Assembly (NCBI GenBank): GCA_021816925.1
Contig: JAKAWQ010000003.1
Span: 62,001 to 126,000 of the forward strand
Direction of reading: 5' to 3'
Length of the DNA stretch: 64,000 nucleotides
Source: Pseudomonadota bacterium
GTDB taxonomy: Bacteria; Pseudomonadota; Alphaproteobacteria; Acetobacterales; Acetobacteraceae
Shown: piece after piece, positions 1 through 64,000 of the stretch
Numbering within the stretch: position 1 is the stretch's first letter
Layout: every line of letters starts with the position of its first letter
Notes under the pieces: generated by a model
The model's database searches: none
Told to the model about the DNA's origin: nothing
The model's input: only the letters and a program-made list of their open reading frames with translations
Position numbers and translations under genes: made by a program

Positions 1-47
1 CCCGCGCGCCGCCGCGGGCAGCCCTCGCCAGTCCCGGAAAATCTGCA

Positions 48-467
48 TCAGGCGCGGGTCGGCACCTGCACCAGTGCCTCGCCCTCGATCACCGGCTTTC
101 CCTTGACGAAGCAAGTGGTCTTCAGCGTCGCCCGCTTGCGCTCCGGATCGAGCGCCGTCACCTCGACCGTTGCGCTGACCGTGTCGCCGGGCCGCACCGG
201 GGCGCGGAAGCGGAGGCTCTGCGAGAGATAGATCGTGCCCGGTCCCGGCAATTTCGTGCCCAGCGCGGCGCTGATCAGCCCGGCCGAGAGCATGCCGTGC
301 GCGATCCGTCCCTTGAACATCGAGTGCGCCGCGCTCTCCTCGTCGAGATGCACCGGGTTGGTATCGGTGCTGACAGCTGCATAAAGCACGATATCGGCCT
401 CGGTGATGGTCTTCGCCACGCTCGCCGTCATGCCGATCGAAAGATCTTCAAATAAGTGCCCGTCCAT
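48..467 (-). CDS. MaoC-family (R)-enoyl-CoA hydratase, PhaJ-like
   Basis: A single hotdog-fold hydratase of 139 aa, the usual PhaJ length. The family adds water to trans-2-enoyl-CoA to give (R)-3-hydroxyacyl-CoA, linking beta-oxidation to polyhydroxyalkanoate synthesis. The catalytic Asp and His of the hydratase motif are visible as D35 and H40 (D-T-N-P-V-H), followed by the conserved R-I-A-H-G-M segment. The open frame extends 70 codons further upstream, but that stretch is Arg/Pro-rich and unlike the family, so the ATG at 467 (M-D-G-H-L-F) was chosen. It is divergent from the cytochrome gene, with 234 nt between them that hold no other gene. The function is a family assignment; its true acyl chain length is unknown. 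Confidence 0.85.
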   Translation of the reverse strand: MDGHLFEDLSIGMTASVAKTITEADIVLYAAVSTDTNPVHLDEESAAHSMFKGRIAHGMLSAGLISAALGTKLPGPGTIYLSQSLRFRAPVRPGDTVSATVEVTALDPERKRATLKTTCFVKGKPVIEGEALVQVPTRA

Positions 468-701
468 GGTGTGCCCCGGCTCTGTGCGGATGCCGAGAAG
501 CCACGGGTGCGGGGCAAGGTCAAGCCGCGCGGGCCGTGGCCATGCTCTCTTGGCGACGCCCCCTCGGTTCGATCTCCCGGCCGAATGATTTTCCTGCCTG
601 CCGCACGACCATGAACGCAGGCTGGGGCGCGGAGGGTGCGGGGTGCCCCGAAACGCCGTCTGTAATCCAGGTGTCATGTTCGATTCCTATGCTTCCTGCT
701 C

Positions 702-1859
702 ATGGAAGGAGATACTGTCGAGGTCGGCCAGGCGCAGGAGGTCAAGGTCTGGGATCCGGCGCTCAGGCTGTTCCACTGGCTGTTGGCGGGCAGCGTTTTT
801 GGCGCTGCCCTTACGGGCTTTCTTGAAAGGCGACTGCAGCTCGGCCTTCACCTCGCATTCGGGACAAGCATCGGGGCGCTGTTGCTTTTCCGCCTGATCT
901 GGGGGTTCTTCGGCCCGACTTATGCGCGGTTTGCGAGCTTCCTCCACCCGCCGGGGGCAGTGATCGAGCACCTGCGAGAGCTTCGCCACCCCCGGCCGGT
1001 GCAGCATCTCGGCCATAATCCGCTGGGCGCGCTGATGGTCTTCGGGCTCTTCACGGTACTCGCGGCGCTCGTGGGGACCGGCCTTGTCGTGCTTGGCGGG
1101 ATGCTGGCCGAGGGGCCGGTTGCGTCCTTCACAAGCTATGCAGTGGGCCGGCCGCTGCTCTTCGTGCATGGCGGGCTCGCGGTGCTGCTGGTGCTCATGA
1201 TCGCGGGGCATCTCGGCGGCGTCGCCTTCGAAAGCCGGCGCGGCGAGCACCTCGTGCGGGCCATGATCAGCGGCGCCAAGCGCGTCGGCCCGCGCACCCG
1301 CTGGGCACAGCCGGCGCAGGCGCGGCCGTTCGCCGCGGCAGCGGTTCTCGTTGCCGGACTGTTCGTGAGCGCAGCCGGCATTGCGGCGCTTTCGGCTCTA
1401 CCCGATCCCCGCGTTCCGCCGGTGCCCGCGTCGCGGAAGACCCACGCGGCCAAGGCCTATGCACGCGAGTGCTCGGCCTGCCACATGGCCTATCCACCGG
1501 AATTGCTTCCGGCCCGTTCCTGGGCGGCGATCATGGGCGGGCTCAGCCATCATTTCGGCGAGGATGCGAGCCTCGGCAGCCGGCGCGAAACGGCAGCGAT
1601 CTCGGCCTATCTCATAGCGAATGCGGCGGCGCACTGGGACACGCTGCCGGCGCATCTCTTCCGCGTGGTCGATCCGGCGCAGCCGCTGTTGATTTCGGCG
1701 ACGCCTGCCTGGCGGCGGCTGCATCGGCACATTCCGCCCGCCGTCTTCCACTCCAAGGCAGTCGGCAGCCCGGCCGCTTGCGATGCGTGTCATCGCGACG
1801 CCGCAACCGGTTTGTTCGCGCCGCAGAACATCCACATCCCAAAGAAGGCCATGCCATGA
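702..1859 (+). CDS. Cytochrome b561 fused to a diheme cytochrome c domain
   Basis: This 385-aa protein joins a membrane cytochrome b to a periplasmic diheme domain. The first ~225 residues carry about five hydrophobic helices of the Ni-Fe hydrogenase/b561 type, with candidate heme histidines in R-L-F-H-W (H25), L-G-L-H and later helices. A Pro/Ala linker leads to a DHC-like domain with two covalent heme sites, C257-S-A-C-H261 and C360-D-A-C-H364. In Rhodobacter sphaeroides, cytochrome b, DHC and SHP are separate neighbouring genes; here one DHC is fused to the b subunit. It would pass quinol electrons outward to periplasmic hemes. The stop overlaps the next start by 4 nt, so the three genes form one operon. 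The electron donor and acceptor are inferred. Confidence 0.85.
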   Translation: MEGDTVEVGQAQEVKVWDPALRLFHWLLAGSVFGAALTGFLERRLQLGLHLAFGTSIGALLLFRLIWGFFGPTYARFASFLHPPGAVIEHLRELRHPRPVQHLGHNPLGALMVFGLFTVLAALVGTGLVVLGGMLAEGPVASFTSYAVGRPLLFVHGGLAVLLVLMIAGHLGGVAFESRRGEHLVRAMISGAKRVGPRTRWAQPAQARPFAAAAVLVAGLFVSAAGIAALSALPDPRVPPVPASRKTHAAKAYARECSACHMAYPPELLPARSWAAIMGGLSHHFGEDASLGSRRETAAISAYLIANAAAHWDTLPAHLFRVVDPAQPLLISATPAWRRLHRHIPPAVFHSKAVGSPAACDACHRDAATGLFAPQNIHIPKKAMP

Positions 1860-2299
1860 GACGGCGCACCGTGCCTGCTCTGTTTTTCGTGTTCTTCGTG
1901 TTCGCCGCGGCGGCCGCCGTGCGGGCCACGAGCGTCGCCCAGTATGCCGCCGAACGGCAGGCCATTCTCAATCATTACGCGGCGCTCGCAAAAAAGGTCG
2001 ATCCCAACTTCAAAGGTTTCTCGGCTGCCGCGGGCAAGGCGTTCTTTCTTGCCCATCCGGCCGCGGCGAGACCCGCGACACCGTCCTGCTCGTCCTGTCA
2101 CACCACCAATCCGCACAACTGGGGTGAGACGCGTGCGGGCAAGAAGATAGCACCCGTGGCGGTTTCGGTGACGCCGTCACGCTTCACCGATCCACGCAAG
2201 GTTGAGATGTGGTTCCGGCGCAACTGCGAGTCGGTTTACGGCCGCACCTGCACGGCATTCGAGAAAGGCAACTACATCACGTTCATGGCGAGCCAATGA
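1856..2299 (+). CDS. SHP-like monoheme cytochrome c (DUF1924)
   Basis: A 147-aa exported cytochrome with an N-terminal signal sequence (hydrophobic residues ~7-22) and one heme site, C78-S-S-C-H82. It resembles sphaeroides heme protein (SHP), a class I cytochrome whose sixth ligand is an Asn that leaves on reduction, so that oxygen or NO can bind. A candidate ligand N123 lies 41 residues after the heme His, directly followed by C124 and by C132 eight residues later. From memory this matches the Asn ligand and adjacent disulfide of R. sphaeroides SHP. The start ATG overlaps the upstream stop (ATGA), as does its own stop with the next gene. The likely electron source is the adjacent DHC proteins. 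Family and ligand are fairly sure; the physiological substrate is unknown. Confidence 0.82.
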   Translation: MRRRTVPALFFVFFVFAAAAAVRATSVAQYAAERQAILNHYAALAKKVDPNFKGFSAAAGKAFFLAHPAAARPATPSCSSCHTTNPHNWGETRAGKKIAPVAVSVTPSRFTDPRKVEMWFRRNCESVYGRTCTAFEKGNYITFMASQ

Positions 2300-2874
2300 G
2301 ACAGACGAGGCGGACTTTGCGGTTTCGGACGCTGGTGGTGCTGGCCGCCGGATTGCTTGTACTGGTCGCGCTCGGCGTGACGCTGCCGACGCGGGCGCAA
2401 CCGGGTGCTCAGCCTCCGGGCCCGGTCGGGGCGCGGACGTGGCAGAGCCAGTGCAGCGCCTGCCACATGGCTTATCCGCCGTGGCTTTTGCCGGCGCGCT
2501 CGTGGCGGGCGATCATCGGCGACCTCAGTCATCATTTCGGCGAGGACGCGAGCCTTTCGAAGGGTCAGACGGCGCGCGCTCTTGCCTTCGGAGTGAGCCA
2601 CGCCGCGGATTCGCGTTACGGCAAGGCGAAGTTCCTGCGCGGACTGCTTCCTCGTGCAACGCCGCTCTACATCACCGACCTGCCGTGGTGGCGTGCCAAG
2701 CATCGGCGCTTTCTGTTGAGCGGTGCGATCACCCTCGGGCCGGGACCGCACGCCGCGGCGAACTGCGGCCGCTGTCATGGAGCAGGCCGCGGTCGGGCGG
2801 GGAGAGAACATGGACTGGGCCTGATCCGCGGCGGAGGGGAAGGCGGTGGACACGAACACGAGGGCGGCAACTGA
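2296..2874 (+). CDS. Diheme cytochrome c (DHC-like), periplasmic
   Basis: A 192-aa protein with an N-terminal membrane anchor or signal (residues ~12-32) and two heme motifs, C53-S-A-C-H57 and C157-G-R-C-H161. DHC is the known redox partner of SHP. The stretch around the first heme (H-M-A-Y-P-P, L-L-P-A-R-S-W, L-S-H-H-F-G-E-D-A-S-L) is almost the same as in the C-terminal domain of the b561 fusion two genes upstream, so the two DHC units look like duplicates. The C-terminal 30 residues are Gly/His-rich and lie beyond the expected fold. It starts at 2296 with a 4-nt overlap with the SHP gene and is the last gene of the operon; 104 nt separate it from the creatininase gene. Confidence 0.83.
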   Translation: MRQTRRTLRFRTLVVLAAGLLVLVALGVTLPTRAQPGAQPPGPVGARTWQSQCSACHMAYPPWLLPARSWRAIIGDLSHHFGEDASLSKGQTARALAFGVSHAADSRYGKAKFLRGLLPRATPLYITDLPWWRAKHRRFLLSGAITLGPGPHAAANCGRCHGAGRGRAGREHGLGLIRGGGEGGGHEHEGGN

Positions 2875-2978
2875 CGCGCCAGCACCGCGATCCCGCGGAA
2901 TTGACCTCGCCGCGTCCTCCTCTGGGCAGCCATACCCGCATCGGGCATGCTGCGGCGGCGAGCACGGCGGAGCAGACG

Positions 2979-3794
2979 ATGGGCGAGGATTGGCGGCGTA
3001 CGCATGAATGGGGAACGCTGACGCGGGCCGAGATCGCCGCCGCGCGCGATGCCGGCGCGCTGCCGGTTCTGCCCGTTGGCTCGGTCGAGCAGCATGCGAA
3101 CCATCTCCCGGTGGATACCGACAGCGTTTCCGCCTGGCGGGTGGCACTCGCCGCAGCGGCGCGTTGTGCCGATCCGCACGTGCTGGTGCTGCCGCCGCCG
3201 AATTTCGGCTTTTCGCCGCATCATCGTGCCTTCGCCGGCACGATCGCGCTCTCGCTCGAGACATTCGTCGGACTCGTTTCCGATGTGGCGGAGAGCCTGC
3301 ATCGGACGGGCTTCCGCCGACTGCTCGTCGTCAACGGGCATGGCGGCAATCAGGGGCCGTTGACGGCGGCCTGCACGGCGCTTGTCAGCCGCGGGCTTGG
3401 GGTGGGTTTCGTGAATTATTTTTCGCCCGGGCAGAAGCAATGGATGGAGAAGCTGCCCGGGGAGATGCGCGGGGTTGGCCATGCCTGTGCGTACGAGACC
3501 GCGATGCAGCTTGCGCTGCGCGCGCCGGCCGAAGCCGAGCGCATCGCCGCGCGCATCCGAACGCTGCCGCCGCGCCTTTCGCCCTCCTATCTTGAAGGCA
3601 ACGCGCCGGATCCGCTGAAGCCGGCCGGGGCGGCGTGGGCGGCGATCTTTCCTGCCGGCGATATCGGCTATATCGGGGATCCGGCCGCCGCCACGCCGGA
3701 GGCAGGCGCGGCGCTGCTCGAGGAGACAATCGCCGCGCTCGCGCGTTTTTATTCCGATTTCGCGGCGGCCCCGCTGCGCGTTGGCGCTGCCTGA
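2979..3794 (+). CDS. Creatininase-family amidohydrolase
   Basis: A 271-aa zinc-dependent cyclic amide or amidine hydrolase of the creatininase/MftE/FAPy-deformylase family. Metal ligands of the family are in view: E37-x-H39 in G-S-V-E-Q-H, an Asp at 46 or 48 in V-D-T-D-S, H121 in N-G-H-G-G-N, and a Glu in C-A-Y-E-T near residue 170. Family substrates include creatinine, formamidopyrimidines and peptide tails, and the sequence alone does not choose between them. The ATG at 2979 gives the family length and begins just before the first conserved block; the open frame continues far upstream in a sense that overlaps the cytochrome gene and was rejected. It is followed by about 195 nt without a gene. 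Confidence 0.82.
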   Translation: MGEDWRRTHEWGTLTRAEIAAARDAGALPVLPVGSVEQHANHLPVDTDSVSAWRVALAAAARCADPHVLVLPPPNFGFSPHHRAFAGTIALSLETFVGLVSDVAESLHRTGFRRLLVVNGHGGNQGPLTAACTALVSRGLGVGFVNYFSPGQKQWMEKLPGEMRGVGHACAYETAMQLALRAPAEAERIAARIRTLPPRLSPSYLEGNAPDPLKPAGAAWAAIFPAGDIGYIGDPAAATPEAGAALLEETIAALARFYSDFAAAPLRVGAA

Positions 3795-3861
3795 GCGCTC
3801 CGCGCGCGGCCCCGAGACCAAGATGGTTGCTGCGCGCGCCGGCCGAAGCCGAGCGCATCGC
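3515..3861 (+). repeat. 33-bp perfect direct repeat (copies 3515-3547 and 3829-3861)
   Basis: A 33-nt stretch inside the creatininase gene recurs exactly 314 nt downstream, in the gene-free gap after its stop. Flanking bases differ on both sides. It looks like a small segmental duplication or the residue of a larger one. The rest of the gap (3795-3989) shows no gene or clear terminator. Confidence 0.8.
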
Positions 3862-3989
3862 ACTGAGCACGATCTTGACCGGCCCTGCGCAGCCGAGCCG
3901 CATGGATATGCCGGATCTGCCGCACTGAGCGGGCCAATGGGCGGTTGCGGAGATCGCTCCGTGAACCGGATTTTTCAGGCGATCGGACG

Positions 3990-4514
3990 CTACAGCCCCA
4001 TCGCAATCGCAGCGACCGCTGTTCCTGCGAGGACGATGAGCGGATTCATTTCCGTCACCGCCAGCACCAGCATCGCCACCGCCGTCAGCGCATAGGCGCG
4101 CGCGCCGTGGAGAGTGCTTTGTCCGACCGCGATGCCGCCGGCGAAGGTCAGTCCCACGGCCAGCGGCGCCAGTGCCCGCTCCGCGGTCTCGCGCCACGCG
4201 CGCCCCTCCGCCCGGCGCCAGAGCCGCGCCGCGAGATGTGCGGCAAGCGAGGTCGGCCCGTACATCGCCGCTCCCGCCACGGCCGCGCCGGGGAGCCCCG
4301 CCGCCTTCTGCCCGATCAAGAGCACGATCAGAGAGCCGGGGCCCGGCGCTGCCCGCGAGATCGCGAACATGTCCAGGAACTGCCGGTTCGTCAGCCAACG
4401 ATGCACCGTGACGCTCGCGTGCTGCATTGCCGGCAGGATGCCGTTGCCCCCGCCCACCGCCAGCAGCGAAAGCCGCCCGAACAGTCCCGCGATGGCAGGA
4501 AGCGGCCCGCTCAT
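3990..4514 (-). CDS. chrA: Chromate transporter, short-chain ChrA half (second)
   Basis: A 174-aa membrane protein of the CHR (ChrA) superfamily, short-chain type. It has the family sequence R-A-A-P-G-P-G-S followed by five to six hydrophobic helices. Short-chain CHR proteins occur as tandem pairs that together equal one long-chain ChrA, which exports chromate; some relatives act on other anions. The start ATG overlaps the stop of the partner half by 4 nt (4511-4514), so the two are almost certainly made as a stoichiometric pair. Chromate itself as substrate is a family inference. Confidence 0.85.
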   Translation of the reverse strand: MSGPLPAIAGLFGRLSLLAVGGGNGILPAMQHASVTVHRWLTNRQFLDMFAISRAAPGPGSLIVLLIGQKAAGLPGAAVAGAAMYGPTSLAAHLAARLWRRAEGRAWRETAERALAPLAVGLTFAGGIAVGQSTLHGARAYALTAVAMLVLAVTEMNPLIVLAGTAVAAIAMGL

Positions 4515-5074
4515 CGCCGCGGCCCGAACCGCGCCACCGCGAGGCTCACCGGCCCCAGCACCGCCAGCACCGCCAGGAGGTCGAGCCTGAGCACGCCGAC
4601 CGCCAGCGCGGTCGCCGCCATGATCGCCGCTCCCGGCAGGTCGCGCACGTTCCGGCGTGCGAGCCTCACCCCCACGGCAAGCGTGAGCCCGATCGCGCCG
4701 ATCCCCGCGCCGGCCAGCGCTGCATCCACCACGCCTGACGCGCCGAAGGCTGCGTAGAGCACGCCCAGCACAAGCACGATCCCCGCCGGCAGCGCCATCA
4801 GCCCCGCGAACGCCGCCGCCGCCCCGGCCGCGCCGCCGAGCGTCGTGCCGATGAACACGGCCAGATTGACCGCGTTCGCTCCCGGAAGGATCTGGCAGAG
4901 CGCGAGCGCGCTCAGGAATCGCCGGTCGCTCATCCAGCCCCGCTGCTCGACCACCTCGCGCCGGATCCAGGCCGAAAGCCCGCCGCCGAAGCTCTCTGCG
5001 CCGATCCGCAGGAACGCAACGAAGAGCGAGCCGGGGCGGGGATGGGAGGGCGGCCCGCCGCGCCTGCCGTGCAC
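4511..5074 (-). CDS. chrA: Chromate transporter, short-chain ChrA half (first)
   Basis: A 187-aa membrane protein with the characteristic N-terminal CHR signature: F-L-R-I-G-A-E-S-F-G-G-G, then the L-C-Q-I-L-P-G-A-N loop and four to five helices. It is the partner of the downstream half and is coupled to it by ATGA. The start is GTG at 5074; no better ATG exists near the conserved N-terminus. It lies 8 nt downstream of the pyrophosphatase stop on the same strand, so the four reverse genes 6061-3990 probably form one transcript. Confidence 0.85.
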   Translation of the reverse strand: MHGRRGGPPSHPRPGSLFVAFLRIGAESFGGGLSAWIRREVVEQRGWMSDRRFLSALALCQILPGANAVNLAVFIGTTLGGAAGAAAAFAGLMALPAGIVLVLGVLYAAFGASGVVDAALAGAGIGAIGLTLAVGVRLARRNVRDLPGAAIMAATALAVGVLRLDLLAVLAVLGPVSLAVARFGPRR

Positions 5075-5082
5075 CTCGTCCG

Positions 5083-5619
5083 TCAGGCGCGCTTTCCGTT
5101 CGCCCGCGCGATCGCCTCCCCGATCATGCGCTTCGCCGCCGCCGCGTCATCCCAGCCCTCCACCTTCACCCACTTTCCCTCTTCCAGGTCCTTGTAGTGC
5201 TCGAAGAAATGCCGGATCTGCGCGAGCGTGATTTGCGGCAGGTCCGAGATATCTGTTACGTGCGCATAACGGCGCGTGAGGTTGGGTGACGGTACGGCGA
5301 TGATTTTTTCGTCCGTGCCGTTCTCGTCCGTCATCCTGAGCACGCCCACCGCGCGCACATTGATCACCGCCCCCGGCACGATCGGCCGCGTGTTCGCCAC
5401 CAGCACGTCGATCGGATCGCCGTCCTCGGAGAGCGTGTGCGGCACGAAACCGTAATTCCCGGGATAGCGCATCGGCGTGTAGAGGAACCGATCGACCACC
5501 AGCGTGCCGGCCGCCTTGTCCATCTCGTACTTGATCGGCTCGCCCCCGATTGGCACCTCGATCACCACGTTCACGTCCTCGGGCGGATTCCTCCCCACCG
5601 CGATCGCCTCAAGGCGCAT
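5083..5619 (-). CDS. ppa: Inorganic pyrophosphatase, family I
   Basis: A 178-aa soluble family I pyrophosphatase that hydrolyses PPi to two phosphates and drives biosynthetic reactions forward. The diagnostic D-G-D-P-I-D motif that binds Mg2+ and PPi is present, as are the N-terminal E-V-P substrate strand and R-Y-P-G-N-Y-G-F. Length is normal for bacterial PpaA. The ATG at 5619 is preceded by a strong GAGGAGG ribosome-binding site. It sits 10 nt after an uncharacterised membrane protein and 8 nt before the chromate transporter pair. Confidence 0.96.
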
Positions 5620-5629
5620 GGGCCCCTCC

Positions 5630-6061
5630 TCAGGCCGACTGTACCAACCGGGGTAACAGGAGCGGCATGATCAGGCCGCCGCCGATCCCCCAGGATCCAT
5701 TGATCAGGAACGAGCGGACGAACGCCATCACCGCGAACCCGCCGGCAATCGGCTGGCCCTTGAGCGGCGCGACTAAGAACAAGCTGACCAGCGCCGCCGC
5801 GAGCCCGAGCCCGAGCAGCCACATCGGCACCCCGCGCGGTAATTTCGGCAGGACGAGCCCGAACGCCGCCGCCCACACCCCGCCCCAGAAGCAGAGATCG
5901 AGCGTGAGCGGCACGCCGAGCGGCGGCATGCGCACGACCGGGAACGGCGGGGGCATCTCGCCCAGACCGTGCAGGATTGCCCACATGCCCTGGTGGAACG
6001 TCAGAACCGAGATTGCACCTGCGAAAAATCCGAACGCCGCACGCGGCCATGGAGACGGCAT
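5630..6061 (-). CDS. Small four-helix membrane protein, unknown function
   Basis: A 143-aa protein with four hydrophobic segments (about residues 10-30, 50-70, 80-100 and 110-135) separated by short loops, one with a run of prolines. I do not recognise the family by name. The open frame starts further upstream, but the ATG at 6061 (M-P-S-P-W-P) is preceded by AGGAGGG at ideal spacing and was chosen. It is the promoter-proximal gene of a reverse cluster with ppa and chrA. Nothing in the sequence points to a substrate. Confidence 0.75.
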
Positions 6062-6186
6062 TCTGCCCTCCTCGGACGGAGCCGCGGCGATCATCCCGCC
6101 GCCCACGCCGCCGCGTCAACCGCGCCGCCTGTCCCCGCGCGCCCGCCCTTGACACGAATGCCCGCCCCGTGAGGGATTTTGCGCCC

Positions 6187-6876
6187 GTGGACAGGCAAAC
6201 TGCCGCCGAAAAGCTCACCGCCGCCGGCCTCCGCGTCATAACGGAAATGCGTACCGGGGCCGGCGACGGCTGGCGGTTGCGTCTGGAATCGGATGTGCTG
6301 GTCACCTGTCTCGATTCGGGAACCGTCACCGTGCGCGGCCGGAACCAGGAACCGGTGCGGGTGGCGCTCAGCCTGCCGTTGGACGACACGCCCGCGGATG
6401 CGGCCGCCAGGTCGCGAAAGATCCTGCTTGTCGCAGGCGAGAACGCCAAGGCGAGCGTCGAGCTCCAGGCGATGCTGCGGCAGCGGAGACTCGATCCACT
6501 GGTTCTCGATCAAGCGCTCTCCGGCGGGCCGACGATCGTTGAGGAGCTTCAGCGCCTCCGCGCGGAGGTACGCTTCGCGGTCCTGCTCGCCAGCCCCGAC
6601 GACGAGGGGCACAGGGCCGGGCGCGCGCACGAGAAGGCCTTCCGCGCCCGTCAGTCGGTGGTGCTCACGCTCGGCATGCTGCTCGCCTCGTTCGGCCGTT
6701 CCCGCGTGGCGATCCTCCTCCGGCGCGGCGTCGCGATGGACCCCCCTTCCGACATCGAGGGGCTCCGCTACATCCCCTACGGCGAGAGCCTCGCGGAGGC
6801 GGAATTCGCCCTTGCGCAGGCGATCCTCGCCGAGGAGATCACCCCTAACGCACCGGGCCGTGCGGCGGAGACGTAA
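6187..6876 (+). CDS. TIR-like (CAP12-type) nucleotide-binding protein
   Basis: A 229-aa protein. Residues ~77-215 match the predicted nucleotide-binding TIR-like domain used as the NAD-cleaving effector in some CBASS and related immune systems: a beta-strand K-I-L-L-V-A-G-E-N, a P-T-I-V-E-E block with the candidate catalytic Glu (E119 or E120), F-A-V-L-L-A-S-P-D-D, R-A-R-Q-S-V-V-L-T-L-G and P-S-D-I-E-G. The usual V-H-G-H-D is V-A-G-E-N here. Residues 1-60 form a separate small domain with L-D-S-G-T-V-T-V-R-G, loosely like the TBP-like fold of RNase HIII N-termini. GTG 6187 was preferred over GTG 6169 because AGGGA lies 10 nt before it. No cyclase or other immune partner is adjacent. Activity is inferred. 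Confidence 0.7.
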   Translation: MDRQTAAEKLTAAGLRVITEMRTGAGDGWRLRLESDVLVTCLDSGTVTVRGRNQEPVRVALSLPLDDTPADAAARSRKILLVAGENAKASVELQAMLRQRRLDPLVLDQALSGGPTIVEELQRLRAEVRFAVLLASPDDEGHRAGRAHEKAFRARQSVVLTLGMLLASFGRSRVAILLRRGVAMDPPSDIEGLRYIPYGESLAEAEFALAQAILAEEITPNAPGRAAET

Positions 6877-6880
6877 CCGG

Positions 6881-7696
6881 CTAACGGCGTTCTGTTGCAG
6901 CCGGCGCCACCGCGCCCAGCATCTTCCTGATCAGCGCCATCCGCGCTTCCGCGCCGGAGACGATGTAGCTCTGGTCCGAACCGGCTCCGAGATAGCGCGC
7001 CCCCATGCCGAGGTAGCGCGCCATGTCGTCCGGGTCGTTGATCCCGCCCATACCGAGAACCCTGCCATGCCTGAGGCACGCCGCGCCGACGCGTGCGTAT
7101 GCATCCACCACCTTCGGATGCGTGACCTGGCCCGCGATGCCGAGCTCCGCTGTCAGGTCGAACGTCCCGATCAGAAGCACGTCCACGCCCCGTACGGCGG
7201 CGATCTCCTCGGCGTTCTCGACCGCTTGCGGGCTTTCGATCATCACCACGGTGAGGATCTCCCGGTTGATCGCCGCCATCGCCTGCGCAACGCCCGGCGG
7301 CCGATAGCCATATATCGCCGGCGGACCGCCCCAGCTCCGCCGTCCTTCGGGCGGATAGTGAAAGGCATCGGCGACGCCGCGCGCCTCTGCCGCCGTATCG
7401 ACGTGCGGCACCACGATGCCGAGCGCTCCGTTGTCGAGGAGCCGCGTCGCCTCGTCGCGCGCGCCGGCGCACACGCGCACCACCGGTGCGACGCCCGTGG
7501 GAAGCGCCGCGATACAAAGCTGCACCGCCTCTTGCACCGTGTAGGGGCCGTGCTCCATGTCGATGAAGAGGATGTCGTGGCCCGTGGCGGCGGCGATCAG
7601 CGGCGCCGCCGCGGTCCGGAGATGGTGCACGCCGAAACTGACCGCGATCCCTCCTTGCTCGAGCTTCCGTTTCGCCTTGTTTTCGAAAATTGCCAT
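6881..7696 (-). CDS. HpcH/HpaI-family aldolase
   Basis: A 271-aa class II metal-dependent aldolase of the HpcH/HpaI (phosphoenolpyruvate/pyruvate TIM-barrel) family. Members cleave 4-hydroxy-2-oxoacids to pyruvate and an aldehyde. Family blocks are visible: F-I-D-M-E-H-G, V-P-H-V-D-T-A-A-E-A, the R-R-S-W-G-G-P loop, and the metal-binding Glu in V-M-I-E-S-P with a downstream Asp in G-T-F-D-L. Length is normal. It lies 4 nt after two ABC permease genes on the same strand, which suggests that the imported compound or its product is the aldolase substrate. It converges with the TIR-like gene across 4 nt. Confidence 0.88.
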   Translation of the reverse strand: MAIFENKAKRKLEQGGIAVSFGVHHLRTAAAPLIAAATGHDILFIDMEHGPYTVQEAVQLCIAALPTGVAPVVRVCAGARDEATRLLDNGALGIVVPHVDTAAEARGVADAFHYPPEGRRSWGGPPAIYGYRPPGVAQAMAAINREILTVVMIESPQAVENAEEIAAVRGVDVLLIGTFDLTAELGIAGQVTHPKVVDAYARVGAACLRHGRVLGMGGINDPDDMARYLGMGARYLGAGSDQSYIVSGAEARMALIRKMLGAVAPAATERR

Positions 7697-7700
7697 CCGG

Positions 7701-8351
7701 TCAGCCTCCCTCTCTTCCGCGAACCCTTAGCTCGATGCTGCGCCCCGCGCGCGAAAGACCGAAGCAAATGAAGAAGTAGAGCAGCCCCGCGAAGAAGATC
7801 GGATCCAACGAGAAAACCGTGTTGCGGATATTGATCGCAGTCTGCGTGAGCTCCACGAACCCGATGATGCTGGTGACCGAGGAGTCCTTGATGAGGTTGA
7901 TGAAAACACCGATCCCGGCCGGCACCATGACACGGATGGCCTGCGGCAGCACCACCAGGCGCATGATGCCCGCGTAGCCAAGGCCGAGCGCGCGCGCCGC
8001 TTCCCACTGGCCGCGGCCGACCGACCGGATTCCCGAGCGCACCACCTCCGCCATGTACGCGCCGCCGTAGACAGCCAGCGCGCCGGTCGCAGCCATGTAG
8101 GGCGAGACCGTCAGACTGGTCGCGAGCGGCACGGCGTAATAGGCGAAGAACACCAGCACCAGGAGAGGAACCGACCGGACCAGCTCTACGTAGAGCCGCG
8201 TCAGAAGCTCGGCGGGCTTCCAGCCGGACGTGCCGATCATGCCCACGACGAGGCCGACGATGACTGCAAGAAGGAGGGCCAGCACCGAGACCTCGAGCGT
8301 GGTGCCGGCAGCCCGGATCATCAGCAGCCCATACGCGAGCGTTCTCTGCAT
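7701..8351 (-). CDS. Polar amino-acid-type ABC transporter permease (second)
   Basis: A 216-aa inner-membrane permease of the HisM/GlnP family with about five helices. It carries the E-A-A-x-A-L-G-L-G coupling loop that contacts the ATPase (W-E-A-A-R-A-L-G-L-G, near residue 138), after the family segment Y-G-G-A-Y-M-A-E-V-V-R. Its start abuts the stop of the other permease (8351/8352), so they are probably translated together and form a heterodimer. No ATP-binding gene is present nearby. Confidence 0.88.
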   Translation of the reverse strand: MQRTLAYGLLMIRAAGTTLEVSVLALLLAVIVGLVVGMIGTSGWKPAELLTRLYVELVRSVPLLVLVFFAYYAVPLATSLTVSPYMAATGALAVYGGAYMAEVVRSGIRSVGRGQWEAARALGLGYAGIMRLVVLPQAIRVMVPAGIGVFINLIKDSSVTSIIGFVELTQTAINIRNTVFSLDPIFFAGLLYFFICFGLSRAGRSIELRVRGREGG

Positions 8352-9026
8352 TCAGAGGCGCCCTCGCCACATCCTGAACCGCCTGCGATCGAGCTCCTGG
8401 AAGAGCTGATTGAGAAGCTGGACGAGGACGATGTACACCAGAGCGGCGGCCGCGAAGACGCTGAAGTACTGGTAGGTCGAATCGCCGATGACCTGCAGCC
8501 GATAGGTGAGTTCCGGCACCGTTATGACGCTGGCCAGCGCCGTGCCGAGGACGGTTGCGACCACCTGGTTGCCGAGCGAGGGGAACGCGACCGCGAACGT
8601 CTGCGGCAGTTCGACCAGCCTCAGACTCTGCCAGGCGCTGAGCCCGAGCGCGCGCGCCGCCAGCCGCTGGCCGGGGCTGACCGCGCTGAACGCCCCGCGT
8701 ATGATCTCGGCGACATAGGCGCCGCCCTGGACGCCGAGCGCCAGGGCCGCATACCAGAAAGCGTCCAGCCTGACGCTGATTTCCGGCAGCCCGAAATAGC
8801 AGAGATAGAGAAAGACGAGAGTCGGCGTGTTACGGAAGAGCTCGACATACGCCGAGCCGGCCGTGGCGAGCGCGCGTCGGCGCGAGGATTTCAGCAGCCA
8901 GCCGAGCACGCCGAACGCGAGGCTGATGACGAGCGCGGTCGCGCCGAGCAGAAGCGTTGTCTCCGCGCCGGCGGCGATCGCCCAACGCCATGTCCAGAAC
9001 AGATGGAAATTGACGAGCGGAGACAC
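8352..9026 (-). CDS. Polar amino-acid-type ABC transporter permease (first)
   Basis: A 224-aa permease of the same family, with an R-L-A-A-R-A-L-G-L-S coupling loop and the Q-G-G-A-Y-V-A-E-I-I-R segment. It starts with GTG at 9026; no in-frame ATG gives a complete first helix. It is transcribed divergently from the binding-protein gene at 9151, with 124 nt between them holding both promoters. It pairs with the downstream permease. Confidence 0.87.
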   Translation of the reverse strand: MSPLVNFHLFWTWRWAIAAGAETTLLLGATALVISLAFGVLGWLLKSSRRRALATAGSAYVELFRNTPTLVFLYLCYFGLPEISVRLDAFWYAALALGVQGGAYVAEIIRGAFSAVSPGQRLAARALGLSAWQSLRLVELPQTFAVAFPSLGNQVVATVLGTALASVITVPELTYRLQVIGDSTYQYFSVFAAAALVYIVLVQLLNQLFQELDRRRFRMWRGRL

Positions 9027-9150
9027 CTGCGGGGCAACGGATCCAGTTTGGCAAGCCGATGTGGAGCGCGGCGCAGCAGGGCTTGACAGCGCTGCGAGCG
9101 CGAGGGAACCTTACAAGCAATGCGAAGACGCAGTCAAAGGGGAGGCCAGC

Positions 9151-10005
9151 ATGATCGACACCACTTCGAGATCCCTGAGATTTCGCCGTCGGATTCTCGG
9201 AGCCGGTGCAGCGAGCACGGTGTTTGCCGCGGCACTGCCGGCCGCCGCACGCGCGGCCCCGGCGGCGAACAGCGAAAGCATCCTCGCCAAGGTTCTTCGT
9301 ACGCGGACGCTCACGGTCGGCGCCATCAGCGGCAACCCGCCGTGGGAAATCACCAAGCCCAACGGAGAGCTCGACGGCTACGACATCGCGATCGCCAAGG
9401 CGATCGCGGCTGATCTCGGCGCGAAGGTGAAGTTCATTCAAACCTCCGGCGCGGGGCGTATCCCGATCCTGCAAACACGCAAGGCGGACATCGTCGTTGC
9501 CGAGCTCGACTATACGCCGCTGCGCGCGCAGGTCGTCGCCTACACGCGCGCCTACGCCAACCCGGCAAGCCAGTTCATCGTGCGCGCGGACTCGCCCTAC
9601 AGGACCGTCGAGAGCCTCAACGACCCGAAGGTGACGCTCGGCTATGCACTCGGCGGCGACGAAGCGAATCTGTGGCCGGAGATGCTACCGAAAGCCAGGC
9701 TCAAGGCGTTCACCACCGTCGCCGACGCCGAGCAAGCGTTGCTGTCGGGAGAGGTCACGGCAACGGGCGAGTCGACCATCCTCAACATCGATCTCATGAA
9801 GACGCATCCGGGCAAGCTCAGGGTGCTCAATCCTCCATACTTCACGGCCATAACGGCCATCGGTCTTCCTTACGGCGACTTCGATTGGTGGCTCTGGCTC
9901 GACCGCTGGGTGGACAATTTCAACTTCACCGGCGCCAACCAGGCGCTCTGGACCCGCTATGTGGGGGGCGGCTCCCCGTTGCTCCGAGGCTCATACCCGC
10001 AATAG
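9151..10005 (+). CDS. ABC transporter periplasmic substrate-binding protein (SBP family 3)
   Basis: A 284-aa exported binding protein. The N-terminus (R-F-R-R-R-I-L-G-A-G, then a hydrophobic stretch to A-R-A-A-P) looks like a Tat signal peptide, with cleavage near residue 36. The mature part has the family 3 pattern: L-T-V-G-A-I-S-G-N-P-P-W, L-D-G-Y-D-I-A-I-A-K-A-I-A, K-A-D-I-V-V-A-E-L. Such proteins bind amino acids or small organic acids. The ATG at 9151 follows GGGGAGG. It is divergent from the two permeases and the aldolase and presumably works with them. The missing ATPase must be encoded elsewhere. Confidence 0.88.
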   Translation: MIDTTSRSLRFRRRILGAGAASTVFAAALPAAARAAPAANSESILAKVLRTRTLTVGAISGNPPWEITKPNGELDGYDIAIAKAIAADLGAKVKFIQTSGAGRIPILQTRKADIVVAELDYTPLRAQVVAYTRAYANPASQFIVRADSPYRTVESLNDPKVTLGYALGGDEANLWPEMLPKARLKAFTTVADAEQALLSGEVTATGESTILNIDLMKTHPGKLRVLNPPYFTAITAIGLPYGDFDWWLWLDRWVDNFNFTGANQALWTRYVGGGSPLLRGSYPQ

Positions 10006-10092
10006 GAGCAGTCGGGCGGCAACCCTGCGTCCTCCGGCCGTCAAGCATGATCGGATGCCCCGCCGCCGGCAGCGTACAGCTGCCCCTGAGGC

Positions 10093-10415
10093 TTCCCCCG
10101 CCCGCCAGGCGAGGCGCCAACAAACGGACGGCGGTGGCGCGGACGATCGTCAGCGGCCTGACGGATATCCTCGGCATCGGCTGCCGGTGAGCCTTTCTGC
10201 CGAAGGACCTGCCGTCGCTGAGCACACGGAACGATTATTTCCGTCGTTGGAGCCGCGCTGGCAAGGTGGAGATCCTCAAGCACCCCGGCGCCGGGAAGTT
10301 CGCCGTGGTGCGCATACGCAGGCTCAACGAGGGCGCCCTTGGTTCGCTCGATCGGTACTGCGAGTGGCTGAACCGCAACGTTCTCGCCTTCCGGCAATCG
10401 CGTCAATCCGCGTAA
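10093..10415 (+). pseudogene. Decayed IS5-type transposase fragment
   Basis: One frame (codons ending at TAA 10413-10415) translates to IS5-family transposase pieces. G-I-G-C-R, then a stop where the family has Trp, then F-L-P-K-D-L-P and D-Y-F-R-R-W-S match the N-terminal R-T-G-C-Q-W-R-x-L-P-K-D-L-P and Y-F-R-R-W blocks. Immediately after comes V-E-I-L-K and C-E-W-L-N-R-N, resembling the C-terminal block around E-R-T-x-A-W-L. The catalytic core between them is missing, so this is an internally deleted and stop-interrupted remnant. No terminal inverted repeats could be identified. The start coordinate is approximate. The gap from 10416 to 10700 shows no gene I can support. Confidence 0.65.
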
Positions 10416-10700
10416 CGCTCCGAAAGCTCCGTCGGCAAGCCGGATGATGCCGCATGGACTCTCTCGCTCACGCATCACGCCGGCCTCGCGTGCCCACCGC
10501 CCGGCACGCTCCGGCCACAAAGACACCATAGTCCTGCTCGACGAATCGGGCTTCGGGAACGTAGATACCGTGGAGGTCCGTTGACGGAACGGTGCCCCTT
10601 CGAGCGCAGCGCCGCGCCGGGCGGGTTGTTTTCATGTGTCTGCTCGGCAATGGCCTTTGCAGCGCGTGATCGTCGGGCCTCCCAGGACAGGAGTTCGTCC

Positions 10701-11399
10701 ATGCAGCCGCTCATGCCATCTGCCCCCGGGACCAGATCAACCAGGTTCACCTGGCGGGCGCCACTCTCGGTCGCGACCGCGCTCGGCCTCCTGCTGGCCG
10801 CAAGCCCCTGGACGCTCGGTCCGGGCCTTCACCTCTCCGCTCCGTCTGCGTTCGCCCATGGTGGCGGAGGGGGCGCAGGGGGCGGAGGAGGCAACGGCGG
10901 CGGCAATGGGGGAGGAGGAGGCAACGGCGCCGGAAACGGTGGCGGCAACGGCGGAGGGGCGGGCAACGCGGGCGGCCACGGAGGCAGCCACGGGGGCGGC
11001 GCCGGCAACGGCAGCGCAGGGGTGTCCGGCGGCCACGGCGCCGACACGGGCCATGGCGTCGGCGCGATGGCCGGCCCCGATCCGTCCAATCCCGGCCAGC
11101 TTGCCAGCGCCCTCGGTGCGCTCAATGCCGCACATGCTAACCCCGCCGCGCTCGCCTCCGCCGCACCCACTTCCGAGGTGGGCAAGATCGAGGCCTACGA
11201 CCAGGCGATGCTGGCCGCGCTTGCGCTGCCCGACGCCACCCCGGCCGAGATTGCCATCCAGGACCAGGCCATTGCCGCTGCCCGGAGCACCCAGCTCGCC
11301 GCCGCCGCCAACAAGCCGTTGAGCCCGGCCGTCGTCGCGCACGTGGACAACCCGCTTGGTCTGCCGCCGACGGATCCCACCCTCGGCGTCACACCATGA
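10701..11399 (+). CDS. Glycine-rich exported protein
   Basis: A 232-aa protein of unknown function. Residues ~15-50 hold a signal or anchor helix ending A-S-P-W-T-L, and an Ala-rich segment before H-G-G. Residues ~52-115 are almost only Gly with Asn, Ala and His in G-G-G-N-G-G-G type repeats. The C-terminal ~110 residues are Ala/Pro-rich with a defined-looking part (L-A-S-A-L-G-A-L-N-A-A-H-A-N), which suggests a helical domain. The ATG at 10701 follows a GGAG. Its stop overlaps an in-frame upstream ATG of the next gene. It belongs to a run of small exported low-complexity proteins. Confidence 0.7.
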   Translation: MQPLMPSAPGTRSTRFTWRAPLSVATALGLLLAASPWTLGPGLHLSAPSAFAHGGGGGAGGGGGNGGGNGGGGGNGAGNGGGNGGGAGNAGGHGGSHGGGAGNGSAGVSGGHGADTGHGVGAMAGPDPSNPGQLASALGALNAAHANPAALASAAPTSEVGKIEAYDQAMLAALALPDATPAEIAIQDQAIAAARSTQLAAAANKPLSPAVVAHVDNPLGLPPTDPTLGVTP

Positions 11400-11470
11400 C
11401 GAGGCGCGCCATCCGTCCCCGCTCGGATCGAGATCGCCACCACGTCCAGGATCGCAACGGAGAACTGCCA

Positions 11471-11710
11471 ATGGCACGAAAGCTGATAGCCGTCTCTGCC
11501 CTCTTCGGGATGCTGCTTGCGCTCGCCGGCTGCGGCTACAACCCCGGCACGCGCGCCCTCTCCGGCGGCGCGATCGGCGCCGGCACCGGCGCCGTCATCG
11601 GTGCCGCCACCGGCGGCAGCCCGGCCGTCGGGGCTCTCGTCGGTGGCGCAGTCGGCGCGCTCGGCGGCGCCCTTACCAATCCGAACCTGATCAATCTCGG
11701 TTCCCCGTGA
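11471..11710 (+). CDS. Small glycine-zipper lipoprotein
   Basis: A 79-aa lipoprotein. The signal peptide ends in the lipobox L-A-G-C (C21), and the mature part is one glycine-zipper module (G-G-A-I-G-A-G-T-G-A-V-I-G-A-A and G-A-L-V-G-G-A-V-G-A-L-G-G) of the kind seen in OmpA-like or YMGG proteins. It would sit in the outer membrane and insert as a hairpin. The ATG at 11471, after GGAG, was chosen over an upstream in-frame ATG (11396) because it places the signal peptide at the N-terminus. Confidence 0.82.
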   Translation: MARKLIAVSALFGMLLALAGCGYNPGTRALSGGAIGAGTGAVIGAATGGSPAVGALVGGAVGALGGALTNPNLINLGSP

Positions 11711-11844
11711 TCGAGTCATCGCCGCTGCATGGCCGCGCGCCTCGGAAGATCGGACCTCCCTCGGTCACAGGCTCAAGGCAGGCGGCGCTGTCCCTCTATG
11801 TCGCAACGAGCGCCAGCAGGTTCTCCGCATCGCTTCGCACCATC

Positions 11845-11862
11845 GATGAATCAGGATTCATC
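11845..11862. promoter_or_regulatory. Perfect inverted repeat, possible operator
   Basis: GATGAATC, a 2-nt spacer, then GATTCATC: a perfect 8/8 palindrome in the leader of the Pro-rich gene at 11925. It could bind a dimeric regulator or form an mRNA hairpin. No run of T follows, so it is not an intrinsic terminator. Confidence 0.4.
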
Positions 11863-11924
11863 CGGCTTTGCCATCAAGACGCCATATCGCTAACCAAATA
11901 AATCGCGATGAAACGGAGAGGCTC

Positions 11925-12215
11925 ATGAAGATCGCACGGATCGGCATCGTTCTTGGAGCTGCGGCAGCAGGCGGATTGATGTCGACATCTACGACTCTTG
12001 CCGGTCCGCCGCCCTGGGCCGGCGGGCCTCACGGACCACCGGGCTTGTGGCATCGAGGTCCGCCACCACCTCCGCCGTTCGGCTATGTCGTGGTCGCGCC
12101 ACCACCTCCGCCACCAGTTGTCTATTACGCCCCACCGCCCGTCGTTTACGCGCCGCCGCCAACTTATTATGGGCTGCCGTCTTTGTCGTTGAGCGTGACG
12201 CTCCCCCTCCATTGA
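11925..12215 (+). CDS. Proline/tyrosine-rich small exported protein
   Basis: A 96-aa protein with a signal peptide (M-K-I-A-R-I-G, hydrophobic to about residue 26). The mature part is dominated by Pro, Tyr and Val in P-P-P-P-P-V-V-Y-Y and A-P-P-P-V-V-Y repeats. Similar short secreted Pro/Tyr-rich proteins occur in alphaproteobacteria without assigned roles. The ATG follows GGAGAGG. No catalytic or binding motif is visible. Confidence 0.68.
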   Translation: MKIARIGIVLGAAAAGGLMSTSTTLAGPPPWAGGPHGPPGLWHRGPPPPPPFGYVVVAPPPPPPVVYYAPPPVVYAPPPTYYGLPSLSLSVTLPLH

Positions 12216-12386
12216 GAAACATCGAAATGACGATGCTTGCAGATTGTCCTCTCACGACGGTCGTCGGTTCTCCTTGACCCGAACGCTGGCTCCGGATCGA
12301 GCGCCCGGTTCGGGACGAATCAAGAGCCAACCGGAATATATTCGACTCCGCAGCGTTCCTGTTTGATCTTTCCGGGACCCCCGGAT

Positions 12387-12512
12387 ATGGACGACGTCAC
12401 TCGAAGGATTTTCACGACCCCGTCTGTTCCCGAACCCGGCAGTGTCGGCGTTTTGGGCGCGACCATCGTCGGCCCGGGCTTTGCGAGCAGGCGCATGCGC
12501 CGCGGGGCGTGA
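12387..12512 (+). pseudogene. Orphan PEP-CTERM sorting tail
   Basis: The last 30 codons of this frame read V-P-E-P-G-S, a short Gly-rich hydrophobic segment (V-G-V-L-G-A-T-I-V-G-P-G-F-A) and a basic end R-R-M-R-R. That is the three-part signal recognised by exosortase EpsH. There is no exported protein in front of it: the frame can be followed back only to a TTG at 12237, with no signal peptide. It looks like the 3' remnant of a PEP-CTERM protein gene. The rest of 12216-12386 shows no gene. Confidence 0.5.
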
Positions 12513-12568
12513 TGAAGCCGGGCGGAGCGCTTGCCGCACGGTAGCCCTTACGCGCGGAGAAATAGCGG

Positions 12569-13177
12569 TTGGCGCATCGCATTACCGCGCACGAAGGGCG
12601 CCGACCGCGGGGGCAGGCAGAGGAGGAATATAATACCAACCGCCGGCAGCATCGGCCTCAACCGGCGGTTCCGGCTACCCGGCTCGTCCGATTCGGAGTA
12701 GAAGAACAAGACAAGGTCGGGGGCGCCCGGCTGCCAGCGGCAACGGGTGCGAACCGGCCCGATGGGAGAAATTCCGCGGTCCGACGACTCGCCGCCCTGA
12801 TCATCGTCACGATCAGCGTCCTCGCTCTCGAGGGCTGCGCGTATGAGGGAACGGCGGCCTACGCGCAGGGCGGCTACTACTACCCCTTCGGCTACTATCC
12901 CTATGCCTACTCCTACGCCCCGCCGTTCTTTGGTGGTTTTTTCTTCTTCCACCACTTCCGCCGCTTCCACCGCTTCCACCATTTCGGCCACTTTCAACAG
13001 CCTGGCCATTTCCAGCACTTCCAGAAATTCGGCCACTTTCAGCTGCCCGGCCCGTTCCCGCAGCCCGGCCACTTTCAGCAGTCCCCCTTACAAACCCCCG
13101 GCCACTTCCCGCAGCCCGGCCACTTTCAGCAGCCCTCCGGCCGCTTCGGGCGCTTCGGCCCCTCTGGCGGTGCTTGA
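12569..13177 (+). CDS. His/Phe-rich repeat lipoprotein
   Basis: A 202-aa frame whose distinctive part begins at residue ~71. A hydrophobic helix ends in the lipobox L-E-G-C (C90); a Tyr/Gly/Pro patch follows, then ~85 residues made of His, Phe, Gln, Pro and Gly in repeats such as G-H-F-Q-Q-P and F-H-H-F. The His clusters could bind metal. The start is uncertain. TTG 12569 has a GGAGA at good spacing, but it leaves ~70 odd residues before the signal peptide, and no ATG, GTG or TTG lies closer. A frameshift near 12760 or a CTG start is possible. I do not recognise a family. Confidence 0.55.
   Translation: MAHRITAHEGRRPRGQAEEEYNTNRRQHRPQPAVPATRLVRFGVEEQDKVGGARLPAATGANRPDGRNSAVRRLAALIIVTISVLALEGCAYEGTAAYAQGGYYYPFGYYPYAYSYAPPFFGGFFFFHHFRRFHRFHHFGHFQQPGHFQHFQKFGHFQLPGPFPQPGHFQQSPLQTPGHFPQPGHFQQPSGRFGRFGPSGGA
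12960..13145 (+). repeat. Degenerate tandem repeats encoding G-H-F-x-Q-P
   Basis: Short imperfect tandem units built on GGCCACTTTCAGCAG and GGCCACTTCCCGCAGCCC code for G-H-F-Q-Q and G-H-F-P-Q-P. The tract is prone to slippage and should vary in length between strains. Confidence 0.7.
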
Positions 13178-13387
13178 CCGGCCGTCTCGCATTCGGGGAA
13201 TCGATTGCCGCGCCTCCCGCAGCGAGCCGTCCGCTCGGCTCGTGGGTCGGGCGTCGGGTGTGTTCCCAACACCCCCCGCGGCTTGCCGCTTGGATCGCAA
13301 ACTCGCCAAGGCTGGCCGCCCGCCCCATTGCCCCTGCCACGCGGCCCTTCCCCGTAACGAAGAGAGCCGGGAAGCAAACGCCAAAGA

Positions 13388-13423
13388 GGTTCTTTCTTGA
13401 AAGAAGGAACCAAAGAACTTTTT
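13388..13423. terminator. Hairpin between convergent genes, likely terminator
   Basis: An 11-bp near-perfect stem (GGTTCTTTCTT / AAGAAGGAACC, one G-T pair) with a 2-nt centre at 13388-13411, followed by AAAGAAC and five T. It lies between the convergent lipoprotein gene (+) and ABC transporter gene (-). The T run suits plus-strand termination; on the minus strand it may act as a weaker stop. Confidence 0.6.
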
Positions 13424-13452
13424 CCCCCTTTCCCCCAACCGCAGCCGCCGTG

Positions 13453-15303
13453 CTAGGCCGCCCGCCGCCCGCTCTCCGCCAGGAATCCGCCGGACTGCCG
13501 ACGCCAGAGGCGCGCATAAAGTCCGCCCGCCGCCAGTAGTTCGGCGTGTGTGCCGACCTCGCGGATCCGCCCCTCATCCAGCACCACGAGCCGGTCCATT
13601 CGCGCGATCGTCGAAAGCCGGTGCGCAATCGCAATCACTGTCCGCCCTTCCATCAGCTCGTCCAGCCGCTCCTGGATCGCCGCCTCCGCCTCCGAATCGA
13701 GCGCCGAAGTTGCCTCGTCCAGCACGAGGATCGGCGCATTCTTGAGAATCACCCGCGCGATCGCGATCCGCTGGCGTTGCCCGCCCGAGAGCTTGACCCC
13801 CCGCTCGCCCACATGCGCGTCATAGCCGCACCGCCCGTGCCAATCCTCGAGCCCCAGGATGAACTCGTGCGCCTCCGCGCGCCGTGCGGCATCCTCGATC
13901 ATAGCCTCGCTCGCATCCGGCCGGCCGTAGCGGATGTTGTCGCGGACCGAGCGGTGCAGAAGTGAGGTGTCCTGCGTCACCACCGCGATCTCGGCGCGCA
14001 GGCTTTCCTGCGAAACGAGCGCGATATCCTGCCCGTCGATCATGATCCACCCGCGCGCCGGTTCGTAGAAATGCAGAAGCAGGTTGACGAGCGTCGATTT
14101 CCCCGCCCCCGACGGCCCGACCAGTCCCACCCGCTCGCCGGCGGCGATCGCGAGGGTAATTCCATGCAACACGGGAACGTTCCGCTCGCGCCCGTAATCG
14201 AAATGCACGTCCTCGAACCGCACCTCGCCCGCGCTGACCGCAAGCTTGCCCGCCCGCGGCGCGTCCGGCATCTGCCGCGGCACCGCGATCGAGCGCATGC
14301 CGTCCTGCACGATGCCGACATTCTCGAAGATATTGGTGACGTTCCCTGCCACCCAACCAGCCATGTTGGCGATCTGCCAGGCCATCGGCAGCGCGGTCGC
14401 AACCGTTCCCGTGCCGATCCTGCCGCCGCGGAAGAGCAGGATCGCCGCAAGCCCCGCGCCCACCACCATCGCCGCGTTCAGTGTCGAGAGCGCGAACACG
14501 AACCCGGTCGCCATCCTCGTCTGCCGCCGGAACGCCGCGGTGTGCCCGTCCACTGCCTCGCGCACGAACGCATCCTCGTCCCTGGCGCGTGAAAAGAGCT
14601 TCACCGTCAGGATATTCGTGTAGCTGTCCACCACCCGACCGGTCAGCGTCGAGCGTGCCTCGGAGACCGCCCGCGAGCGCTCGCGCATGCGCGGCACGAA
14701 GGCGCCGAGCAGCACCGCGTAGCCGGCGAACCAGGCCACGATCGGAACGGCGAGGCGCCAGTCGGTCACCGAAAGCAGAGCGATCGCGCTCGATCCATAG
14801 ACCAGGATGTACCAGACCGCATTGGTGCCCGAGACGATGCTTTCGCGGAGCGCCGGCCCCGTCTGCATCACCCTGTTGGCGATCCGCCCGGCAAAGTCGT
14901 TCTGGAAGAAGGTCCAGCTCTGCCGCACGACGTGCCAGTGGTTCTGCCAGCGGATCATGTTGCTGACCCCCGGATTGATCACCTGGTTGGTGACGATGTT
15001 CTGCGCGAGCATCGCCGCCGGCCGGCCCACCAGCAGAATCAATGCCATCACGGCAAGCTCGGGCCCTGCCTCGGCGAACAGCCGGGCTGGATGATGCGCG
15101 GCAACCAAGCCTACCACCCGCCCGATGAAAAGCGGGATCGTGAGATCGAGCAGCGCCACCAGAAGCCCCGTGGCGAACAGGGCCACGATCGGCCATCGCG
15201 CCTGGCGCACGAAATGCCAGTAGAACCGCCCGAGCCCCTCCGCCGGCGGCTCACTCGGCGCCACCGCCGTCGGGTCGAGCAGGGATTCGAACCATCGGAG
15301 CAT
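13453..15303 (-). CDS. ABC exporter, fused membrane and ATPase domains
   Basis: A 616-aa half-transporter of the MsbA/multidrug type: a six-helix membrane domain (about residues 30-330), then one nucleotide-binding domain with Walker A G-P-S-G-A-G-K-S (396-403), signature L-S-G-G-Q (505-509), Walker B I-L-V-L-D-E (525-530) and switch His in I-A-H-R-L-S. It should work as a homodimer exporting a lipid, peptide or drug; the substrate cannot be read. The frame opens 71 codons upstream, but that stretch is low-complexity and crosses the aceA terminator, so the ATG at 15303 (M-L-R-W-F) was taken. It stands alone on the strand. Confidence 0.92.
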   Translation of the reverse strand: MLRWFESLLDPTAVAPSEPPAEGLGRFYWHFVRQARWPIVALFATGLLVALLDLTIPLFIGRVVGLVAAHHPARLFAEAGPELAVMALILLVGRPAAMLAQNIVTNQVINPGVSNMIRWQNHWHVVRQSWTFFQNDFAGRIANRVMQTGPALRESIVSGTNAVWYILVYGSSAIALLSVTDWRLAVPIVAWFAGYAVLLGAFVPRMRERSRAVSEARSTLTGRVVDSYTNILTVKLFSRARDEDAFVREAVDGHTAAFRRQTRMATGFVFALSTLNAAMVVGAGLAAILLFRGGRIGTGTVATALPMAWQIANMAGWVAGNVTNIFENVGIVQDGMRSIAVPRQMPDAPRAGKLAVSAGEVRFEDVHFDYGRERNVPVLHGITLAIAAGERVGLVGPSGAGKSTLVNLLLHFYEPARGWIMIDGQDIALVSQESLRAEIAVVTQDTSLLHRSVRDNIRYGRPDASEAMIEDAARRAEAHEFILGLEDWHGRCGYDAHVGERGVKLSGGQRQRIAIARVILKNAPILVLDEATSALDSEAEAAIQERLDELMEGRTVIAIAHRLSTIARMDRLVVLDEGRIREVGTHAELLAAGGLYARLWRRQSGGFLAESGRRAA

Positions 15304-15410
15304 GGCCGAAACTCGGTGCGCCCGCCCAGGTTCGTCAACCGTAAGCTCTTGCCCGGCGGGCTGGCATGCGCCCCGCGCAGGTGCCGAGCGGCCCGGCTCC
15401 GCAGGTAAGG

Positions 15411-15445
15411 AAGAAAAAGGCCCCGCGAGCCACGCTCGCGGGGCC
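15411..15445 (-). terminator. Rho-independent terminator of aceA
   Basis: Reading the minus strand, an 11-bp perfect GC stem (arms GGCCCCGCGAG / CTCGCGGGGCC) with a 5-nt loop at 15419-15445 is followed by TTTTTCTT. It lies 80 nt after the isocitrate lyase stop and before the ABC exporter start. Confidence 0.9.
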
Positions 15446-15525
15446 AGTTGTGGGAGGTGTGTCGTGCGGGGGACGCACGATGAGGTTCTTATTTCACCCA
15501 AGCGGGCCCCGGGCATTGATCTGGA

Positions 15526-16914
15526 TCAATCGGCGCCGCCGCCGGCCGCCCAGGCGTGGCCGTGCACCAGCCCCTCGTCGTAGGCCGCTTCCTCCGCCGT
15601 TTCCGCCGCGACGCGGAACTGTGCCTGCTCCGTGCTGCCCCGGAGCGCCGTCGTCGAGGCGCGCCCGCCCGAGGCGACCATCGCCACCGCATCGAAATAG
15701 CCGACGCCCACCTCCCGCTGGTGGCGCGTCGCCGTGTAGCCGGCGGCCTCAGCGCCGAACTCCGCCTGCTGGAGCTCCGAGTAGGCGGCCATGCCGCGCT
15801 CGCGATAATTGCGCGCCAGAGTGAACATGGAGTGGTTGAGCGCATGGAAGCCAGCCAGCGTCACGAACTGGAACCGATAGCCCATCGCCGCGATATCGCG
15901 CTGGAAGGTCGCAATCCTCGCCGGGGAGAGCTTCTTCGCCCAGTTGAAGCTCGGCGAGCAGTTGTACGCCAGGAGCTTGCCCGGGAAGCGCCGGTGGATC
16001 GCCTCGGCGAACCGCTCGGCCTCGCCGAGATCGGGCTCGCTCGTCTCCCACCACAGAAGATCGGCATAGGGCGCATAGGCAAGGCTCCTTGCGATCGCGT
16101 AATCCACGCCCGTTCCCCGCCGGATGCGGAAGAAGCCCTCCGCCGTCCTCTCGGCGCTCAGGAACGGCCGGTCCCGCTCGTCGATATCGCTCGTCAGCAG
16201 CTCCGCCGAATGCGCATCGGTGCGGCAGAGGAGCACCGTCGCCACCTCCTCCACATCGGCCGCGAGCCGTGCCGCATTCAGCGTGCGGATATGCTGGGCG
16301 ATCGGCACCAGCACCTTGCCGCCGAGATGCCCGCACTTCTTCTCGCTGGCCAATTGATCCTCGAAATGGACGCCGGCAGCGCCTGCCTCGATCATCGCGC
16401 GCATCAGCTCGTAGGCATTGAGCGGCCCGCCGAACCCGGCTTCCGCATCGGCCACGATCGGCGCCATCCAATAGGTCCCGTCGTCTCCGCCCTCGCTCAC
16501 CGCGATCTGGTCGGCGCGCCGGAGCGCCGCGTTGATCCGCCGGACCACGTTCGGTACCGAATCGACCGGGTAGAGCGACTGATCCGGATACATCTCGCCG
16601 GCCGTGTTGGCGTCCGCCGCGACCTGCCAGCCCGAGAGATAGATCGCCTTCAGCCCCGCCTTCACCTGCTGCAGCGCCTGGTTGCCGGTCAGCGCGCCGA
16701 GCGTGGGCACAAAGGGCTCGGTCCGCAGCAGGTGCCGCAGCCGCGCGGCCCCCATCTCGGCCAGCGTGTGGCGGATGCGGAAGGAGCCGGCAAGCCGCGC
16801 CACGTCGTCCGCGCCGTAGTCGCGCCGGATCTCGCCCTCGTCCCTTGGCAGCCCGCCCGGCGGGCCATCGGGAGCGCATAGCGATGCCACGCGGCCGGCA
16901 AGAATTGGACCCAT
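15526..16914 (-). CDS. aceA: Isocitrate lyase
   Basis: A 462-aa isocitrate lyase, which cleaves isocitrate to succinate and glyoxylate and opens the glyoxylate shunt for growth on acetate or fatty acids. The catalytic signature K-K-C-G-H is at 192-196, preceded by the substrate-binding S-G-W (94-96) and the V-D-S-V-P segment. The ATG at 16914 follows AAGGAG at 8 nt. A strong terminator ends the transcript. The divergent neighbour is an ScfR/RamB-like regulator, the usual controller of aceA in this group, and palindromes lie between them. Malate synthase is not in the window. Confidence 0.96.
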
Positions 16915-16930
16915 CGGACAAACTCCTTGT

Positions 16931-16956
16931 CTGATCACCGATCAGTCAATAATTGA
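16931..16956. promoter_or_regulatory. Two adjacent inverted repeats in the aceA-scfR promoter region
   Basis: CTGATC-ACC-GATCAG (16931-16945) is directly followed by TCAAT-A-ATTGA (16946-16956), both perfect. They lie 17-42 nt upstream of the aceA start, where a repressor of aceA would act. The 139-nt intergenic region carries both promoters. Binding by the divergent regulator is an inference. Confidence 0.5.
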
Positions 16957-17053
16957 CATTACGTCCGCAAACACCACCGGAAATCCGTGGCCGTCCGCGG
17001 AAACCGGTCACGTTTTTGACCGTTGCCACCCTGAATTCGTAAAGGTTGTAAAT

Positions 17054-18478
17054 ATGGCCCGAGTCCTGATCGGCCGCACCGTGCGCCGCCTCCGCACCGA
17101 GCGCGCCCTCGCCCAGCAGGCGCTCGCCGCCCGTCTCGGCATTTCGGCGAGCTATCTCAACCTGATCGAGCACGATCAGCGTGGCGTTGCCGCCACGCTC
17201 CTTATCAAGCTCGCGGAAACCCTGAAAGTGGATTTCGGCGAGCTTTCCGGCAGCGCCGAACGCCAGCGCGAGGCCTTGCTCCGAGAGGCCTTCGCCGACC
17301 CCCTCCTCGGCGCCGACGCCGTCCCCGACCAGGAGGTGGCCGAGCTTGCCGCCGCCGCGCCCAACGCCGCCCGTGCCGTGCTCGCGCTCTATCGCGCCTG
17401 GCGGGTCGCCCGCGAGGATGCAGGCGGCATTTCCCTCCCGTCCGGCCGGCGCATCGTGCTGCCGACGGAGGAGGCGCGCGACTTCTTCGATGCGCGCGCC
17501 AATCACTTTCCGGCGCTCGAATCCGCGGCTGAAGCGATCGCCGCTTCGCTGGCCGCCTCGCCGCACGAGATGAACCACGCCATCGCCGAGCGGCTTCGTC
17601 GCGCCCACGGGCTCAGCGTCACCGTCCAGCCGCTTGCCGGCTCGCTCCGGCGCTATGACCCGAGCGGGCGCAGTCTTGCCCTTTCGGAATCCCTTCCGCG
17701 TGAAAGTCGCGGCTTCCAGATGGCCTTCCAGCTCGCGCTTCTCGAAGCGCGCGAGGCGGTGGACGAGGCCGTCGCCGCCGGCAACCCTTCCTCTCCGGAA
17801 GCCGCCATGCTGATCCGCATCGGCCTCCTCAACTACACCGCCGCAGCCCTCCTCATGCCCTACGCGGCCTTCCTGGAGGGGGCTCGCGCATTTCGCCACG
17901 ACGTGATTCCGCTCGCTGCCCGCTTCGGCGTCTCGTACGAGCAGGCCTGCCAGCGACTCTCCTCCCTCCAGCGCCCAGGCACGCGCGGCATCCCCTTCTT
18001 CTTCCTTCGCGTCGATCCGGCCGGCAATGTCTCGAAGCGCTTCTCGGCTGCGGGCTTTCCCTTTCCGCGCTATGGGGGTTCCTGCCCGCGCTGGGTAGTC
18101 CACACCGCCTTTGCCCGTCCCGGCGAGATCGAAGTCCAGGTTTCGGAACTCCCCGACGGCGCCGCGTTCCTCTGCTTCGCCCGCACCGTGGACGCGCCCG
18201 CCGCCCGTTTCGGCGAGCCGCGCCCTACTCACGTCGTTGCCATGGGTTGCGACCTCACCCACGCCGCCGACGTGGTCTATGCCGACGGGCTCGACCTCGA
18301 TCGCGCCCGCGTCGGCATCGGCCTTTCCTGCCGCCTCTGCGAGCGCCCGGATTGCCGGAGCCGCGCCTTCCCCCCGCTTGAGCACCGGCTCGCGCTCGAC
18401 CCGCTCACCACCAGCGCCAGTCCCTACCGCTTCGAGCCGAAGGCGCCGTCTGTCCGCGCGCCTGTCTCCTCCAGGTAG
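17054..18478 (+). CDS. ScfR/RamB-type short-chain fatty acyl regulator
   Basis: A 474-aa regulator. Residues 1-65 are a Cro/C1-type helix-turn-helix (R-L-R-T-E-R, S-A-S-Y-L-N-L-I-E-H). The middle contains an IrrE/ImmA-like region without a convincing zinc motif, and the C-terminal third is a DUF2083-type sensory domain with a Cys-rich end (C-R-L-C-E-R-P-D-C). Relatives ScfR and RamB sense short-chain acyl-CoA or acetate and control the glyoxylate shunt. Its position divergent from aceA fits that role exactly. The 3' end overlaps the convergent GH3 gene by 55 nt. Confidence 0.88.
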   Translation: MARVLIGRTVRRLRTERALAQQALAARLGISASYLNLIEHDQRGVAATLLIKLAETLKVDFGELSGSAERQREALLREAFADPLLGADAVPDQEVAELAAAAPNAARAVLALYRAWRVAREDAGGISLPSGRRIVLPTEEARDFFDARANHFPALESAAEAIAASLAASPHEMNHAIAERLRRAHGLSVTVQPLAGSLRRYDPSGRSLALSESLPRESRGFQMAFQLALLEAREAVDEAVAAGNPSSPEAAMLIRIGLLNYTAAALLMPYAAFLEGARAFRHDVIPLAARFGVSYEQACQRLSSLQRPGTRGIPFFFLRVDPAGNVSKRFSAAGFPFPRYGGSCPRWVVHTAFARPGEIEVQVSELPDGAAFLCFARTVDAPAARFGEPRPTHVVAMGCDLTHAADVVYADGLDLDRARVGIGLSCRLCERPDCRSRAFPPLEHRLALDPLTTSASPYRFEPKAPSVRAPVSSR

Positions 18479-19977
18479 CGCAGGAGCCGCTCGAGCAGCG
18501 CCGCATCGCCGATCACGCGCGGCACCTTGTTCTGCCCGCCGAACTTTCCGCGGCTTCGCATCCAGGCCGCAAAAGTTCCGGGCCGGACCAGCAAGACAGC
18601 GGGCGGCCGCAAGCCGAACCCGCCCTTTCGGTGCGCTGCGTAATCGTCGTTCGCCCGGGCGAGCGCGACATCGAGCGCCGCCGCAAGTTGCTCCCGAACG
18701 TCGCCCGCCGCACCGGCAAGCTCGACGATGAACAAATGCCCGCTGCGCGCATCGGCTTCGTCAGGCGCGAGCGCCGCCGCCGCATAATCGGCAACCTTCC
18801 CGCCGACCGCCGCTGCCGCCTCGGCCACGCCCGCCTCGATTTCCTCGCCGATCAGATGCTCGCCCGCCACGGAAAGCGACCAGCCCACACGCCCCGTCAC
18901 CTTGAGCCGGGGCGGCGCCCGCTCCGTCAGCCTGACCGTATCGCCGAGCACGTACGACCAGAGCCCCGCATTCGTGCTGAGAACGAGCGCGTACTCGACC
19001 CCGATCTCCGCATCCTCGATCCAGCGCCGCTCAGGCGCCGGCTCACCGATCGCATCCGGGTGCACGAACTCGTAGAAGATGCCGTTGTCGAGCAGCATCC
19101 GGAGCCCTTCGCCCTCGCCCCGGTCCGCTGCCGCGATGAAGCCCTCGCTTGCCGGATAGACCTCCCGCGTCTCGGCCCGGCTCCCCGCGAGCCACTCGGC
19201 AAACGCCGCGCGATAGGGCTCGAAGCCCACGCCCCCGTGCACCACCAGCTCGAGCCCGGGGTAAATCTCTCCAAGCCGCGCCCCCGGCTGCAGCTTTCCG
19301 AGTTCCGCAAAGAACAGCAGCATCCAGCTCGGCGTGCCGGAGATACTCGTGACCCCGGCCGCGAGAGAGGCGGGCGCGAGTGCTGCGATCTTCCGCTCCC
19401 AATCCTCCACCAATGCGAGCCTGGCCTGCGGGAAGATCCGCCGCCTGGCCCAGAACGGGATCTCGGCAGCCGCAATCCCGGAAAGGTCGCCGGTACTCAC
19501 CCCCGGTGCCAGCCGCTTGAGGGCCGTGCTGCCCCCGAGCAGGAAGTTCCGGCCTTTGAGCACCCGGCTCTCCGGCCGCGCCGCCAAGTGAAACGTCAGC
19601 ACCTCGAACGCCGCCCGACGGTTCGCCCGCACCATCTCCCGGCTCACTGGGATGCGCTTGGTCGTTCCGCCCGTCGTCCCCGAGGTTTCGGCGAAATAGG
19701 GGATCAGGCCGGGCCAGCTCGCGTCCTCGAGTCTCGGGAACGGCTCTTGCCACCACTCGCGCCAGAAATCCTCCCAGCGCCGGAGCTTCACCCGCGCCTG
19801 GTACTCCGCGACGCCCCGGATCTCCGCGAAGCCGTGCGCGCGCCCGAACCGCGCGTCCTTTGCGCGCGCGAGGAGCCCCCTCAACACTGCCTCCTGCGCC
19901 GCTGCCGGGTCGAGCCGCCCAAGCCGGGACATTCTCCGCCGCGCATAGGCGCGCGCCAGAGGCGTCGCATCCAGCAT
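18424..19977 (-). CDS. GH3-family acyl-adenylating enzyme
   Basis: A 517-aa protein of the GH3 superfamily, ANL-type enzymes that adenylate a carboxylic acid and pass it to an amine; plant members conjugate auxin or jasmonate to amino acids. The ATP-binding motif S-G-T-T-G-G-T-T-K is near residue 98, and Y-P-A-S-E-G and the late Y-V-L-G-D-T loop are present. The bacterial substrate is not known. It is the last gene of a compact reverse operon (MFS, GNAT, penicillin-acylase-like, GH3), 4 nt after the amidase stop. Its 3' end overlaps the convergent regulator. Confidence 0.85.
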   Translation of the reverse strand: MLDATPLARAYARRRMSRLGRLDPAAAQEAVLRGLLARAKDARFGRAHGFAEIRGVAEYQARVKLRRWEDFWREWWQEPFPRLEDASWPGLIPYFAETSGTTGGTTKRIPVSREMVRANRRAAFEVLTFHLAARPESRVLKGRNFLLGGSTALKRLAPGVSTGDLSGIAAAEIPFWARRRIFPQARLALVEDWERKIAALAPASLAAGVTSISGTPSWMLLFFAELGKLQPGARLGEIYPGLELVVHGGVGFEPYRAAFAEWLAGSRAETREVYPASEGFIAAADRGEGEGLRMLLDNGIFYEFVHPDAIGEPAPERRWIEDAEIGVEYALVLSTNAGLWSYVLGDTVRLTERAPPRLKVTGRVGWSLSVAGEHLIGEEIEAGVAEAAAAVGGKVADYAAAALAPDEADARSGHLFIVELAGAAGDVREQLAAALDVALARANDDYAAHRKGGFGLRPPAVLLVRPGTFAAWMRSRGKFGGQNKVPRVIGDAALLERLLRYLEETGARTDGAFGSKR

Positions 19978-19981
19978 CGTC

Positions 19982-22192
19982 CTACGCCGGTCCGCTTAGG
20001 GGTTCGAACAGCGTATGGTGCGGCCAGGACCGCGCACGCTCCGGACGGAGCGGCAGCGCGATATACTCCCCCGCCCGCCAGAGCCCCGCCTGGTCGATGA
20101 AGTTGGCACTCCCGAGCCAGCCGTCCTGCCCGCCGAGCAGCACGACCCGGTTCTCGTCCGGCCCCGCAAGATCGGCCAGGAACCGGGCCGAGGCGCCGTA
20201 GCTCACCCCGTGCCGGCCGCGCACGGGCGGATGCGCCGTCTTCTGCAGCGTCTCTTTCCCGCCAGGTGCCGCCCATTCCCCGAAGCGGAACCGCCGCCCC
20301 ACGAGCGGCAGCTTCGCGAACTGGTGCTCCATCCGCATGCGGTGCGCCCCGCCCCAGGTCCGCCAGCGCGCGAGCGCCCGCGCTGCTGCCCGGAGCGCCG
20401 CGGAAAGATGCGGCGCGAACGCCGCCTCACTCATTCCCCCGATCTCCTCGGCCAAGAGGGCGCGCGCCGTCCAGATGGCCCCCGCGCCGCGAAGCCGTCC
20501 CTCCTTTTCGAGCCGACGCCCGAACACGGCCAGCATCACCTCGAAGACGAGCGCACCGGCCGATCCGGGCTCGTAGTCGCCACCCCACGCCGCCAGCGCC
20601 TGCCCCACCCCCCGCTCTGTCCGCGCCGGCCCGATTTTTTCGAGCAGCAGGTCCCTGATCGGCCCGGCACCTTCCGCCACCACGTCCTGCTGCAACGCCG
20701 CAAGTTCGGACAACCCGATCCGCCCGCTCCCGCCGAGGAGTCTCCGCATCCGCCGCAACCGGTCCGTTGTCGAGAAGAAGACCCCGACCAGCACCTCCGC
20801 CCGCTTCGGATCGTTGGCAGAGGCCACGAAGCCAGTCGCCGGATTTTCTTCCCATGGCAGATTTGCACTGCCCACAACCTCGTCCCACGCTCGGGCGGCC
20901 TGCGGCGCCAGCACCATGTCCTCGGGCGCCTCGGGTGGCCGCCGCGGCAGACGCACGGCCGTCACCTGCCCCACCCGCCCGTCGCTCCCGGCATGCACCA
21001 TGGAGAGGCCCGGCACCGCGAATGGCTCGAGCGCCGCGCGGAACGCCTCCGCGCTTTCCGCGCGCATCACCGCGAGCATCGCGCCCATTTCGTCGCTCGG
21101 CCGGTGCCCCATCCAGGAAAGCGCCAGCGGCCGCGCATCCCGGAGAAAGATGCCCCCGCTCACCACCGGCCCGAGCGCCGTTTCCTTCGCCACCAATTCG
21201 CGCACGCGGCCGCCACGCACGCGAATCACCTCACGCCGCTCGGTAACCGGCAGCCCGGACATGTCGAAAAGATCGCTGCTCGCCGCGTGGAGGTTTGTCC
21301 CCGCCCAGGCGAGATGCCGGTTCCGCCCGATCCCGATCACGGGGAACCCCGCCGGCATCAGCCCCGCGGCCGATATTTCGGGCGCGGAGAGCCCGACTGC
21401 GAGCCACACGTTGGGCAATGCGACCGAGAGATGCGGATCGGCGGCCAGGAGCGCGGACCCGCTCTGGCTCCTCGCTCCCGCCACCGCCGCCGCATTGCTG
21501 CCGTGGCGCGCGAAGCCGGCCACCGCCTCCGCCGCCCAGCTTGTCTCCTCTGCCGGGCGCCCACTGGCCACAAGCCGAGGCCAGAGTTCCCTCCAGGCGC
21601 GCTCACCCATGTTCGCCCGACTTTTCAGAAGGCGCCCCCAGAGCAGCCAGTTCACGTCCGCCGCTGCGAGCCTCGCCGCGGTGAAGAGATCGGCGAGTGT
21701 CCAGGGCTCCGGGCGGAACCCGAGCACCGTGAACTCCGGCGGCATCGTTCCGGCGCCGATCACGGCATTGACGCCGGCGAGAAACCCCTCCGCCCAGCGC
21801 CGCGTTCCGGGCGTGAGCCCGGCCATGATCGCCGGCACGGCGCGAGCGAAATCGAACGTCCGGAGCGTCCGGTCGAGCGGAACGGCGAGCGCCCCGACCA
21901 CCTCCGCAATCCTTCCCTGCGAGAGCCGGCGCAGCATTTCCATCTGCGCGAGCCTGAGATGCGCGTGCACCACGCCCACCCCGACCGCGAGATCCGCTTC
22001 GGTCTCCGCCTCGATGAAGGGGATCTGATGGGTATCCCAATGGATCACGAGAGGCCGCGCCACAGGCAGCCGCTTCGGCAGCATGGCAAGCCTAGCCGGC
22101 GTCTCCACCGCCGCCGGCCGGCCTGAGGCGAGCGCCCGCGCCAGAAGTCCGAGCGCAGTTGCCCCGCCCGCGATTTTGTCGCGCGGGTTCAT
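19982..22192 (-). CDS. Penicillin acylase family amidase (Ntn hydrolase)
   Basis: A 736-aa precursor of the penicillin acylase/AHL acylase family. Such proteins self-cleave to alpha and beta chains and use the new N-terminal Ser of the beta chain to hydrolyse amides. The cleavage site is G231-S232-N (followed by A-D-P-H-L at ~251-255), so S232 is the expected nucleophile. Unlike most relatives there is no clear signal peptide from the ATG at 22192, so it may be cytoplasmic. Its start overlaps the GNAT stop by 4 nt and GH3 follows after 4 nt. Substrates in the family include beta-lactams, acyl-homoserine lactones and N-acyl amino acids. Confidence 0.87.
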   Translation of the reverse strand: MNPRDKIAGGATALGLLARALASGRPAAVETPARLAMLPKRLPVARPLVIHWDTHQIPFIEAETEADLAVGVGVVHAHLRLAQMEMLRRLSQGRIAEVVGALAVPLDRTLRTFDFARAVPAIMAGLTPGTRRWAEGFLAGVNAVIGAGTMPPEFTVLGFRPEPWTLADLFTAARLAAADVNWLLWGRLLKSRANMGERAWRELWPRLVASGRPAEETSWAAEAVAGFARHGSNAAAVAGARSQSGSALLAADPHLSVALPNVWLAVGLSAPEISAAGLMPAGFPVIGIGRNRHLAWAGTNLHAASSDLFDMSGLPVTERREVIRVRGGRVRELVAKETALGPVVSGGIFLRDARPLALSWMGHRPSDEMGAMLAVMRAESAEAFRAALEPFAVPGLSMVHAGSDGRVGQVTAVRLPRRPPEAPEDMVLAPQAARAWDEVVGSANLPWEENPATGFVASANDPKRAEVLVGVFFSTTDRLRRMRRLLGGSGRIGLSELAALQQDVVAEGAGPIRDLLLEKIGPARTERGVGQALAAWGGDYEPGSAGALVFEVMLAVFGRRLEKEGRLRGAGAIWTARALLAEEIGGMSEAAFAPHLSAALRAAARALARWRTWGGAHRMRMEHQFAKLPLVGRRFRFGEWAAPGGKETLQKTAHPPVRGRHGVSYGASARFLADLAGPDENRVVLLGGQDGWLGSANFIDQAGLWRAGEYIALPLRPERARSWPHHTLFEPLSGPA

Positions 22193-22728
22193 CCCGGCGC
22201 GGTCGCCGGCTCCCGCCCGTCCGCATCCCCGAGTGGGCGCTGCAACAGCACCGTGTCCAGCCAGCGCCCGTGTTTCCACCCGACCGCGCGCAGCACGCCG
22301 ACCAGCCGGAACCCAGCCTGCTCGTGCAGCCGGATCGAAGCCACGTTGGCCGAATCGCCCACCACCGCGATCATCTGACGGAACCCCCGCGCCGCGCACT
22401 CCGCGACGAGCCGCTCCAGCAGCATCCGCCCGATGCCGCGCCCCATCGCATCGGGACGCACATAGACCGAGTTCTCGACCGTGTTGCCATAGGCCGGCCG
22501 CGCCCGGTACGGGCCTGCATAGGCGTAACCGGCCACCTCGGCCGCCATGTCCGCCACGAGATAGGGATACCCGCGCCGCACCATCTTGGTCAGCCGGCGC
22601 CGCATTTCTTCCTCCGTCGGCGCCTCGGTTTCGAACGAGGCCGTTCCCGTCAACACGTGATGCGCATAGATCGCGGCGATCGCCGCGATGTCCGTTTCCT
22701 CACCCGGCCGGAGCCGCACGTCGCTCAC
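22189..22728 (-). CDS. GNAT N-acetyltransferase, phosphinothricin-type
   Basis: A 179-aa acetyl-CoA-dependent N-acetyltransferase. The acetyl-CoA loop V-R-P-D-A-M-G-R-G-I-G (90-100) and the later G-D-S-A-N-V-A-S-I-R-L-H-E-Q-A-G-F block are typical of Pat/YncA-like enzymes that acetylate the amino group of phosphinothricin or methionine derivatives. It starts with GTG at 22728 inside the MFS stop (4-nt overlap) and ends inside the amidase start, so it is translationally coupled on both sides. Confidence 0.88.
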   Translation of the reverse strand: MSDVRLRPGEETDIAAIAAIYAHHVLTGTASFETEAPTEEEMRRRLTKMVRRGYPYLVADMAAEVAGYAYAGPYRARPAYGNTVENSVYVRPDAMGRGIGRMLLERLVAECAARGFRQMIAVVGDSANVASIRLHEQAGFRLVGVLRAVGWKHGRWLDTVLLQRPLGDADGREPATAPG

Positions 22729-23930
22729 GCCGGCCGGCTCGCCATTTCCGGCCGTGGAATGAACCGCTCCGTATCGATCGCCGCGGTTGCGATCGAAAGC
22801 ACCGCCCCGATCACGATGAACGTCGCCATCGAGGCGCCAAGCCCGAGCACCGGTGTGACGATCGCGATCAGATAGGGCGCGATCACGCTCACGCTCGTCA
22901 TTGCCCAGCCGATACCGATGCCCATCCCGCGCGTTTCGGCCGGGAACCGACGCGCCAGGTACATCGGCACGATGCCGAAGATGCTGTTCGGGATGAGCCC
23001 CATCAGCACGGCGCCCAGCACCATCGCCGCATGGCTCGCGTTCAGCGTGTAGAGCAGCACCGAAGGGATGGTCAGCACGAGGTAGCTCACCAGCATCGGG
23101 CGCTCGCCCACGCGGCTTGCGATCCTTCCGGCGATCGGCTTGCCGACGATCGAGGCCACCGAATAAAGCGCGATGAACGGAAAGACGCCCGCCGGGCTCA
23201 GATGCCGCACGGTGATCAGGAAGGTCGGGTAGAGAGCGAATATCGCCCAGCTCATGAAGTTGATGAAGGCCATGAAGACCCAGCCCTGGATGACGGCCGG
23301 AGTGGCGTGCAGGGCCACGCGCTTCTCTCGCTTTCCCTCGCGTGCGAGCCAGAGCGGCGATTCCTTGACGCGCCTTTGCACGAGCAGCGTGAAGAGCGCC
23401 GGCACCACGCCGAGCACCAGCATCCAGCGCCAGCCGGCCAGCGGAAAGACGATCCGGAAGGCAAGCGCGGCGACCAGGAAGCCGACCTCGAAGCCGAGCA
23501 TCATGATGCCCGAGGCCACGCCCTTCAGCTCCTCCGGCACGGTTTCCATCAGGAGCGTGGCCGAGCTGCTCCACTCGCCCCCGAAGCCGAGTCCGAAGAG
23601 GATGCGGAACACCAGGAGCGAACCGTAGCTCCATGCGAGGCCGCTCAGCCCGCAGAAGATCGAGAACCAGAGGATCGAGAGCACGAACGGCAGTTTCCGC
23701 CCGATCCGGTCCGCCGCCATGCCCCAGCCGATCGTGCCCACCACCTTCGAGAGCCCTGTCGCCGTCACCACGAAGGCGAGCGCCGGCAGCCCGACCTGGA
23801 ACACGCCCTTGAGATGCGGGATCAGGAACAAGAGCAGCGTGAAGTCGAACGCATCGAGCGCCCAGCCCGCCATCGCCGCCACCAGGATCGGCCAGTATTC
23901 GCCGAGCCTCACCACACCCACCTTTGGCAT
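22725..23930 (-). CDS. MFS transporter, metabolite:H+ symporter type
   Basis: A 401-aa protein with twelve predicted helices. The loop 2-3 motif G-x-x-A-D-R-I-G-R-K and the early A-L-D-A-F-D-F sequence resemble the aromatic-acid and sialate/metabolite:H+ symporters (AAHS/MHS groups), which usually import organic acids. The ATG at 23930, after GGGGAG, was chosen over longer frames. It is the first gene of the operon with the acetyltransferase, amidase and GH3 enzyme, so it probably imports or exports the compound they act on. Confidence 0.9.
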   Translation of the reverse strand: MPKVGVVRLGEYWPILVAAMAGWALDAFDFTLLLFLIPHLKGVFQVGLPALAFVVTATGLSKVVGTIGWGMAADRIGRKLPFVLSILWFSIFCGLSGLAWSYGSLLVFRILFGLGFGGEWSSSATLLMETVPEELKGVASGIMMLGFEVGFLVAALAFRIVFPLAGWRWMLVLGVVPALFTLLVQRRVKESPLWLAREGKREKRVALHATPAVIQGWVFMAFINFMSWAIFALYPTFLITVRHLSPAGVFPFIALYSVASIVGKPIAGRIASRVGERPMLVSYLVLTIPSVLLYTLNASHAAMVLGAVLMGLIPNSIFGIVPMYLARRFPAETRGMGIGIGWAMTSVSVIAPYLIAIVTPVLGLGASMATFIVIGAVLSIATAAIDTERFIPRPEMASRPA

Positions 23931-24088
23931 CGCCGCTCCCCCTGGCTTGACCCTGGCGTAAAGCATAATCCGCGCCCAACGCCCCGCAACCACCCCTTCC
24001 GACCGCCATTGACCCCGATCAATGCGCGGCGCGTGCCCATATTCCCATGATCCCTTCGCGCCGCCGGCCGCAGGAAGGAACACGTGCC

Positions 24089-24640
24089 ATGACCATCCCC
24101 ATCCAGATCACCTTCAAGGACACGGAACCATCGCCGGCGCTCGAGGCGCGCATCCGCGAGAAGGCGGCGCGGCTCGAACGTTTCGCCTCCCGCATCCTGC
24201 GCTGTCGCGTCACGGTCGAGTCCCCGCACCGGCATCATCATCAGGGGCGCCTCTATCGCATTCGTCTCGAGATCGTCGTGCCGCGCGGCGAGATCGTCGT
24301 CACCCGCGAGAGCCCGCAGGACCACGCGCACGAAGAGGCCGCCGTTGCGGTGCGCGACGCCTTCGATGCGGCAGCCCGCCGGCTCGAAGACCATGTCCGG
24401 AATCTGCGCGGCGAAACGAAGCATCACGAATCGCCGCTCTTGAGCGGCCGTGTCGCGCGCTTCATGGGCGATTACGGCTTCATCGAAACCGACGACGGCC
24501 AGGAGGTCTATTTCCATCGAAACAGCGTTCTCGAAGGCGCCTTCGACCGCCTCCAGGTGGGCGATGCGGTTCGCGTTGCCGTCGTCGAGGGCGAGAAGGG
24601 CTGGCAAGCCAGCGCCGTGCATCCGGCCGGCTGCTCCTGA
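24089..24640 (+). CDS. HPF/RaiA-like domain fused to a cold-shock domain
   Basis: A 183-aa two-domain protein. Residues 1-~110 resemble the S30AE fold of hibernation-promoting factors (I-Q-I-T-F-K-D-T-E-P-S, then A-V-R-D-A-F-D-A-A-A-R-R-L). Residues ~118-180 are a cold-shock OB fold with G-R-V-A-R-F-M-G-D-Y-G-F-I and E-V-Y-F-H-R-N-S. The first domain would bind the 30S subunit and the second single-stranded RNA, so a role in stalling ribosomes under stress is likely. The ATG follows AGGAAGGAA. It stands alone, divergent from the MFS operon. Confidence 0.85.
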   Translation: MTIPIQITFKDTEPSPALEARIREKAARLERFASRILRCRVTVESPHRHHHQGRLYRIRLEIVVPRGEIVVTRESPQDHAHEEAAVAVRDAFDAAARRLEDHVRNLRGETKHHESPLLSGRVARFMGDYGFIETDDGQEVYFHRNSVLEGAFDRLQVGDAVRVAVVEGEKGWQASAVHPAGCS

Positions 24641-24706
24641 GCGGCGCCCCCGAAGGTCCCCGCGAGGTGCCGATCACGGCATGCTTGCCACGCGCGGGAG
24701 GTTGGG

Positions 24707-25446
24707 ATGAATGCTCCGCCTGCGCATCGATCGGACACCGTTGGCCACGAGGACACCATGGCAACCCTCAAAGAGGCCGATTCCATAGACCTCGGCGCCT
24801 ATTTCGAGCGCGTCCACTGGCGCGGCCAAGCCACGCCCGACTATGCGACCCTGTGCGGCCTGCTCGCAGCGCACATGACACACATTCCGTTCGAGAACTT
24901 CGATGTGCTGCTCGGCCGGCCCGTGGCACTCGACCCGGAGGCGCTGCAACGGAAGCTCATCCGGGCCCGCCGCGGCGGTTATACCAGCGGCCTCAATTCT
25001 TGACTCTTCGAACGAGGGTGAGGCTGCTGGTATCTCGTTGAATTTGCGCGTGGCCGCCCGACCAACCGCAGGGCCCCAACGCGCGTCAGCGATGGGGGCC
25101 CGAGCACGCGCGAGGCCCTCACCCCGACCCTCTCCCAAGGGGAGAGGGAGGGTCGCGATGACCGCCGCGGGGGGAGGGATGGCCCCTTGGGCCGGCGGCA
25201 TTACTTCACCGCCACCTATCCGGCCTCGCCGTTCAGAAACCGGATCATGGCAAGCGCGATCACGCCGAACGGGCGCGTGAACGTCATGAACCGCAGTGTC
25301 ACGCACCTCCATGAGGGGGCCGCGAGCACAGCCGAGATTCCTGACCGCCGGGCGCTCCGCGCGCTGCTCGCGGAGCACTTCGGCATCGATCTTCCGGAAG
25401 TCGAGACATTGCGCGTGCCGGACATTCCCGACCGGGCCTGGCGTCC
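24707..25446 (+). pseudogene. Arylamine N-acetyltransferase, disrupted
   Basis: The first ~92 codons are a normal NAT N-terminus (F-E-R-V-H-W-R-G, H-I-P-F-E-N-F-D-V-L-L-G-R) up to R-R-G-G-Y, where the catalytic Cys should follow. Instead T-S-G-L-N-S and a stop appear. A NAT C-terminus resumes in another frame at ~25198 (H-Y-F-T-A-T-Y-P, F-R-N-R-I-M, L-L-A-E-H-F-G-I-D-L-P) and runs on past its usual end near 25440. About 100 central codons, including the Cys and His of the triad, are missing and ~215 nt of repeat-like DNA stand in their place. The gene is dead as a NAT. Confidence 0.85.
24981..25197. repeat. Palindromic insertion within nat (MITE/REP-like)
   Basis: The DNA replacing the centre of nat holds a 15-nt inverted pair (24981-24995 and 25019-25033, 14 of 15 matching) and a second palindrome with 9-nt arms CCCTCTCCC/GGGAGAGGG (25128-25148). 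The second lies in a CCCTCACCCCGACCCTCTCC context, which is common as an intergenic repeat in alphaproteobacteria. It codes for nothing recognisable. The exact ends are set by where NAT homology stops and resumes. Confidence 0.6.
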
Positions 25447-25752
25447 ATCGCAATCGGCTCGCGCCCACCCTCCGGTCGCCGACGGCGCGAAAGTTCCCGA
25501 AGAACTCTCCCCGGCGCATCGGTCATGCAGTTGGTTTTGGATCCGCACTGATTGGCGAGGGGCCAGCCTGCGTGGTCGAGCCCAGCCGTGCCCGGGCTCT
25601 TCAGGTAGTCGTCGAACCTCTCACCGAACCCGGGTCCAGGAAACACCGCCCGCGAGCGGCGCCTCGCTCTGGCTGAGCGTCCCTTCGTTTTCCCGAGCGG
25701 ATTCACGCGGCTCCGGATCGCCTGCGGCGATTCCAGTCAGCCGCGATCCGCT
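25447..25752. other. Gene-free region downstream of rpoC
   Basis: No protein I recognise is encoded on either strand. The part nearest rpoC (25699-25750) can fold into a long GC hairpin with outer arms GCGGCT/AGCCGC and inner ATCGCC/GGCGAT. On the minus strand no T run follows, so it would be at most a structured 3' end of the rpoC message. Confidence 0.5.
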
Positions 25753-29922
<4,170 letters not shown>

Positions 29923-29937
29923 GCGCCGTTCACTCCT

Positions 29938-29961
29938 CTCCGGCCGCCGCGGCGGCCGGAG
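29938..29961 (-). promoter_or_regulatory. 24-nt perfect palindrome between rpoB and rpoC
   Basis: Two 12-nt arms (CTCCGGCCGCCG and its complement) meet without a spacer, giving a very stable RNA hairpin directly upstream of the rpoC ribosome-binding site. It could be an RNase processing site or could limit rpoC translation. No T run follows, so it is not a terminator. Confidence 0.6.
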
Positions 29962-29987
29962 CCATCGGATGCGTGCCGGCTGCGCGC

Positions 29988-34160
<4,173 letters not shown>

Positions 34161-34297
34161 CACCTGCCCTGCTGCCCTTTCACACAACGCCCAAGTTCAT
34201 GAGTGTCCGACAAAACGCCGATGGGGCGGGAACCGTTGCGATTCCCACCCAACTCTTCCCCGGTGCGCGGCGCGCACCAGACGCCCGGAGCCCCGAC

Positions 34298-34675
34298 TTA
34301 CTTGACTTCGACAGTGGCGCCCTGCTCTTCCAGCACCTTCCTGATCTTCTCCGCCTCTTCCTTGTTCACCCCCTCCTTGACGGTCTTCGGGGCGCCGTCA
34401 ACGAGATCCTTGGCCTCCTTGAGGCCGAGCCCGGTGATCGTCCGGATCTCCTTGATCACGTTGATCTTCTTCTCACCGACCTTGCTCAGGATAACGGTGA
34501 ATTCGGTCTGCTCCTCCACCGCGGGCGCGGCGGCCGCGGCCGCCGGCTGAGCGGCAACCGCCACCGGCGCGGCGGCCGAGACGCCCCACTTCGTCTCCAG
34601 AAGCTTCGAAAGTTCCGCAGCCTCCAGCACCGTCAGGCCGGAGAGCTCGTCAACCAGCTTCGCCAAGTCTGCCAT
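34298..34675 (-). CDS. rplL: Ribosomal protein bL12 (L7/L12)
   Basis: A 125-aa stalk protein: an N-terminal dimerisation helix pair, an Ala/Pro hinge (~residues 34-52) and the C-terminal factor-binding domain ([23 protein letters not shown]). Dimers bind the tail of L10 and recruit translation GTPases. It lies 51 nt after rplJ and 137 nt before rpoB, an interval without a gene or obvious terminator. Confidence 0.98.
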
Positions 34676-34726
34676 GTTCGCGTGTCCTGTTAGATTAAGC
34701 GTCGATTGGGTTCTTGCAAGCCCCGG

Positions 34727-35233
34727 CTAGGTACGGGCGTAGGCGCCGAAAACGCGGGCAAGCCCGCCGGCCGGGGCCGCCAATACGGCGGCCAGCCGCT
34801 CGGCGGGCATGTGCAAAAGGCCGACGAGCCCGGCGCGCAGCACATCGAGCGAAGGCAGCTCGGCCAGCGCCTCGACGGCGCCGGCCTCGAGCGCGCGCGG
34901 GCCGAGCGCGCCGCCGACGACCACGAAGCGGTCGTTCGTCCTGGCGAAGCTCACGGCAACCTTGGCGACCGCGACGGGATCGGCGGACCAGGCGAGCGCG
35001 GTCGGGCCCTTGAGAAGGGGCGCGAGGCCGGTGAAACGGCTGCCAGCGAGTGCGCGGGCGGCCAGGCTGTTCTTGGCCACGCGATAGGTGGCGCCGGCCG
35101 AGCGCATGCGGCGGCGGAGATCGGAAGCTTCGGTAACCGTGAGGCCGCGGTTGCGACCGACGACGACCATCTCGGTCGTCCGGAAAATGGTCGCGAGCGA
35201 CTGCACGAGGGCCTGTTTTTCAGCGCGGTTCAT
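34727..35233 (-). CDS. rplJ: Ribosomal protein uL10
   Basis: A 168-aa base of the ribosomal stalk that anchors bL12 dimers to 23S rRNA. Typical features are the N-terminal [10 protein letters not shown] and the Y-R-V-A-K-N-S-L segment. The start overlaps the rplA stop by 4 nt (ATGA), which leaves no room for the untranslated leader that L10-L12 binds for autoregulation in other bacteria. Confidence 0.97.
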
Positions 35234-35922
35234 GCGAGGCTCCCGAGATCAATCCTAACGCCTGGCCCCATGGTGGAGGACAAGGCCACCTTCTTGAGAT
35301 AAGTGCCCTTCGCCCCGGTGGGCTTGGCCCTTTGAATGGCCTCGACAAAGGCGCGGACGTTGGCGGCGAGGCGATCCTCGGGGAAGCTTGCCTTGCCGAT
35401 CCCGGCATGCACGATGCCGGCCTTTTCGGCACGGAACTCCACCTGTCCGGCCTTCGCGGCGGCCACCGCGCCCTTGATATCCATCGTCACGGTGCCGAGG
35501 CGGGGGTTCGGCATGAGGCCGCGGGGCCCGAGGATTTTGCCGAGCCGGCCGACCAGGGCCATGAGGTCGGGGGTGGCGAGGCAGCGGTCGAAGTTGATCT
35601 CGCCGGCCTGGACCTTCTCGGCAAGGTCCTCGGCGCCGACGACGTCCGCGCCGGCGGCGAGCGCCTCCTCGGCCTTGGCGCCGCGGGCGAAGACGCCGAT
35701 GCGCACGGTGCGGCCGGTGCCGTGCGGCAGGCTCACCATGCCGCGGACCATCTGGTCCGCGTGGCGGGGATCGATGCCGAGGTTCATGGCAAGCTCGACC
35801 GTTTCGTCGAACTTGGCCTTGGCGTTCTCTTTCACCAGCCGGATCGCCTCGGGGAGGGGGTAGGCGCGGGTGGGGTCCAGCCCCGCGTAGGCGGCGCGCA
35901 GGCGCTTGCCGATGCGGGCCAT
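35230..35922 (-). CDS. rplA: Ribosomal protein uL1
   Basis: A 230-aa L1 stalk protein, which binds 23S rRNA and, in many bacteria, represses its own operon mRNA. The signature around [11 protein letters not shown] is present. It starts 2 nt after rplK and overlaps rplJ, so the four ribosomal genes are packed into one translation unit. Confidence 0.98.
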
Positions 35923-35924
35923 GC

Positions 35925-36356
35925 TCAGCCCTCCACCCGGAGGCCCATGGAGCGGGCGGAGCCGGCGAGCATGCGGACGGCGGCCTCGATGTCAGTCGTG
36001 TTCATGTCCTGGAGCTTCCGGGCGGCGATCTCGCGGAGCTGCGCGATGGTAACGGTGCCGACCGGGGCGCCCTTGCCGGTGGCGGCGGCGCCTTTTTCCA
36101 CCTTCGCCGCCTTGAAGAGGAAGTAGCTGTTGGGCGGTGTCTTGGTGACGAAGGTGAAGGTGCGGTCGGCGAAGGCGGTGATGACGACGGGGATCGGCAT
36201 CCCGGGCTCGAGGTTCTGGGTGGCGGCGTTGAACTCCTTGCAGAAGGCGATGATGTTGAGGCCGCGCTGGCCGAGCGCGGGGCCGACGGGCGGCGAGGGA
36301 TTGGCCTTGCCGGCCGGAATCTGGAGTTTGATGTAGCCCGCGATCTTCTTCGCCAT
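35925..36356 (-). CDS. rplK: Ribosomal protein uL11
   Basis: A 143-aa L11 that forms the GTPase-associated centre with 23S rRNA and is needed for RelA sensing of uncharged tRNA. The N-terminus [21 protein letters not shown] is diagnostic. A longer frame exists, but the ATG at 36356 gives the family length. It is the first gene of the operon here; the secE-nusG pair that usually precedes it is absent, replaced by a structured leader and an unrelated gene pair. Confidence 0.98.
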
Positions 36357-36661
36357 CCCTGGTCTCCGTGCATGCAGGCACCCGGAAGCGATTTTCCTCG
36401 GGGGCGGTGCAAGCCAAGGACCGCGGTCCAAACGAGCGCGGCGCCGCGGGAAGCTTCCCGGGGCGGCGCGGTCTCCCGCGTTCCAACAAGGGGCGGGCGG
36501 ATATACGATGCGGGGCGGGGAGTCCAGAGCTTTTTCCCGAGGGGTGGTACGCGTGCATGCGTGTCCGCTCGGAATTGCCCCCGGGTCGGGCCGTTGCATC
36601 AGCGGGAGGTGCGGCTGACCGCGGAGCCGGTCGGCGAGCCGGGCTCCGGCGATCGCCGATG
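36357..36661 (-). promoter_or_regulatory. Leader and probable promoter of the rplK-rpoC operon
   Basis: No gene lies in these 305 nt. Three structures stand out: a perfect palindrome GGACCGCGGTCC (36418-36429); a nested hairpin with arms GCGCCGC/GCGGCGC around GGGAAGCTTCCC (36441-36469); and an A/T-rich patch whose minus strand reads TATATC (36500-36505), a possible -10, with TCTGGA 17 nt upstream as a weak -35. The hairpins would be in the mRNA leader and may serve L1-type feedback or attenuation. Promoter boxes are guesses. Confidence 0.4.
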
Positions 36662-36898
36662 TCAGTCCTTGCCGCGATCGCGCTCAGGTGGCGGCAGGCG
36701 GCGGGGCCTCGGCGGGCGAAGTTCCGCAGGTGGTTGCACGCGCAAGCCAGCGAGCATGCCTTCAAGGCGGCTTACGCGATCGCGAAGGTCGGCAACTTCC
36801 TGGCTCATCCTGGCGACATCGAGCGCGGCGTTGCGAACCTGCTCATCGAGCAGAAGAACCTGCTTGAGGGCCGTGATCGCCTCTCGATAGAGGCTCAC
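36662..36898 (-). CDS. Small coiled-coil protein, unknown
   Basis: A 78-aa protein. Residues ~5-52 form a heptad-like helix ([23 protein letters not shown]) followed by a Pro/Arg-rich basic tail. Its start overlaps the stop of the ribbon-helix-helix gene by 4 nt, so the two products are made together and may form a complex. I do not recognise the family. It could be the partner of a toxin-antitoxin-like or plasmid-partition-like pair, but no toxin fold is visible. Confidence 0.65.
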
Positions 36899-37197
36899 CG
36901 GTTTGCCGCTCGCCGCGCACCTTGCCTCGGGCCGTGCGGCTGCACCGAATTCCCGAGAAGCCGGGTTACCGTCTTGTGGCTCTCATCGGCGATGCGGAGC
37001 GTTTCCGGATGGACCTCGTTCAACGCATCGATCAGGGTTCGCAGCTCCGCGGCTTCCGCTTCGGCGCCGGCGTCGTATGCCTGGACGGCGCGGCGGACCA
37101 TCTCGCCGGCGGAGACCCCGAGCGCCCGGGCCTTGGCATCGAGCGCGGCCCGCTCGTCGGCAGACATCAAAACCATCAAACGGGTTGGTGCGGACAT
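36895..37197 (-). CDS. Ribbon-helix-helix (CopG-like) regulator
   Basis: A 100-aa protein whose N-terminal ~50 residues fit the RHH fold: the beta-strand T-R-L-M-V-L-M, helix A D-E-R-A-A-L-D-A-K-A-R-A-L, and G-V-S-A-G-E-M-V-R-R-A-V as helix B. A second helical part follows. RHH dimers bind palindromes, and a perfect 9/9 inverted repeat lies 22 nt upstream, so autoregulation is very likely. ATG 37197 was preferred over the adjacent GTG 37200. It is divergent from the large helicase gene and may control that promoter too. Confidence 0.75.
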   Translation of the reverse strand: MSAPTRLMVLMSADERAALDAKARALGVSAGEMVRRAVQAYDAGAEAEAAELRTLIDALNEVHPETLRIADESHKTVTRLLGNSVQPHGPRQGARRAANR

Positions 37198-37219
37198 CAC
37201 GGTCGGCCTTGGGCATGGC

Positions 37220-37243
37220 TATACATGCAGATGAGCATGTATA
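37220..37243. promoter_or_regulatory. Palindromic operator between RHH and helicase genes
   Basis: TATACATGC, a 6-nt spacer, then GCATGTATA: perfect 9-bp arms in an A/T-rich island within GC-rich DNA. The arms contain TATA-like -10 sequences, so a bound repressor would block transcription of the RHH pair. It lies 130 nt before the helicase start, close enough to affect that divergent promoter. Confidence 0.7.
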
Positions 37244-37373
37244 AGCCGGAGAGGGCGCGCGCAAGACCGGTTATGGTCGGCCGGAAGGGCGGGCCGTTTT
37301 GGAGCGTTGTTGAAACTTTAAGGGCGGCCGATAGAGTTCCTTGATTGCGCTCGGCGGTTGAGGGGCGGACCTG

Positions 37374-40300
37374 ATGGATGTCTTCGATCTCGATCGGAAG
37401 CTGATCGAGGATTATGCAGCGTTCACGCGCTCCTTCACGACGATCCGGGCGGAGGATCTCCGGCGGCAGGTCGGGGCGATCTATGCGAGCCGGCGCTTCT
37501 GGCCGGAGCCGCTGATCAGCATCAATCCGCATTTCGAGCGCGGAGCGAGCGTCGAGGCGCTGGTGCGGGACGGGCAGCTCTGCGCCGAGACCGGGCAGGT
37601 GTTCCGGCTTCCGGGCGAGCCGCTCAAATTGTTCAAGCACCAGCAGCAGGCGCTGGCGAAGGCGGCGGCGCGGCAGAGCTTCGTCGTCACGACCGGGACG
37701 GGCTCGGGCAAGTCGCTTTGCTTCTTCCTGCCGATCATCGATGTGGCGATCCGGGCAAGAGCGGCCGGAGAGGCACGGCGGACGCGGGCTATCGTGGTCT
37801 ATCCGATGAATGCACTCGCCAACAGCCAGATGGAGGAGCTGAAGCGATACGTCGGACAATCCGGCCTCGAGGAGCGGCTTGCCCCCACCTTCGCGCGCTA
37901 TACCGGGCAGGAGGACGACGACGAGCGGCAGAAGATCCGGGAGGCGAAGCCCGACGTCCTGCTCACCAACTTCATGATGCTCGAGCTTCTGATGACACGG
38001 CAGAACGAGCTCGACCAGCAGGTGATCGCAAACGCGCAAGGGCTCGATTTCATCGTGCTCGACGAGCTGCACACCTATCGCGGCCGGCAAGGCGCGGACG
38101 TGGCGATGCTGGTGCGGCGGCTGAAGGATCGGCTCTGCCGGGAGAAGGAACCGGTCGCGATCGGGACCTCGGCGACGATGGCAAGCGAGGATGCGGCGGA
38201 TGCGGCGGATGCTGTGGCGCGGGTTGCCTCGCGGCTGTTCGGAACACGCATCACGGCTGCTGCGGTGATCGGGGAGAGCCTGGAGAGGGCGACGGATCCT
38301 GAGAGGAGAGTCGGCTCGCTCGGAAGCGAACTCAGGGACGCGGTGGAGGGGGAAGTTCCCGAGGCGCCGAGCGATGAGGTTCTGCGCTCCCATCCGCTCG
38401 CGATCTGGATCGAGCTCGAGATCGGACTCGAGGACGCGCAGCACCTGAAGCGCCGGCGACCCGGGACACTCGAGGCGGCGGCGAAGCGCCTGGCCGACAG
38501 GACGGGCGCGGATCTGGGGCGCTGCCGCTCGGCACTGAAGGCCATGCTGATCGCGATGAGCCGGCCGGCGAACGAGCGAGGCGGGGCGGGCGACCGGGCG
38601 TTCCTCGCTTTCAAGCTGCACCAATTCATTTCCGGCGCCGGAACGCTCTACGCGACGATCGGGGAGAGTGAATCCGGCCGGGGGCGCCGGGTGATGCTGG
38701 AAGGGCAGCTTTTCGACCCGGAAGATCCGGCGGCGCGGCTCTATCCCACGTTCTTCTGCCGGGGCTGCGGGCAGGAATATCATCCGGTGCGGCTCACCGA
38801 GCGGGCGCCGGTGCCGCGACCGATCGACGAGGTGCCGCTCAAGGAGGAAGAGGAGGAGCAGAAATCCGGCTATCTGATGCCGGTGCCGGACAGCGATCCG
38901 GAATTCACGTTCGACGGGTCGCTCGAAGGGTACCCGGAGGAGTGGATCGACCCGGCGGGGAAGATCAAGAGCGCGCTCAAGCGCTACCGGCCAGAGAAGA
39001 TCGTGGTGGGCGCGGGCGGGGTGGTGGAAGACGGCGGGCGGCAGGCGTGGTTCATACCGGGAAAGTTCCGGTTCTGCCTCCGGTGCAAGGACCAGCCGCC
39101 CGTCGGGGCGCGCGAGATCAACAAGCTCGCCGGCCTTTCGGCCGAGGGAAGAAGCTCGGCGACGACGCTGCTCGTTTCGAGCGCGCTCCGCTGGATGAAC
39201 GGCGCCGAGTCGGCGCTCCCCACGGGCAAGCGGAAGGTGCTCGGGTTCACCGACAACCGGCAGGACGCGGCGCTGCAGGCCGGGCACTTCAACGATTTCG
39301 TGTTCGTCACGCTGCTCAGGGCGGCGATCCTGGCAGCGGTGGAGCGGACGGGACCGGAGGGGCTCGGAGAGGAAGAGTTTGCGCGGCACGTTCAGTCGGC
39401 GCTCGGGTTCGAGGCAGCCAACCGGAAGCGGAGGGTAGAGTGGATGGCGGATCCGGACGCCAAAGGGGTCGGCCAGCAGGACGCCGAGCGAGTGCTGCGG
39501 CGAGTGCTGGCGTACCGCGTGTGGGCGGATCAGCGGCGGGGATGGCGCTTCACCAATCCGAACCTCGAAGATCTCCGGCTCGTGCGCGCCGAATACCCGG
39601 CGCTGGCAGAGCTTGCGTCGGATGACGAGGCGTTCCTCGGGGCGCCGCAAGAACTGCGCGACGCGACCAAGGAGAAACGGCGCGAGGCCCTTTTGATTCT
39701 GCTCGATGCCCTGAGGCAGGGGCTTGCGGTGACGGCGGATGCGCTCGACCCGGCGGCGGTGGAGGAGGTTGCCCGGGCGGCACGACAGGGCTTGCGCGAG
39801 CCGTGGTTGATTTCGCAACAGGAGGAGGAAAGGGCGCGTGTCGCCGCGGCGCTGATCATCGACGCGCCGAAAAAGGATGAGGCGGGCCTGCGCGGGGAGG
39901 TCCTGATTCTGCGGGGCGGCGCGAGGAGCCGGCTGGCGCGGGAACTTCGGCGCGCGCGGCTCTGGGGCCAGCGGCTGGACACGACGACCTATCGCGCGGT
40001 GCTGGAGGCGCTGCTCAAGGCAGCGGAGACATATCAACTGGTCCGGCGCGTGGCGACCAGCTTCGATGTCGAGGGCTGGCGGCTTGCGGCCAACGCGATG
40101 CGGCTCACGGCGGCGGAGGGGCGCGCGGACGGACGCGACGCCAACCGCTATTTCGTCGCGCTCTACCGGGCGCTGGCGGATGCGCTGGCTGCCGGCGGCG
40201 AGGGGCTCTTCGGGATCGACGGGCGGGCACACACGGCGCAAGTGGACCAGGAGCAGCGCCGATGGCGCGAGTGGCGGTTCCGGTGGGGCGAGGAGGATCA

Positions 40301-42544
40301 GGCAGAGATTGCGAAAAATCGAGAAGAGATGCGAAAGGTCGGGGAGCCGACGGGCTTCCTGCCGGCGCTCTTCTGCTCGCCGACGATGGAGCTCGGGGTC
40401 GATATCTCGGCGCTCAATACGGTCTATCTCCGCAACGTACCGCCGACGCCGGCGAATTACGCGCAGAGATCGGGACGAGCAGGCCGGGCCGGGCAGGCGG
40501 CGCTGGTGGTGGCCTATTGCGCGGCGCAAAGCCCGCATGATCAGTATTTTTTCGAGGACCCGGCGAGGATGGTGAGCGGCTCGGTGCGGCCGCCGGCGAT
40601 CGAGCTGGCGAACCGGGACCTCGTGGAAGCGCATCTCCACGCGGTGTGGCTGGCCGAGACGGGCGTGCCGCTGGAGGCGGATATTCCGCACGTGCTGGCG
40701 CTCCGCGAGAACGAGTTGCCCGTGCAGAAGGAAGTGACGGAGGCGGTCGGCGCGCCGGATGTGACAGCGCGGGCGTCGGCCAGGATGGAAAGGATCCTCG
40801 AGGGCATCGCGGGCGAGATCGGGGCGGCGCCCTGGGCGGAGGACCGGGCCAAGCTGGCGCGCGATGTGGCGGGGAATGCAGCGCAGCGGTTCTCTCAGGC
40901 GTTCGACCGCTGGCGGCAGCTTTATCAGGGCGCGCGGGCGCAACTCCAGGAAGCGAACCGCAAATCGGAGGCGCACGGGATCTCGGCAAAAGAGCGCGAC
41001 AACGCCAAGCGCGAGCAGGCGCAGGCGCACGAGCAGATCAAGCTTCTGGAGCGGGGCAACGCGAACGGGGGCTCGGACTTCTACACCTACCGGTATCTGG
41101 CAACCGAGGGGTTCCTGCCCGGATACAACTTTCCGAGGCTTCCGCTCTATGCGTTCGTTCCCGAATCTAGATGGGGCGGGCCGAAGGCGGCCTATCTGCA
41201 ACGGGCGCGGTTCGTCGCGATTTCGGAATTCGGTCCGGGCAGCCTGATCTATCACGAGGGGCGGGCGTACCGGGTGGTGAAGGCGAAGCTGCCGCCGGAC
41301 GCGAGAACCGAGGCCGGCGGGCAACTTGCGACGCGAACATTCTTCATCTGCGATCAGTGTGGGGCAGCGCACGAGGGAGAAGAACCCGAACGCTGCCATG
41401 CGTGCGGGGCGCCGATGGCGGGCGTTCATCCGGTGCGGAACGTGCTTCGGATCGACAACGTGGAAACGAGGCCAGCGGAGCGGATCACGGCGAATGACGA
41501 AGAGCGGCAGCGGCGCGGCTTCGAGATCCAAACGGTCTTCACTTGGCCAAGGCGGGACGGGGCGCTTGACGTGACGGCGGCCGAGGCGAGCGACGGGGAG
41601 GGGCTGATCCTTTCGCTCGACTATGCCGCAGGGGCAACGATCAGCCGGCTCAACAAGGGCCTCCGGCGGCGGCGGGAGAAGAGCATCCTCGGGTTCGGAA
41701 TCGATCCGGCGACCGGGCGCTGGGCGCGTGGCGCGCTCGACGACGAGAACGAGGAAGAGGCGGAGGGCGCGGTCAGGCAACGGGTGGTGCCGATCGTGCA
41801 GGACAACAAGAACGCGATTCTCTTCCGCCCAGCGGGCGAGCCCCCGGGCGCCGAGGCGATGGCGACATTGCAATACGCGCTGGCGCGCGGGCTCGAACTC
41901 GAATTCCAGCTCGAAGAAGGAGAACTTCTGACCGAGCCGGTGCCGGGGGCCGAGCGGCGGCGCGCGATTCTTGCCTACGAGGCGACGGAAGGCGGAGCGG
42001 GCGTGCTCGGTCGGCTGGCGAGCGAGGCGGACGCTCTTCTGCGCGTGGCGAAGGCGGCGCTTCGGCTCATGCATTATCGCGAAGGAGCGATCGGCAAGGC
42101 GATCGCGGCGGCGGATCCCACGCAACTCAAGGAGGAGCCGGGGGCGTGCGTGCGCGGGTGCTACCGGTGCCTGCTTTCCTACTACAACCAGCCCGACCAC
42201 GAGCAAATCGACCGGAGAAACGCGGAGGCGCTCGGCGTGCTGCTGCGGCTGGCGAGGAGCGAGGTCACGCCCCTCGCCCGGTGCGGCGAGCCGGCGGAGG
42301 ACGAGGCCTGGGCAGCCGCCTTCCGCCGCTGGGGGCTGCCCTTGCCGAAGAGCCAAGCGCTCGTCCTGGGCGAGCGAAGATTCCGCTTCGTCTGGCCGGA
42401 GCACAGGGTTGCGGCGGCCATCGGGGCGATCGGCGAGGAGGAGCGAAGCGCGGCGGAGGCGCGCGGCTTCGAGATCGTCGGGCTGCCGGACGCGCCTGGC
42501 GAAGCGGCGCCGGCCGGGCTCGCGGAACTCTTCGGGGTCGCGGC

Positions 42545-42548
<4 letters not shown>
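37374..42548 (+). CDS. DEAD/DEAH helicase with DUF1998 domain (DISARM DrmA/DrmB-like)
   Basis: A 1724-aa superfamily 2 helicase. Walker A T-G-T-G-S-G-K-S is at 107-114, motif II D-E-L-H at 230-233, G-T-S-A-T-M at 264-269, and motif VI Q-R-S-G-R-A-G-R near 1031. Cys pairs (C-R-G-C near 462, C-L-R-C near 567, C-D-Q-C and C-H-A-C near 1330-1350) suggest zinc sites. The C-terminal C-V-R-G-C-Y-R-C-L-L-S-Y-Y-N-Q (from ~1591) is the DUF1998/MrfA zinc motif. In DISARM, helicase (DrmA) and DUF1998 (DrmB) are separate proteins; here both are in one chain, so it may replace the two or be MrfA-like. GAGGGG precedes the ATG. The stop overlaps the next start (GTGA). Defence function is inferred from context. 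Confidence 0.8.
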
Positions 42549-45331
<2,783 letters not shown>

Positions 45332-45402
45332 GCGGTGGGACGATCGGCGCATGCCGTGCGGCCGGGCGACCGGACGAAGCATTGACCCGTTTCGGATGAC
45401 TC

Positions 45403-45439
45403 TTGACGGCATAGAAAATCTATGACAAAAAACGTCATA
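45403..45439. promoter_or_regulatory. A/T-rich overlapping inverted repeats, possible promoter-operator
   Basis: CATAGA-AAA-TCTATG (45410-45424) overlaps TATGAC...GTCATA (arms 45421-45426 and 45434-45439). A TTGACG that could be a -35 lies at 45403. This 40-nt A/T-rich patch in a GC-rich context lies directly before the toxin remnant and was probably the promoter-operator of that toxin-antitoxin module. The -10 box is not clear. The rest of 45332-45402 shows nothing. Confidence 0.5.
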
Positions 45440-45578
45440 TGCCTCGGGCGACGCTCGTCCTGCTCCCAAAGGAGACCACCGGCATTATGGTGGGCGGCAG
45501 GAGTCCTGCAGGTTCACCACGCCCGAACGGCTGGTGCTTGACTTCCTGGCGGACGTGCGCGCGGCGCGCCGCCGGTGA
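45426..45578 (+). pseudogene. Truncated DUF6516-like toxin remnant
   Basis: In the frame ending at TGA 45576, about 50 codons read G-D-H-R-H-Y-G-G-R, then R-F-T-T-P-E-R-L-V-L-D-F-L-A-D-V-R. This matches the C-terminal half of DUF6516-type proteins, which are encoded just before HVO_A0114-type HTH antitoxins. An upstream TGA (45423) removes the N-terminal half, and no start codon is available in frame, so it is a dead toxin gene. The gap to the antitoxin (45579-45756) shows no further gene. Confidence 0.65.
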
Positions 45579-45756
45579 CAACAAGTCCGGCGCTGCCATG
45601 GGCGGACTTGAATTCGTGCGGCTCGTCAGAACCGCGAAGGCGGGCACCCGGAAACCGCATGGACCTCCGCGATAGCCGGGGACGACGTGTGGAGAGAGGT
45701 GAAATCCGATGCATGGATCTGGTTCCCTGGAATCGCCGTGCGAGGAGGATCACGGG

Positions 45757-46134
45757 ATGGCCGATGTGAAAGTGCCCGATGTGAAGGTGCCCGATGTGAA
45801 AATAATTGTCGGCGGGGGCCTCGAAGATGACGCTGCCGCCTTTGTCCGTGCCTGGCGCCGCGCGGAGCGCGGCGGAAAGGTCAACGAGCGCGTGCTGGCC
45901 TTCGAGAGCTGGGAAGGGCTTGCCTCGGTCATGACCGGCGAGCGCTACCGCCTGCTGCGCCACCTGCACGGGCATCCCGAGCCTTCCGTCTCGGCCCTTG
46001 CGCGCGCCCTCGGCCGGCAATATCGGCGGGTGCACGCGGATGTTGCCGCCCTGGAGGAGGCTGGGCTGCTCGACCGCTCGGAAGGAGAGGTTCGTGCGAC
46101 CGCCGATCGAATCCGGGCCGAAATCGAGCTTTGA
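45757..46134 (+). CDS. HVO_A0114-type winged-helix protein (orphan antitoxin)
   Basis: A 125-aa protein. Residues ~48-110 form a winged helix of the HVO_A0114/MarR-like group: F-E-S-W-E-G-L, R-L-L-R-H-L-H, S-A-L-A-R-A-L-G-R, V-A-A-L-E-E-A-G-L-L. The N-terminus has three copies of D-V-K-V-P or D-V-K from a 15-nt tandem repeat. AGGAGG lies 8 nt before the ATG. The family acts as antitoxin to a DUF6516-like toxin; only a remnant of that is left upstream, so this gene may have lost its partner or taken over regulation of the methylase gene 97 nt downstream. Confidence 0.75.
   Translation: MADVKVPDVKVPDVKIIVGGGLEDDAAAFVRAWRRAERGGKVNERVLAFESWEGLASVMTGERYRLLRHLHGHPEPSVSALARALGRQYRRVHADVAALEEAGLLDRSEGEVRATADRIRAEIEL
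45763..45801 (+). repeat. 15-nt tandem repeat (2.6 copies)
   Basis: GATGTGAAAGTGCCC at 45763-45777 is repeated with one change at 45778-45792, then partly (GATGTGAAA) at 45793-45801. It encodes D-V-K-V-P units at the start of the antitoxin and probably arose by slippage. Confidence 0.85.
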
Positions 46135-46231
46135 CCGGGGCGTGGAGCCGGTGCTGCCGACGGGCGTGCCGCCGGAGGTGAAGCCGGGCGTGATCACGTC
46201 TTCAATCCTCGTGCCGGCGAGCGCCTGAGGG

Positions 46232-49200
46232 ATGGCGCGTTCCCCGCGCGCGGCAAGGCCGGGCGCGGCGACCATCACCATCGAGGGGGCGCTGATCGGT
46301 GCCGCGATGGTTTCGCGCATCGCCGCGCAGCCGGACGACGAGAAGACGCGCGCTGCCTATGGAATCCCGAAGGGGCTTGGGCTGCGCGAGGAGATCTCCC
46401 GGTACTTCCGGATCGGCCAGGCGGTGTTCGGCGAATTCTCGGCGAGTCCCCAGCCTTCCGGGGCGCGGACGACCGGGTTCACGGAGGCGTTCCTGAGCCA
46501 GGCGCTCGGGTTCACGGACATCGCGCGGCGGGGCACGCGGCAGTTGGGCGAGCGAGCGTTTCCGGTAACGCTAGAAGCGCTCGGCGGGCGCGTGCCCGTT
46601 CTCGTGGTGCCGCCGGAGGATGATCTCGACCGGGCGAGCGAGCATCTCGGGCTCCCATTGCGCTCGCGCAATGGGGACCCGGTGCCGGGCGATCACCGGC
46701 GGCGCTCGGCTGCCTCGGCGTTGCAGGAATGGCTCAACGCGAACGAGGAAGCCGTCTGGGGCCTTGCGTGCAACGGCGAGCGGCTCCGGCTCTTGCGCCG
46801 GAACGCGAGCCTCACCCGCCCCGCCTACATCGAGGTGGACCTCAGGCGGATCTTCGAGGGCGAGGCGTTCGCGGATTTCACGGCGCTCTGGCTTCTCCTG
46901 CACGCGCGCTCCTTCGGAGCGCCGGGAAGCCCGCCGCTCGAGAGCAGGCTCGAAGCCTGGCGCGAGGCCGGAAGCAGGGAAGGCATCGCCGCGCGCGAGC
47001 GGCTCCGCGAAGGCGTGGAAGCGGCCCTCCTCGCACTCGGCAGCGGCTTCCTCGCCGATCCCGCCAATGCCGGGCTCAGCGCGCGGCTGGAACCGGGCGC
47101 GCTGCCGCTTCCCGAGTTCTTCGGCCAGTTGCTGCGCCTGGTCTATCGGCTGATCTTCCTGCTGACGGCGGAGGAGCGCGGCCTCCTCCATCCGCCCGAC
47201 GCCGCGGCCGATGCGCGCCGCCTCTACGAGGAGGGCTATTCGCTCGGGCGCCTCCGCGAGCGGGCGGTCCGGCGTGCCGCGCGGGACCGGCACCACGATG
47301 CGTGGTCGGGGCTGCTGATCGTGTTCTCAGCACTCGCGCGCGGAGAGAAGCGGCTCGGGCTGCCGGCGCTCGACGGCCTCTTCGCGGCCGGAACGATCCC
47401 GGACCTCGAAGCGTTGCGGCTTTCAAACCAATCGCTCCTGGAGGCCATCCATCGGCTGGCCTGGCTCCGCGAGGGCGGCGCGCTCGTTCCCGTCAACTGG
47501 CGGGACATGGAGACCGAGGAGCTGGGCTCGGTCTATGAATCCCTGCTCGAGCTCACCCCGCGCCTGGCAGACGACGGGCGGGCGCTCGCCTTCGCGAACG
47601 GGGCGGAGCAGAAGGGCAACGCGCGAAAGACCACCGGCAGCTACTACACGCCCGCTGCGCTGGTGCAGGCGCTGCTCGATTCCGCGCTCGATCCGGTTCT
47701 CGATCGGGTGGAGGCGGAGGCAGAGGATCCGGCGGCGGCACTGCTCGGCGTCACGGTGCTCGACCCGGCCTGCGGCTCGGGACATTTCCTGCTCGCGGCG
47801 GGGCGGCGCGTCGCGACGCGTCTGGCCAGCGCGCGCTCGCTTGGCGTCGCCTCGGCCGAGGACTACCGGCACGCGCTGCGCGACGTGGCGCGGAGCTGCC
47901 TCTTCGGCGTCGATCGCAACCCGATGGCGGTCGAGCTGACGAAGGTCGCGCTCTGGATCGAGACGGTCGATCCCGGCAGGCCGCTCGGCTTCCTCGATGC
48001 CAACATCCGCTGCGGGGATTCGCTGCTCGGCCTGTTCGATCTGAATTCGCTGGAGGAGGGGATTCCCGATGCGGCATACAAGCCTCTGACCGGCGACGAC
48101 AAGGCGACTGCCAAATACTACGCCACGCGCAACCGGAACGAGCGGGAAGGCCAGGGCGACCTTCTCCTGCGCGAGGGCAAGCTGCCGGCGCCGGCGCTCG
48201 CGGCGGCAAGGGCGGAAGCGCGCGCGCTGCCGGAGGATTCTCCCGAGGAGATCGCCGAGAAGCGGCGGCGGTTCGAGCAGGTGCAGGCCGCGCCGCTCAG
48301 CTTTGCGTGGAACGAGGCCGCCGATCTTTATGTGGCGGCCTTTCTTCTGCCGAAGACGGGCGGGGCGCCGGCGCTCGGGCGGGAACCGACGGTGCCGACG
48401 ACGGGCGATGTGCGGCGGGTGCTGGCTTCGAGGCAGGTGCATCCGCCGCTGGTCGCGCGTGCGGTGGACGCCGCGCGGGCGGCGCGCGCCTTCCACTGGC
48501 CGCTCGAGTTTCCCGAGGTGATGGCGCGGGGAGGATTCGATGTCGTGCTCGGCAATCCGCCGTGGGAGCGGATCAAGCTCCAGGAGCAGGAGTTCTTCGC
48601 CGCGCTGGACCCGGAGATTGCCGCGGCGCCGAACGCCGCCGCGCGCGGGCGGCTGATCGCGGCACTCGCGAAGGCCGAGCCCGGCACGCGGGAGCGCGCG
48701 CTGCATGAGGCGTTCGAGACGGCGAAACGGCTCGCCGAGGCCTCCTCGGTCTTCGCGCGCGAGAGCGGGAGGTTTCCGCTGACCGGGCGCGGCGACGTGA
48801 ACACCTACGCGCTCTTCGCCGAGCTTTTTTCCGAACTGGCGAGCCCGCGCGGGCACGCCGGGGTGATCGTGCCGACCGGTATCGCGACCGATGCGACCAC
48901 CGCGCCCTTCTTCGCCGCCCTGATCGACGGCAAGCAGCTGGCGCGGCTGGTGGATTTTGAGAACCGCGATGCGATCTTTCCTGCGGTCCACCGCAGCTAC
49001 AAATTCAGCCTGCTGACCATCGGCCGGGAGATCGGCGCGGCGGAATTCGCCTTCTTCCTCACCGACGCGACGCAATGGGCCGAACCGGAGCGCCGCTTCA
49101 CCCTATCGCCCGCCGACATCGCGCGGATCAACCCGAACACGAGGACCGCGCCGGTGTTCCGCGCGCGAGCCGATGCGGACTTGACGGCGAAAATCTACGC

Positions 49201-50197
49201 CCGCGTGCCGGTGCTGATCGACGAGGCGAAGGGCAAGGCAGGCAATCCTTGGGGCGTGTCGTTCGCGCGCCTGTTCGACATGTCCAACGACAGCAGCCTG
49301 TTCCGCACGGCGGCGCAATTGCACGCGGCGGGATTTGCGCGCGACGGGACGGACTGGCGTAACGACACGGCGCGCTACGTGCCGCTCTACGAAGCGAAGA
49401 TGATCCACCAGTTCGACCATCGCTGGGCCACCTATGACGGCACGGAGGCCCGCGACGCGACCGCGGCCGAGAAGCAGAACCCCGATTTCGAGCCGCCCCC
49501 GCGCTACTGGGTGCCCGAGGCCGAAGTCGCCGAGCGCCTGCGCGCCAAAAGCTGGCCGCGCGGCTGGCTGATGGGCTGGCGGGATATCTGCCGCTCGACG
49601 GACGAACGCACGGTGATCGCGACGGCGTTTCCGCGAGTGGGGGTCAACCACAAGACTCCGCTGTTCTTCGTTGAGCACCCACCCCGACTGGCGGCGGCGT
49701 TGCTGGCAAATTGGCTATCTCTGACGCTCGACTTCACAGCGCGGCAGAAGATTGGCGGCACCTCCCTGACCTATTTCTATCTCAAACAGTTCCCCATCCT
49801 TCCGCCCTCCGCCTACACCGAAGCCGACCTCGCCTTCATCGTCCCGCGCGTGCTGGAACTGAGCTACACCAGCCACGCCATGGCGCCGTTCGCGCACGAC
49901 CTCGGCTACAGCGGAAAAGAATTCGGCTGGGACGAGGAAAGGCGGGCGCTGCTGCGGGCGGAGCTTGATGCCTTCCATGCCCGCAAATACGGCCTGACGC
50001 GGGACGAACTCCGCTACATCCTCGACCCCGAGGACGCGATGGGCGCGGGCTATCCCTCCGAGACGTTCCGGGTGCTGAAGAAGAACGAAAAAGCCCGCTT
50101 CGGCGAGTACCGCACCGCGCGGCTCGTTCTGGCCGCGTGGGATGGGATGGAAACAGAATGGCCGGCGCCTGCCCTTTTCCGGGCCGGAAGTTCCTGA
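46232..50197 (+). CDS. N6-adenine DNA methylase, Eco57I/DrmMI-like
   Basis: A 1321-aa class I adenine methyltransferase. The N-terminus (I-T-I-E-G-A-L-I, G-L-R-E-E-I-S-R-Y-F-R-I-G-Q-A) is shared with large defence-island methylases. T-G-S-Y-Y-T-P near 469 begins the catalytic core, motif I is D-P-A-C-G-S-G-H-F-L near 511, and motif IV is N-P-P-W near 775. The C-terminal third should carry target recognition (G-G-T-S-L-T-Y-F-Y-L-K-Q-F-P-I-L-P-P). No nuclease motif is visible. In DISARM, DrmMI methylates host sites to mark self. GAGG is close to the ATG at 46232; an internal ATG (46307) would cut the conserved N-terminus. Confidence 0.85.
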   Translation: MARSPRAARPGAATITIEGALIGAAMVSRIAAQPDDEKTRAAYGIPKGLGLREEISRYFRIGQAVFGEFSASPQPSGARTTGFTEAFLSQALGFTDIARRGTRQLGERAFPVTLEALGGRVPVLVVPPEDDLDRASEHLGLPLRSRNGDPVPGDHRRRSAASALQEWLNANEEAVWGLACNGERLRLLRRNASLTRPAYIEVDLRRIFEGEAFADFTALWLLLHARSFGAPGSPPLESRLEAWREAGSREGIAARERLREGVEAALLALGSGFLADPANAGLSARLEPGALPLPEFFGQLLRLVYRLIFLLTAEERGLLHPPDAAADARRLYEEGYSLGRLRERAVRRAARDRHHDAWSGLLIVFSALARGEKRLGLPALDGLFAAGTIPDLEALRLSNQSLLEAIHRLAWLREGGALVPVNWRDMETEELGSVYESLLELTPRLADDGRALAFANGAEQKGNARKTTGSYYTPAALVQALLDSALDPVLDRVEAEAEDPAAALLGVTVLDPACGSGHFLLAAGRRVATRLASARSLGVASAEDYRHALRDVARSCLFGVDRNPMAVELTKVALWIETVDPGRPLGFLDANIRCGDSLLGLFDLNSLEEGIPDAAYKPLTGDDKATAKYYATRNRNEREGQGDLLLREGKLPAPALAAARAEARALPEDSPEEIAEKRRRFEQVQAAPLSFAWNEAADLYVAAFLLPKTGGAPALGREPTVPTTGDVRRVLASRQVHPPLVARAVDAARAARAFHWPLEFPEVMARGGFDVVLGNPPWERIKLQEQEFFAALDPEIAAAPNAAARGRLIAALAKAEPGTRERALHEAFETAKRLAEASSVFARESGRFPLTGRGDVNTYALFAELFSELASPRGHAGVIVPTGIATDATTAPFFAALIDGKQLARLVDFENRDAIFPAVHRSYKFSLLTIGREIGAAEFAFFLTDATQWAEPERRFTLSPADIARINPNTRTAPVFRARADADLTAKIYARVPVLIDEAKGKAGNPWGVSFARLFDMSNDSSLFRTAAQLHAAGFARDGTDWRNDTARYVPLYEAKMIHQFDHRWATYDGTEARDATAAEKQNPDFEPPPRYWVPEAEVAERLRAKSWPRGWLMGWRDICRSTDERTVIATAFPRVGVNHKTPLFFVEHPPRLAAALLANWLSLTLDFTARQKIGGTSLTYFYLKQFPILPPSAYTEADLAFIVPRVLELSYTSHAMAPFAHDLGYSGKEFGWDEERRALLRAELDAFHARKYGLTRDELRYILDPEDAMGAGYPSETFRVLKKNEKARFGEYRTARLVLAAWDGMETEWPAPALFRAGSS

Positions 50198-50209
50198 TAT
50201 GTTCTCAGC

Positions 50210-51571
50210 ATGGAAAACCCGCGCACGCAGCGAATCCGCGATCCGGTCCACGGCCTGATCGTCTTCCGGGCCGATGATCGGCTGGACTAGCTCGCCTGGG
50301 CGCTGCTTGACACGCCAGAGTTCCAGCGACTGCGCCGTATCCGCCAGCTTGGCGTCTCGGATTTCGCGTTCCCGAGCGCGACCCATACGCGCTTCGCCCA
50401 TTCCATCGGCGTGTTCCACACCGCGCGCACGCTGGTGCGCATCATCGAGCGCGAGATCGGGGCTGCGCAATATGACCCTGGGCGGGCCGAGATAGCCGTG
50501 ATCGCGGCGCTGCTGCACGATATCGGGCACGGACCGTTCAGCCATGCGTTCCAGGACGTGCAGAAGTCGCTCACCGTGCACAAGCCGCATGAGCAATGGA
50601 GCGCGGAAATCATCCGCAATCCAAACGGCAGCATCCCCACACTGCTGGACGCGCACTGGCCGAAGGGAGGCTTCTGCGGTGAGGTCGCTAAACTGCTGGA
50701 GGCCGAAGACCCGATCGACATCTACCACGCCGTCGTCTCCAGCGCGTTCGACGCCGACCGGTTGGATTACCTGCTGCGCGATCGCCTCATGACCGGCAGC
50801 GGCGCAGGCGCGATCGATTTCGACTGGCTGAGGGAGCAGGTGCGCGTCCGCGAGATCGAGATCGAGGCGCCCGACAAAGAGGGAGGCGGGAGTCCGTTGA
50901 AGGTGCCGACCTTCTGCTTCGACCCCAAGGCACTGCCGGCGGCCGAGCAATTCCTGCTCGCGCGGTACACGCTGCACGAGCAGGTTTATTTCCACAAGAC
51001 GACCCGCTGCATCGAGCAGATGATCGGCAAGCTGCTCAGGGGCGTCGCGCGGACCGGACTCGACGAGTCCGACCCGCTGAGCCGCTTCCTCAGTCCGGGC
51101 GGCGCGACGGTCAGCAACTACCTGGCGCTCGATGACGCGGTCGTGGTGGACGCGTTCCGGCGCGCCGCTGCGGCGCCGGATGCGGCGCTCGCCGACCTCG
51201 CACGCCGGCTCCGCGACCGGGATCTGTACAAGACGCTTGACCTCGGATCGTTCGGCCATGACGAAGGCGTCCAGCGGCGGGAGGCAAGGCGAATCGACCG
51301 GGACTTCAGAGCCAAGATCGAGGGCGAGCAGATCATCAAGGACGAGGGCGCGGCGGTGAGCATCTACACCCAGATCGGCGGGGATGACGAGCGCGCGCAC
51401 AAGCGGCTGCACATCCTCGATGCGAGGAAAGGGCCGGTCGAGATCACCGACGTTTCGACCCTCATCAGGACGCTCAGGGATCCGAAGAAATTCACGCGGT
51501 ACTACTTCGAACAGGACGCCGATCGCGACGCCGCGCGGCAACGGAGAGGAGAGCACCATGAAGGAACGTGA
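50210..51571 (+). pseudogene. HD-domain phosphohydrolase with in-frame amber codon
   Basis: Starting at ATG 50210, the frame encodes a YwfO/dGTPase-like HD protein of 453 codons: I-R-D-P-V-H-G-L-I-V-F, T-P-E-F-Q-R-L-R-R-I-R-Q-L-G-V, T-H-T-R-F-A-H-S-I-G-V (H64), L-L-H-D-I-G-H-G-P-F-S-H (H103-D104). Codon 27 is TAG (50288-50290), directly before L-A-W-A-L-L-D, and the frame is otherwise intact to 51571. Re-initiation at GTG 50411 would lose H64, a metal ligand. So it is either a fresh nonsense mutation, a sequencing error or amber readthrough. Its end overlaps the YwgA-like gene by 14 nt. Confidence 0.8.
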
Positions 51572-52085
51572 GGATGTCGTGGCGGCGGTGCTGGAGGCGG
51601 CGGGAGGGGAGCTGATCGGGCGAGTCAGGCTGCAGAAGGCGGTCTATCTGATGGATCGGCTGGGGCTGGGGAGCGGTTTCACCTTCGATTACCATCATTT
51701 CGGGCCGTTTTCGCGCGACCTGGACAACGCGGTCGCAGACGCGAAGGCGTTCGGCCTGGTGGAGGAAGTGTTCGAACAGCGGCAGAGCGACGGCGCAACG
51801 TACAGCATCTTCCGGCTGAAAGTGCAGGCGAAGCCGGACGCCTTCGGCGAGCTCGGCACCAAGAGAGCTGGGGAAGTCGTGCGCCTGTTCGCCGCGACGA
51901 ACGTGACGGTGCTCGAACTCGCCGCGACCGTGGACTGGCTCTGGCGATTCGGGAAATGCAAGGACTGGCGCAGCGAAATCACGAAGCGCAAGGGCGTCAA
52001 GGTGCAAGGGGGGCGGCTTGATCAGGCGGTTGTACTGCTTGGGCAGTTGGATCTTACGCTGCCCGCGGTGCGCGCGCCGGCTTGA
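51558..52085 (+). CDS. YwgA-like protein
   Basis: A 175-aa soluble protein with the pattern R-V-R-L-Q-K-A-V-Y-L-M-D-R-L-G-L, then Y-H-H-F-G-P-F-S-R-D-L-D-N-A-V, as in YwgA and the related Panacea/SocA-like fold. In Bacillus subtilis ywgA adjoins the HD gene ywfO, and here too the HD gene is immediately upstream and overlapping, which supports a functional pair. GAGGAG precedes the ATG at 51558. The molecular role is unknown; related folds act as antitoxins or adaptors. Confidence 0.7.
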   Translation: MKEREDVVAAVLEAAGGELIGRVRLQKAVYLMDRLGLGSGFTFDYHHFGPFSRDLDNAVADAKAFGLVEEVFEQRQSDGATYSIFRLKVQAKPDAFGELGTKRAGEVVRLFAATNVTVLELAATVDWLWRFGKCKDWRSEITKRKGVKVQGGRLDQAVVLLGQLDLTLPAVRAPA

Positions 52086-52106
52086 GGGGGCCGGCCGCGG
52101 GGAGAT

Positions 52107-52973
52107 GTGATTACCCCCGAGAACCCGCCCGGCTTCGTGGTCCGCACGGAGGCGGAGAAGGCGGCCGCGGACAACGGCTTCCGGCTGGCGCGGGGGGCGG
52201 AGGGCGGCTGGATGCGGTTCGGCTCGACGACGGCACGGGGAGAAATCTGGATCGGCGGTGCCTCCCCGGGCGGGCCCTGGTTTCTCGCGGTCGAACGCGG
52301 GGAGGTGGCGGCGGAGATCGGCGCGGAGGCGTGCGCAGTTCCCGGCGCGCCCGGCGCGGCGGCGTTCGCGTTCGAGACGCTGGCGCCGCTCTATGCCGCG
52401 CTCGATCGGGCGTGGCGGCTCGGGGTGAGCCTGCCGGACGTGCCGCTCCGCCGGTTCCATGCCAGGGCCGGGAACCTGCCACGGGCGACGGAGGCCGAGC
52501 GGCTGGTGGTGCAGAGGATCGGGCAGGATCTGTTCCGCGAGGCGCTGCTGGCGTACTGGGGCGGGCGCTGCGCGGTGAGCGGGATCGAGGATCCGGCGCT
52601 GCTGCGCGCCTCGCATATCGTGCCGTGGGCGGAATGCGCGAGCGACGCGGAGCGGCTCGACGTGCACAACGGCCTGCTGCTCTCGGCGCTCTGGGACGCG
52701 GCGTTCGATGCAGGGCTGGTGAGCTTCGCGGACGAGGGCGCGGCGCTGGTGTCGGGCGGGCTCGGCGCGCGGGCGCGCGAGGCGCTCGGGCTTCGCGCGG
52801 GAGCGATGGTCAGGATCGGGGGGCTTTCGGCCGGGCACCGCGCGCGGCTCGCCTGGCACCGGGCGCGCTACGGGTTTGCGGCAGCGGCGCGCCCCCACCC
52901 GGCGCCCGGACGGTGTCCGGGCGCTACCCTCTCCTGCGGTGCGGGCGAGGGACAGGGAGGGCGGACGCCGTGA
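52107..52973 (+). CDS. HNH endonuclease-domain protein (HNH_2 type)
   Basis: A 288-aa protein. The first ~120 residues form an unassigned domain. Residues ~135-215 are an HNH_2-type nuclease: R-C-A-V-S-G-I (C155), A-S-H-I-V-P-W-A (H170), D-V-H-N-G-L-L-L (H187-N188), W-D-A-A-F-D-A-G-L-V-S-F. It would cut DNA, perhaps modified or foreign DNA, and lies at the edge of the defence island. The start is GTG 52107 after GGGGAG. The last ~25 residues are encoded by a repeat-like palindrome and are probably not part of the fold. Confidence 0.82.
   Translation: MITPENPPGFVVRTEAEKAAADNGFRLARGAEGGWMRFGSTTARGEIWIGGASPGGPWFLAVERGEVAAEIGAEACAVPGAPGAAAFAFETLAPLYAALDRAWRLGVSLPDVPLRRFHARAGNLPRATEAERLVVQRIGQDLFREALLAYWGGRCAVSGIEDPALLRASHIVPWAECASDAERLDVHNGLLLSALWDAAFDAGLVSFADEGAALVSGGLGARAREALGLRAGAMVRIGGLSAGHRARLAWHRARYGFAAAARPHPAPGRCPGATLSCGAGEGQGGRTP
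52902..52924. repeat. REP-like palindrome at the 3' end of the HNH gene
   Basis: GCGCCCGGAC-GGT-GTCCGGGCGC, perfect 10-nt arms with a 3-nt loop, followed by CCCTCTCCTGCG and GGGCGAGGGA. The latter resembles the CCCTCTCCC-type repeat that sits in the broken nat gene. It lies inside the coding frame and supplies the C-terminal tail. Confidence 0.6.
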
Positions 52974-53083
52974 GGCCGGAGCGGTAAGGCGGGGCAGGGT
53001 GCGGCGTCGGGCGGTACGAGCGGTTCCAGCGTCGCGATCAGCGGCGGCAGGCGCGCGCGGCGATTCCGAATGACCGCCCGCGA

Positions 53084-53725
53084 TCACTCCGGCGGAATCA
53101 GGCGCGCGGCGGTGTGTCGTTGGAGCGTATCGAAATCGACGCCGGGGGCCGTTTCGATGACGGAAAAACCCTGCGGCGTGACGTCGATGACGGCGAGGCT
53201 GGTGTAGATGCGCGAGACCGCGCCGGGCGCGGTGAGGGGGTAGGAGCAGCGCCCGACGAGGCGGGCGGTACCCTCCTTCGTCGTGTGCTCCATCGCGACC
53301 CAGAGGCGCCTGGCGCCGACCGCGAGGTCCATCGCGCCGCCGACGGCGGAGGCGGCGTCGTTGCGGCCGGTGGCCCAGTTGGCGAGATCGCCGTTCTCCG
53401 CCACCTCGAAGGCGCCGAGCACGCAGAGATCGAGATGGCCGCCGCGGATGATCGCGAAACTGTCCGCGTGATGGACGAAAGCGCCGCCGGGGCGGAGTGT
53501 CACGTGCTGCTTGCCGGCATTGATGAGCCAGGGATCGACGGCCTCGGGCGAAGGCGCGGGGCCGATGCCGAGCACGCCGTTTTCGGAATGGAAGATGACC
53601 TCGCGCCCGGGCGGAACGTAGTCGGCGATCAGGGTCGGGATGCCGATGCCGAGATTGACGTACCAGCCTTCGGGAATGTCGCGGGCGACGCGGGCGGCGA
53701 TCTCGGGGCGGGAAAATCCGGCCAT
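53084..53725 (-). CDS. 3-oxoacid CoA-transferase subunit B
   Basis: A 213-aa beta subunit. The catalytic Glu is E48 in the S-E-N-G motif, which forms the CoA thioester intermediate. G-I-G-I-P-T and M-E-H-T-T-K-E-G are also conserved. With subunit A it transfers CoA from succinyl-CoA to 3-oxoadipate (PcaIJ) or acetoacetate (ScoAB); the sequence does not separate the two. It lies 6 nt after the A subunit. No other beta-ketoadipate genes are in view, so acetoacetate or a branched oxoacid is possible. Confidence 0.93.
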   Translation of the reverse strand: MAGFSRPEIAARVARDIPEGWYVNLGIGIPTLIADYVPPGREVIFHSENGVLGIGPAPSPEAVDPWLINAGKQHVTLRPGGAFVHHADSFAIIRGGHLDLCVLGAFEVAENGDLANWATGRNDAASAVGGAMDLAVGARRLWVAMEHTTKEGTARLVGRCSYPLTAPGAVSRIYTSLAVIDVTPQGFSVIETAPGVDFDTLQRHTAARLIPPE

Positions 53726-53731
53726 GACGCT

Positions 53732-54412
53732 TCATCCTTTCGCCTGAGCGTAGGGCACGTGCAGCACGCGGTCCACGAAGATGCCGGGGGTGGCGATCGC
53801 TTCCGGATCGAGCGTGCCGAGCTCGGCCAGGTGCTGGACCTGGACGATGGTGAGGCGGGCGGCCATTGCCATCACCGGATTGAAGTTGCGCGCCGATTCC
53901 CGGTAGATGAGGTTGCCGAAACGGTCGGCACGCCAGGCCTCGACCAGCGCCACGTCACCCGGGAGGGCGTATTCGAGGATGTGGGGACGGCCGTCGAACG
54001 CGCGCTCTTCCTTGCCGTCGGCCAGCCTGGTGCCGACGGCGGTCGGGGTGAAGAAGGCGGGGATGCCGGCGCCGGCGGCGCGCAGCCGCTCGGCGAGCGT
54101 GCCCTGGGGCACGATCTCGAGCTCGATGCGGCCGGCGGAATAAAGCTCTTCGAAGACGACCGAGCCACGGCTTCTGGGAAAGCTGCAGACGATGCGCCGG
54201 ACGCGGCCGAGCTCCATCAGGTGGGCGAGGCCGGTGCGGCCACGGCCGGCATTGTTGGCGACGACGGTGAGGTTCGTCGCCCCTTGCGCGATCAGCCCCT
54301 CGATCAGTGCGTCGGGCTGGCCGACATCGCCGAAGCCGCCGATGAGGACGACGGAGCCGTCGCGGATGCCGGCCATGGCCTCGGCCATGGTGGCGACGCG
54401 CTTGTCGATCAT
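53732..54412 (-). CDS. 3-oxoacid CoA-transferase subunit A
   Basis: A 226-aa alpha subunit with the CoA-binding G-G-F-G-D-V-G-Q-P motif (residues ~25-33) and N-N-A-G-R-G, followed by the F-T-P-T-A-V-G-T segment. It forms a heterotetramer with subunit B. Its start overlaps the MaoC-like gene stop by 4 nt, which places it in an operon with the hydratase and the acyl-CoA synthetase upstream. Confidence 0.93.
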   Translation of the reverse strand: MIDKRVATMAEAMAGIRDGSVVLIGGFGDVGQPDALIEGLIAQGATNLTVVANNAGRGRTGLAHLMELGRVRRIVCSFPRSRGSVVFEELYSAGRIELEIVPQGTLAERLRAAGAGIPAFFTPTAVGTRLADGKEERAFDGRPHILEYALPGDVALVEAWRADRFGNLIYRESARNFNPVMAMAARLTIVQVQHLAELGTLDPEAIATPGIFVDRVLHVPYAQAKG

Positions 54413-55302
54413 GTTGCGATCACCGCCCGGCCGTTGGTGACGACGAGCACGCCACGCTCGCGCGCGCGGGCCTGGAAGGCGCCGGAGCGCCAGATCTCGG
54501 TGCGGATGGTCTCGCCGGGAAAGACGGGCGCGGAGAAGCGGAGATCAAGCGCGGCGAGGCGAGCGGGATCGTAATCGGCGAGCACGGCGAGAAGGGCGTG
54601 GCAGACGATGCCGAGCGTGCAGAGGCCGTGCAGGATCGGGCGGGGGAAGCCGGCGCGGGCGGCGAGCGCGGGATCGGCGTGCAAGGGATTGTCGTCGCCG
54701 TTGAGGCGGTAAAGGAGGGCCTGCTCGGGGCGGGTGGCGAGATCGAGCGTGCGATCGGGCGGGCCGGAGGGGACGGGATGGGCCGGCTTCACGGGGCCGG
54801 ACGGACCGCCGAAGCCGCCCTGGCCGCGCAGGAACGTGGTGCTGGCGGTGGTGGCGAGAAGCGCGCCGGTGGCCGCGTCGATGACCTCCTTCTCCGTATA
54901 GAGGAGGGCGGCGGCAGGCCTCCCCGGCGCGCTTGCCGCGCCGGGAACCCCGGCGCCGGCGCCCTTGTCGATCAGGCCGGTGACGCGGGTGCGGCCGATG
55001 ATCTCGCCCGCGACGGGGAGCGGGCGGTGGATGACGATGCCCTGCTCGCCGTGGACGAGGCGGACCGCATCGACGCCGGTTGCCGGATCGGCGAGCCAGA
55101 AGCCGGGACGGCCAAGGACAACGGCCATGCTGGGCACGGCCTTGAGAGCGCGATGGTGATCGACGAAGTCGAGCTGGCGCGAATCCAGAGGGTCGTGGCC
55201 GAGGCCGATCGAGAGCGCATAGAAGATGGTATCGCGCTTCGTCAGGCGCTGGCGCACCTCGGGGATCTTGAAGTTGCGCAGCGTTTCGTAGTCGATCGGC
55301 AT
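54409..55302 (-). CDS. MaoC-like double-hotdog dehydratase
   Basis: A 297-aa protein of the type-2 multifunctional enzyme hydratase layout. The N-terminal hotdog (residues 1-140) starts with Y-A-L-S-I-G-L-G, and the C-terminal hotdog contains the catalytic R-L-N-G-D-D-N-P-L-H-A-D-P with Asp and His and G-F-P-R-P-I-L-H-G-L. It hydrates 2-enoyl-CoA to (R)-3-hydroxyacyl-CoA. ATG 55302 is 4 nt after the synthetase stop; an alternative seven codons earlier would overlap that gene. The operon context points to acyl-CoA degradation. Confidence 0.88.
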   Translation of the reverse strand: MPIDYETLRNFKIPEVRQRLTKRDTIFYALSIGLGHDPLDSRQLDFVDHHRALKAVPSMAVVLGRPGFWLADPATGVDAVRLVHGEQGIVIHRPLPVAGEIIGRTRVTGLIDKGAGAGVPGAASAPGRPAAALLYTEKEVIDAATGALLATTASTTFLRGQGGFGGPSGPVKPAHPVPSGPPDRTLDLATRPEQALLYRLNGDDNPLHADPALAARAGFPRPILHGLCTLGIVCHALLAVLADYDPARLAALDLRFSAPVFPGETIRTEIWRSGAFQARARERGVLVVTNGRAVIAT

Positions 55303-55306
55303 GGCG

Positions 55307-57433
55307 TCAGTTCCCGATCTCAATGAGGGCGTCGGCCGCGAAGGCCCCCTCCCCTTCCGGGAGCACGAGGACCGGGTTGAGGTCGATCGCCGAAAGGCGC
55401 TCGCCGGCGGCAGCGGCGAAGCGGGAAAGGCGCGAGAGCATGCGGGCGAGGGCCGGAATGTCGGCGGGCTTGCGGCCGCGCGCGCCCTGGAGGAGCGGCA
55501 CGCCGCGGACGGCGCCGATCATCTTGCGCGCGGTTGCCTCGTCGAAGGGGCAGCGGTGCAGCACCACGTCGCCCTGGATTTCCACGAAGATGCCGCCGAG
55601 GCCGAACAGCGCGACGGGGCCGAAGAGCGGGTCGCGCTTGATTCCAAGGATGCACTCGACGCCGCCTTTGATCTCGCGCGCGACGATGACGCCGTCGAGC
55701 CGCGCCGCCCCCGCGGCGCGGGCACGGGAAAGGAGCGCGGCGTAGCCGTCGCGCACGGCGGCTTCGGAAGCCAGGCCGAGCAGCACGCCGCCGATCTCGG
55801 TTTTGTGGAGGATGTCGGGCGAAAGGAGCTTCATCACGACGGGATAGCCGAGCGCTGCTGCTGCGGCAGCCGCCTCGTCGGCGGTCGTGGTGACACGTTC
55901 GGGGACGACGGCAATGCCGGCATCCGCCAGCAGGCGCTTGGCCTGGGCCTCGTTCGGCGCTGCCGGCGGCAGCGTGACCGCAGGCAGGGGAAGCCGGGGC
56001 GCGGGAGCGGCGGCGAAGGCGGCGCCGAGGCGGCCCATGGCGTCGAGCGCGGCGACGGCACGAGCGGGCTCGGGGAAGACGAGGAAGCCGTCCGCCTCGT
56101 AGTCGCGCACACGCTCGGGCGGGGCGATGACGGAGAGCGCATAGAGACGGTCGGGGAAACGGGCGCGGACGGCGGCGAGCGCCGCGCGAAGGCCGGGCGC
56201 GATCGTCGGTGAGCCGCCGGTCTGGCTGAAAAAGGCGAGCACCGAGCGGTAGCCGCCCTCGGCAACCATGGCTTCGGCGAAGCGGCCGATCAGCGCGGGC
56301 TCGTTGAACACCTGGGCCGTGCAATCGACGGGATTGGCGGGCGCGGCAAAGGGGAGTGCCGACTTGAGCGCGGCCTGGGCAGCGGCGGGCAGCGGCGGCA
56401 TGGGAAGGCCGAGCGACTCGGCTTCATCGGCGATCAGGACGCCGGCCCCGCCGCTCACCGTGAGCACGCCGAGCGTGTTGGCAGCCGGATAGATACGGGG
56501 GGTAGCGGCGTAGGCGAAATCGAGGAGCTGTTCGGCGGAGGATGCGCGGAGTGCGCCCTCCTCCTCGAGCACCGCGGAGAACACGCGATCGTCGCCGGCG
56601 ATCGCGGCGGTGTGAGAGCGTGCGGCACCTGCCCCGAGGCGGCTCTTGCCGACCTTGAGGATGACCACGGGCTTGCGAAGGGCGCGGGCAGCGGCGAGCG
56701 CGGCGAGGAAGGCTTCGGGCTTGCGGATGCCTTCGGCGGAGACGGCGATGACGTCGATGCCGGGATCGGCGGCGAGCCATCCGATCGCCTCGCCCAAGGT
56801 GACATCGGCCTCGTTGCCGGTGGTGACGCAGACGGGCGTGCCGAGGCCGCGCCCGGCCGCGGCGGCGAAGAGGTGGGTGCCGAAGGCGCCGGACTGGCTG
56901 GCGATGCCGATGCGCCCGGGGAGGGGGCGGAAGCTGTCGAGAGAGGCGGTGAAGGTTGCGAACCAGCCGATCCGGGCGTCGAAGAGGCCGAGGGTGTTGG
57001 GGCCGAGAAGGCGCATGCCGGCGGCACGAGCGAGGGCGGCGACGCGGGCCTGGGCGGCGGCGCCGGCTTCGCCGACCTCGGCGAACCCGGCCGAGAAGAG
57101 CACGAGGGCGCCGACGCCGAGTGCGGCGAGTTCGGTTACGGCGGCTTCGGCGAGGGCGGCCGGCAGCGCAACGATCGCGGCCTCGGGGACGAACGGCAGC
57201 GCCGAGATGGCGGGGTAAGCGGGAAGGCCCTGTATCTCGGCGCGGTTCGGGTTGACGGGGAGGAGCGTGCCGGTGAAGCCGGCGGCGCGCATGGCGGCGA
57301 TAGGACGGCCGCCGATGCGCGAGGGATCGGAGGAGGCGCCGACGATCGCCACGGTTCGGGGGGCGAAGAGCGGGCGGAGGCTTGCGAAAGCCTCTGTTGC
57401 GAAGGCCTTTGGGGCCGGGCCGCCTTCGGGCAT
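55307..57433 (-). CDS. NDP-forming acyl-CoA synthetase
   Basis: A 708-aa protein that joins both halves of the ADP-forming acetate-CoA ligase family: CoA-binding (T-V-A-I-V-G-A-S, ~28-35), ligase-CoA with the phosphohistidine H274 in R-S-H-T-A-A-I-A-G, and a C-terminal ATP-grasp ([33 protein letters not shown]). It makes acyl-CoA from acid, CoA and ATP, releasing ADP and phosphate. It heads an operon with MaoC and CoA-transferase genes, so it probably activates the acid they metabolise. Divergent from purH. Confidence 0.92.
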
Positions 57434-57565
57434 GGAGCGGACGCTTTCCTCGGTTCGTTGGGGCCGAGGCTATCGCACTCGCCGCGGGCCGGGAACCGGC
57501 GGGCGGGCAATCTGGACCGCCGGGTGGTTTCGGTCTATCCGCCCGCCATCCGGCTGGAGCCGCCG

Positions 57566-59140
57566 ATGCCCGATCCCCTGCCCGTCCGCCGCGCCCTGAT
57601 CTCGGTTTCCGACAAGACCGGGCTCGTTTCCTTTGCGGCCGCGCTCTGCCACCGCGGAGTGGAGATTCTCTCGACCGGCGGCACGGCGGCGACGCTCGCG
57701 AAAGCGGGGATCGTGGTCAAGGAGGTCTCCGCGGTGAGCGGGTTTCCGGAGATCCTGGACGGGCGAGTGAAGACGCTCGTGCCGCAGATCCATGGCGGGC
57801 TTTTGGCCCGCCGCGACGATCCGCGGCATCTCGAGGAGATGGCCGAGCACGGAATTGCGCCGATCGATCTCGTTGCGGTCAATCTCTATCCGTTCGAGGC
57901 CACGATCGCGCGCGGCGCGCCCTTTCCCGAGTGCGTGGAGAACATCGATGTGGGCGGACCGGCGATGCTGCGCGCGGCGGCGAAGAACCACGAGTTCGTG
58001 GTGGCGGTGAGCGAGCCCGAGCAGTACGAGGCGGTGCTGGCGGAGCTTGCCGCGAGCGGGGGCACGAGTGCCGCCGTCCGCCGGAAGCTCGCGGCGGCGG
58101 CGTTCGGCCGCACGGCGGCCTATGACGCGGCGATCGCGCGCTGGTTCAGCGCCGAGGAGGGCGAGACTTTTCCGGCGACCTTCAGCCTCTCCGGGCGGCG
58201 AGCGGAGATGCTTCGGTACGGCGAGAACCCGCATCAGGGTGCCGCCTTCTACACGACGGGCAGGCGGCCGGGCGTGGCGACGGCGCGGCAGGTGCAGGGC
58301 AAGGCACTCTCCTACAACAATATCAACGACACCGACGCCGCGTATGAGTGCGTGGCGGATTTCGCCGGACCGAGCGTGGTGATCGTCAAGCACGCCAATC
58401 CGTGCGGGGTGGCGAGTGCCGGTTCGCTTGCAAAGGCATGGGAACTTGCGCTGCGTTGCGATCCGGTTTCCGCGTTCGGCGGCGTGGTGGCGATGAACCG
58501 CCCGTTGGATGCGGCGACGGCCGGACGGATCGCCGCCATCTTCACGGAGGTGGTGATCGCGCCGGACGCGAGCGAAGAGGCGAAGGCAGTACTTGCGAAG
58601 AAGCGGAATGTCCGGCTGCTGCTCGCGGGCAAGGTTCCGGATCCGGAGGAGACGGGGCTTGCCTTCCGCAGCGTTGCGGGCGGCTTTCTTCTGCAGACGC
58701 GCGATACCGGGAGGATCGGACCGAGCGATCTCAAGGTGGTGACGAAGCGCGGGCCGAGTGCCACGGAGCTTGAAGATCTTCTCTTTGCGTTCCGGGTTGC
58801 CAAGCACGTGCGCTCGAACACGATCGTCTATGCGAAGGACCGCGCCACGGTGGGCATCGGGGCGGGGCAGATGAGCCGTGTGGACGCGGCGCGGATCGCG
58901 GCGTGGAAGGCGGCCGAGGCAACGCGCGCCGCAGGGCTCGAGAGATTGCTCACGAACGGAAGTGCCGCTGCCTCGGACGCGTTCTTTCCGTTCCCCGATG
59001 GGCTCGAGGCGATCGCGGAGGCGGGTGCGACGGCGGTGATCCAGCCGGGCGGCTCGATCCGCGACGACGAGGTGATCGCGGCGGCGGATCAGGCCGGAAT
59101 GGCGATGGTGTTCACGGGGATGCGCCACTTCCGGCACTGA
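57566..59140 (+). CDS. purH: Bifunctional AICAR formyltransferase/IMP cyclohydrolase
   Basis: A 524-aa enzyme for the last two steps of IMP synthesis. The N-terminal ~200 residues are the MGS-fold cyclohydrolase ([16 protein letters not shown]), and the rest is the AICAR transformylase with R-Y-G-E-N-P-H-Q and the catalytic K275-H276 (I-V-K-H-A-N-P-C-G). Length is normal. The ATG at 57566 follows GGAG at 8 nt. The open frame continues far upstream antisense to the synthetase and was rejected. Confidence 0.98.
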
Positions 59141-59242
59141 GCGCGAACACGCGCTGGCCGGCGGGCCGGTTCCTTCGCTTCGCGGGCGGCACGCGCGTTG
59201 GATACGACGTTCGAATGATCACCGGCCGAACCCCCGGCCAGG

Positions 59243-59884
59243 CTACGAGGAGCCATTTTCCTTGCTGCCTGGCCGGAATGCGACGAGATCGATGAGCGCG
59301 GAGATGCCGTTGTGCCCTTGGCCCTCGCGGATCACCGAATCATGCGAGAGAAGCCTGACGATCGAAAAATCGGCGAAGGCGGAGCGGAGAAGCTCTTCGG
59401 TGTAAAGATTCTCGGGCGTGGACGGCCCGCCCGTGCCGTAGGCGATCTGCTCGGGGCGGTAGCCGTGGAGGAGCAGAAGCCCTTCCGGCTTCAGCGCCTG
59501 TTTCATGCGCGCAAAGACGCGGGCGCGTTCCGGAGGCGCGAATACCTGGATGGAAATGCCGACCACGAGGTCGAATTCATCCTCGGGCCAGTCCCAGTGA
59601 TTGAGATCGGCGACGATCGCGCGGATGGCCACCCCCTCTTGTTCGGCCAGCCGCTTCGCCTTGGCGACGCCGACCGGGGAGAAATCGACTGTTGTGACAT
59701 CGAGCCCCTGGCGGGCGAGCCAGACGCCGTTGCGTCCTTCCCCGTCAGCGAGCACGAGCGCCTTCCAGCCGGGCCGAAGGCGTTCGGCCTCGGCAACGAG
59801 AAAGGCGTTGGGCGCGGTGCCGAAGACGTACTCCTCCGCGGCGAAGCGCGCGTCCCAGCGGGCGCGTTGCGGATCTTCGGTCAT
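59243..59884 (-). CDS. Class I SAM-dependent methyltransferase, TehB-like
   Basis: A 213-aa methyltransferase. W-D-A-R-F-A-A-E-E-Y-V-F-G at the N-terminus and the SAM motif A-L-V-L-A-D-G-E-G-R-N-G-V-W-L-A-R-Q-G resemble the TehB/thiopurine group, where A-D-G-E-G-R-N replaces the usual D-x-G-x-G. These proteins methylate small toxic compounds or have unknown targets. The start overlaps the rppH stop by 4 nt. Confidence 0.88.
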   Translation of the reverse strand: MTEDPQRARWDARFAAEEYVFGTAPNAFLVAEAERLRPGWKALVLADGEGRNGVWLARQGLDVTTVDFSPVGVAKAKRLAEQEGVAIRAIVADLNHWDWPEDEFDLVVGISIQVFAPPERARVFARMKQALKPEGLLLLHGYRPEQIAYGTGGPSTPENLYTEELLRSAFADFSIVRLLSHDSVIREGQGHNGISALIDLVAFRPGSKENGSS

Positions 59885-60396
59885 GCATCGGCCTCCGGAA
59901 CGGCGAAGCGGGCGAAGGAGCGGGCGAGCGCCTCGTAGATCGCGCGCTTGAACCCGACGGCGAGGGCAGGAAGCTCCGCAAGCGGGATCCAGCGCCAGGC
60001 GTCGAACTCGGGATGCGGGTCAAAATCGAGGCGGATGTCGGAGTCCCGGCCGAGAAAGCGCAGCGCGAACCAGCGCTGGCGCTGGCCGCGATAGCACCCG
60101 CCGAGGGCGACGCCGACGAGTTCGGGCGGCAGATCGTAACAGAGCCAGTCCGGATGCTCGCCGATGATGTGCGCGCGATCGGTGCCGATCTCCTCGGCGA
60201 GCTCGCGCAGAACTGCGGCACGAGGATCTTCGGCGGGATCGATCCCGCCCTGCGGGAGTTGCCAGCCGCCGGGCGCGCCTTCGGCATTGGGCAGATCCGC
60301 ACGGCGGGCGACGAAGACCAGCCCGTCGCGGTTGAACAGCACCGCACCCACATTCGGACGGTAGGGGAGCGGGGCGGACGCAGGGCCACTCGTCAT
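59881..60396 (-). CDS. rppH: RNA pyrophosphohydrolase
   Basis: A 171-aa Nudix hydrolase that removes pyrophosphate from the 5' triphosphate of mRNAs and so starts their decay. The Nudix box begins at G50, with E56 and R64-E-L-A-E-E-I-G. N-terminal Y-R-P-N-V-G-A-V-L-F-N and the W-Q-L-P-Q-G-G motif are typical of RppH/IalA. ATG 60396 overlaps the deacetylase stop by 4 nt. It is the middle gene of a coupled set after ctpA. Confidence 0.95.
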   Translation of the reverse strand: MTSGPASAPLPYRPNVGAVLFNRDGLVFVARRADLPNAEGAPGGWQLPQGGIDPAEDPRAAVLRELAEEIGTDRAHIIGEHPDWLCYDLPPELVGVALGGCYRGQRQRWFALRFLGRDSDIRLDFDPHPEFDAWRWIPLAELPALAVGFKRAIYEALARSFARFAVPEADA

Positions 60397-61448
60397 GGCT
60401 TGATCGGCGGGGTCGGGGCGGGGCGGGCCAGAGCGGTTACCGGGGCGAGCACGAACCCGGCGGCAGGCAGCGTGCCGAGCCAATCGGAGACGAGCGTGAG
60501 AGTGTGCGGCCCCGGCCAACCCACCAGGCCGAGGGCACTGCCGTGCGCGCGGGCGATCGCCTCGAGCCGGCGCAGATTGGCGCTGATCACGGGGTCGATC
60601 GGGGGCTGGTCCACGATCACGTCCACCGTCCGCCCGGCGACCAAGGCCGGATCGGGCTTGCCGGGGCGCGGATCGACGTAGAGGAGGCCGCGCGCGGCGA
60701 GCCGATGTTCCAGCGTATCGAGCAGATCGGGCGCGGCCGCGAAGCGCTCGCCGTAGAGGCCGTCCATGGCGCCGGTGGCGCCGACATAGCCCTGGATGCG
60801 TGAAAGCGCCCAGTCTAGCCGCCGCAGGTTCTGCCCGGGCGGCGCATCGACCAGGAGCGATTGGTCGCCCGCATCGTTGAGCGGATAGCCCTGCGGCTCC
60901 AGCGGCAGCGAAACCAGGATCTCGTGCCCTTTCGCGCGTGCGCGCGCCAGCAATTTCGCCGGGTCGGGCGTGTAGGGCGAGAAGGCGAGGGTGACGGCGC
61001 CTGGAAGGTTGTCGATCGCGGTCCGGCTTTCCTGGTTTGAGAGCCCGATGCCGGCGACCACGAGCCCGATGCGCGGCCGAGGATCGGCCGGGTTAAAGGA
61101 TGCGGCATAGACCTGCATCGAGGTGGCGCCGTTCGGGCCGATGCGCGGCAGGAAGGCCTTGGGGTTGTCGGGCGAGGGTTCCAGCAGCGCCGGATCGGGC
61201 GGGGCGATCGGCCGGCTCGGCTGCGGCGGGATGGAGGCGGCCAGCGAGACGGTGGGGGCAGCGCTCGGGGCAGCGGCGGTCGCGGCGGTTGCGACTGCCG
61301 GCCGCAGTGGCGGCCCCGGAGTTGGGGCCGGTGGCGGGCCGAGCCACTGCAACAGCGCCGCGCCGCCAGCGAAAAGGATAACGAGGGCGGTCCAGAAGCG
61401 GGCGAGCGCCCGGGCCGGCGCGGAAAGCCCGTCCGCCGCGCGCCGCAT
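60393..61448 (-). CDS. Divergent polysaccharide deacetylase family protein
   Basis: A 351-aa protein with an N-terminal membrane anchor (F-W-T-A-L-V-I-L-F-A-G-G), a long Ala/Pro linker and a C-terminal domain of the divergent polysaccharide deacetylase (YibQ) family: R-I-G-L-V-V-A-G-I-G-L, A-F-S-P-Y-T, E-I-L-V-S-L-P-L-E-P-Q-G-Y-P, G-A-M-D-G-L-Y. It acts at the envelope; the gene often follows envC and ctpA, as here. A GTG at 61547 could add 33 residues, but ATG 61448 has AGGAGG upstream. Confidence 0.88.
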   Translation of the reverse strand: MRRAADGLSAPARALARFWTALVILFAGGAALLQWLGPPPAPTPGPPLRPAVATAATAAAPSAAPTVSLAASIPPQPSRPIAPPDPALLEPSPDNPKAFLPRIGPNGATSMQVYAASFNPADPRPRIGLVVAGIGLSNQESRTAIDNLPGAVTLAFSPYTPDPAKLLARARAKGHEILVSLPLEPQGYPLNDAGDQSLLVDAPPGQNLRRLDWALSRIQGYVGATGAMDGLYGERFAAAPDLLDTLEHRLAARGLLYVDPRPGKPDPALVAGRTVDVIVDQPPIDPVISANLRRLEAIARAHGSALGLVGWPGPHTLTLVSDWLGTLPAAGFVLAPVTALARPAPTPPIKP

Positions 61449-61579
61449 CTGCCCGGTGGCCCTCCTCAGGGCCGAGTGCGTCGGCGCGGGGTCGCGAGGC
61501 GATCCCGAACGACGATGGGCGACACGTGCACCGGCACGCTCGAACACGAGCGAGGCTGGTCAGGCACCCTGGCCCCGCT

Positions 61580-62992
61580 TCAGCGCTTCGCCGCCGTATT
61601 CTCCGCCACCATCGCCTGGACGACCTTGAGCGCCTGCTGCAACTGGAAATCCGTGCTGGGCTTGGCCGGATCGAAGGTCGGCCAACCGCGCGGCGGCCTG
61701 GCGGGAATGGTCTTCACGATCGGGGGCAGATCGGTGCGCGCGGGCGGCGGCACGCTCGCCGGGACGCCTCCTGTGTTGGAGAGCGTGTGGTTGAGATCGG
61801 TCTCATGGGCCGGCTGGAACTGCGGCTGGGGCGTGCGCGTTTCGGCGACGTGCACATCGGGAATGATGCCGAGGCCCTGGATCGAGCGGCCGGAGGGCGT
61901 GTAGTAGCGGGCGGTGGTGAGGCGGATCGCCCCGTTGTTTCCGGGGAGCGGGATCACGGTCTGCACAGAGCCTTTGCCGAAGGTGCGCGTGCCGAGGATG
62001 ATGGCGCGGCGGTTGTCCTGCAGCGCTCCGGAAACGATCTCGGCGGCGGAGGCCGTGCCGTCATTGACAAGTACGACGAGCGGCGCGTTGCCGATGATGT
62101 CGTTGCCGGGTGTTGCATCCCAGCGCTGGTTGTCCGATGCGTGGCGGCCGCGCGTCGAGACGATTTCACCCTGCGGCATGAACTCATTGGCCACCGCTAC
62201 CGCCTGATCGAGCAGGCCGCCCGGGTTGTTGCGCAGGTCGAGGATGTAGCCCCTGACCGCACCGTGCGATTCTTTCTTGAACGTCGCCACCGCCTTGCGG
62301 ATTTCGGCACTGGCGGTCTGGTCGAATTCCGCGAGGCGAATATAGCCGATATCGCCGAACAGCTTCTGGTGCACGATCTGCACACGGATGACCTCGCGTG
62401 TCAGCGTGACTTCGACGGGCTTGCTGATGCCCGCGCGCTTGATGGTGAGCGTGATCGTGCTGCCCGGCGGGCCGCGCATGCGGTTGACCGCGGTGGTGAG
62501 CGAGAGCCCCTGGACGGATTTTCCGTCGATCGAAACGATCAGGTCGCCCGGCTTGATGCCGGCCTTGGCGGCCGGCGTGCCGTCGATCGGGGTGACGACC
62601 TTGATGAAGCCCTGCGAATCCTCGGTGACCTCGAGGCCCAATCCGCCGAAGGAGCCGTTGGTCTGGACCTGCATGTCTTTGTATTGCGTCGGGTCCATGT
62701 AGTCGCTGTGCGGGTCGAGCCCGCTCAGCATCCCGTTAAGGGCGTTGTAGATCAGCGTCTTCGAGGTGACCGGGTCTACATAGTCGGCGCGCACGCGCTC
62801 GAAGACGTCGCCGAACAGGCCGAGCAGGCGGTACGTGTCGGCGTTGGTGCCGGTGGTGGCGGAGTTCTGGGCGAAGGCCGCGGGAACACCGAACTCCGGC
62901 GCGATGGCGTGGCTGAGAACACCCGCGGCGGGCAGCGCGGCCAGTCCGGCCAGGAATACGCCACTCAAAAGCAATCCAGTGCGAAGCTTCAT
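61580..62992 (-). CDS. ctpA: C-terminal processing protease CtpA (S41)
   Basis: A 470-aa periplasmic serine protease: signal peptide to A-F-A-Q (cut after ~41), PDZ domain (~115-200), then the S41 core with catalytic S315 (N-D-G-T-A-S-A-A-E) and K340 (R-T-F-G-K-G-S-V-Q) plus Q344. The Pro-rich C-terminus is extended. CtpA degrades cell-wall hydrolases and misfolded envelope proteins. It lies between envC and the deacetylase, and TATATA at ~63075 on the minus side could be the -10 of its promoter. Confidence 0.95.
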   Translation of the reverse strand: MKLRTGLLLSGVFLAGLAALPAAGVLSHAIAPEFGVPAAFAQNSATTGTNADTYRLLGLFGDVFERVRADYVDPVTSKTLIYNALNGMLSGLDPHSDYMDPTQYKDMQVQTNGSFGGLGLEVTEDSQGFIKVVTPIDGTPAAKAGIKPGDLIVSIDGKSVQGLSLTTAVNRMRGPPGSTITLTIKRAGISKPVEVTLTREVIRVQIVHQKLFGDIGYIRLAEFDQTASAEIRKAVATFKKESHGAVRGYILDLRNNPGGLLDQAVAVANEFMPQGEIVSTRGRHASDNQRWDATPGNDIIGNAPLVVLVNDGTASAAEIVSGALQDNRRAIILGTRTFGKGSVQTVIPLPGNNGAIRLTTARYYTPSGRSIQGLGIIPDVHVAETRTPQPQFQPAHETDLNHTLSNTGGVPASVPPPARTDLPPIVKTIPARPPRGWPTFDPAKPSTDFQLQQALKVVQAMVAENTAAKR

Positions 62993-63098
62993 TCCTGTCC
63001 TTCCCGGGCGCCAGCGCGCCCAAATTCCTCCGGATCGCAGGATCCGGGCCTCACGCCGTCGATCGAGCGCACTTTATATAGGCCGATCGCGGCTCCTC

Positions 63099-64000
63099 CT
63101 ATCCCCTGCGCTGCAGCCACGGGAGCGGGTTGACCACCTGGCCCCCGTGATGGAGCTCAAGATAGAGCGTCGGCCGCGGCCCTGGCGAGCCCGGATCCCA
63201 GGTTGCCATGACGCCGAGCGCCTCGCCGGCGGCCGCCGTGCTGCCGGCGCTCACCAGCAAGTCCTGCATTCCGGCCAGGACGAAGCGGTAACCGTTGCCG
63301 CAGTCGAGGATGACGAGCCGGCCGTAGCTTCGGAACGGCGCGGCGAATTCCACGATGCCGGCGCAAGGCGCGAGGACGTGGGCGCCGGGGGCCGTCTGAT
63401 AGCGGATGCCCTGAGCAGGGCCGGCGAGGGTTGGGGCGCCGAAGCCGCTGACCAGCACGCCGGCCACCGGCGCGCCGCCTGCGCGGCCTGCGGGCGGCGG
63501 AGCGGGGCCAGGCGGCTCCGGCCGCGCGAGCGCGAGTTGCCGCCGTTCGCGGGCGGCCGCCGCCCGTTGGGCCGCCTCCTGGGCTGCGGCGGCTTGGCGA
63601 GCGGCGGCTTGGCGAGCGGCGGCCTCGCGTGCGGCGGCCTCGCGTGCGGCCTCGGCGATGGCAGTGATCACGCCCTCCAGGGTTTGCGCGTGCGCCGCGG
63701 CCGCTGCGACCTTGGCCTCTGCTTCGGCCTTCCGGCCCGTCGCGACTTTTTCGAGCGCGCGGGTTGCGGCGATCTCCCGGTCGAGTGCGGCTGCTTCGGC
63801 AGCCTGCTCGGCCTCTGCGGCCTTCAATTTTCTGTCTGCCGCGGCGATCTCCGCGGAGATCGCGGTGATCCGGGCCTCTTTCGCGCGCAGGCCCGCGGCT
63901 TCGCGCTCGAGCGTGCCCGCGATTGTCTGCAGCACCAGCACCCCGCGCAATGCGTCCTCGGGCGGCGCCGGCACCGCGAGGAGCGTTGCGACCGGATAGA
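63099..64000 (-). CDS. EnvC-type murein hydrolase activator (5' end cut)
   Basis: The frame is open to the window edge, so the true start lies beyond 64000; about 300 residues are visible. The N-terminal visible part is a long Ala/Glu-rich coiled coil (residues up to ~130, with A-A-R-E-A-A-A-R-Q repeats), followed by a Pro-rich linker and a LytM/M23-like domain (V-S-G-F-G, G-I-R-Y-Q-T-A-P-G-A-H-V-L-A-P-C-A-G-I-V). The zinc ligands are incomplete (E-L-H-H-G-G at the end, no H-x-G-x-D), which fits EnvC, a non-enzymatic activator of amidases at the division site. Confidence 0.9.
   Translation of the reverse strand, partial: YPVATLLAVPAPPEDALRGVLVLQTIAGTLEREAAGLRAKEARITAISAEIAAADRKLKAAEAEQAAEAAALDREIAATRALEKVATGRKAEAEAKVAAAAAHAQTLEGVITAIAEAAREAAAREAAARQAAARQAAAAQEAAQRAAAARERRQLALARPEPPGPAPPPAGRAGGAPVAGVLVSGFGAPTLAGPAQGIRYQTAPGAHVLAPCAGIVEFAAPFRSYGRLVILDCGNGYRFVLAGMQDLLVSAGSTAAAGEALGVMATWDPGSPGPRPTLYLELHHGGQVVNPLPWLQRRG

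Follow-up and report, generated by a model that had tools for sequence, protein, structure and literature searches.

The window analysed here is the whole 64,000-nucleotide stretch of contig JAKAWQ010000003.1 (assembly GCA_021816925.1, positions 62,001 to 126,000), which derives from a member of the Acetobacteraceae. Close to its beginning lie three overlapping genes on the forward strand, which are given below together with their overlaps and neighbours.

48–473, minus strand: MaoC-type dehydratase gene, before the operon, at the start of the window
702–1859, forward strand: CytB/mDHC chimera, 385 aa (Pfam, AlphaFold2 model and PDB match)
1856–1859, forward strand: ATGA overlap joining the CytB/mDHC stop and the SHP start (direct reading)
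1856–2299, forward strand: SHP (sphaeroides heme protein, DUF1924), 147 aa, with an apparent signal peptide (Pfam, phmmer and model)
2296–2299, forward strand: ATGA overlap joining the SHP stop and the sDHC start (direct reading)
2296–2874, forward strand: sDHC, soluble diheme cytochrome c, 192 aa, with an apparent signal peptide (Pfam and phmmer)
2979–3794: creatininase gene, after the operon

Given the ATGA overlaps at both gene junctions, the CytB/mDHC, SHP and sDHC genes would almost surely be co-transcribed on a single transcript. A search of the window for a promoter-like site of the operon found none, and no regulator gene is located beside the operon in the window. Farther downstream, on the minus strand, a chromate transporter is split into two neighbouring half-length genes, both of which match PF02417 (3990–5074).

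In the 385-aa product of the first gene, Pfam searches assigned residues 16–191 to cytochrome b561 (PF01292, E 1.5e-22) and residues 253–372 to DHC (PF09626, E 8.6e-33), with a fifth transmembrane helix between the two domains at approximately residues 212–230. Alignment of 49 sequences revealed that five histidines of the four-helix b domain (H25, H50, H105, H156 and H170) are invariant, as are the heme motifs of the fused DHC (CSACH, 257–261, and CDACH, 360–364) and its sixth-ligand histidines H284 and H341, except that the last motif falls in a gap in one row. The same invariance of the heme histidines and both CxxCH motifs was observed in a full-length alignment of 12 fused sequences from separate genomes, where the other members are 32–48% identical to the window copy. 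Structure prediction of the fusion with AlphaFold2, which had been suggested as a check in an earlier note on this DNA, yielded a model that is confident over nearly the whole chain (mean pLDDT 92.8, pTM 0.89). Its C-terminal part matches the DHC of Rhodobacter sphaeroides (2FW5), and its N-terminal part matches FdnI, the quinone-reactive cytochrome b of Escherichia coli formate dehydrogenase N (1kqf_C, E 8.5e-4). Five helices, four of the b domain and one ahead of the DHC, would leave the C-terminus of the fusion on the periplasmic side, in agreement with the requirements of c-type maturation, and quinol oxidation is presumably carried out by the PF01292 domain. A frame or assembly artefact was also considered as the source of the fusion and was rejected, because the one-ORF arrangement recurs in dozens of independent genomes.

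The second gene encodes a clear member of the DUF1924 family (PF09086, E 1.9e-33, 115.2 bits against a cut-off of 22.5). By phmmer it matches the R. sphaeroides SHP (1DW0) with an E value of 3.2e-25 and without gaps over 92 residues, and its heme motif is CSSCH at residues 78–82. The predicted structure (pLDDT 91.7) has a c-type fold that superimposes on 1DW0 with a TM score of 0.93 by target length, an rmsd of 1.0 Å and 41% identity. In R. sphaeroides SHP, N88 serves as the axial ligand and C89–C97 forms a disulfide (PMC2909971). The gapless alignment places N123, C124 and C132 of the window protein on N88, C89 and C97, respectively, which upholds the proposal of the earlier note that SHP keeps an Asn ligand candidate with an adjoining Cys pair. 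Among 52 SHP sequences, the position of N123 is occupied by Asn in 51, and the two cysteines are both retained in all. N123 is therefore a candidate axial heme ligand, and C124–C132 a candidate disulfide; since the AlphaFold model lacks heme, the ligand position of N123, which the earlier note had expected to lie over the heme, rests on homology to 1DW0 and is in keeping with that expectation.

Some natural variation of the axial ligand was also encountered. The lone exception among the 52 sequences is an SHP from an Acetobacteraceae metagenome-assembled genome (L068:1334-1705), in which Thr (RRTC) replaces the axial Asn and both cysteines are kept; this natural ligand variant is absent from the 2010 list, which comprises Asn, Asp and His (PMC2909971). 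Two alphaproteobacterial SHPs (L009 and L016) have Asp at the position of the axial ligand, and in L009 the SHP is apparently joined to a cytochrome b, the arrangement known from Rhodospirillum rubrum.

The third gene product contains two CxxCH motifs, read directly in its sequence, and matches both PF09626 (E 1.1e-25) and the R. sphaeroides DHC (2FWT/2FW5; phmmer E 1.2e-27). Past its second heme motif, the protein ends in a Gly/His-rich segment, GGGEGGGHEHEGGN (window 2820–2871), a possible metal-binding tail. A third DHC candidate in the genome (C30:48836-49009, L003) was unconvincing, its frame being a single-CxxCH protein beside short c-type cytochromes.

Taken together, the Pfam assignments (PF01292, PF09626 and PF09086) bear out the b561-DHC fusion, the second DHC and the SHP-like protein of the earlier note, with correct coordinates. 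Its statement that the SHP/DHC/cytochrome b set is known with separate genes was wrong, the split form having been taken for the sole known form. The operon of R. sphaeroides consists of a membrane-bound CytB/mDHC chimera, SHP and soluble sDHC, in the same order in the Rhodobacteraceae (PMC2909971, Meyer 2010), and the chimera has also been reported in Rhodoferax, Campylobacter, Arcobacter, Sulfurospirillum and Wolinella, although the split form was the majority in the 2010 survey (PMC2909971). Both the fusion and the operon arrangement are thus already known and were published in 2010, so that the novelty claimed for them does not hold; the fusion is common and characterised. The earlier reading as a whole is partly supported.

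Comparison with the described systems places the window operon closest to that of R. sphaeroides, with which it shares the three genes, their order, the fusion, the tight spacing, the conserved Asn ligand and C89–C97 disulfide, and the lack of an adjoining regulator; the difference is that the window host lies outside Rhodobacteraceae. In the Rhodospirillum rubrum/Magnetospirillum type, the components are the same, but it is SHP rather than DHC that is fused to CytB, and the SHP ligand of R. rubrum is Asp instead of the Asn of the window protein. Split operons of other Pseudomonadota contain the same three families, whereas CytB is encoded there by a short ORF that lacks a DHC domain, and usually only one DHC is present.

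The distribution of the SHP family was surveyed in genome samples of the order, class and phylum, comprising 200, 385 and 398 genomes. Matches were obtained in 4 genomes of the order (2 strong), 12 of the class (10 strong) and 86 of the phylum sample. When the strong-match loci were fetched, the fusion was present in 9 of 11 alphaproteobacterial SHP loci; the remaining two are L009, apparently a CytB/SHP chimera of the R. rubrum type with Asp as ligand, and the Asp-type L016. Among 30 loci from the phylum search, the CytB/DHC fusion was found only in L037 and L045, a count for which the 1.5-kb flanks may have missed some CytB genes. The fusion alignment was further used to scan 84,980 species genomes, a search that favours fusions by design and returned 52 fused loci among the best 80, of which 46 have the order CytB/mDHC–SHP–sDHC. 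In the samples covered here, SHP loci of Alphaproteobacteria carry the fusion as a rule, and it is present in Gamma- and Betaproteobacteria as well. The genomes of Rhodovulum marinum (L076) and R. euryhalinum DSM 4868 (L072) show a gene order identical to that of the window. The same operon is carried by two Ruegeria plasmids (L057 and L139), where it is preceded by genes for PepSY proteins and a two-component system and, in L057, followed by a copper ATPase gene. The fusion nearest to the window copy (58% identical) belongs to an Acetobacteraceae metagenome-assembled genome (L059), which makes a host of this family probable for the window. No fused match was detected in four other genomes of the window's genus, two of them incomplete, and the operon therefore appears patchy.

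How the fusion arose was addressed with a tree of 163 DHC domains (132 columns, unrooted and without Campylobacterota, its bootstrap not fully settled). A branch with 96/89 support divides this tree, with all 64 fused copies and L116_S1 to one side and every soluble copy to the other. L116_S1 is an apparent fusion cut by a contig end, in which the query match begins at residue 162 and the DHC lies at the C-terminal side. Recent duplication of sDHC inside the window operon was rejected, as its two DHCs fall on either side of this branch, and they are therefore old paralogues, a result that agrees with the argument for a DHC duplication before Rhodobacteraceae (PMC2909971). The fused side spans alpha-, gamma- and betaproteobacterial copies and one from a Nitrospirota-labelled metagenome-assembled genome, and a single branch holding all of these favours one fusion event; the tree thus suggests one old duplication and fusion behind the fused DHCs. 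Several origins of the chimera were considered likely in 2010 (PMC2909971), and shared functional constraint on the fused domains could also have drawn them together in the tree. We give roughly an even chance that the DHC–CytB fusion arose once, before the alpha-, gamma- and betaproteobacterial copies split, or had one origin and was passed on by transfer. If so, mDHC and sDHC would be an ancient pair of paralogues, against the several origins favoured in 2010.

On the basis of these comparisons, the window operon is very probably orthologous to the SHP operon of R. sphaeroides, a quinol-fed source of electrons for an SHP that switches ligands to bind O2 or NO. In the mechanism envisaged, quinol of the inner membrane would reduce both b hemes in the CytB domain, and electrons would cross to the periplasmic mDHC, which is tethered by the fifth helix, before reaching SHP either through sDHC or directly; the order mDHC to sDHC is the one we infer. 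Reduced SHP would then release its axial Asn and bind O2 or NO, in a reaction that is most likely protective, of the oxygenase or NO-dioxygenase type. The path from quinol through b561 and DHC to SHP put forward in the earlier note is well founded, the same path from quinol to CytB, the DHCs and SHP having already been proposed (PMC2909971). In R. sphaeroides, SHP is reduced by DHC and binds O2, according to the literature, and NO dioxygenase activity has been reported for it (PMC2909971); next to nothing on SHP function was found in the open literature after 2010. The physiological role of the operon in the window organism may be of this kind.

A serious alternative, though one that we consider unlikely, assigns the operon to iron or copper handling, with quinol electrons being delivered during metal stress to an acceptor in the periplasm and SHP acting as the terminal ligand-binder; it differs from the O2/NO-binding explanation in the last step only, and both are compatible. 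In Allochromatium vinosum, the genes Alvin_0020-0023, whose annotations are DUF1924, diheme cytochrome c and b561, rise strongly on pyrite, where they are among the most induced, and adjoin a ferrous-iron efflux gene (PMC11267869), a response that hints at a role other than NO/O2 handling. Copper genes flank two plasmid copies, a Czc link has been mentioned (PMC2909971), and the window itself has the split chromate-transporter pair farther downstream. However, plasmids are biased towards metal genes, and the commonest families of 105 sampled flanking ORFs include none linked to metals, response regulators coming first with 7; these ORFs gave no consistent conserved neighbour as a functional clue. 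Far less probable still is that the b561 part is a superoxide oxidase or the dedicated cytochrome b of another enzyme and its pairing with SHP incidental. In favour of this reading are the breadth of the PF01292 family and a weak fold match of the b domain to E. coli superoxide oxidase (5oc0, E 0.15); against it, the match to FdnI is better, and neither the fused DHC nor the way in which SHP and sDHC are strictly linked to it in tens of genomes would be explained.

Orthology to the R. sphaeroides SHP operon is thus the reading retained here. As an extension of a described operon to another alphaproteobacterial family, the finding carries little weight alone. The wider survey shows the fused form to be the ordinary form in Alphaproteobacteria and the fused and soluble DHCs to be two old lineages, and the respective role of each DHC therefore becomes a testable question.

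What the first reader, a model, noticed from the sequence alone, without database searches (positions are those of the whole stretch)
37374..50197. DISARM-like locus with helicase and DUF1998 in a single protein and no DrmC
Three large genes (helicase-DUF1998 1724 aa, SNF2/RapA-like 928 aa, Eco57I-type methylase 1321 aa) recall class 1 DISARM, where DrmD, DrmMI, DrmA and DrmB act together. Here the DrmA helicase and DrmB DUF1998 parts appear as one chain, the phospholipase-D nuclease DrmC is absent, and the two helicases overlap by GTGA. This may be a distinct subtype, or a relative that uses MrfA-like helicase chemistry.
Basis: partly seen in the sequence, partly recalled or inferred. Interest (0 to 1): 0.75.

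Follow-up and report, generated by a model that had tools for sequence, protein, structure and literature searches.

The report
Phage-defence operon with swapped nuclease
This looks like a bacterial anti-virus operon of the recently described ARMADA kind in which the DNA-cutting domain fused to the main helicase has lost its active site and a separate cutting enzyme at the end of the operon has probably taken over.

Summary
The three genes are real, intact and overlap as described. They are not DISARM. The helicase fits Druantia DruE models (305 bits) far better than DrmA (56). Gene content and order (YprA helicase with fused DUF1998, RapA-like helicase, PglX-like methylase) are those published for ARMADA Type I (Bell et al., preprint, Sept 2025). 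Of 80 relatives fetched, 70 hold all three, always in this order and strand; 9 run off their contig, 1 is truncated.

New here: the helicase C-terminus aligns with the Vsr nuclease domain of other ARMADA I helicases, but its catalytic residues are gone throughout one large clade. HNH co-diverges with the helicase (rho 0.84), as the methylase does (0.82). An SMC ATPase from the variable slot before HNH does not (0.26).

I read it as an ARMADA I variant whose nuclease moved from cis to trans. Cleavage and phage defence are inferred. Here the HD gene in the slot has an early stop.

The parts
36528..53098 (.). Island: stretch without DNA similarity to two genomes of the same genus
   Evidence: blastn of window 24001-64000 against stretches of G134 and G058: matches stop at 36527 and resume at 53099
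36895..37200 (-). Small ribbon-helix-helix protein (antitoxin- or NikA-like), divergent from the operon
   Evidence: Pfam RHH_1 21.9 bits, NikA-like 19.0
37374..42548 (+). ArmC-like YprA-family SF2 helicase with fused DUF1998/MZB domain (1724 aa)
   Evidence: Pfam DEAD, Helicase_C, MZB; PADLOC DruE1 304.9 bits, DrmA 56.5
42282..42539 (+). Vsr-type nuclease domain without catalytic residues (helicase residues about 1637-1722)
   Evidence: Alignment with motif-bearing relatives, hhalign 99.9%; residue counts; fold comparison, moderate
42545..45331 (+). ArmA-like RapA/SNF2-type helicase (928 aa)
   Evidence: Pfam SNF2-rel_dom, Helicase_C; PADLOC DpdE PDLC02853 660 bits, DrmD 242
45709..46134 (+). 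HVO_A0114-family DNA-binding protein between helicase and methylase genes
   Evidence: Pfam HVO_A0114 72 bits; no relative in the other loci held
46232..50197 (+). ArmB-like Eco57I/PglX-type adenine methyltransferase (1321 aa), DPACGSG and NPPW motifs intact
   Evidence: Pfam Eco57I, N6_Mtase; PADLOC DrmMI 258.6 bits; motifs
50210..51571 (+). HD-domain phosphohydrolase-like slot gene, interrupted by an in-frame TAG at 50288-50290
   Evidence: Translation; Pfam HD and HD_assoc_2; homologs without a stop in 5 other loci
51558..52085 (+). Small slot protein with weak similarity to part of DarG, paired with HD
   Evidence: PADLOC DarG 34.2 bits, no Pfam match; found with HD in L014, L026, L027, L040, L049
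52107..52973 (+). HNH endonuclease (288 aa), proposed nuclease in trans
   Evidence: Pfam HNH_2; linked in 74 of 92 motif-less loci, 0 of 21 motif-bearing; HNH residues invariant in 34 aligned; HNH domain like VcaM4I

Best explanation
The locus is a restriction-like defence operon of the ARMADA Type I lineage in which the effector nuclease moved from cis to trans. Shown by comparison: a fixed core of YprA helicase, RapA-like helicase, adenine methylase and HNH protein; loss of the Vsr active site of the helicase and presence of the HNH gene in one clade; co-divergence of HNH with the core. Inferred: the methylase marks host DNA; the two helicases load on and move along unmarked incoming DNA; the helicase C-terminus, now only a fold, stays as a structural or docking piece; the HNH protein, whose nuclease domain resembles that of the modification-dependent enzyme VcaM4I but whose first ~110 residues matched no modified-base reader in the fold search, is brought in through that part and cuts. 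Genes in the slot between methylase and HNH are exchangeable accessories. In this genome the core is intact and the HD accessory probably dead.
For: Order and strand: 70 of 70 loci with all three genes. Complement: HNH linked in 74 of 92 loci without the Vsr motif and 0 of 21 with it. Of the 18 misses 13 are contig ends; L018 has a transposase gene after the methylase, L063 an SMC and then a gene that I read by eye as a DUF1016-type nuclease, L064 is truncated, L105 and L125 branch outside the HNH clade. In 398 Pseudomonadota genomes, 6 have an HNH match reaching into the N-terminal part: 4 carry the helicase, 1 has fragments of the second helicase and SMC beside it, 1 ends at a contig edge after a slot-type gene. 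The 7 motif-bearing genomes of that sample that I could read have none. L102 lacked the motif and HNH lay beyond the fetched stretch; it was then found. Trees: motif-less rows with HNH form one clade, 88 rows (SH 99), or 18 rows with L102 inside (SH-aLRT 95, mixture model). Distances over 55 loci: HNH-helicase 0.84, HNH-methylase 0.80, HNH-SNF2 0.89, helicase-methylase 0.82, each 0 of 500 permutations; slot SMC-helicase 0.26 in 17 loci. The HNH lies 300 bases or less from the methylase ORF in 18 of 57 loci, so it does not depend on the slot.
Against: No experiment. The swap is about one event on the tree, so the association has little independent replication. The motif pattern was widened after I saw sequences it had missed (10 then 21 motif-bearing loci). 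Motif-bearing loci were often read only 1.4-6 kb past the methylase, and one (L107) has a short annotated HNH gene of another kind near its second helicase. HNH also occurs without the core: 2 of 11 plasmid records whose match reaches the N-terminal part (L152 with SMC only, L153 beside a TIR gene). L079's HNH is about 27 kb away. Fold hits of the dead domain are moderate (best Z 6.9; no Foldseek E under 0.001). HNH motif regex fits 52 of 58; the other 6 were not inspected.
Confidence: 0.68

Rival explanations
1. The HNH gene is not part of the system: it is an independent defence gene, or belongs with the slot SMC as a Lamassu-like pair, that travels with the operon.
For: The slot SMC resembles LmuB (67.5 bits); an SMC-HNH pair without the core stands in Paracoccus versutus (L152) and an HNH beside a TIR gene in Rhizobium SU303 (L153).
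Against: HNH persists whatever fills the slot and when it is empty (18 of 57 loci); it co-diverges with the core (0.84) while SMC does not (0.26); SMC also occurs in 5 motif-bearing loci without HNH.
Confidence: 0.17
2. A distinct DISARM subtype.
For: Second helicase and methylase match DrmD and DrmMI models (242 and 259 bits).
Against: The helicase is DruE-like, the DISARM models stay under their cut-offs, there is no separate DrmB and no PLD gene; the published ARMADA Type I layout fits.
Confidence: 0.05
3. No nuclease is used: the system blocks phage DNA without cutting, as proposed for BREX (recalled), and the HNH has an accessory role.
For: The helicase active site is gone and no nuclease domain was matched in the methylase or second helicase. 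Restriction by ARMADA and DISARM is called unknown in PMC12904381 (passage).
Against: The HNH residues are invariant in 34 aligned proteins and the gene is nearly always kept with the core.
Confidence: 0.15
4. The copy in this genome is decaying and inactive.
For: The HD gene has an early stop and a regulator gene is inserted between helicase and methylase genes.
Against: All four core genes are open with their motifs, and the HD slot is absent from most relatives (present in 6 loci). The stop could be an assembly error.
Confidence: 0.2

Closest known systems
ARMADA Type I (Bell et al. 2025, PMC12458937)
   Same: YprA helicase with fused DUF1998, then BrxHII/RapA-like helicase, then PglX-like methylase; DruE-like helicase; C-terminal domain aligned with the Vsr domain of motif-bearing relatives
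   Different: Active-site residues of the C-terminal Vsr domain lost; separate HNH endonuclease added; variable slot between methylase and HNH. The HNH is not mentioned in the preprint's main text; supplements not read
ARMADA Type II (same preprint)
   Same: Same three protein kinds; shown there to protect E. coli without abortive death
   Different: There the YprA helicase comes third and a GajB-like helicase fused to a RelE-like domain follows; neither is so here
DISARM class 1
   Different: DrmA and DrmB are separate genes there and DrmC is a PLD nuclease; here one fused chain, no PLD, HNH instead
Druantia
   Same: DruE is the best-matching model of the helicase; Druantia I/II helicases also end in a predicted dead Vsr domain (PMC12458937)
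   Different: No other Druantia protein was recognised in the eight island proteins scanned; [quoted passage not shown]
VcaM4I and TagI (modification-dependent HNH restriction enzymes)
   Same: HNH domain: Z 15.3 with 34% identity over 130 residues, and Z 10.1; VcaM4I also by sequence, E 1.6e-32
   Different: The first ~110 residues found no confident structural match and did not align with VcaM4I or TagI

Membership tests
ARMADA Type I | YprA-type helicase with DUF1998 fused in one chain | tested here: met
   Pfam DEAD, Helicase_C and MZB in P0001; phmmer finds YprA/MrfA structures
ARMADA Type I | Helicase gene first, then BrxHII/RapA-like helicase, then PglX-like methylase | tested here: met
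   Window order; same in 70 of 70 relatives that hold all three
ARMADA Type I | Helicase closer to Druantia than to DISARM helicases | tested here: met
   PADLOC DruE 304.9 against DrmA 56.5 bits; by profile score, not by a tree with reference sequences
ARMADA Type I | Helicase falls in the published Type I clade (reference WP_108720193.1) | not testable with these tools
   The reference sequence could not be fetched; only relatives found here were placed in trees
ARMADA Type I | BrxA-like, beta-barrel and MarR-like inserts in the helicase | not tested
   No structure was predicted for that part
ARMADA Type I | C-terminal Vsr nuclease predicted active (described for its representatives, not stated as the criterion of the type) | tested here: not met
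   Domain aligned, but in 58 motif-less rows the His column is a gap in all and the Asp/Glu columns are mostly other residues; hence filed as a variant of the lineage, not a standard member
ARMADA Type II | Helicase third, followed by RelE-GajB fusion | tested here: not met
   Helicase is first; no GajB or RelE match among eight island proteins (of long PADLOC lists only the best 25 rows are shown)
DISARM class 1 | Separate DrmA and DrmB genes with models over cut-off | tested here: not met
   DrmA 13.7 of 999 bits and DrmD 282.7 of 610 in NCBIfam; one fused chain
DISARM class 1 | PLD nuclease DrmC | tested here: not met
   No PLD domain by Pfam in the eight island proteins
Dpd | DpdE and DpdJ over cut-off | tested here: not met
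   NCBIfam DpdE 188.1 of 500, DpdJ 77.3 of 800 bits, although one PADLOC DpdE model gives 660 bits
MrfA repair helicase | No conserved defence-type operon | tested here: not met
   Strictly conserved operon

The most novel reading that the evidence does not exclude
This clade is a modular platform: a translocating helicase-methylase core with one constant trans nuclease (HNH) and an exchangeable socket between methylase and HNH into which parts of other defence systems (LmuB-like SMC of Lamassu, PtuAB of Septu, GmrSD, HD with a DarG-like protein) are plugged as alternative sensors or helpers that act on the same HNH or core.
Probability: 0.3. Interest if true: 0.78.

Novelty: new variant of a known kind. 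Interest (0 to 1): 0.6.

Why it matters
How ARMADA, DISARM and related systems destroy phage DNA is called unknown in a 2026 review (passage, PMC12904381). A clade in which the fused nuclease died and a separate one arrived is a natural experiment: it names the likely executor, offers a single gene whose removal tests it, and suggests that the dead domain may be the docking site. It also gives a sequence rule (Vsr motif or HNH gene) for sorting ARMADA I operons, and shows a slot in which genes resembling parts of Lamassu, Septu and GmrSD systems are exchanged inside one operon.

Tried and rejected
DISARM subtype: rejected on profile scores and gene content. Dpd: one PADLOC DpdE model fits the second helicase end to end (660 bits), but curated DpdE and DpdJ cut-offs are not reached. 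Lone repair helicase with a IIG enzyme: rejected by conserved order.

HD as replacement nuclease: found in only 6 loci and broken here. HVO_A0114 as a component: found in no other locus held; a VapBC pair stands at the same junction in Acidithiobacillus caldus (L109), so the junction takes insertions. Slot SMC as partner of HNH: rejected as the general rule, though an SMC-HNH pair without the core exists (L152).

Island as an insertion between rplK and nusG: not supported. nusG is unlinked from rplA in this genome and both congeners, though linked in G003. Exact repeats at the island ends: longest 11 bases direct and 12 inverted, no better than chance in my judgement. Structural relatives of the HNH N-terminal part: only weak hits (T4 MotA domain Z 6.1, YgaC 5.9, frataxin 5.0), not used.

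Placing the helicase against ARMADA II of E. coli ATCC 8739 was dropped. A first motif pattern missed 11 motif-bearing loci; it was widened after reading C-termini. Rows dropped before trees: L020, L122, L059, L087, L056, L061, L095. L079, whose HNH is about 27 kb off, is counted as linked. L014 and L026 are near copies, and L066 and L067 have identical helicases.
Full report
What is there. Three large + strand ORFs stand at 37374-42548, 42545-45331 and 46232-50197. The first is an SF2 helicase with Helicase_C and MZB (DUF1998) in one chain; the second a RapA/SNF2-type helicase; the third an Eco57I-type adenine methylase. The first two share GTGA. Between the second and third lies a small HVO_A0114-type regulator (45709-46134). 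After them come an HD-domain gene with an in-frame TAG at 50288-50290, a 175-aa protein at 51558-52085 with weak DarG similarity and an HNH endonuclease gene at 52107-52973. DNA similarity to two congeners stops at 36527, just upstream of rplK, and resumes at 53099, so all of these lie in one 16.6-kb island.

Family. PADLOC models: helicase DruE1 304.9 bits, DrmA 56.5; second helicase DpdE PDLC02853 660.4, DrmD 242.1; methylase DrmMI 258.6. NCBIfam DISARM and Dpd models stay under their cut-offs. A preprint (PMC12458937) describes ARMADA Type I as YprA helicase first, then BrxHII-like, then PglX-like, with a DruE-like helicase carrying DUF1998 and a C-terminal Vsr nuclease predicted active; ARMADA II protected E. 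coli against phages. Of it I read parts 1-4 of 8 and the figure legends, plus passages. The window fits Type I in content and order. I could not fetch its reference protein, so membership rests on content, order and profile scores.

Conservation. A scan of species genomes with three aligned helicases confirmed 477 relatives, of which the best 80 were kept. 70 hold all three genes, all in the same order and strand; nine run off the contig and L064 is truncated. In 398 Pseudomonadota genomes 14 have the helicase at E 1e-120 or better, own genome included; in 150 genomes drawn from its family, 9 (E 1e-60). Methylase motif NPP[WYF] is present in 96 of 96 ORFs over 1000 aa and DP[AST]CG[ST]G in 89 of 96; both SNF2 patterns in 96 of 104.

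The dead nuclease. After the zinc-binding end of DUF1998 the window helicase has about 100 residues where motif-bearing relatives (Deinococcus, Nocardioides, Rhodococcus, cyanobacteria, an archaeon, Roseomonas) have ...LPDxAQ...PDFxY...VFxDGPHHD.... In 15 such rows the Glu, three Asp and His columns hold in 14 or 15 of 15. In 58 rows of the window's kind the Glu column keeps Glu in 5, the three Asp columns keep Asp in 4, 4 and 7, and the His column is a gap in 58 of 58. The two profiles align at 99.9% probability, E 4.7e-31 over 140 columns, about 40 of them the shared zinc end. An AlphaFold2 model from the 58 motif-less rows alone (mean pLDDT 84.5) ranks with a Toxoplasma mitoribosome protein (Z 6.9), I-Bth0305I (6.8), NGO0050 (6.7), Vsr 1cw0 (5.3) and Bax1 (5.2); Foldseek gave nothing under E 0.001. 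The fold match is supportive, not strong.

The HNH gene. Homologs of the window HNH follow the methylase in 57 of 77 loci in a first pass, window included. With longer stretches and a profile: of 92 loci without the Vsr motif 74 have it linked; of 21 with the motif none. The 18 misses: 13 contig ends; L018 (transposase gene after the methylase), L063 (SMC, then a gene that looks to me like a DUF1016 nuclease), L064 (truncated), and L105 and L125, which lost the motif separately. In five genomes of contig-end loci a full-length HNH lies on another contig (G554, G557, G559, G561, G562); in G556, G558 and G560 none was found. L079's HNH is about 27 kb away. Against the pattern: the motif regex was widened after inspection, many motif-bearing loci were read only 1.4-6 kb past the methylase, and L107 has a short annotated HNH gene of another kind. 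For the 7 motif-bearing Pseudomonadota genomes read here, the whole-genome search found no HNH reaching the N-terminal part; G217 has a domain-only match elsewhere.

Specificity. In the 398 genomes, 34 have an HNH match at E 1e-15, but only 6 reach into the N-terminal part: 4 carry the operon, G287 has SNF2 and SMC fragments beside it, and G380's contig ends after a slot-type CBS gene. In plasmids 41 records match; 11 of the 40 listed reach the N-terminal part, 9 of these with the operon, 2 without (L152 SMC-HNH; L153 HNH beside a TIR gene). In phage records there are three matches, none covering 80% of the protein.

History. A FastTree of 112 helicases without their C-terminal domain puts 88 motif-less rows in one clade (SH 99) with the motif-bearing rows outside (long-branch warnings, L102 outside). 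A mixture-model tree of 34 rows puts all 18 motif-less rows of this kind, L102 included, in one clade (SH-aLRT 95), with L121, motif-bearing, as sister. L102 (Hydrogenimonas) was motif-less with its HNH beyond the fetched stretch; across the record start the HNH was found (profile 152.8 bits). So loss of the active site and gain of HNH map to about the same branch: one event, not many. By record titles the HNH clade spans Pseudomonadota, Acidobacteriota, Myxococcota, Verrucomicrobiota, Gemmatimonadota, Desulfobacterota and Campylobacterota (phylum names mine).

Core or passenger. Over 55 loci, distance correlations are HNH-helicase 0.84, HNH-SNF2 0.89, HNH-methylase 0.80, helicase-methylase 0.82 and helicase-SNF2 0.92, each with 0 of 500 permutations as high. 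In 17 loci with the slot SMC: SMC-helicase 0.26 (3 of 500), SMC-HNH 0.17 (33 of 500), HNH-helicase 0.84. No housekeeping gene was used as control. HNH lies 300 bases or less from the methylase ORF in 18 of 57 loci.

The slot. Between methylase and HNH stand, in different loci: a 650-aa SMC-like ATPase resembling LmuB (profile matches in 36 loci, 5 of them motif-bearing); PtuA in L077 and PtuB in L089; GmrSD with HNH in L055, an M78 peptidase in L036, a CBS protein in L060; and HD with the DarG-like protein in six loci including the window. One protein each was scanned; other fillings are unnamed.

The HNH protein. 34 aligned proteins share the invariant residues RASH, NG and D..FD. The model (mean pLDDT 92.5) matches VcaM4I over residues 124-258 (Z 15.3, 34% identity) and TagI (Z 10.1); VcaM4I is also found by sequence (E 1.6e-32). 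The first ~110 residues have no confident match. That they dock on the helicase complex is inference.

Mechanism. Shown: gene content, order, residues, history. Inferred from the families: host marking by the methylase, DNA surveillance and translocation by two helicases, cutting by HNH. Not shown: activity of any part, methylation motif, phage range.

Print. Searches of the held library found ARMADA in three papers, of which I read parts of one and passages of two. HNH occurs once in the preprint's text, in its reference list. Its supplementary tables, which could list HNH, were not readable here.

Noticed in passing
window 50288-50290: In-frame TAG near the start of the HD gene; homologs in five other loci have no stop there. 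Real decay or assembly error is open.
   Followed up: partly
window 45709-46134: HVO_A0114-type regulator inserted between second helicase and methylase genes; a Phd/VapC pair stands at the same junction in Acidithiobacillus caldus (L109).
   Followed up: partly
L020 (own genome, contig C33): A full-length Druantia III DruE-like helicase (PADLOC 1877 bits) is encoded elsewhere in the same genome; ARMADA II and Druantia III are reported to synergise in PMC12458937.
   Followed up: partly
window 25753-36350: rpoC, rpoB, rplL, rplJ, rplA, rplK lie directly beside the island; nusG is on another contig here and in two congeners, though linked to rplA in G003 of the same family.
   Followed up: partly
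L152 9969-12756: LmuB-like SMC and HNH pair in Paracoccus versutus without helicase, SNF2 or methylase matches in the 24.7-kb stretch: possible two-gene system or relic.
   Followed up: partly
L153 11974-13883: HNH homolog directly before a TIR-domain gene in Rhizobium sp. SU303, without the operon.
   Followed up: no
L105, L125: Two ARMADA I-like helicases (Chlorohelix, Streptomyces) outside the HNH clade with a damaged Vsr motif and no HNH match.
   Followed up: partly
L106: Deinococcus radiodurans R1 plasmid MP1 carries an ARMADA I-like locus with Vsr motif kept, the methylase annotated as two CDS and McrBC genes downstream.
   Followed up: no
window 36895-37200: Divergent ribbon-helix-helix gene at the left end of the island; no homolog in the other loci held.
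   Followed up: no
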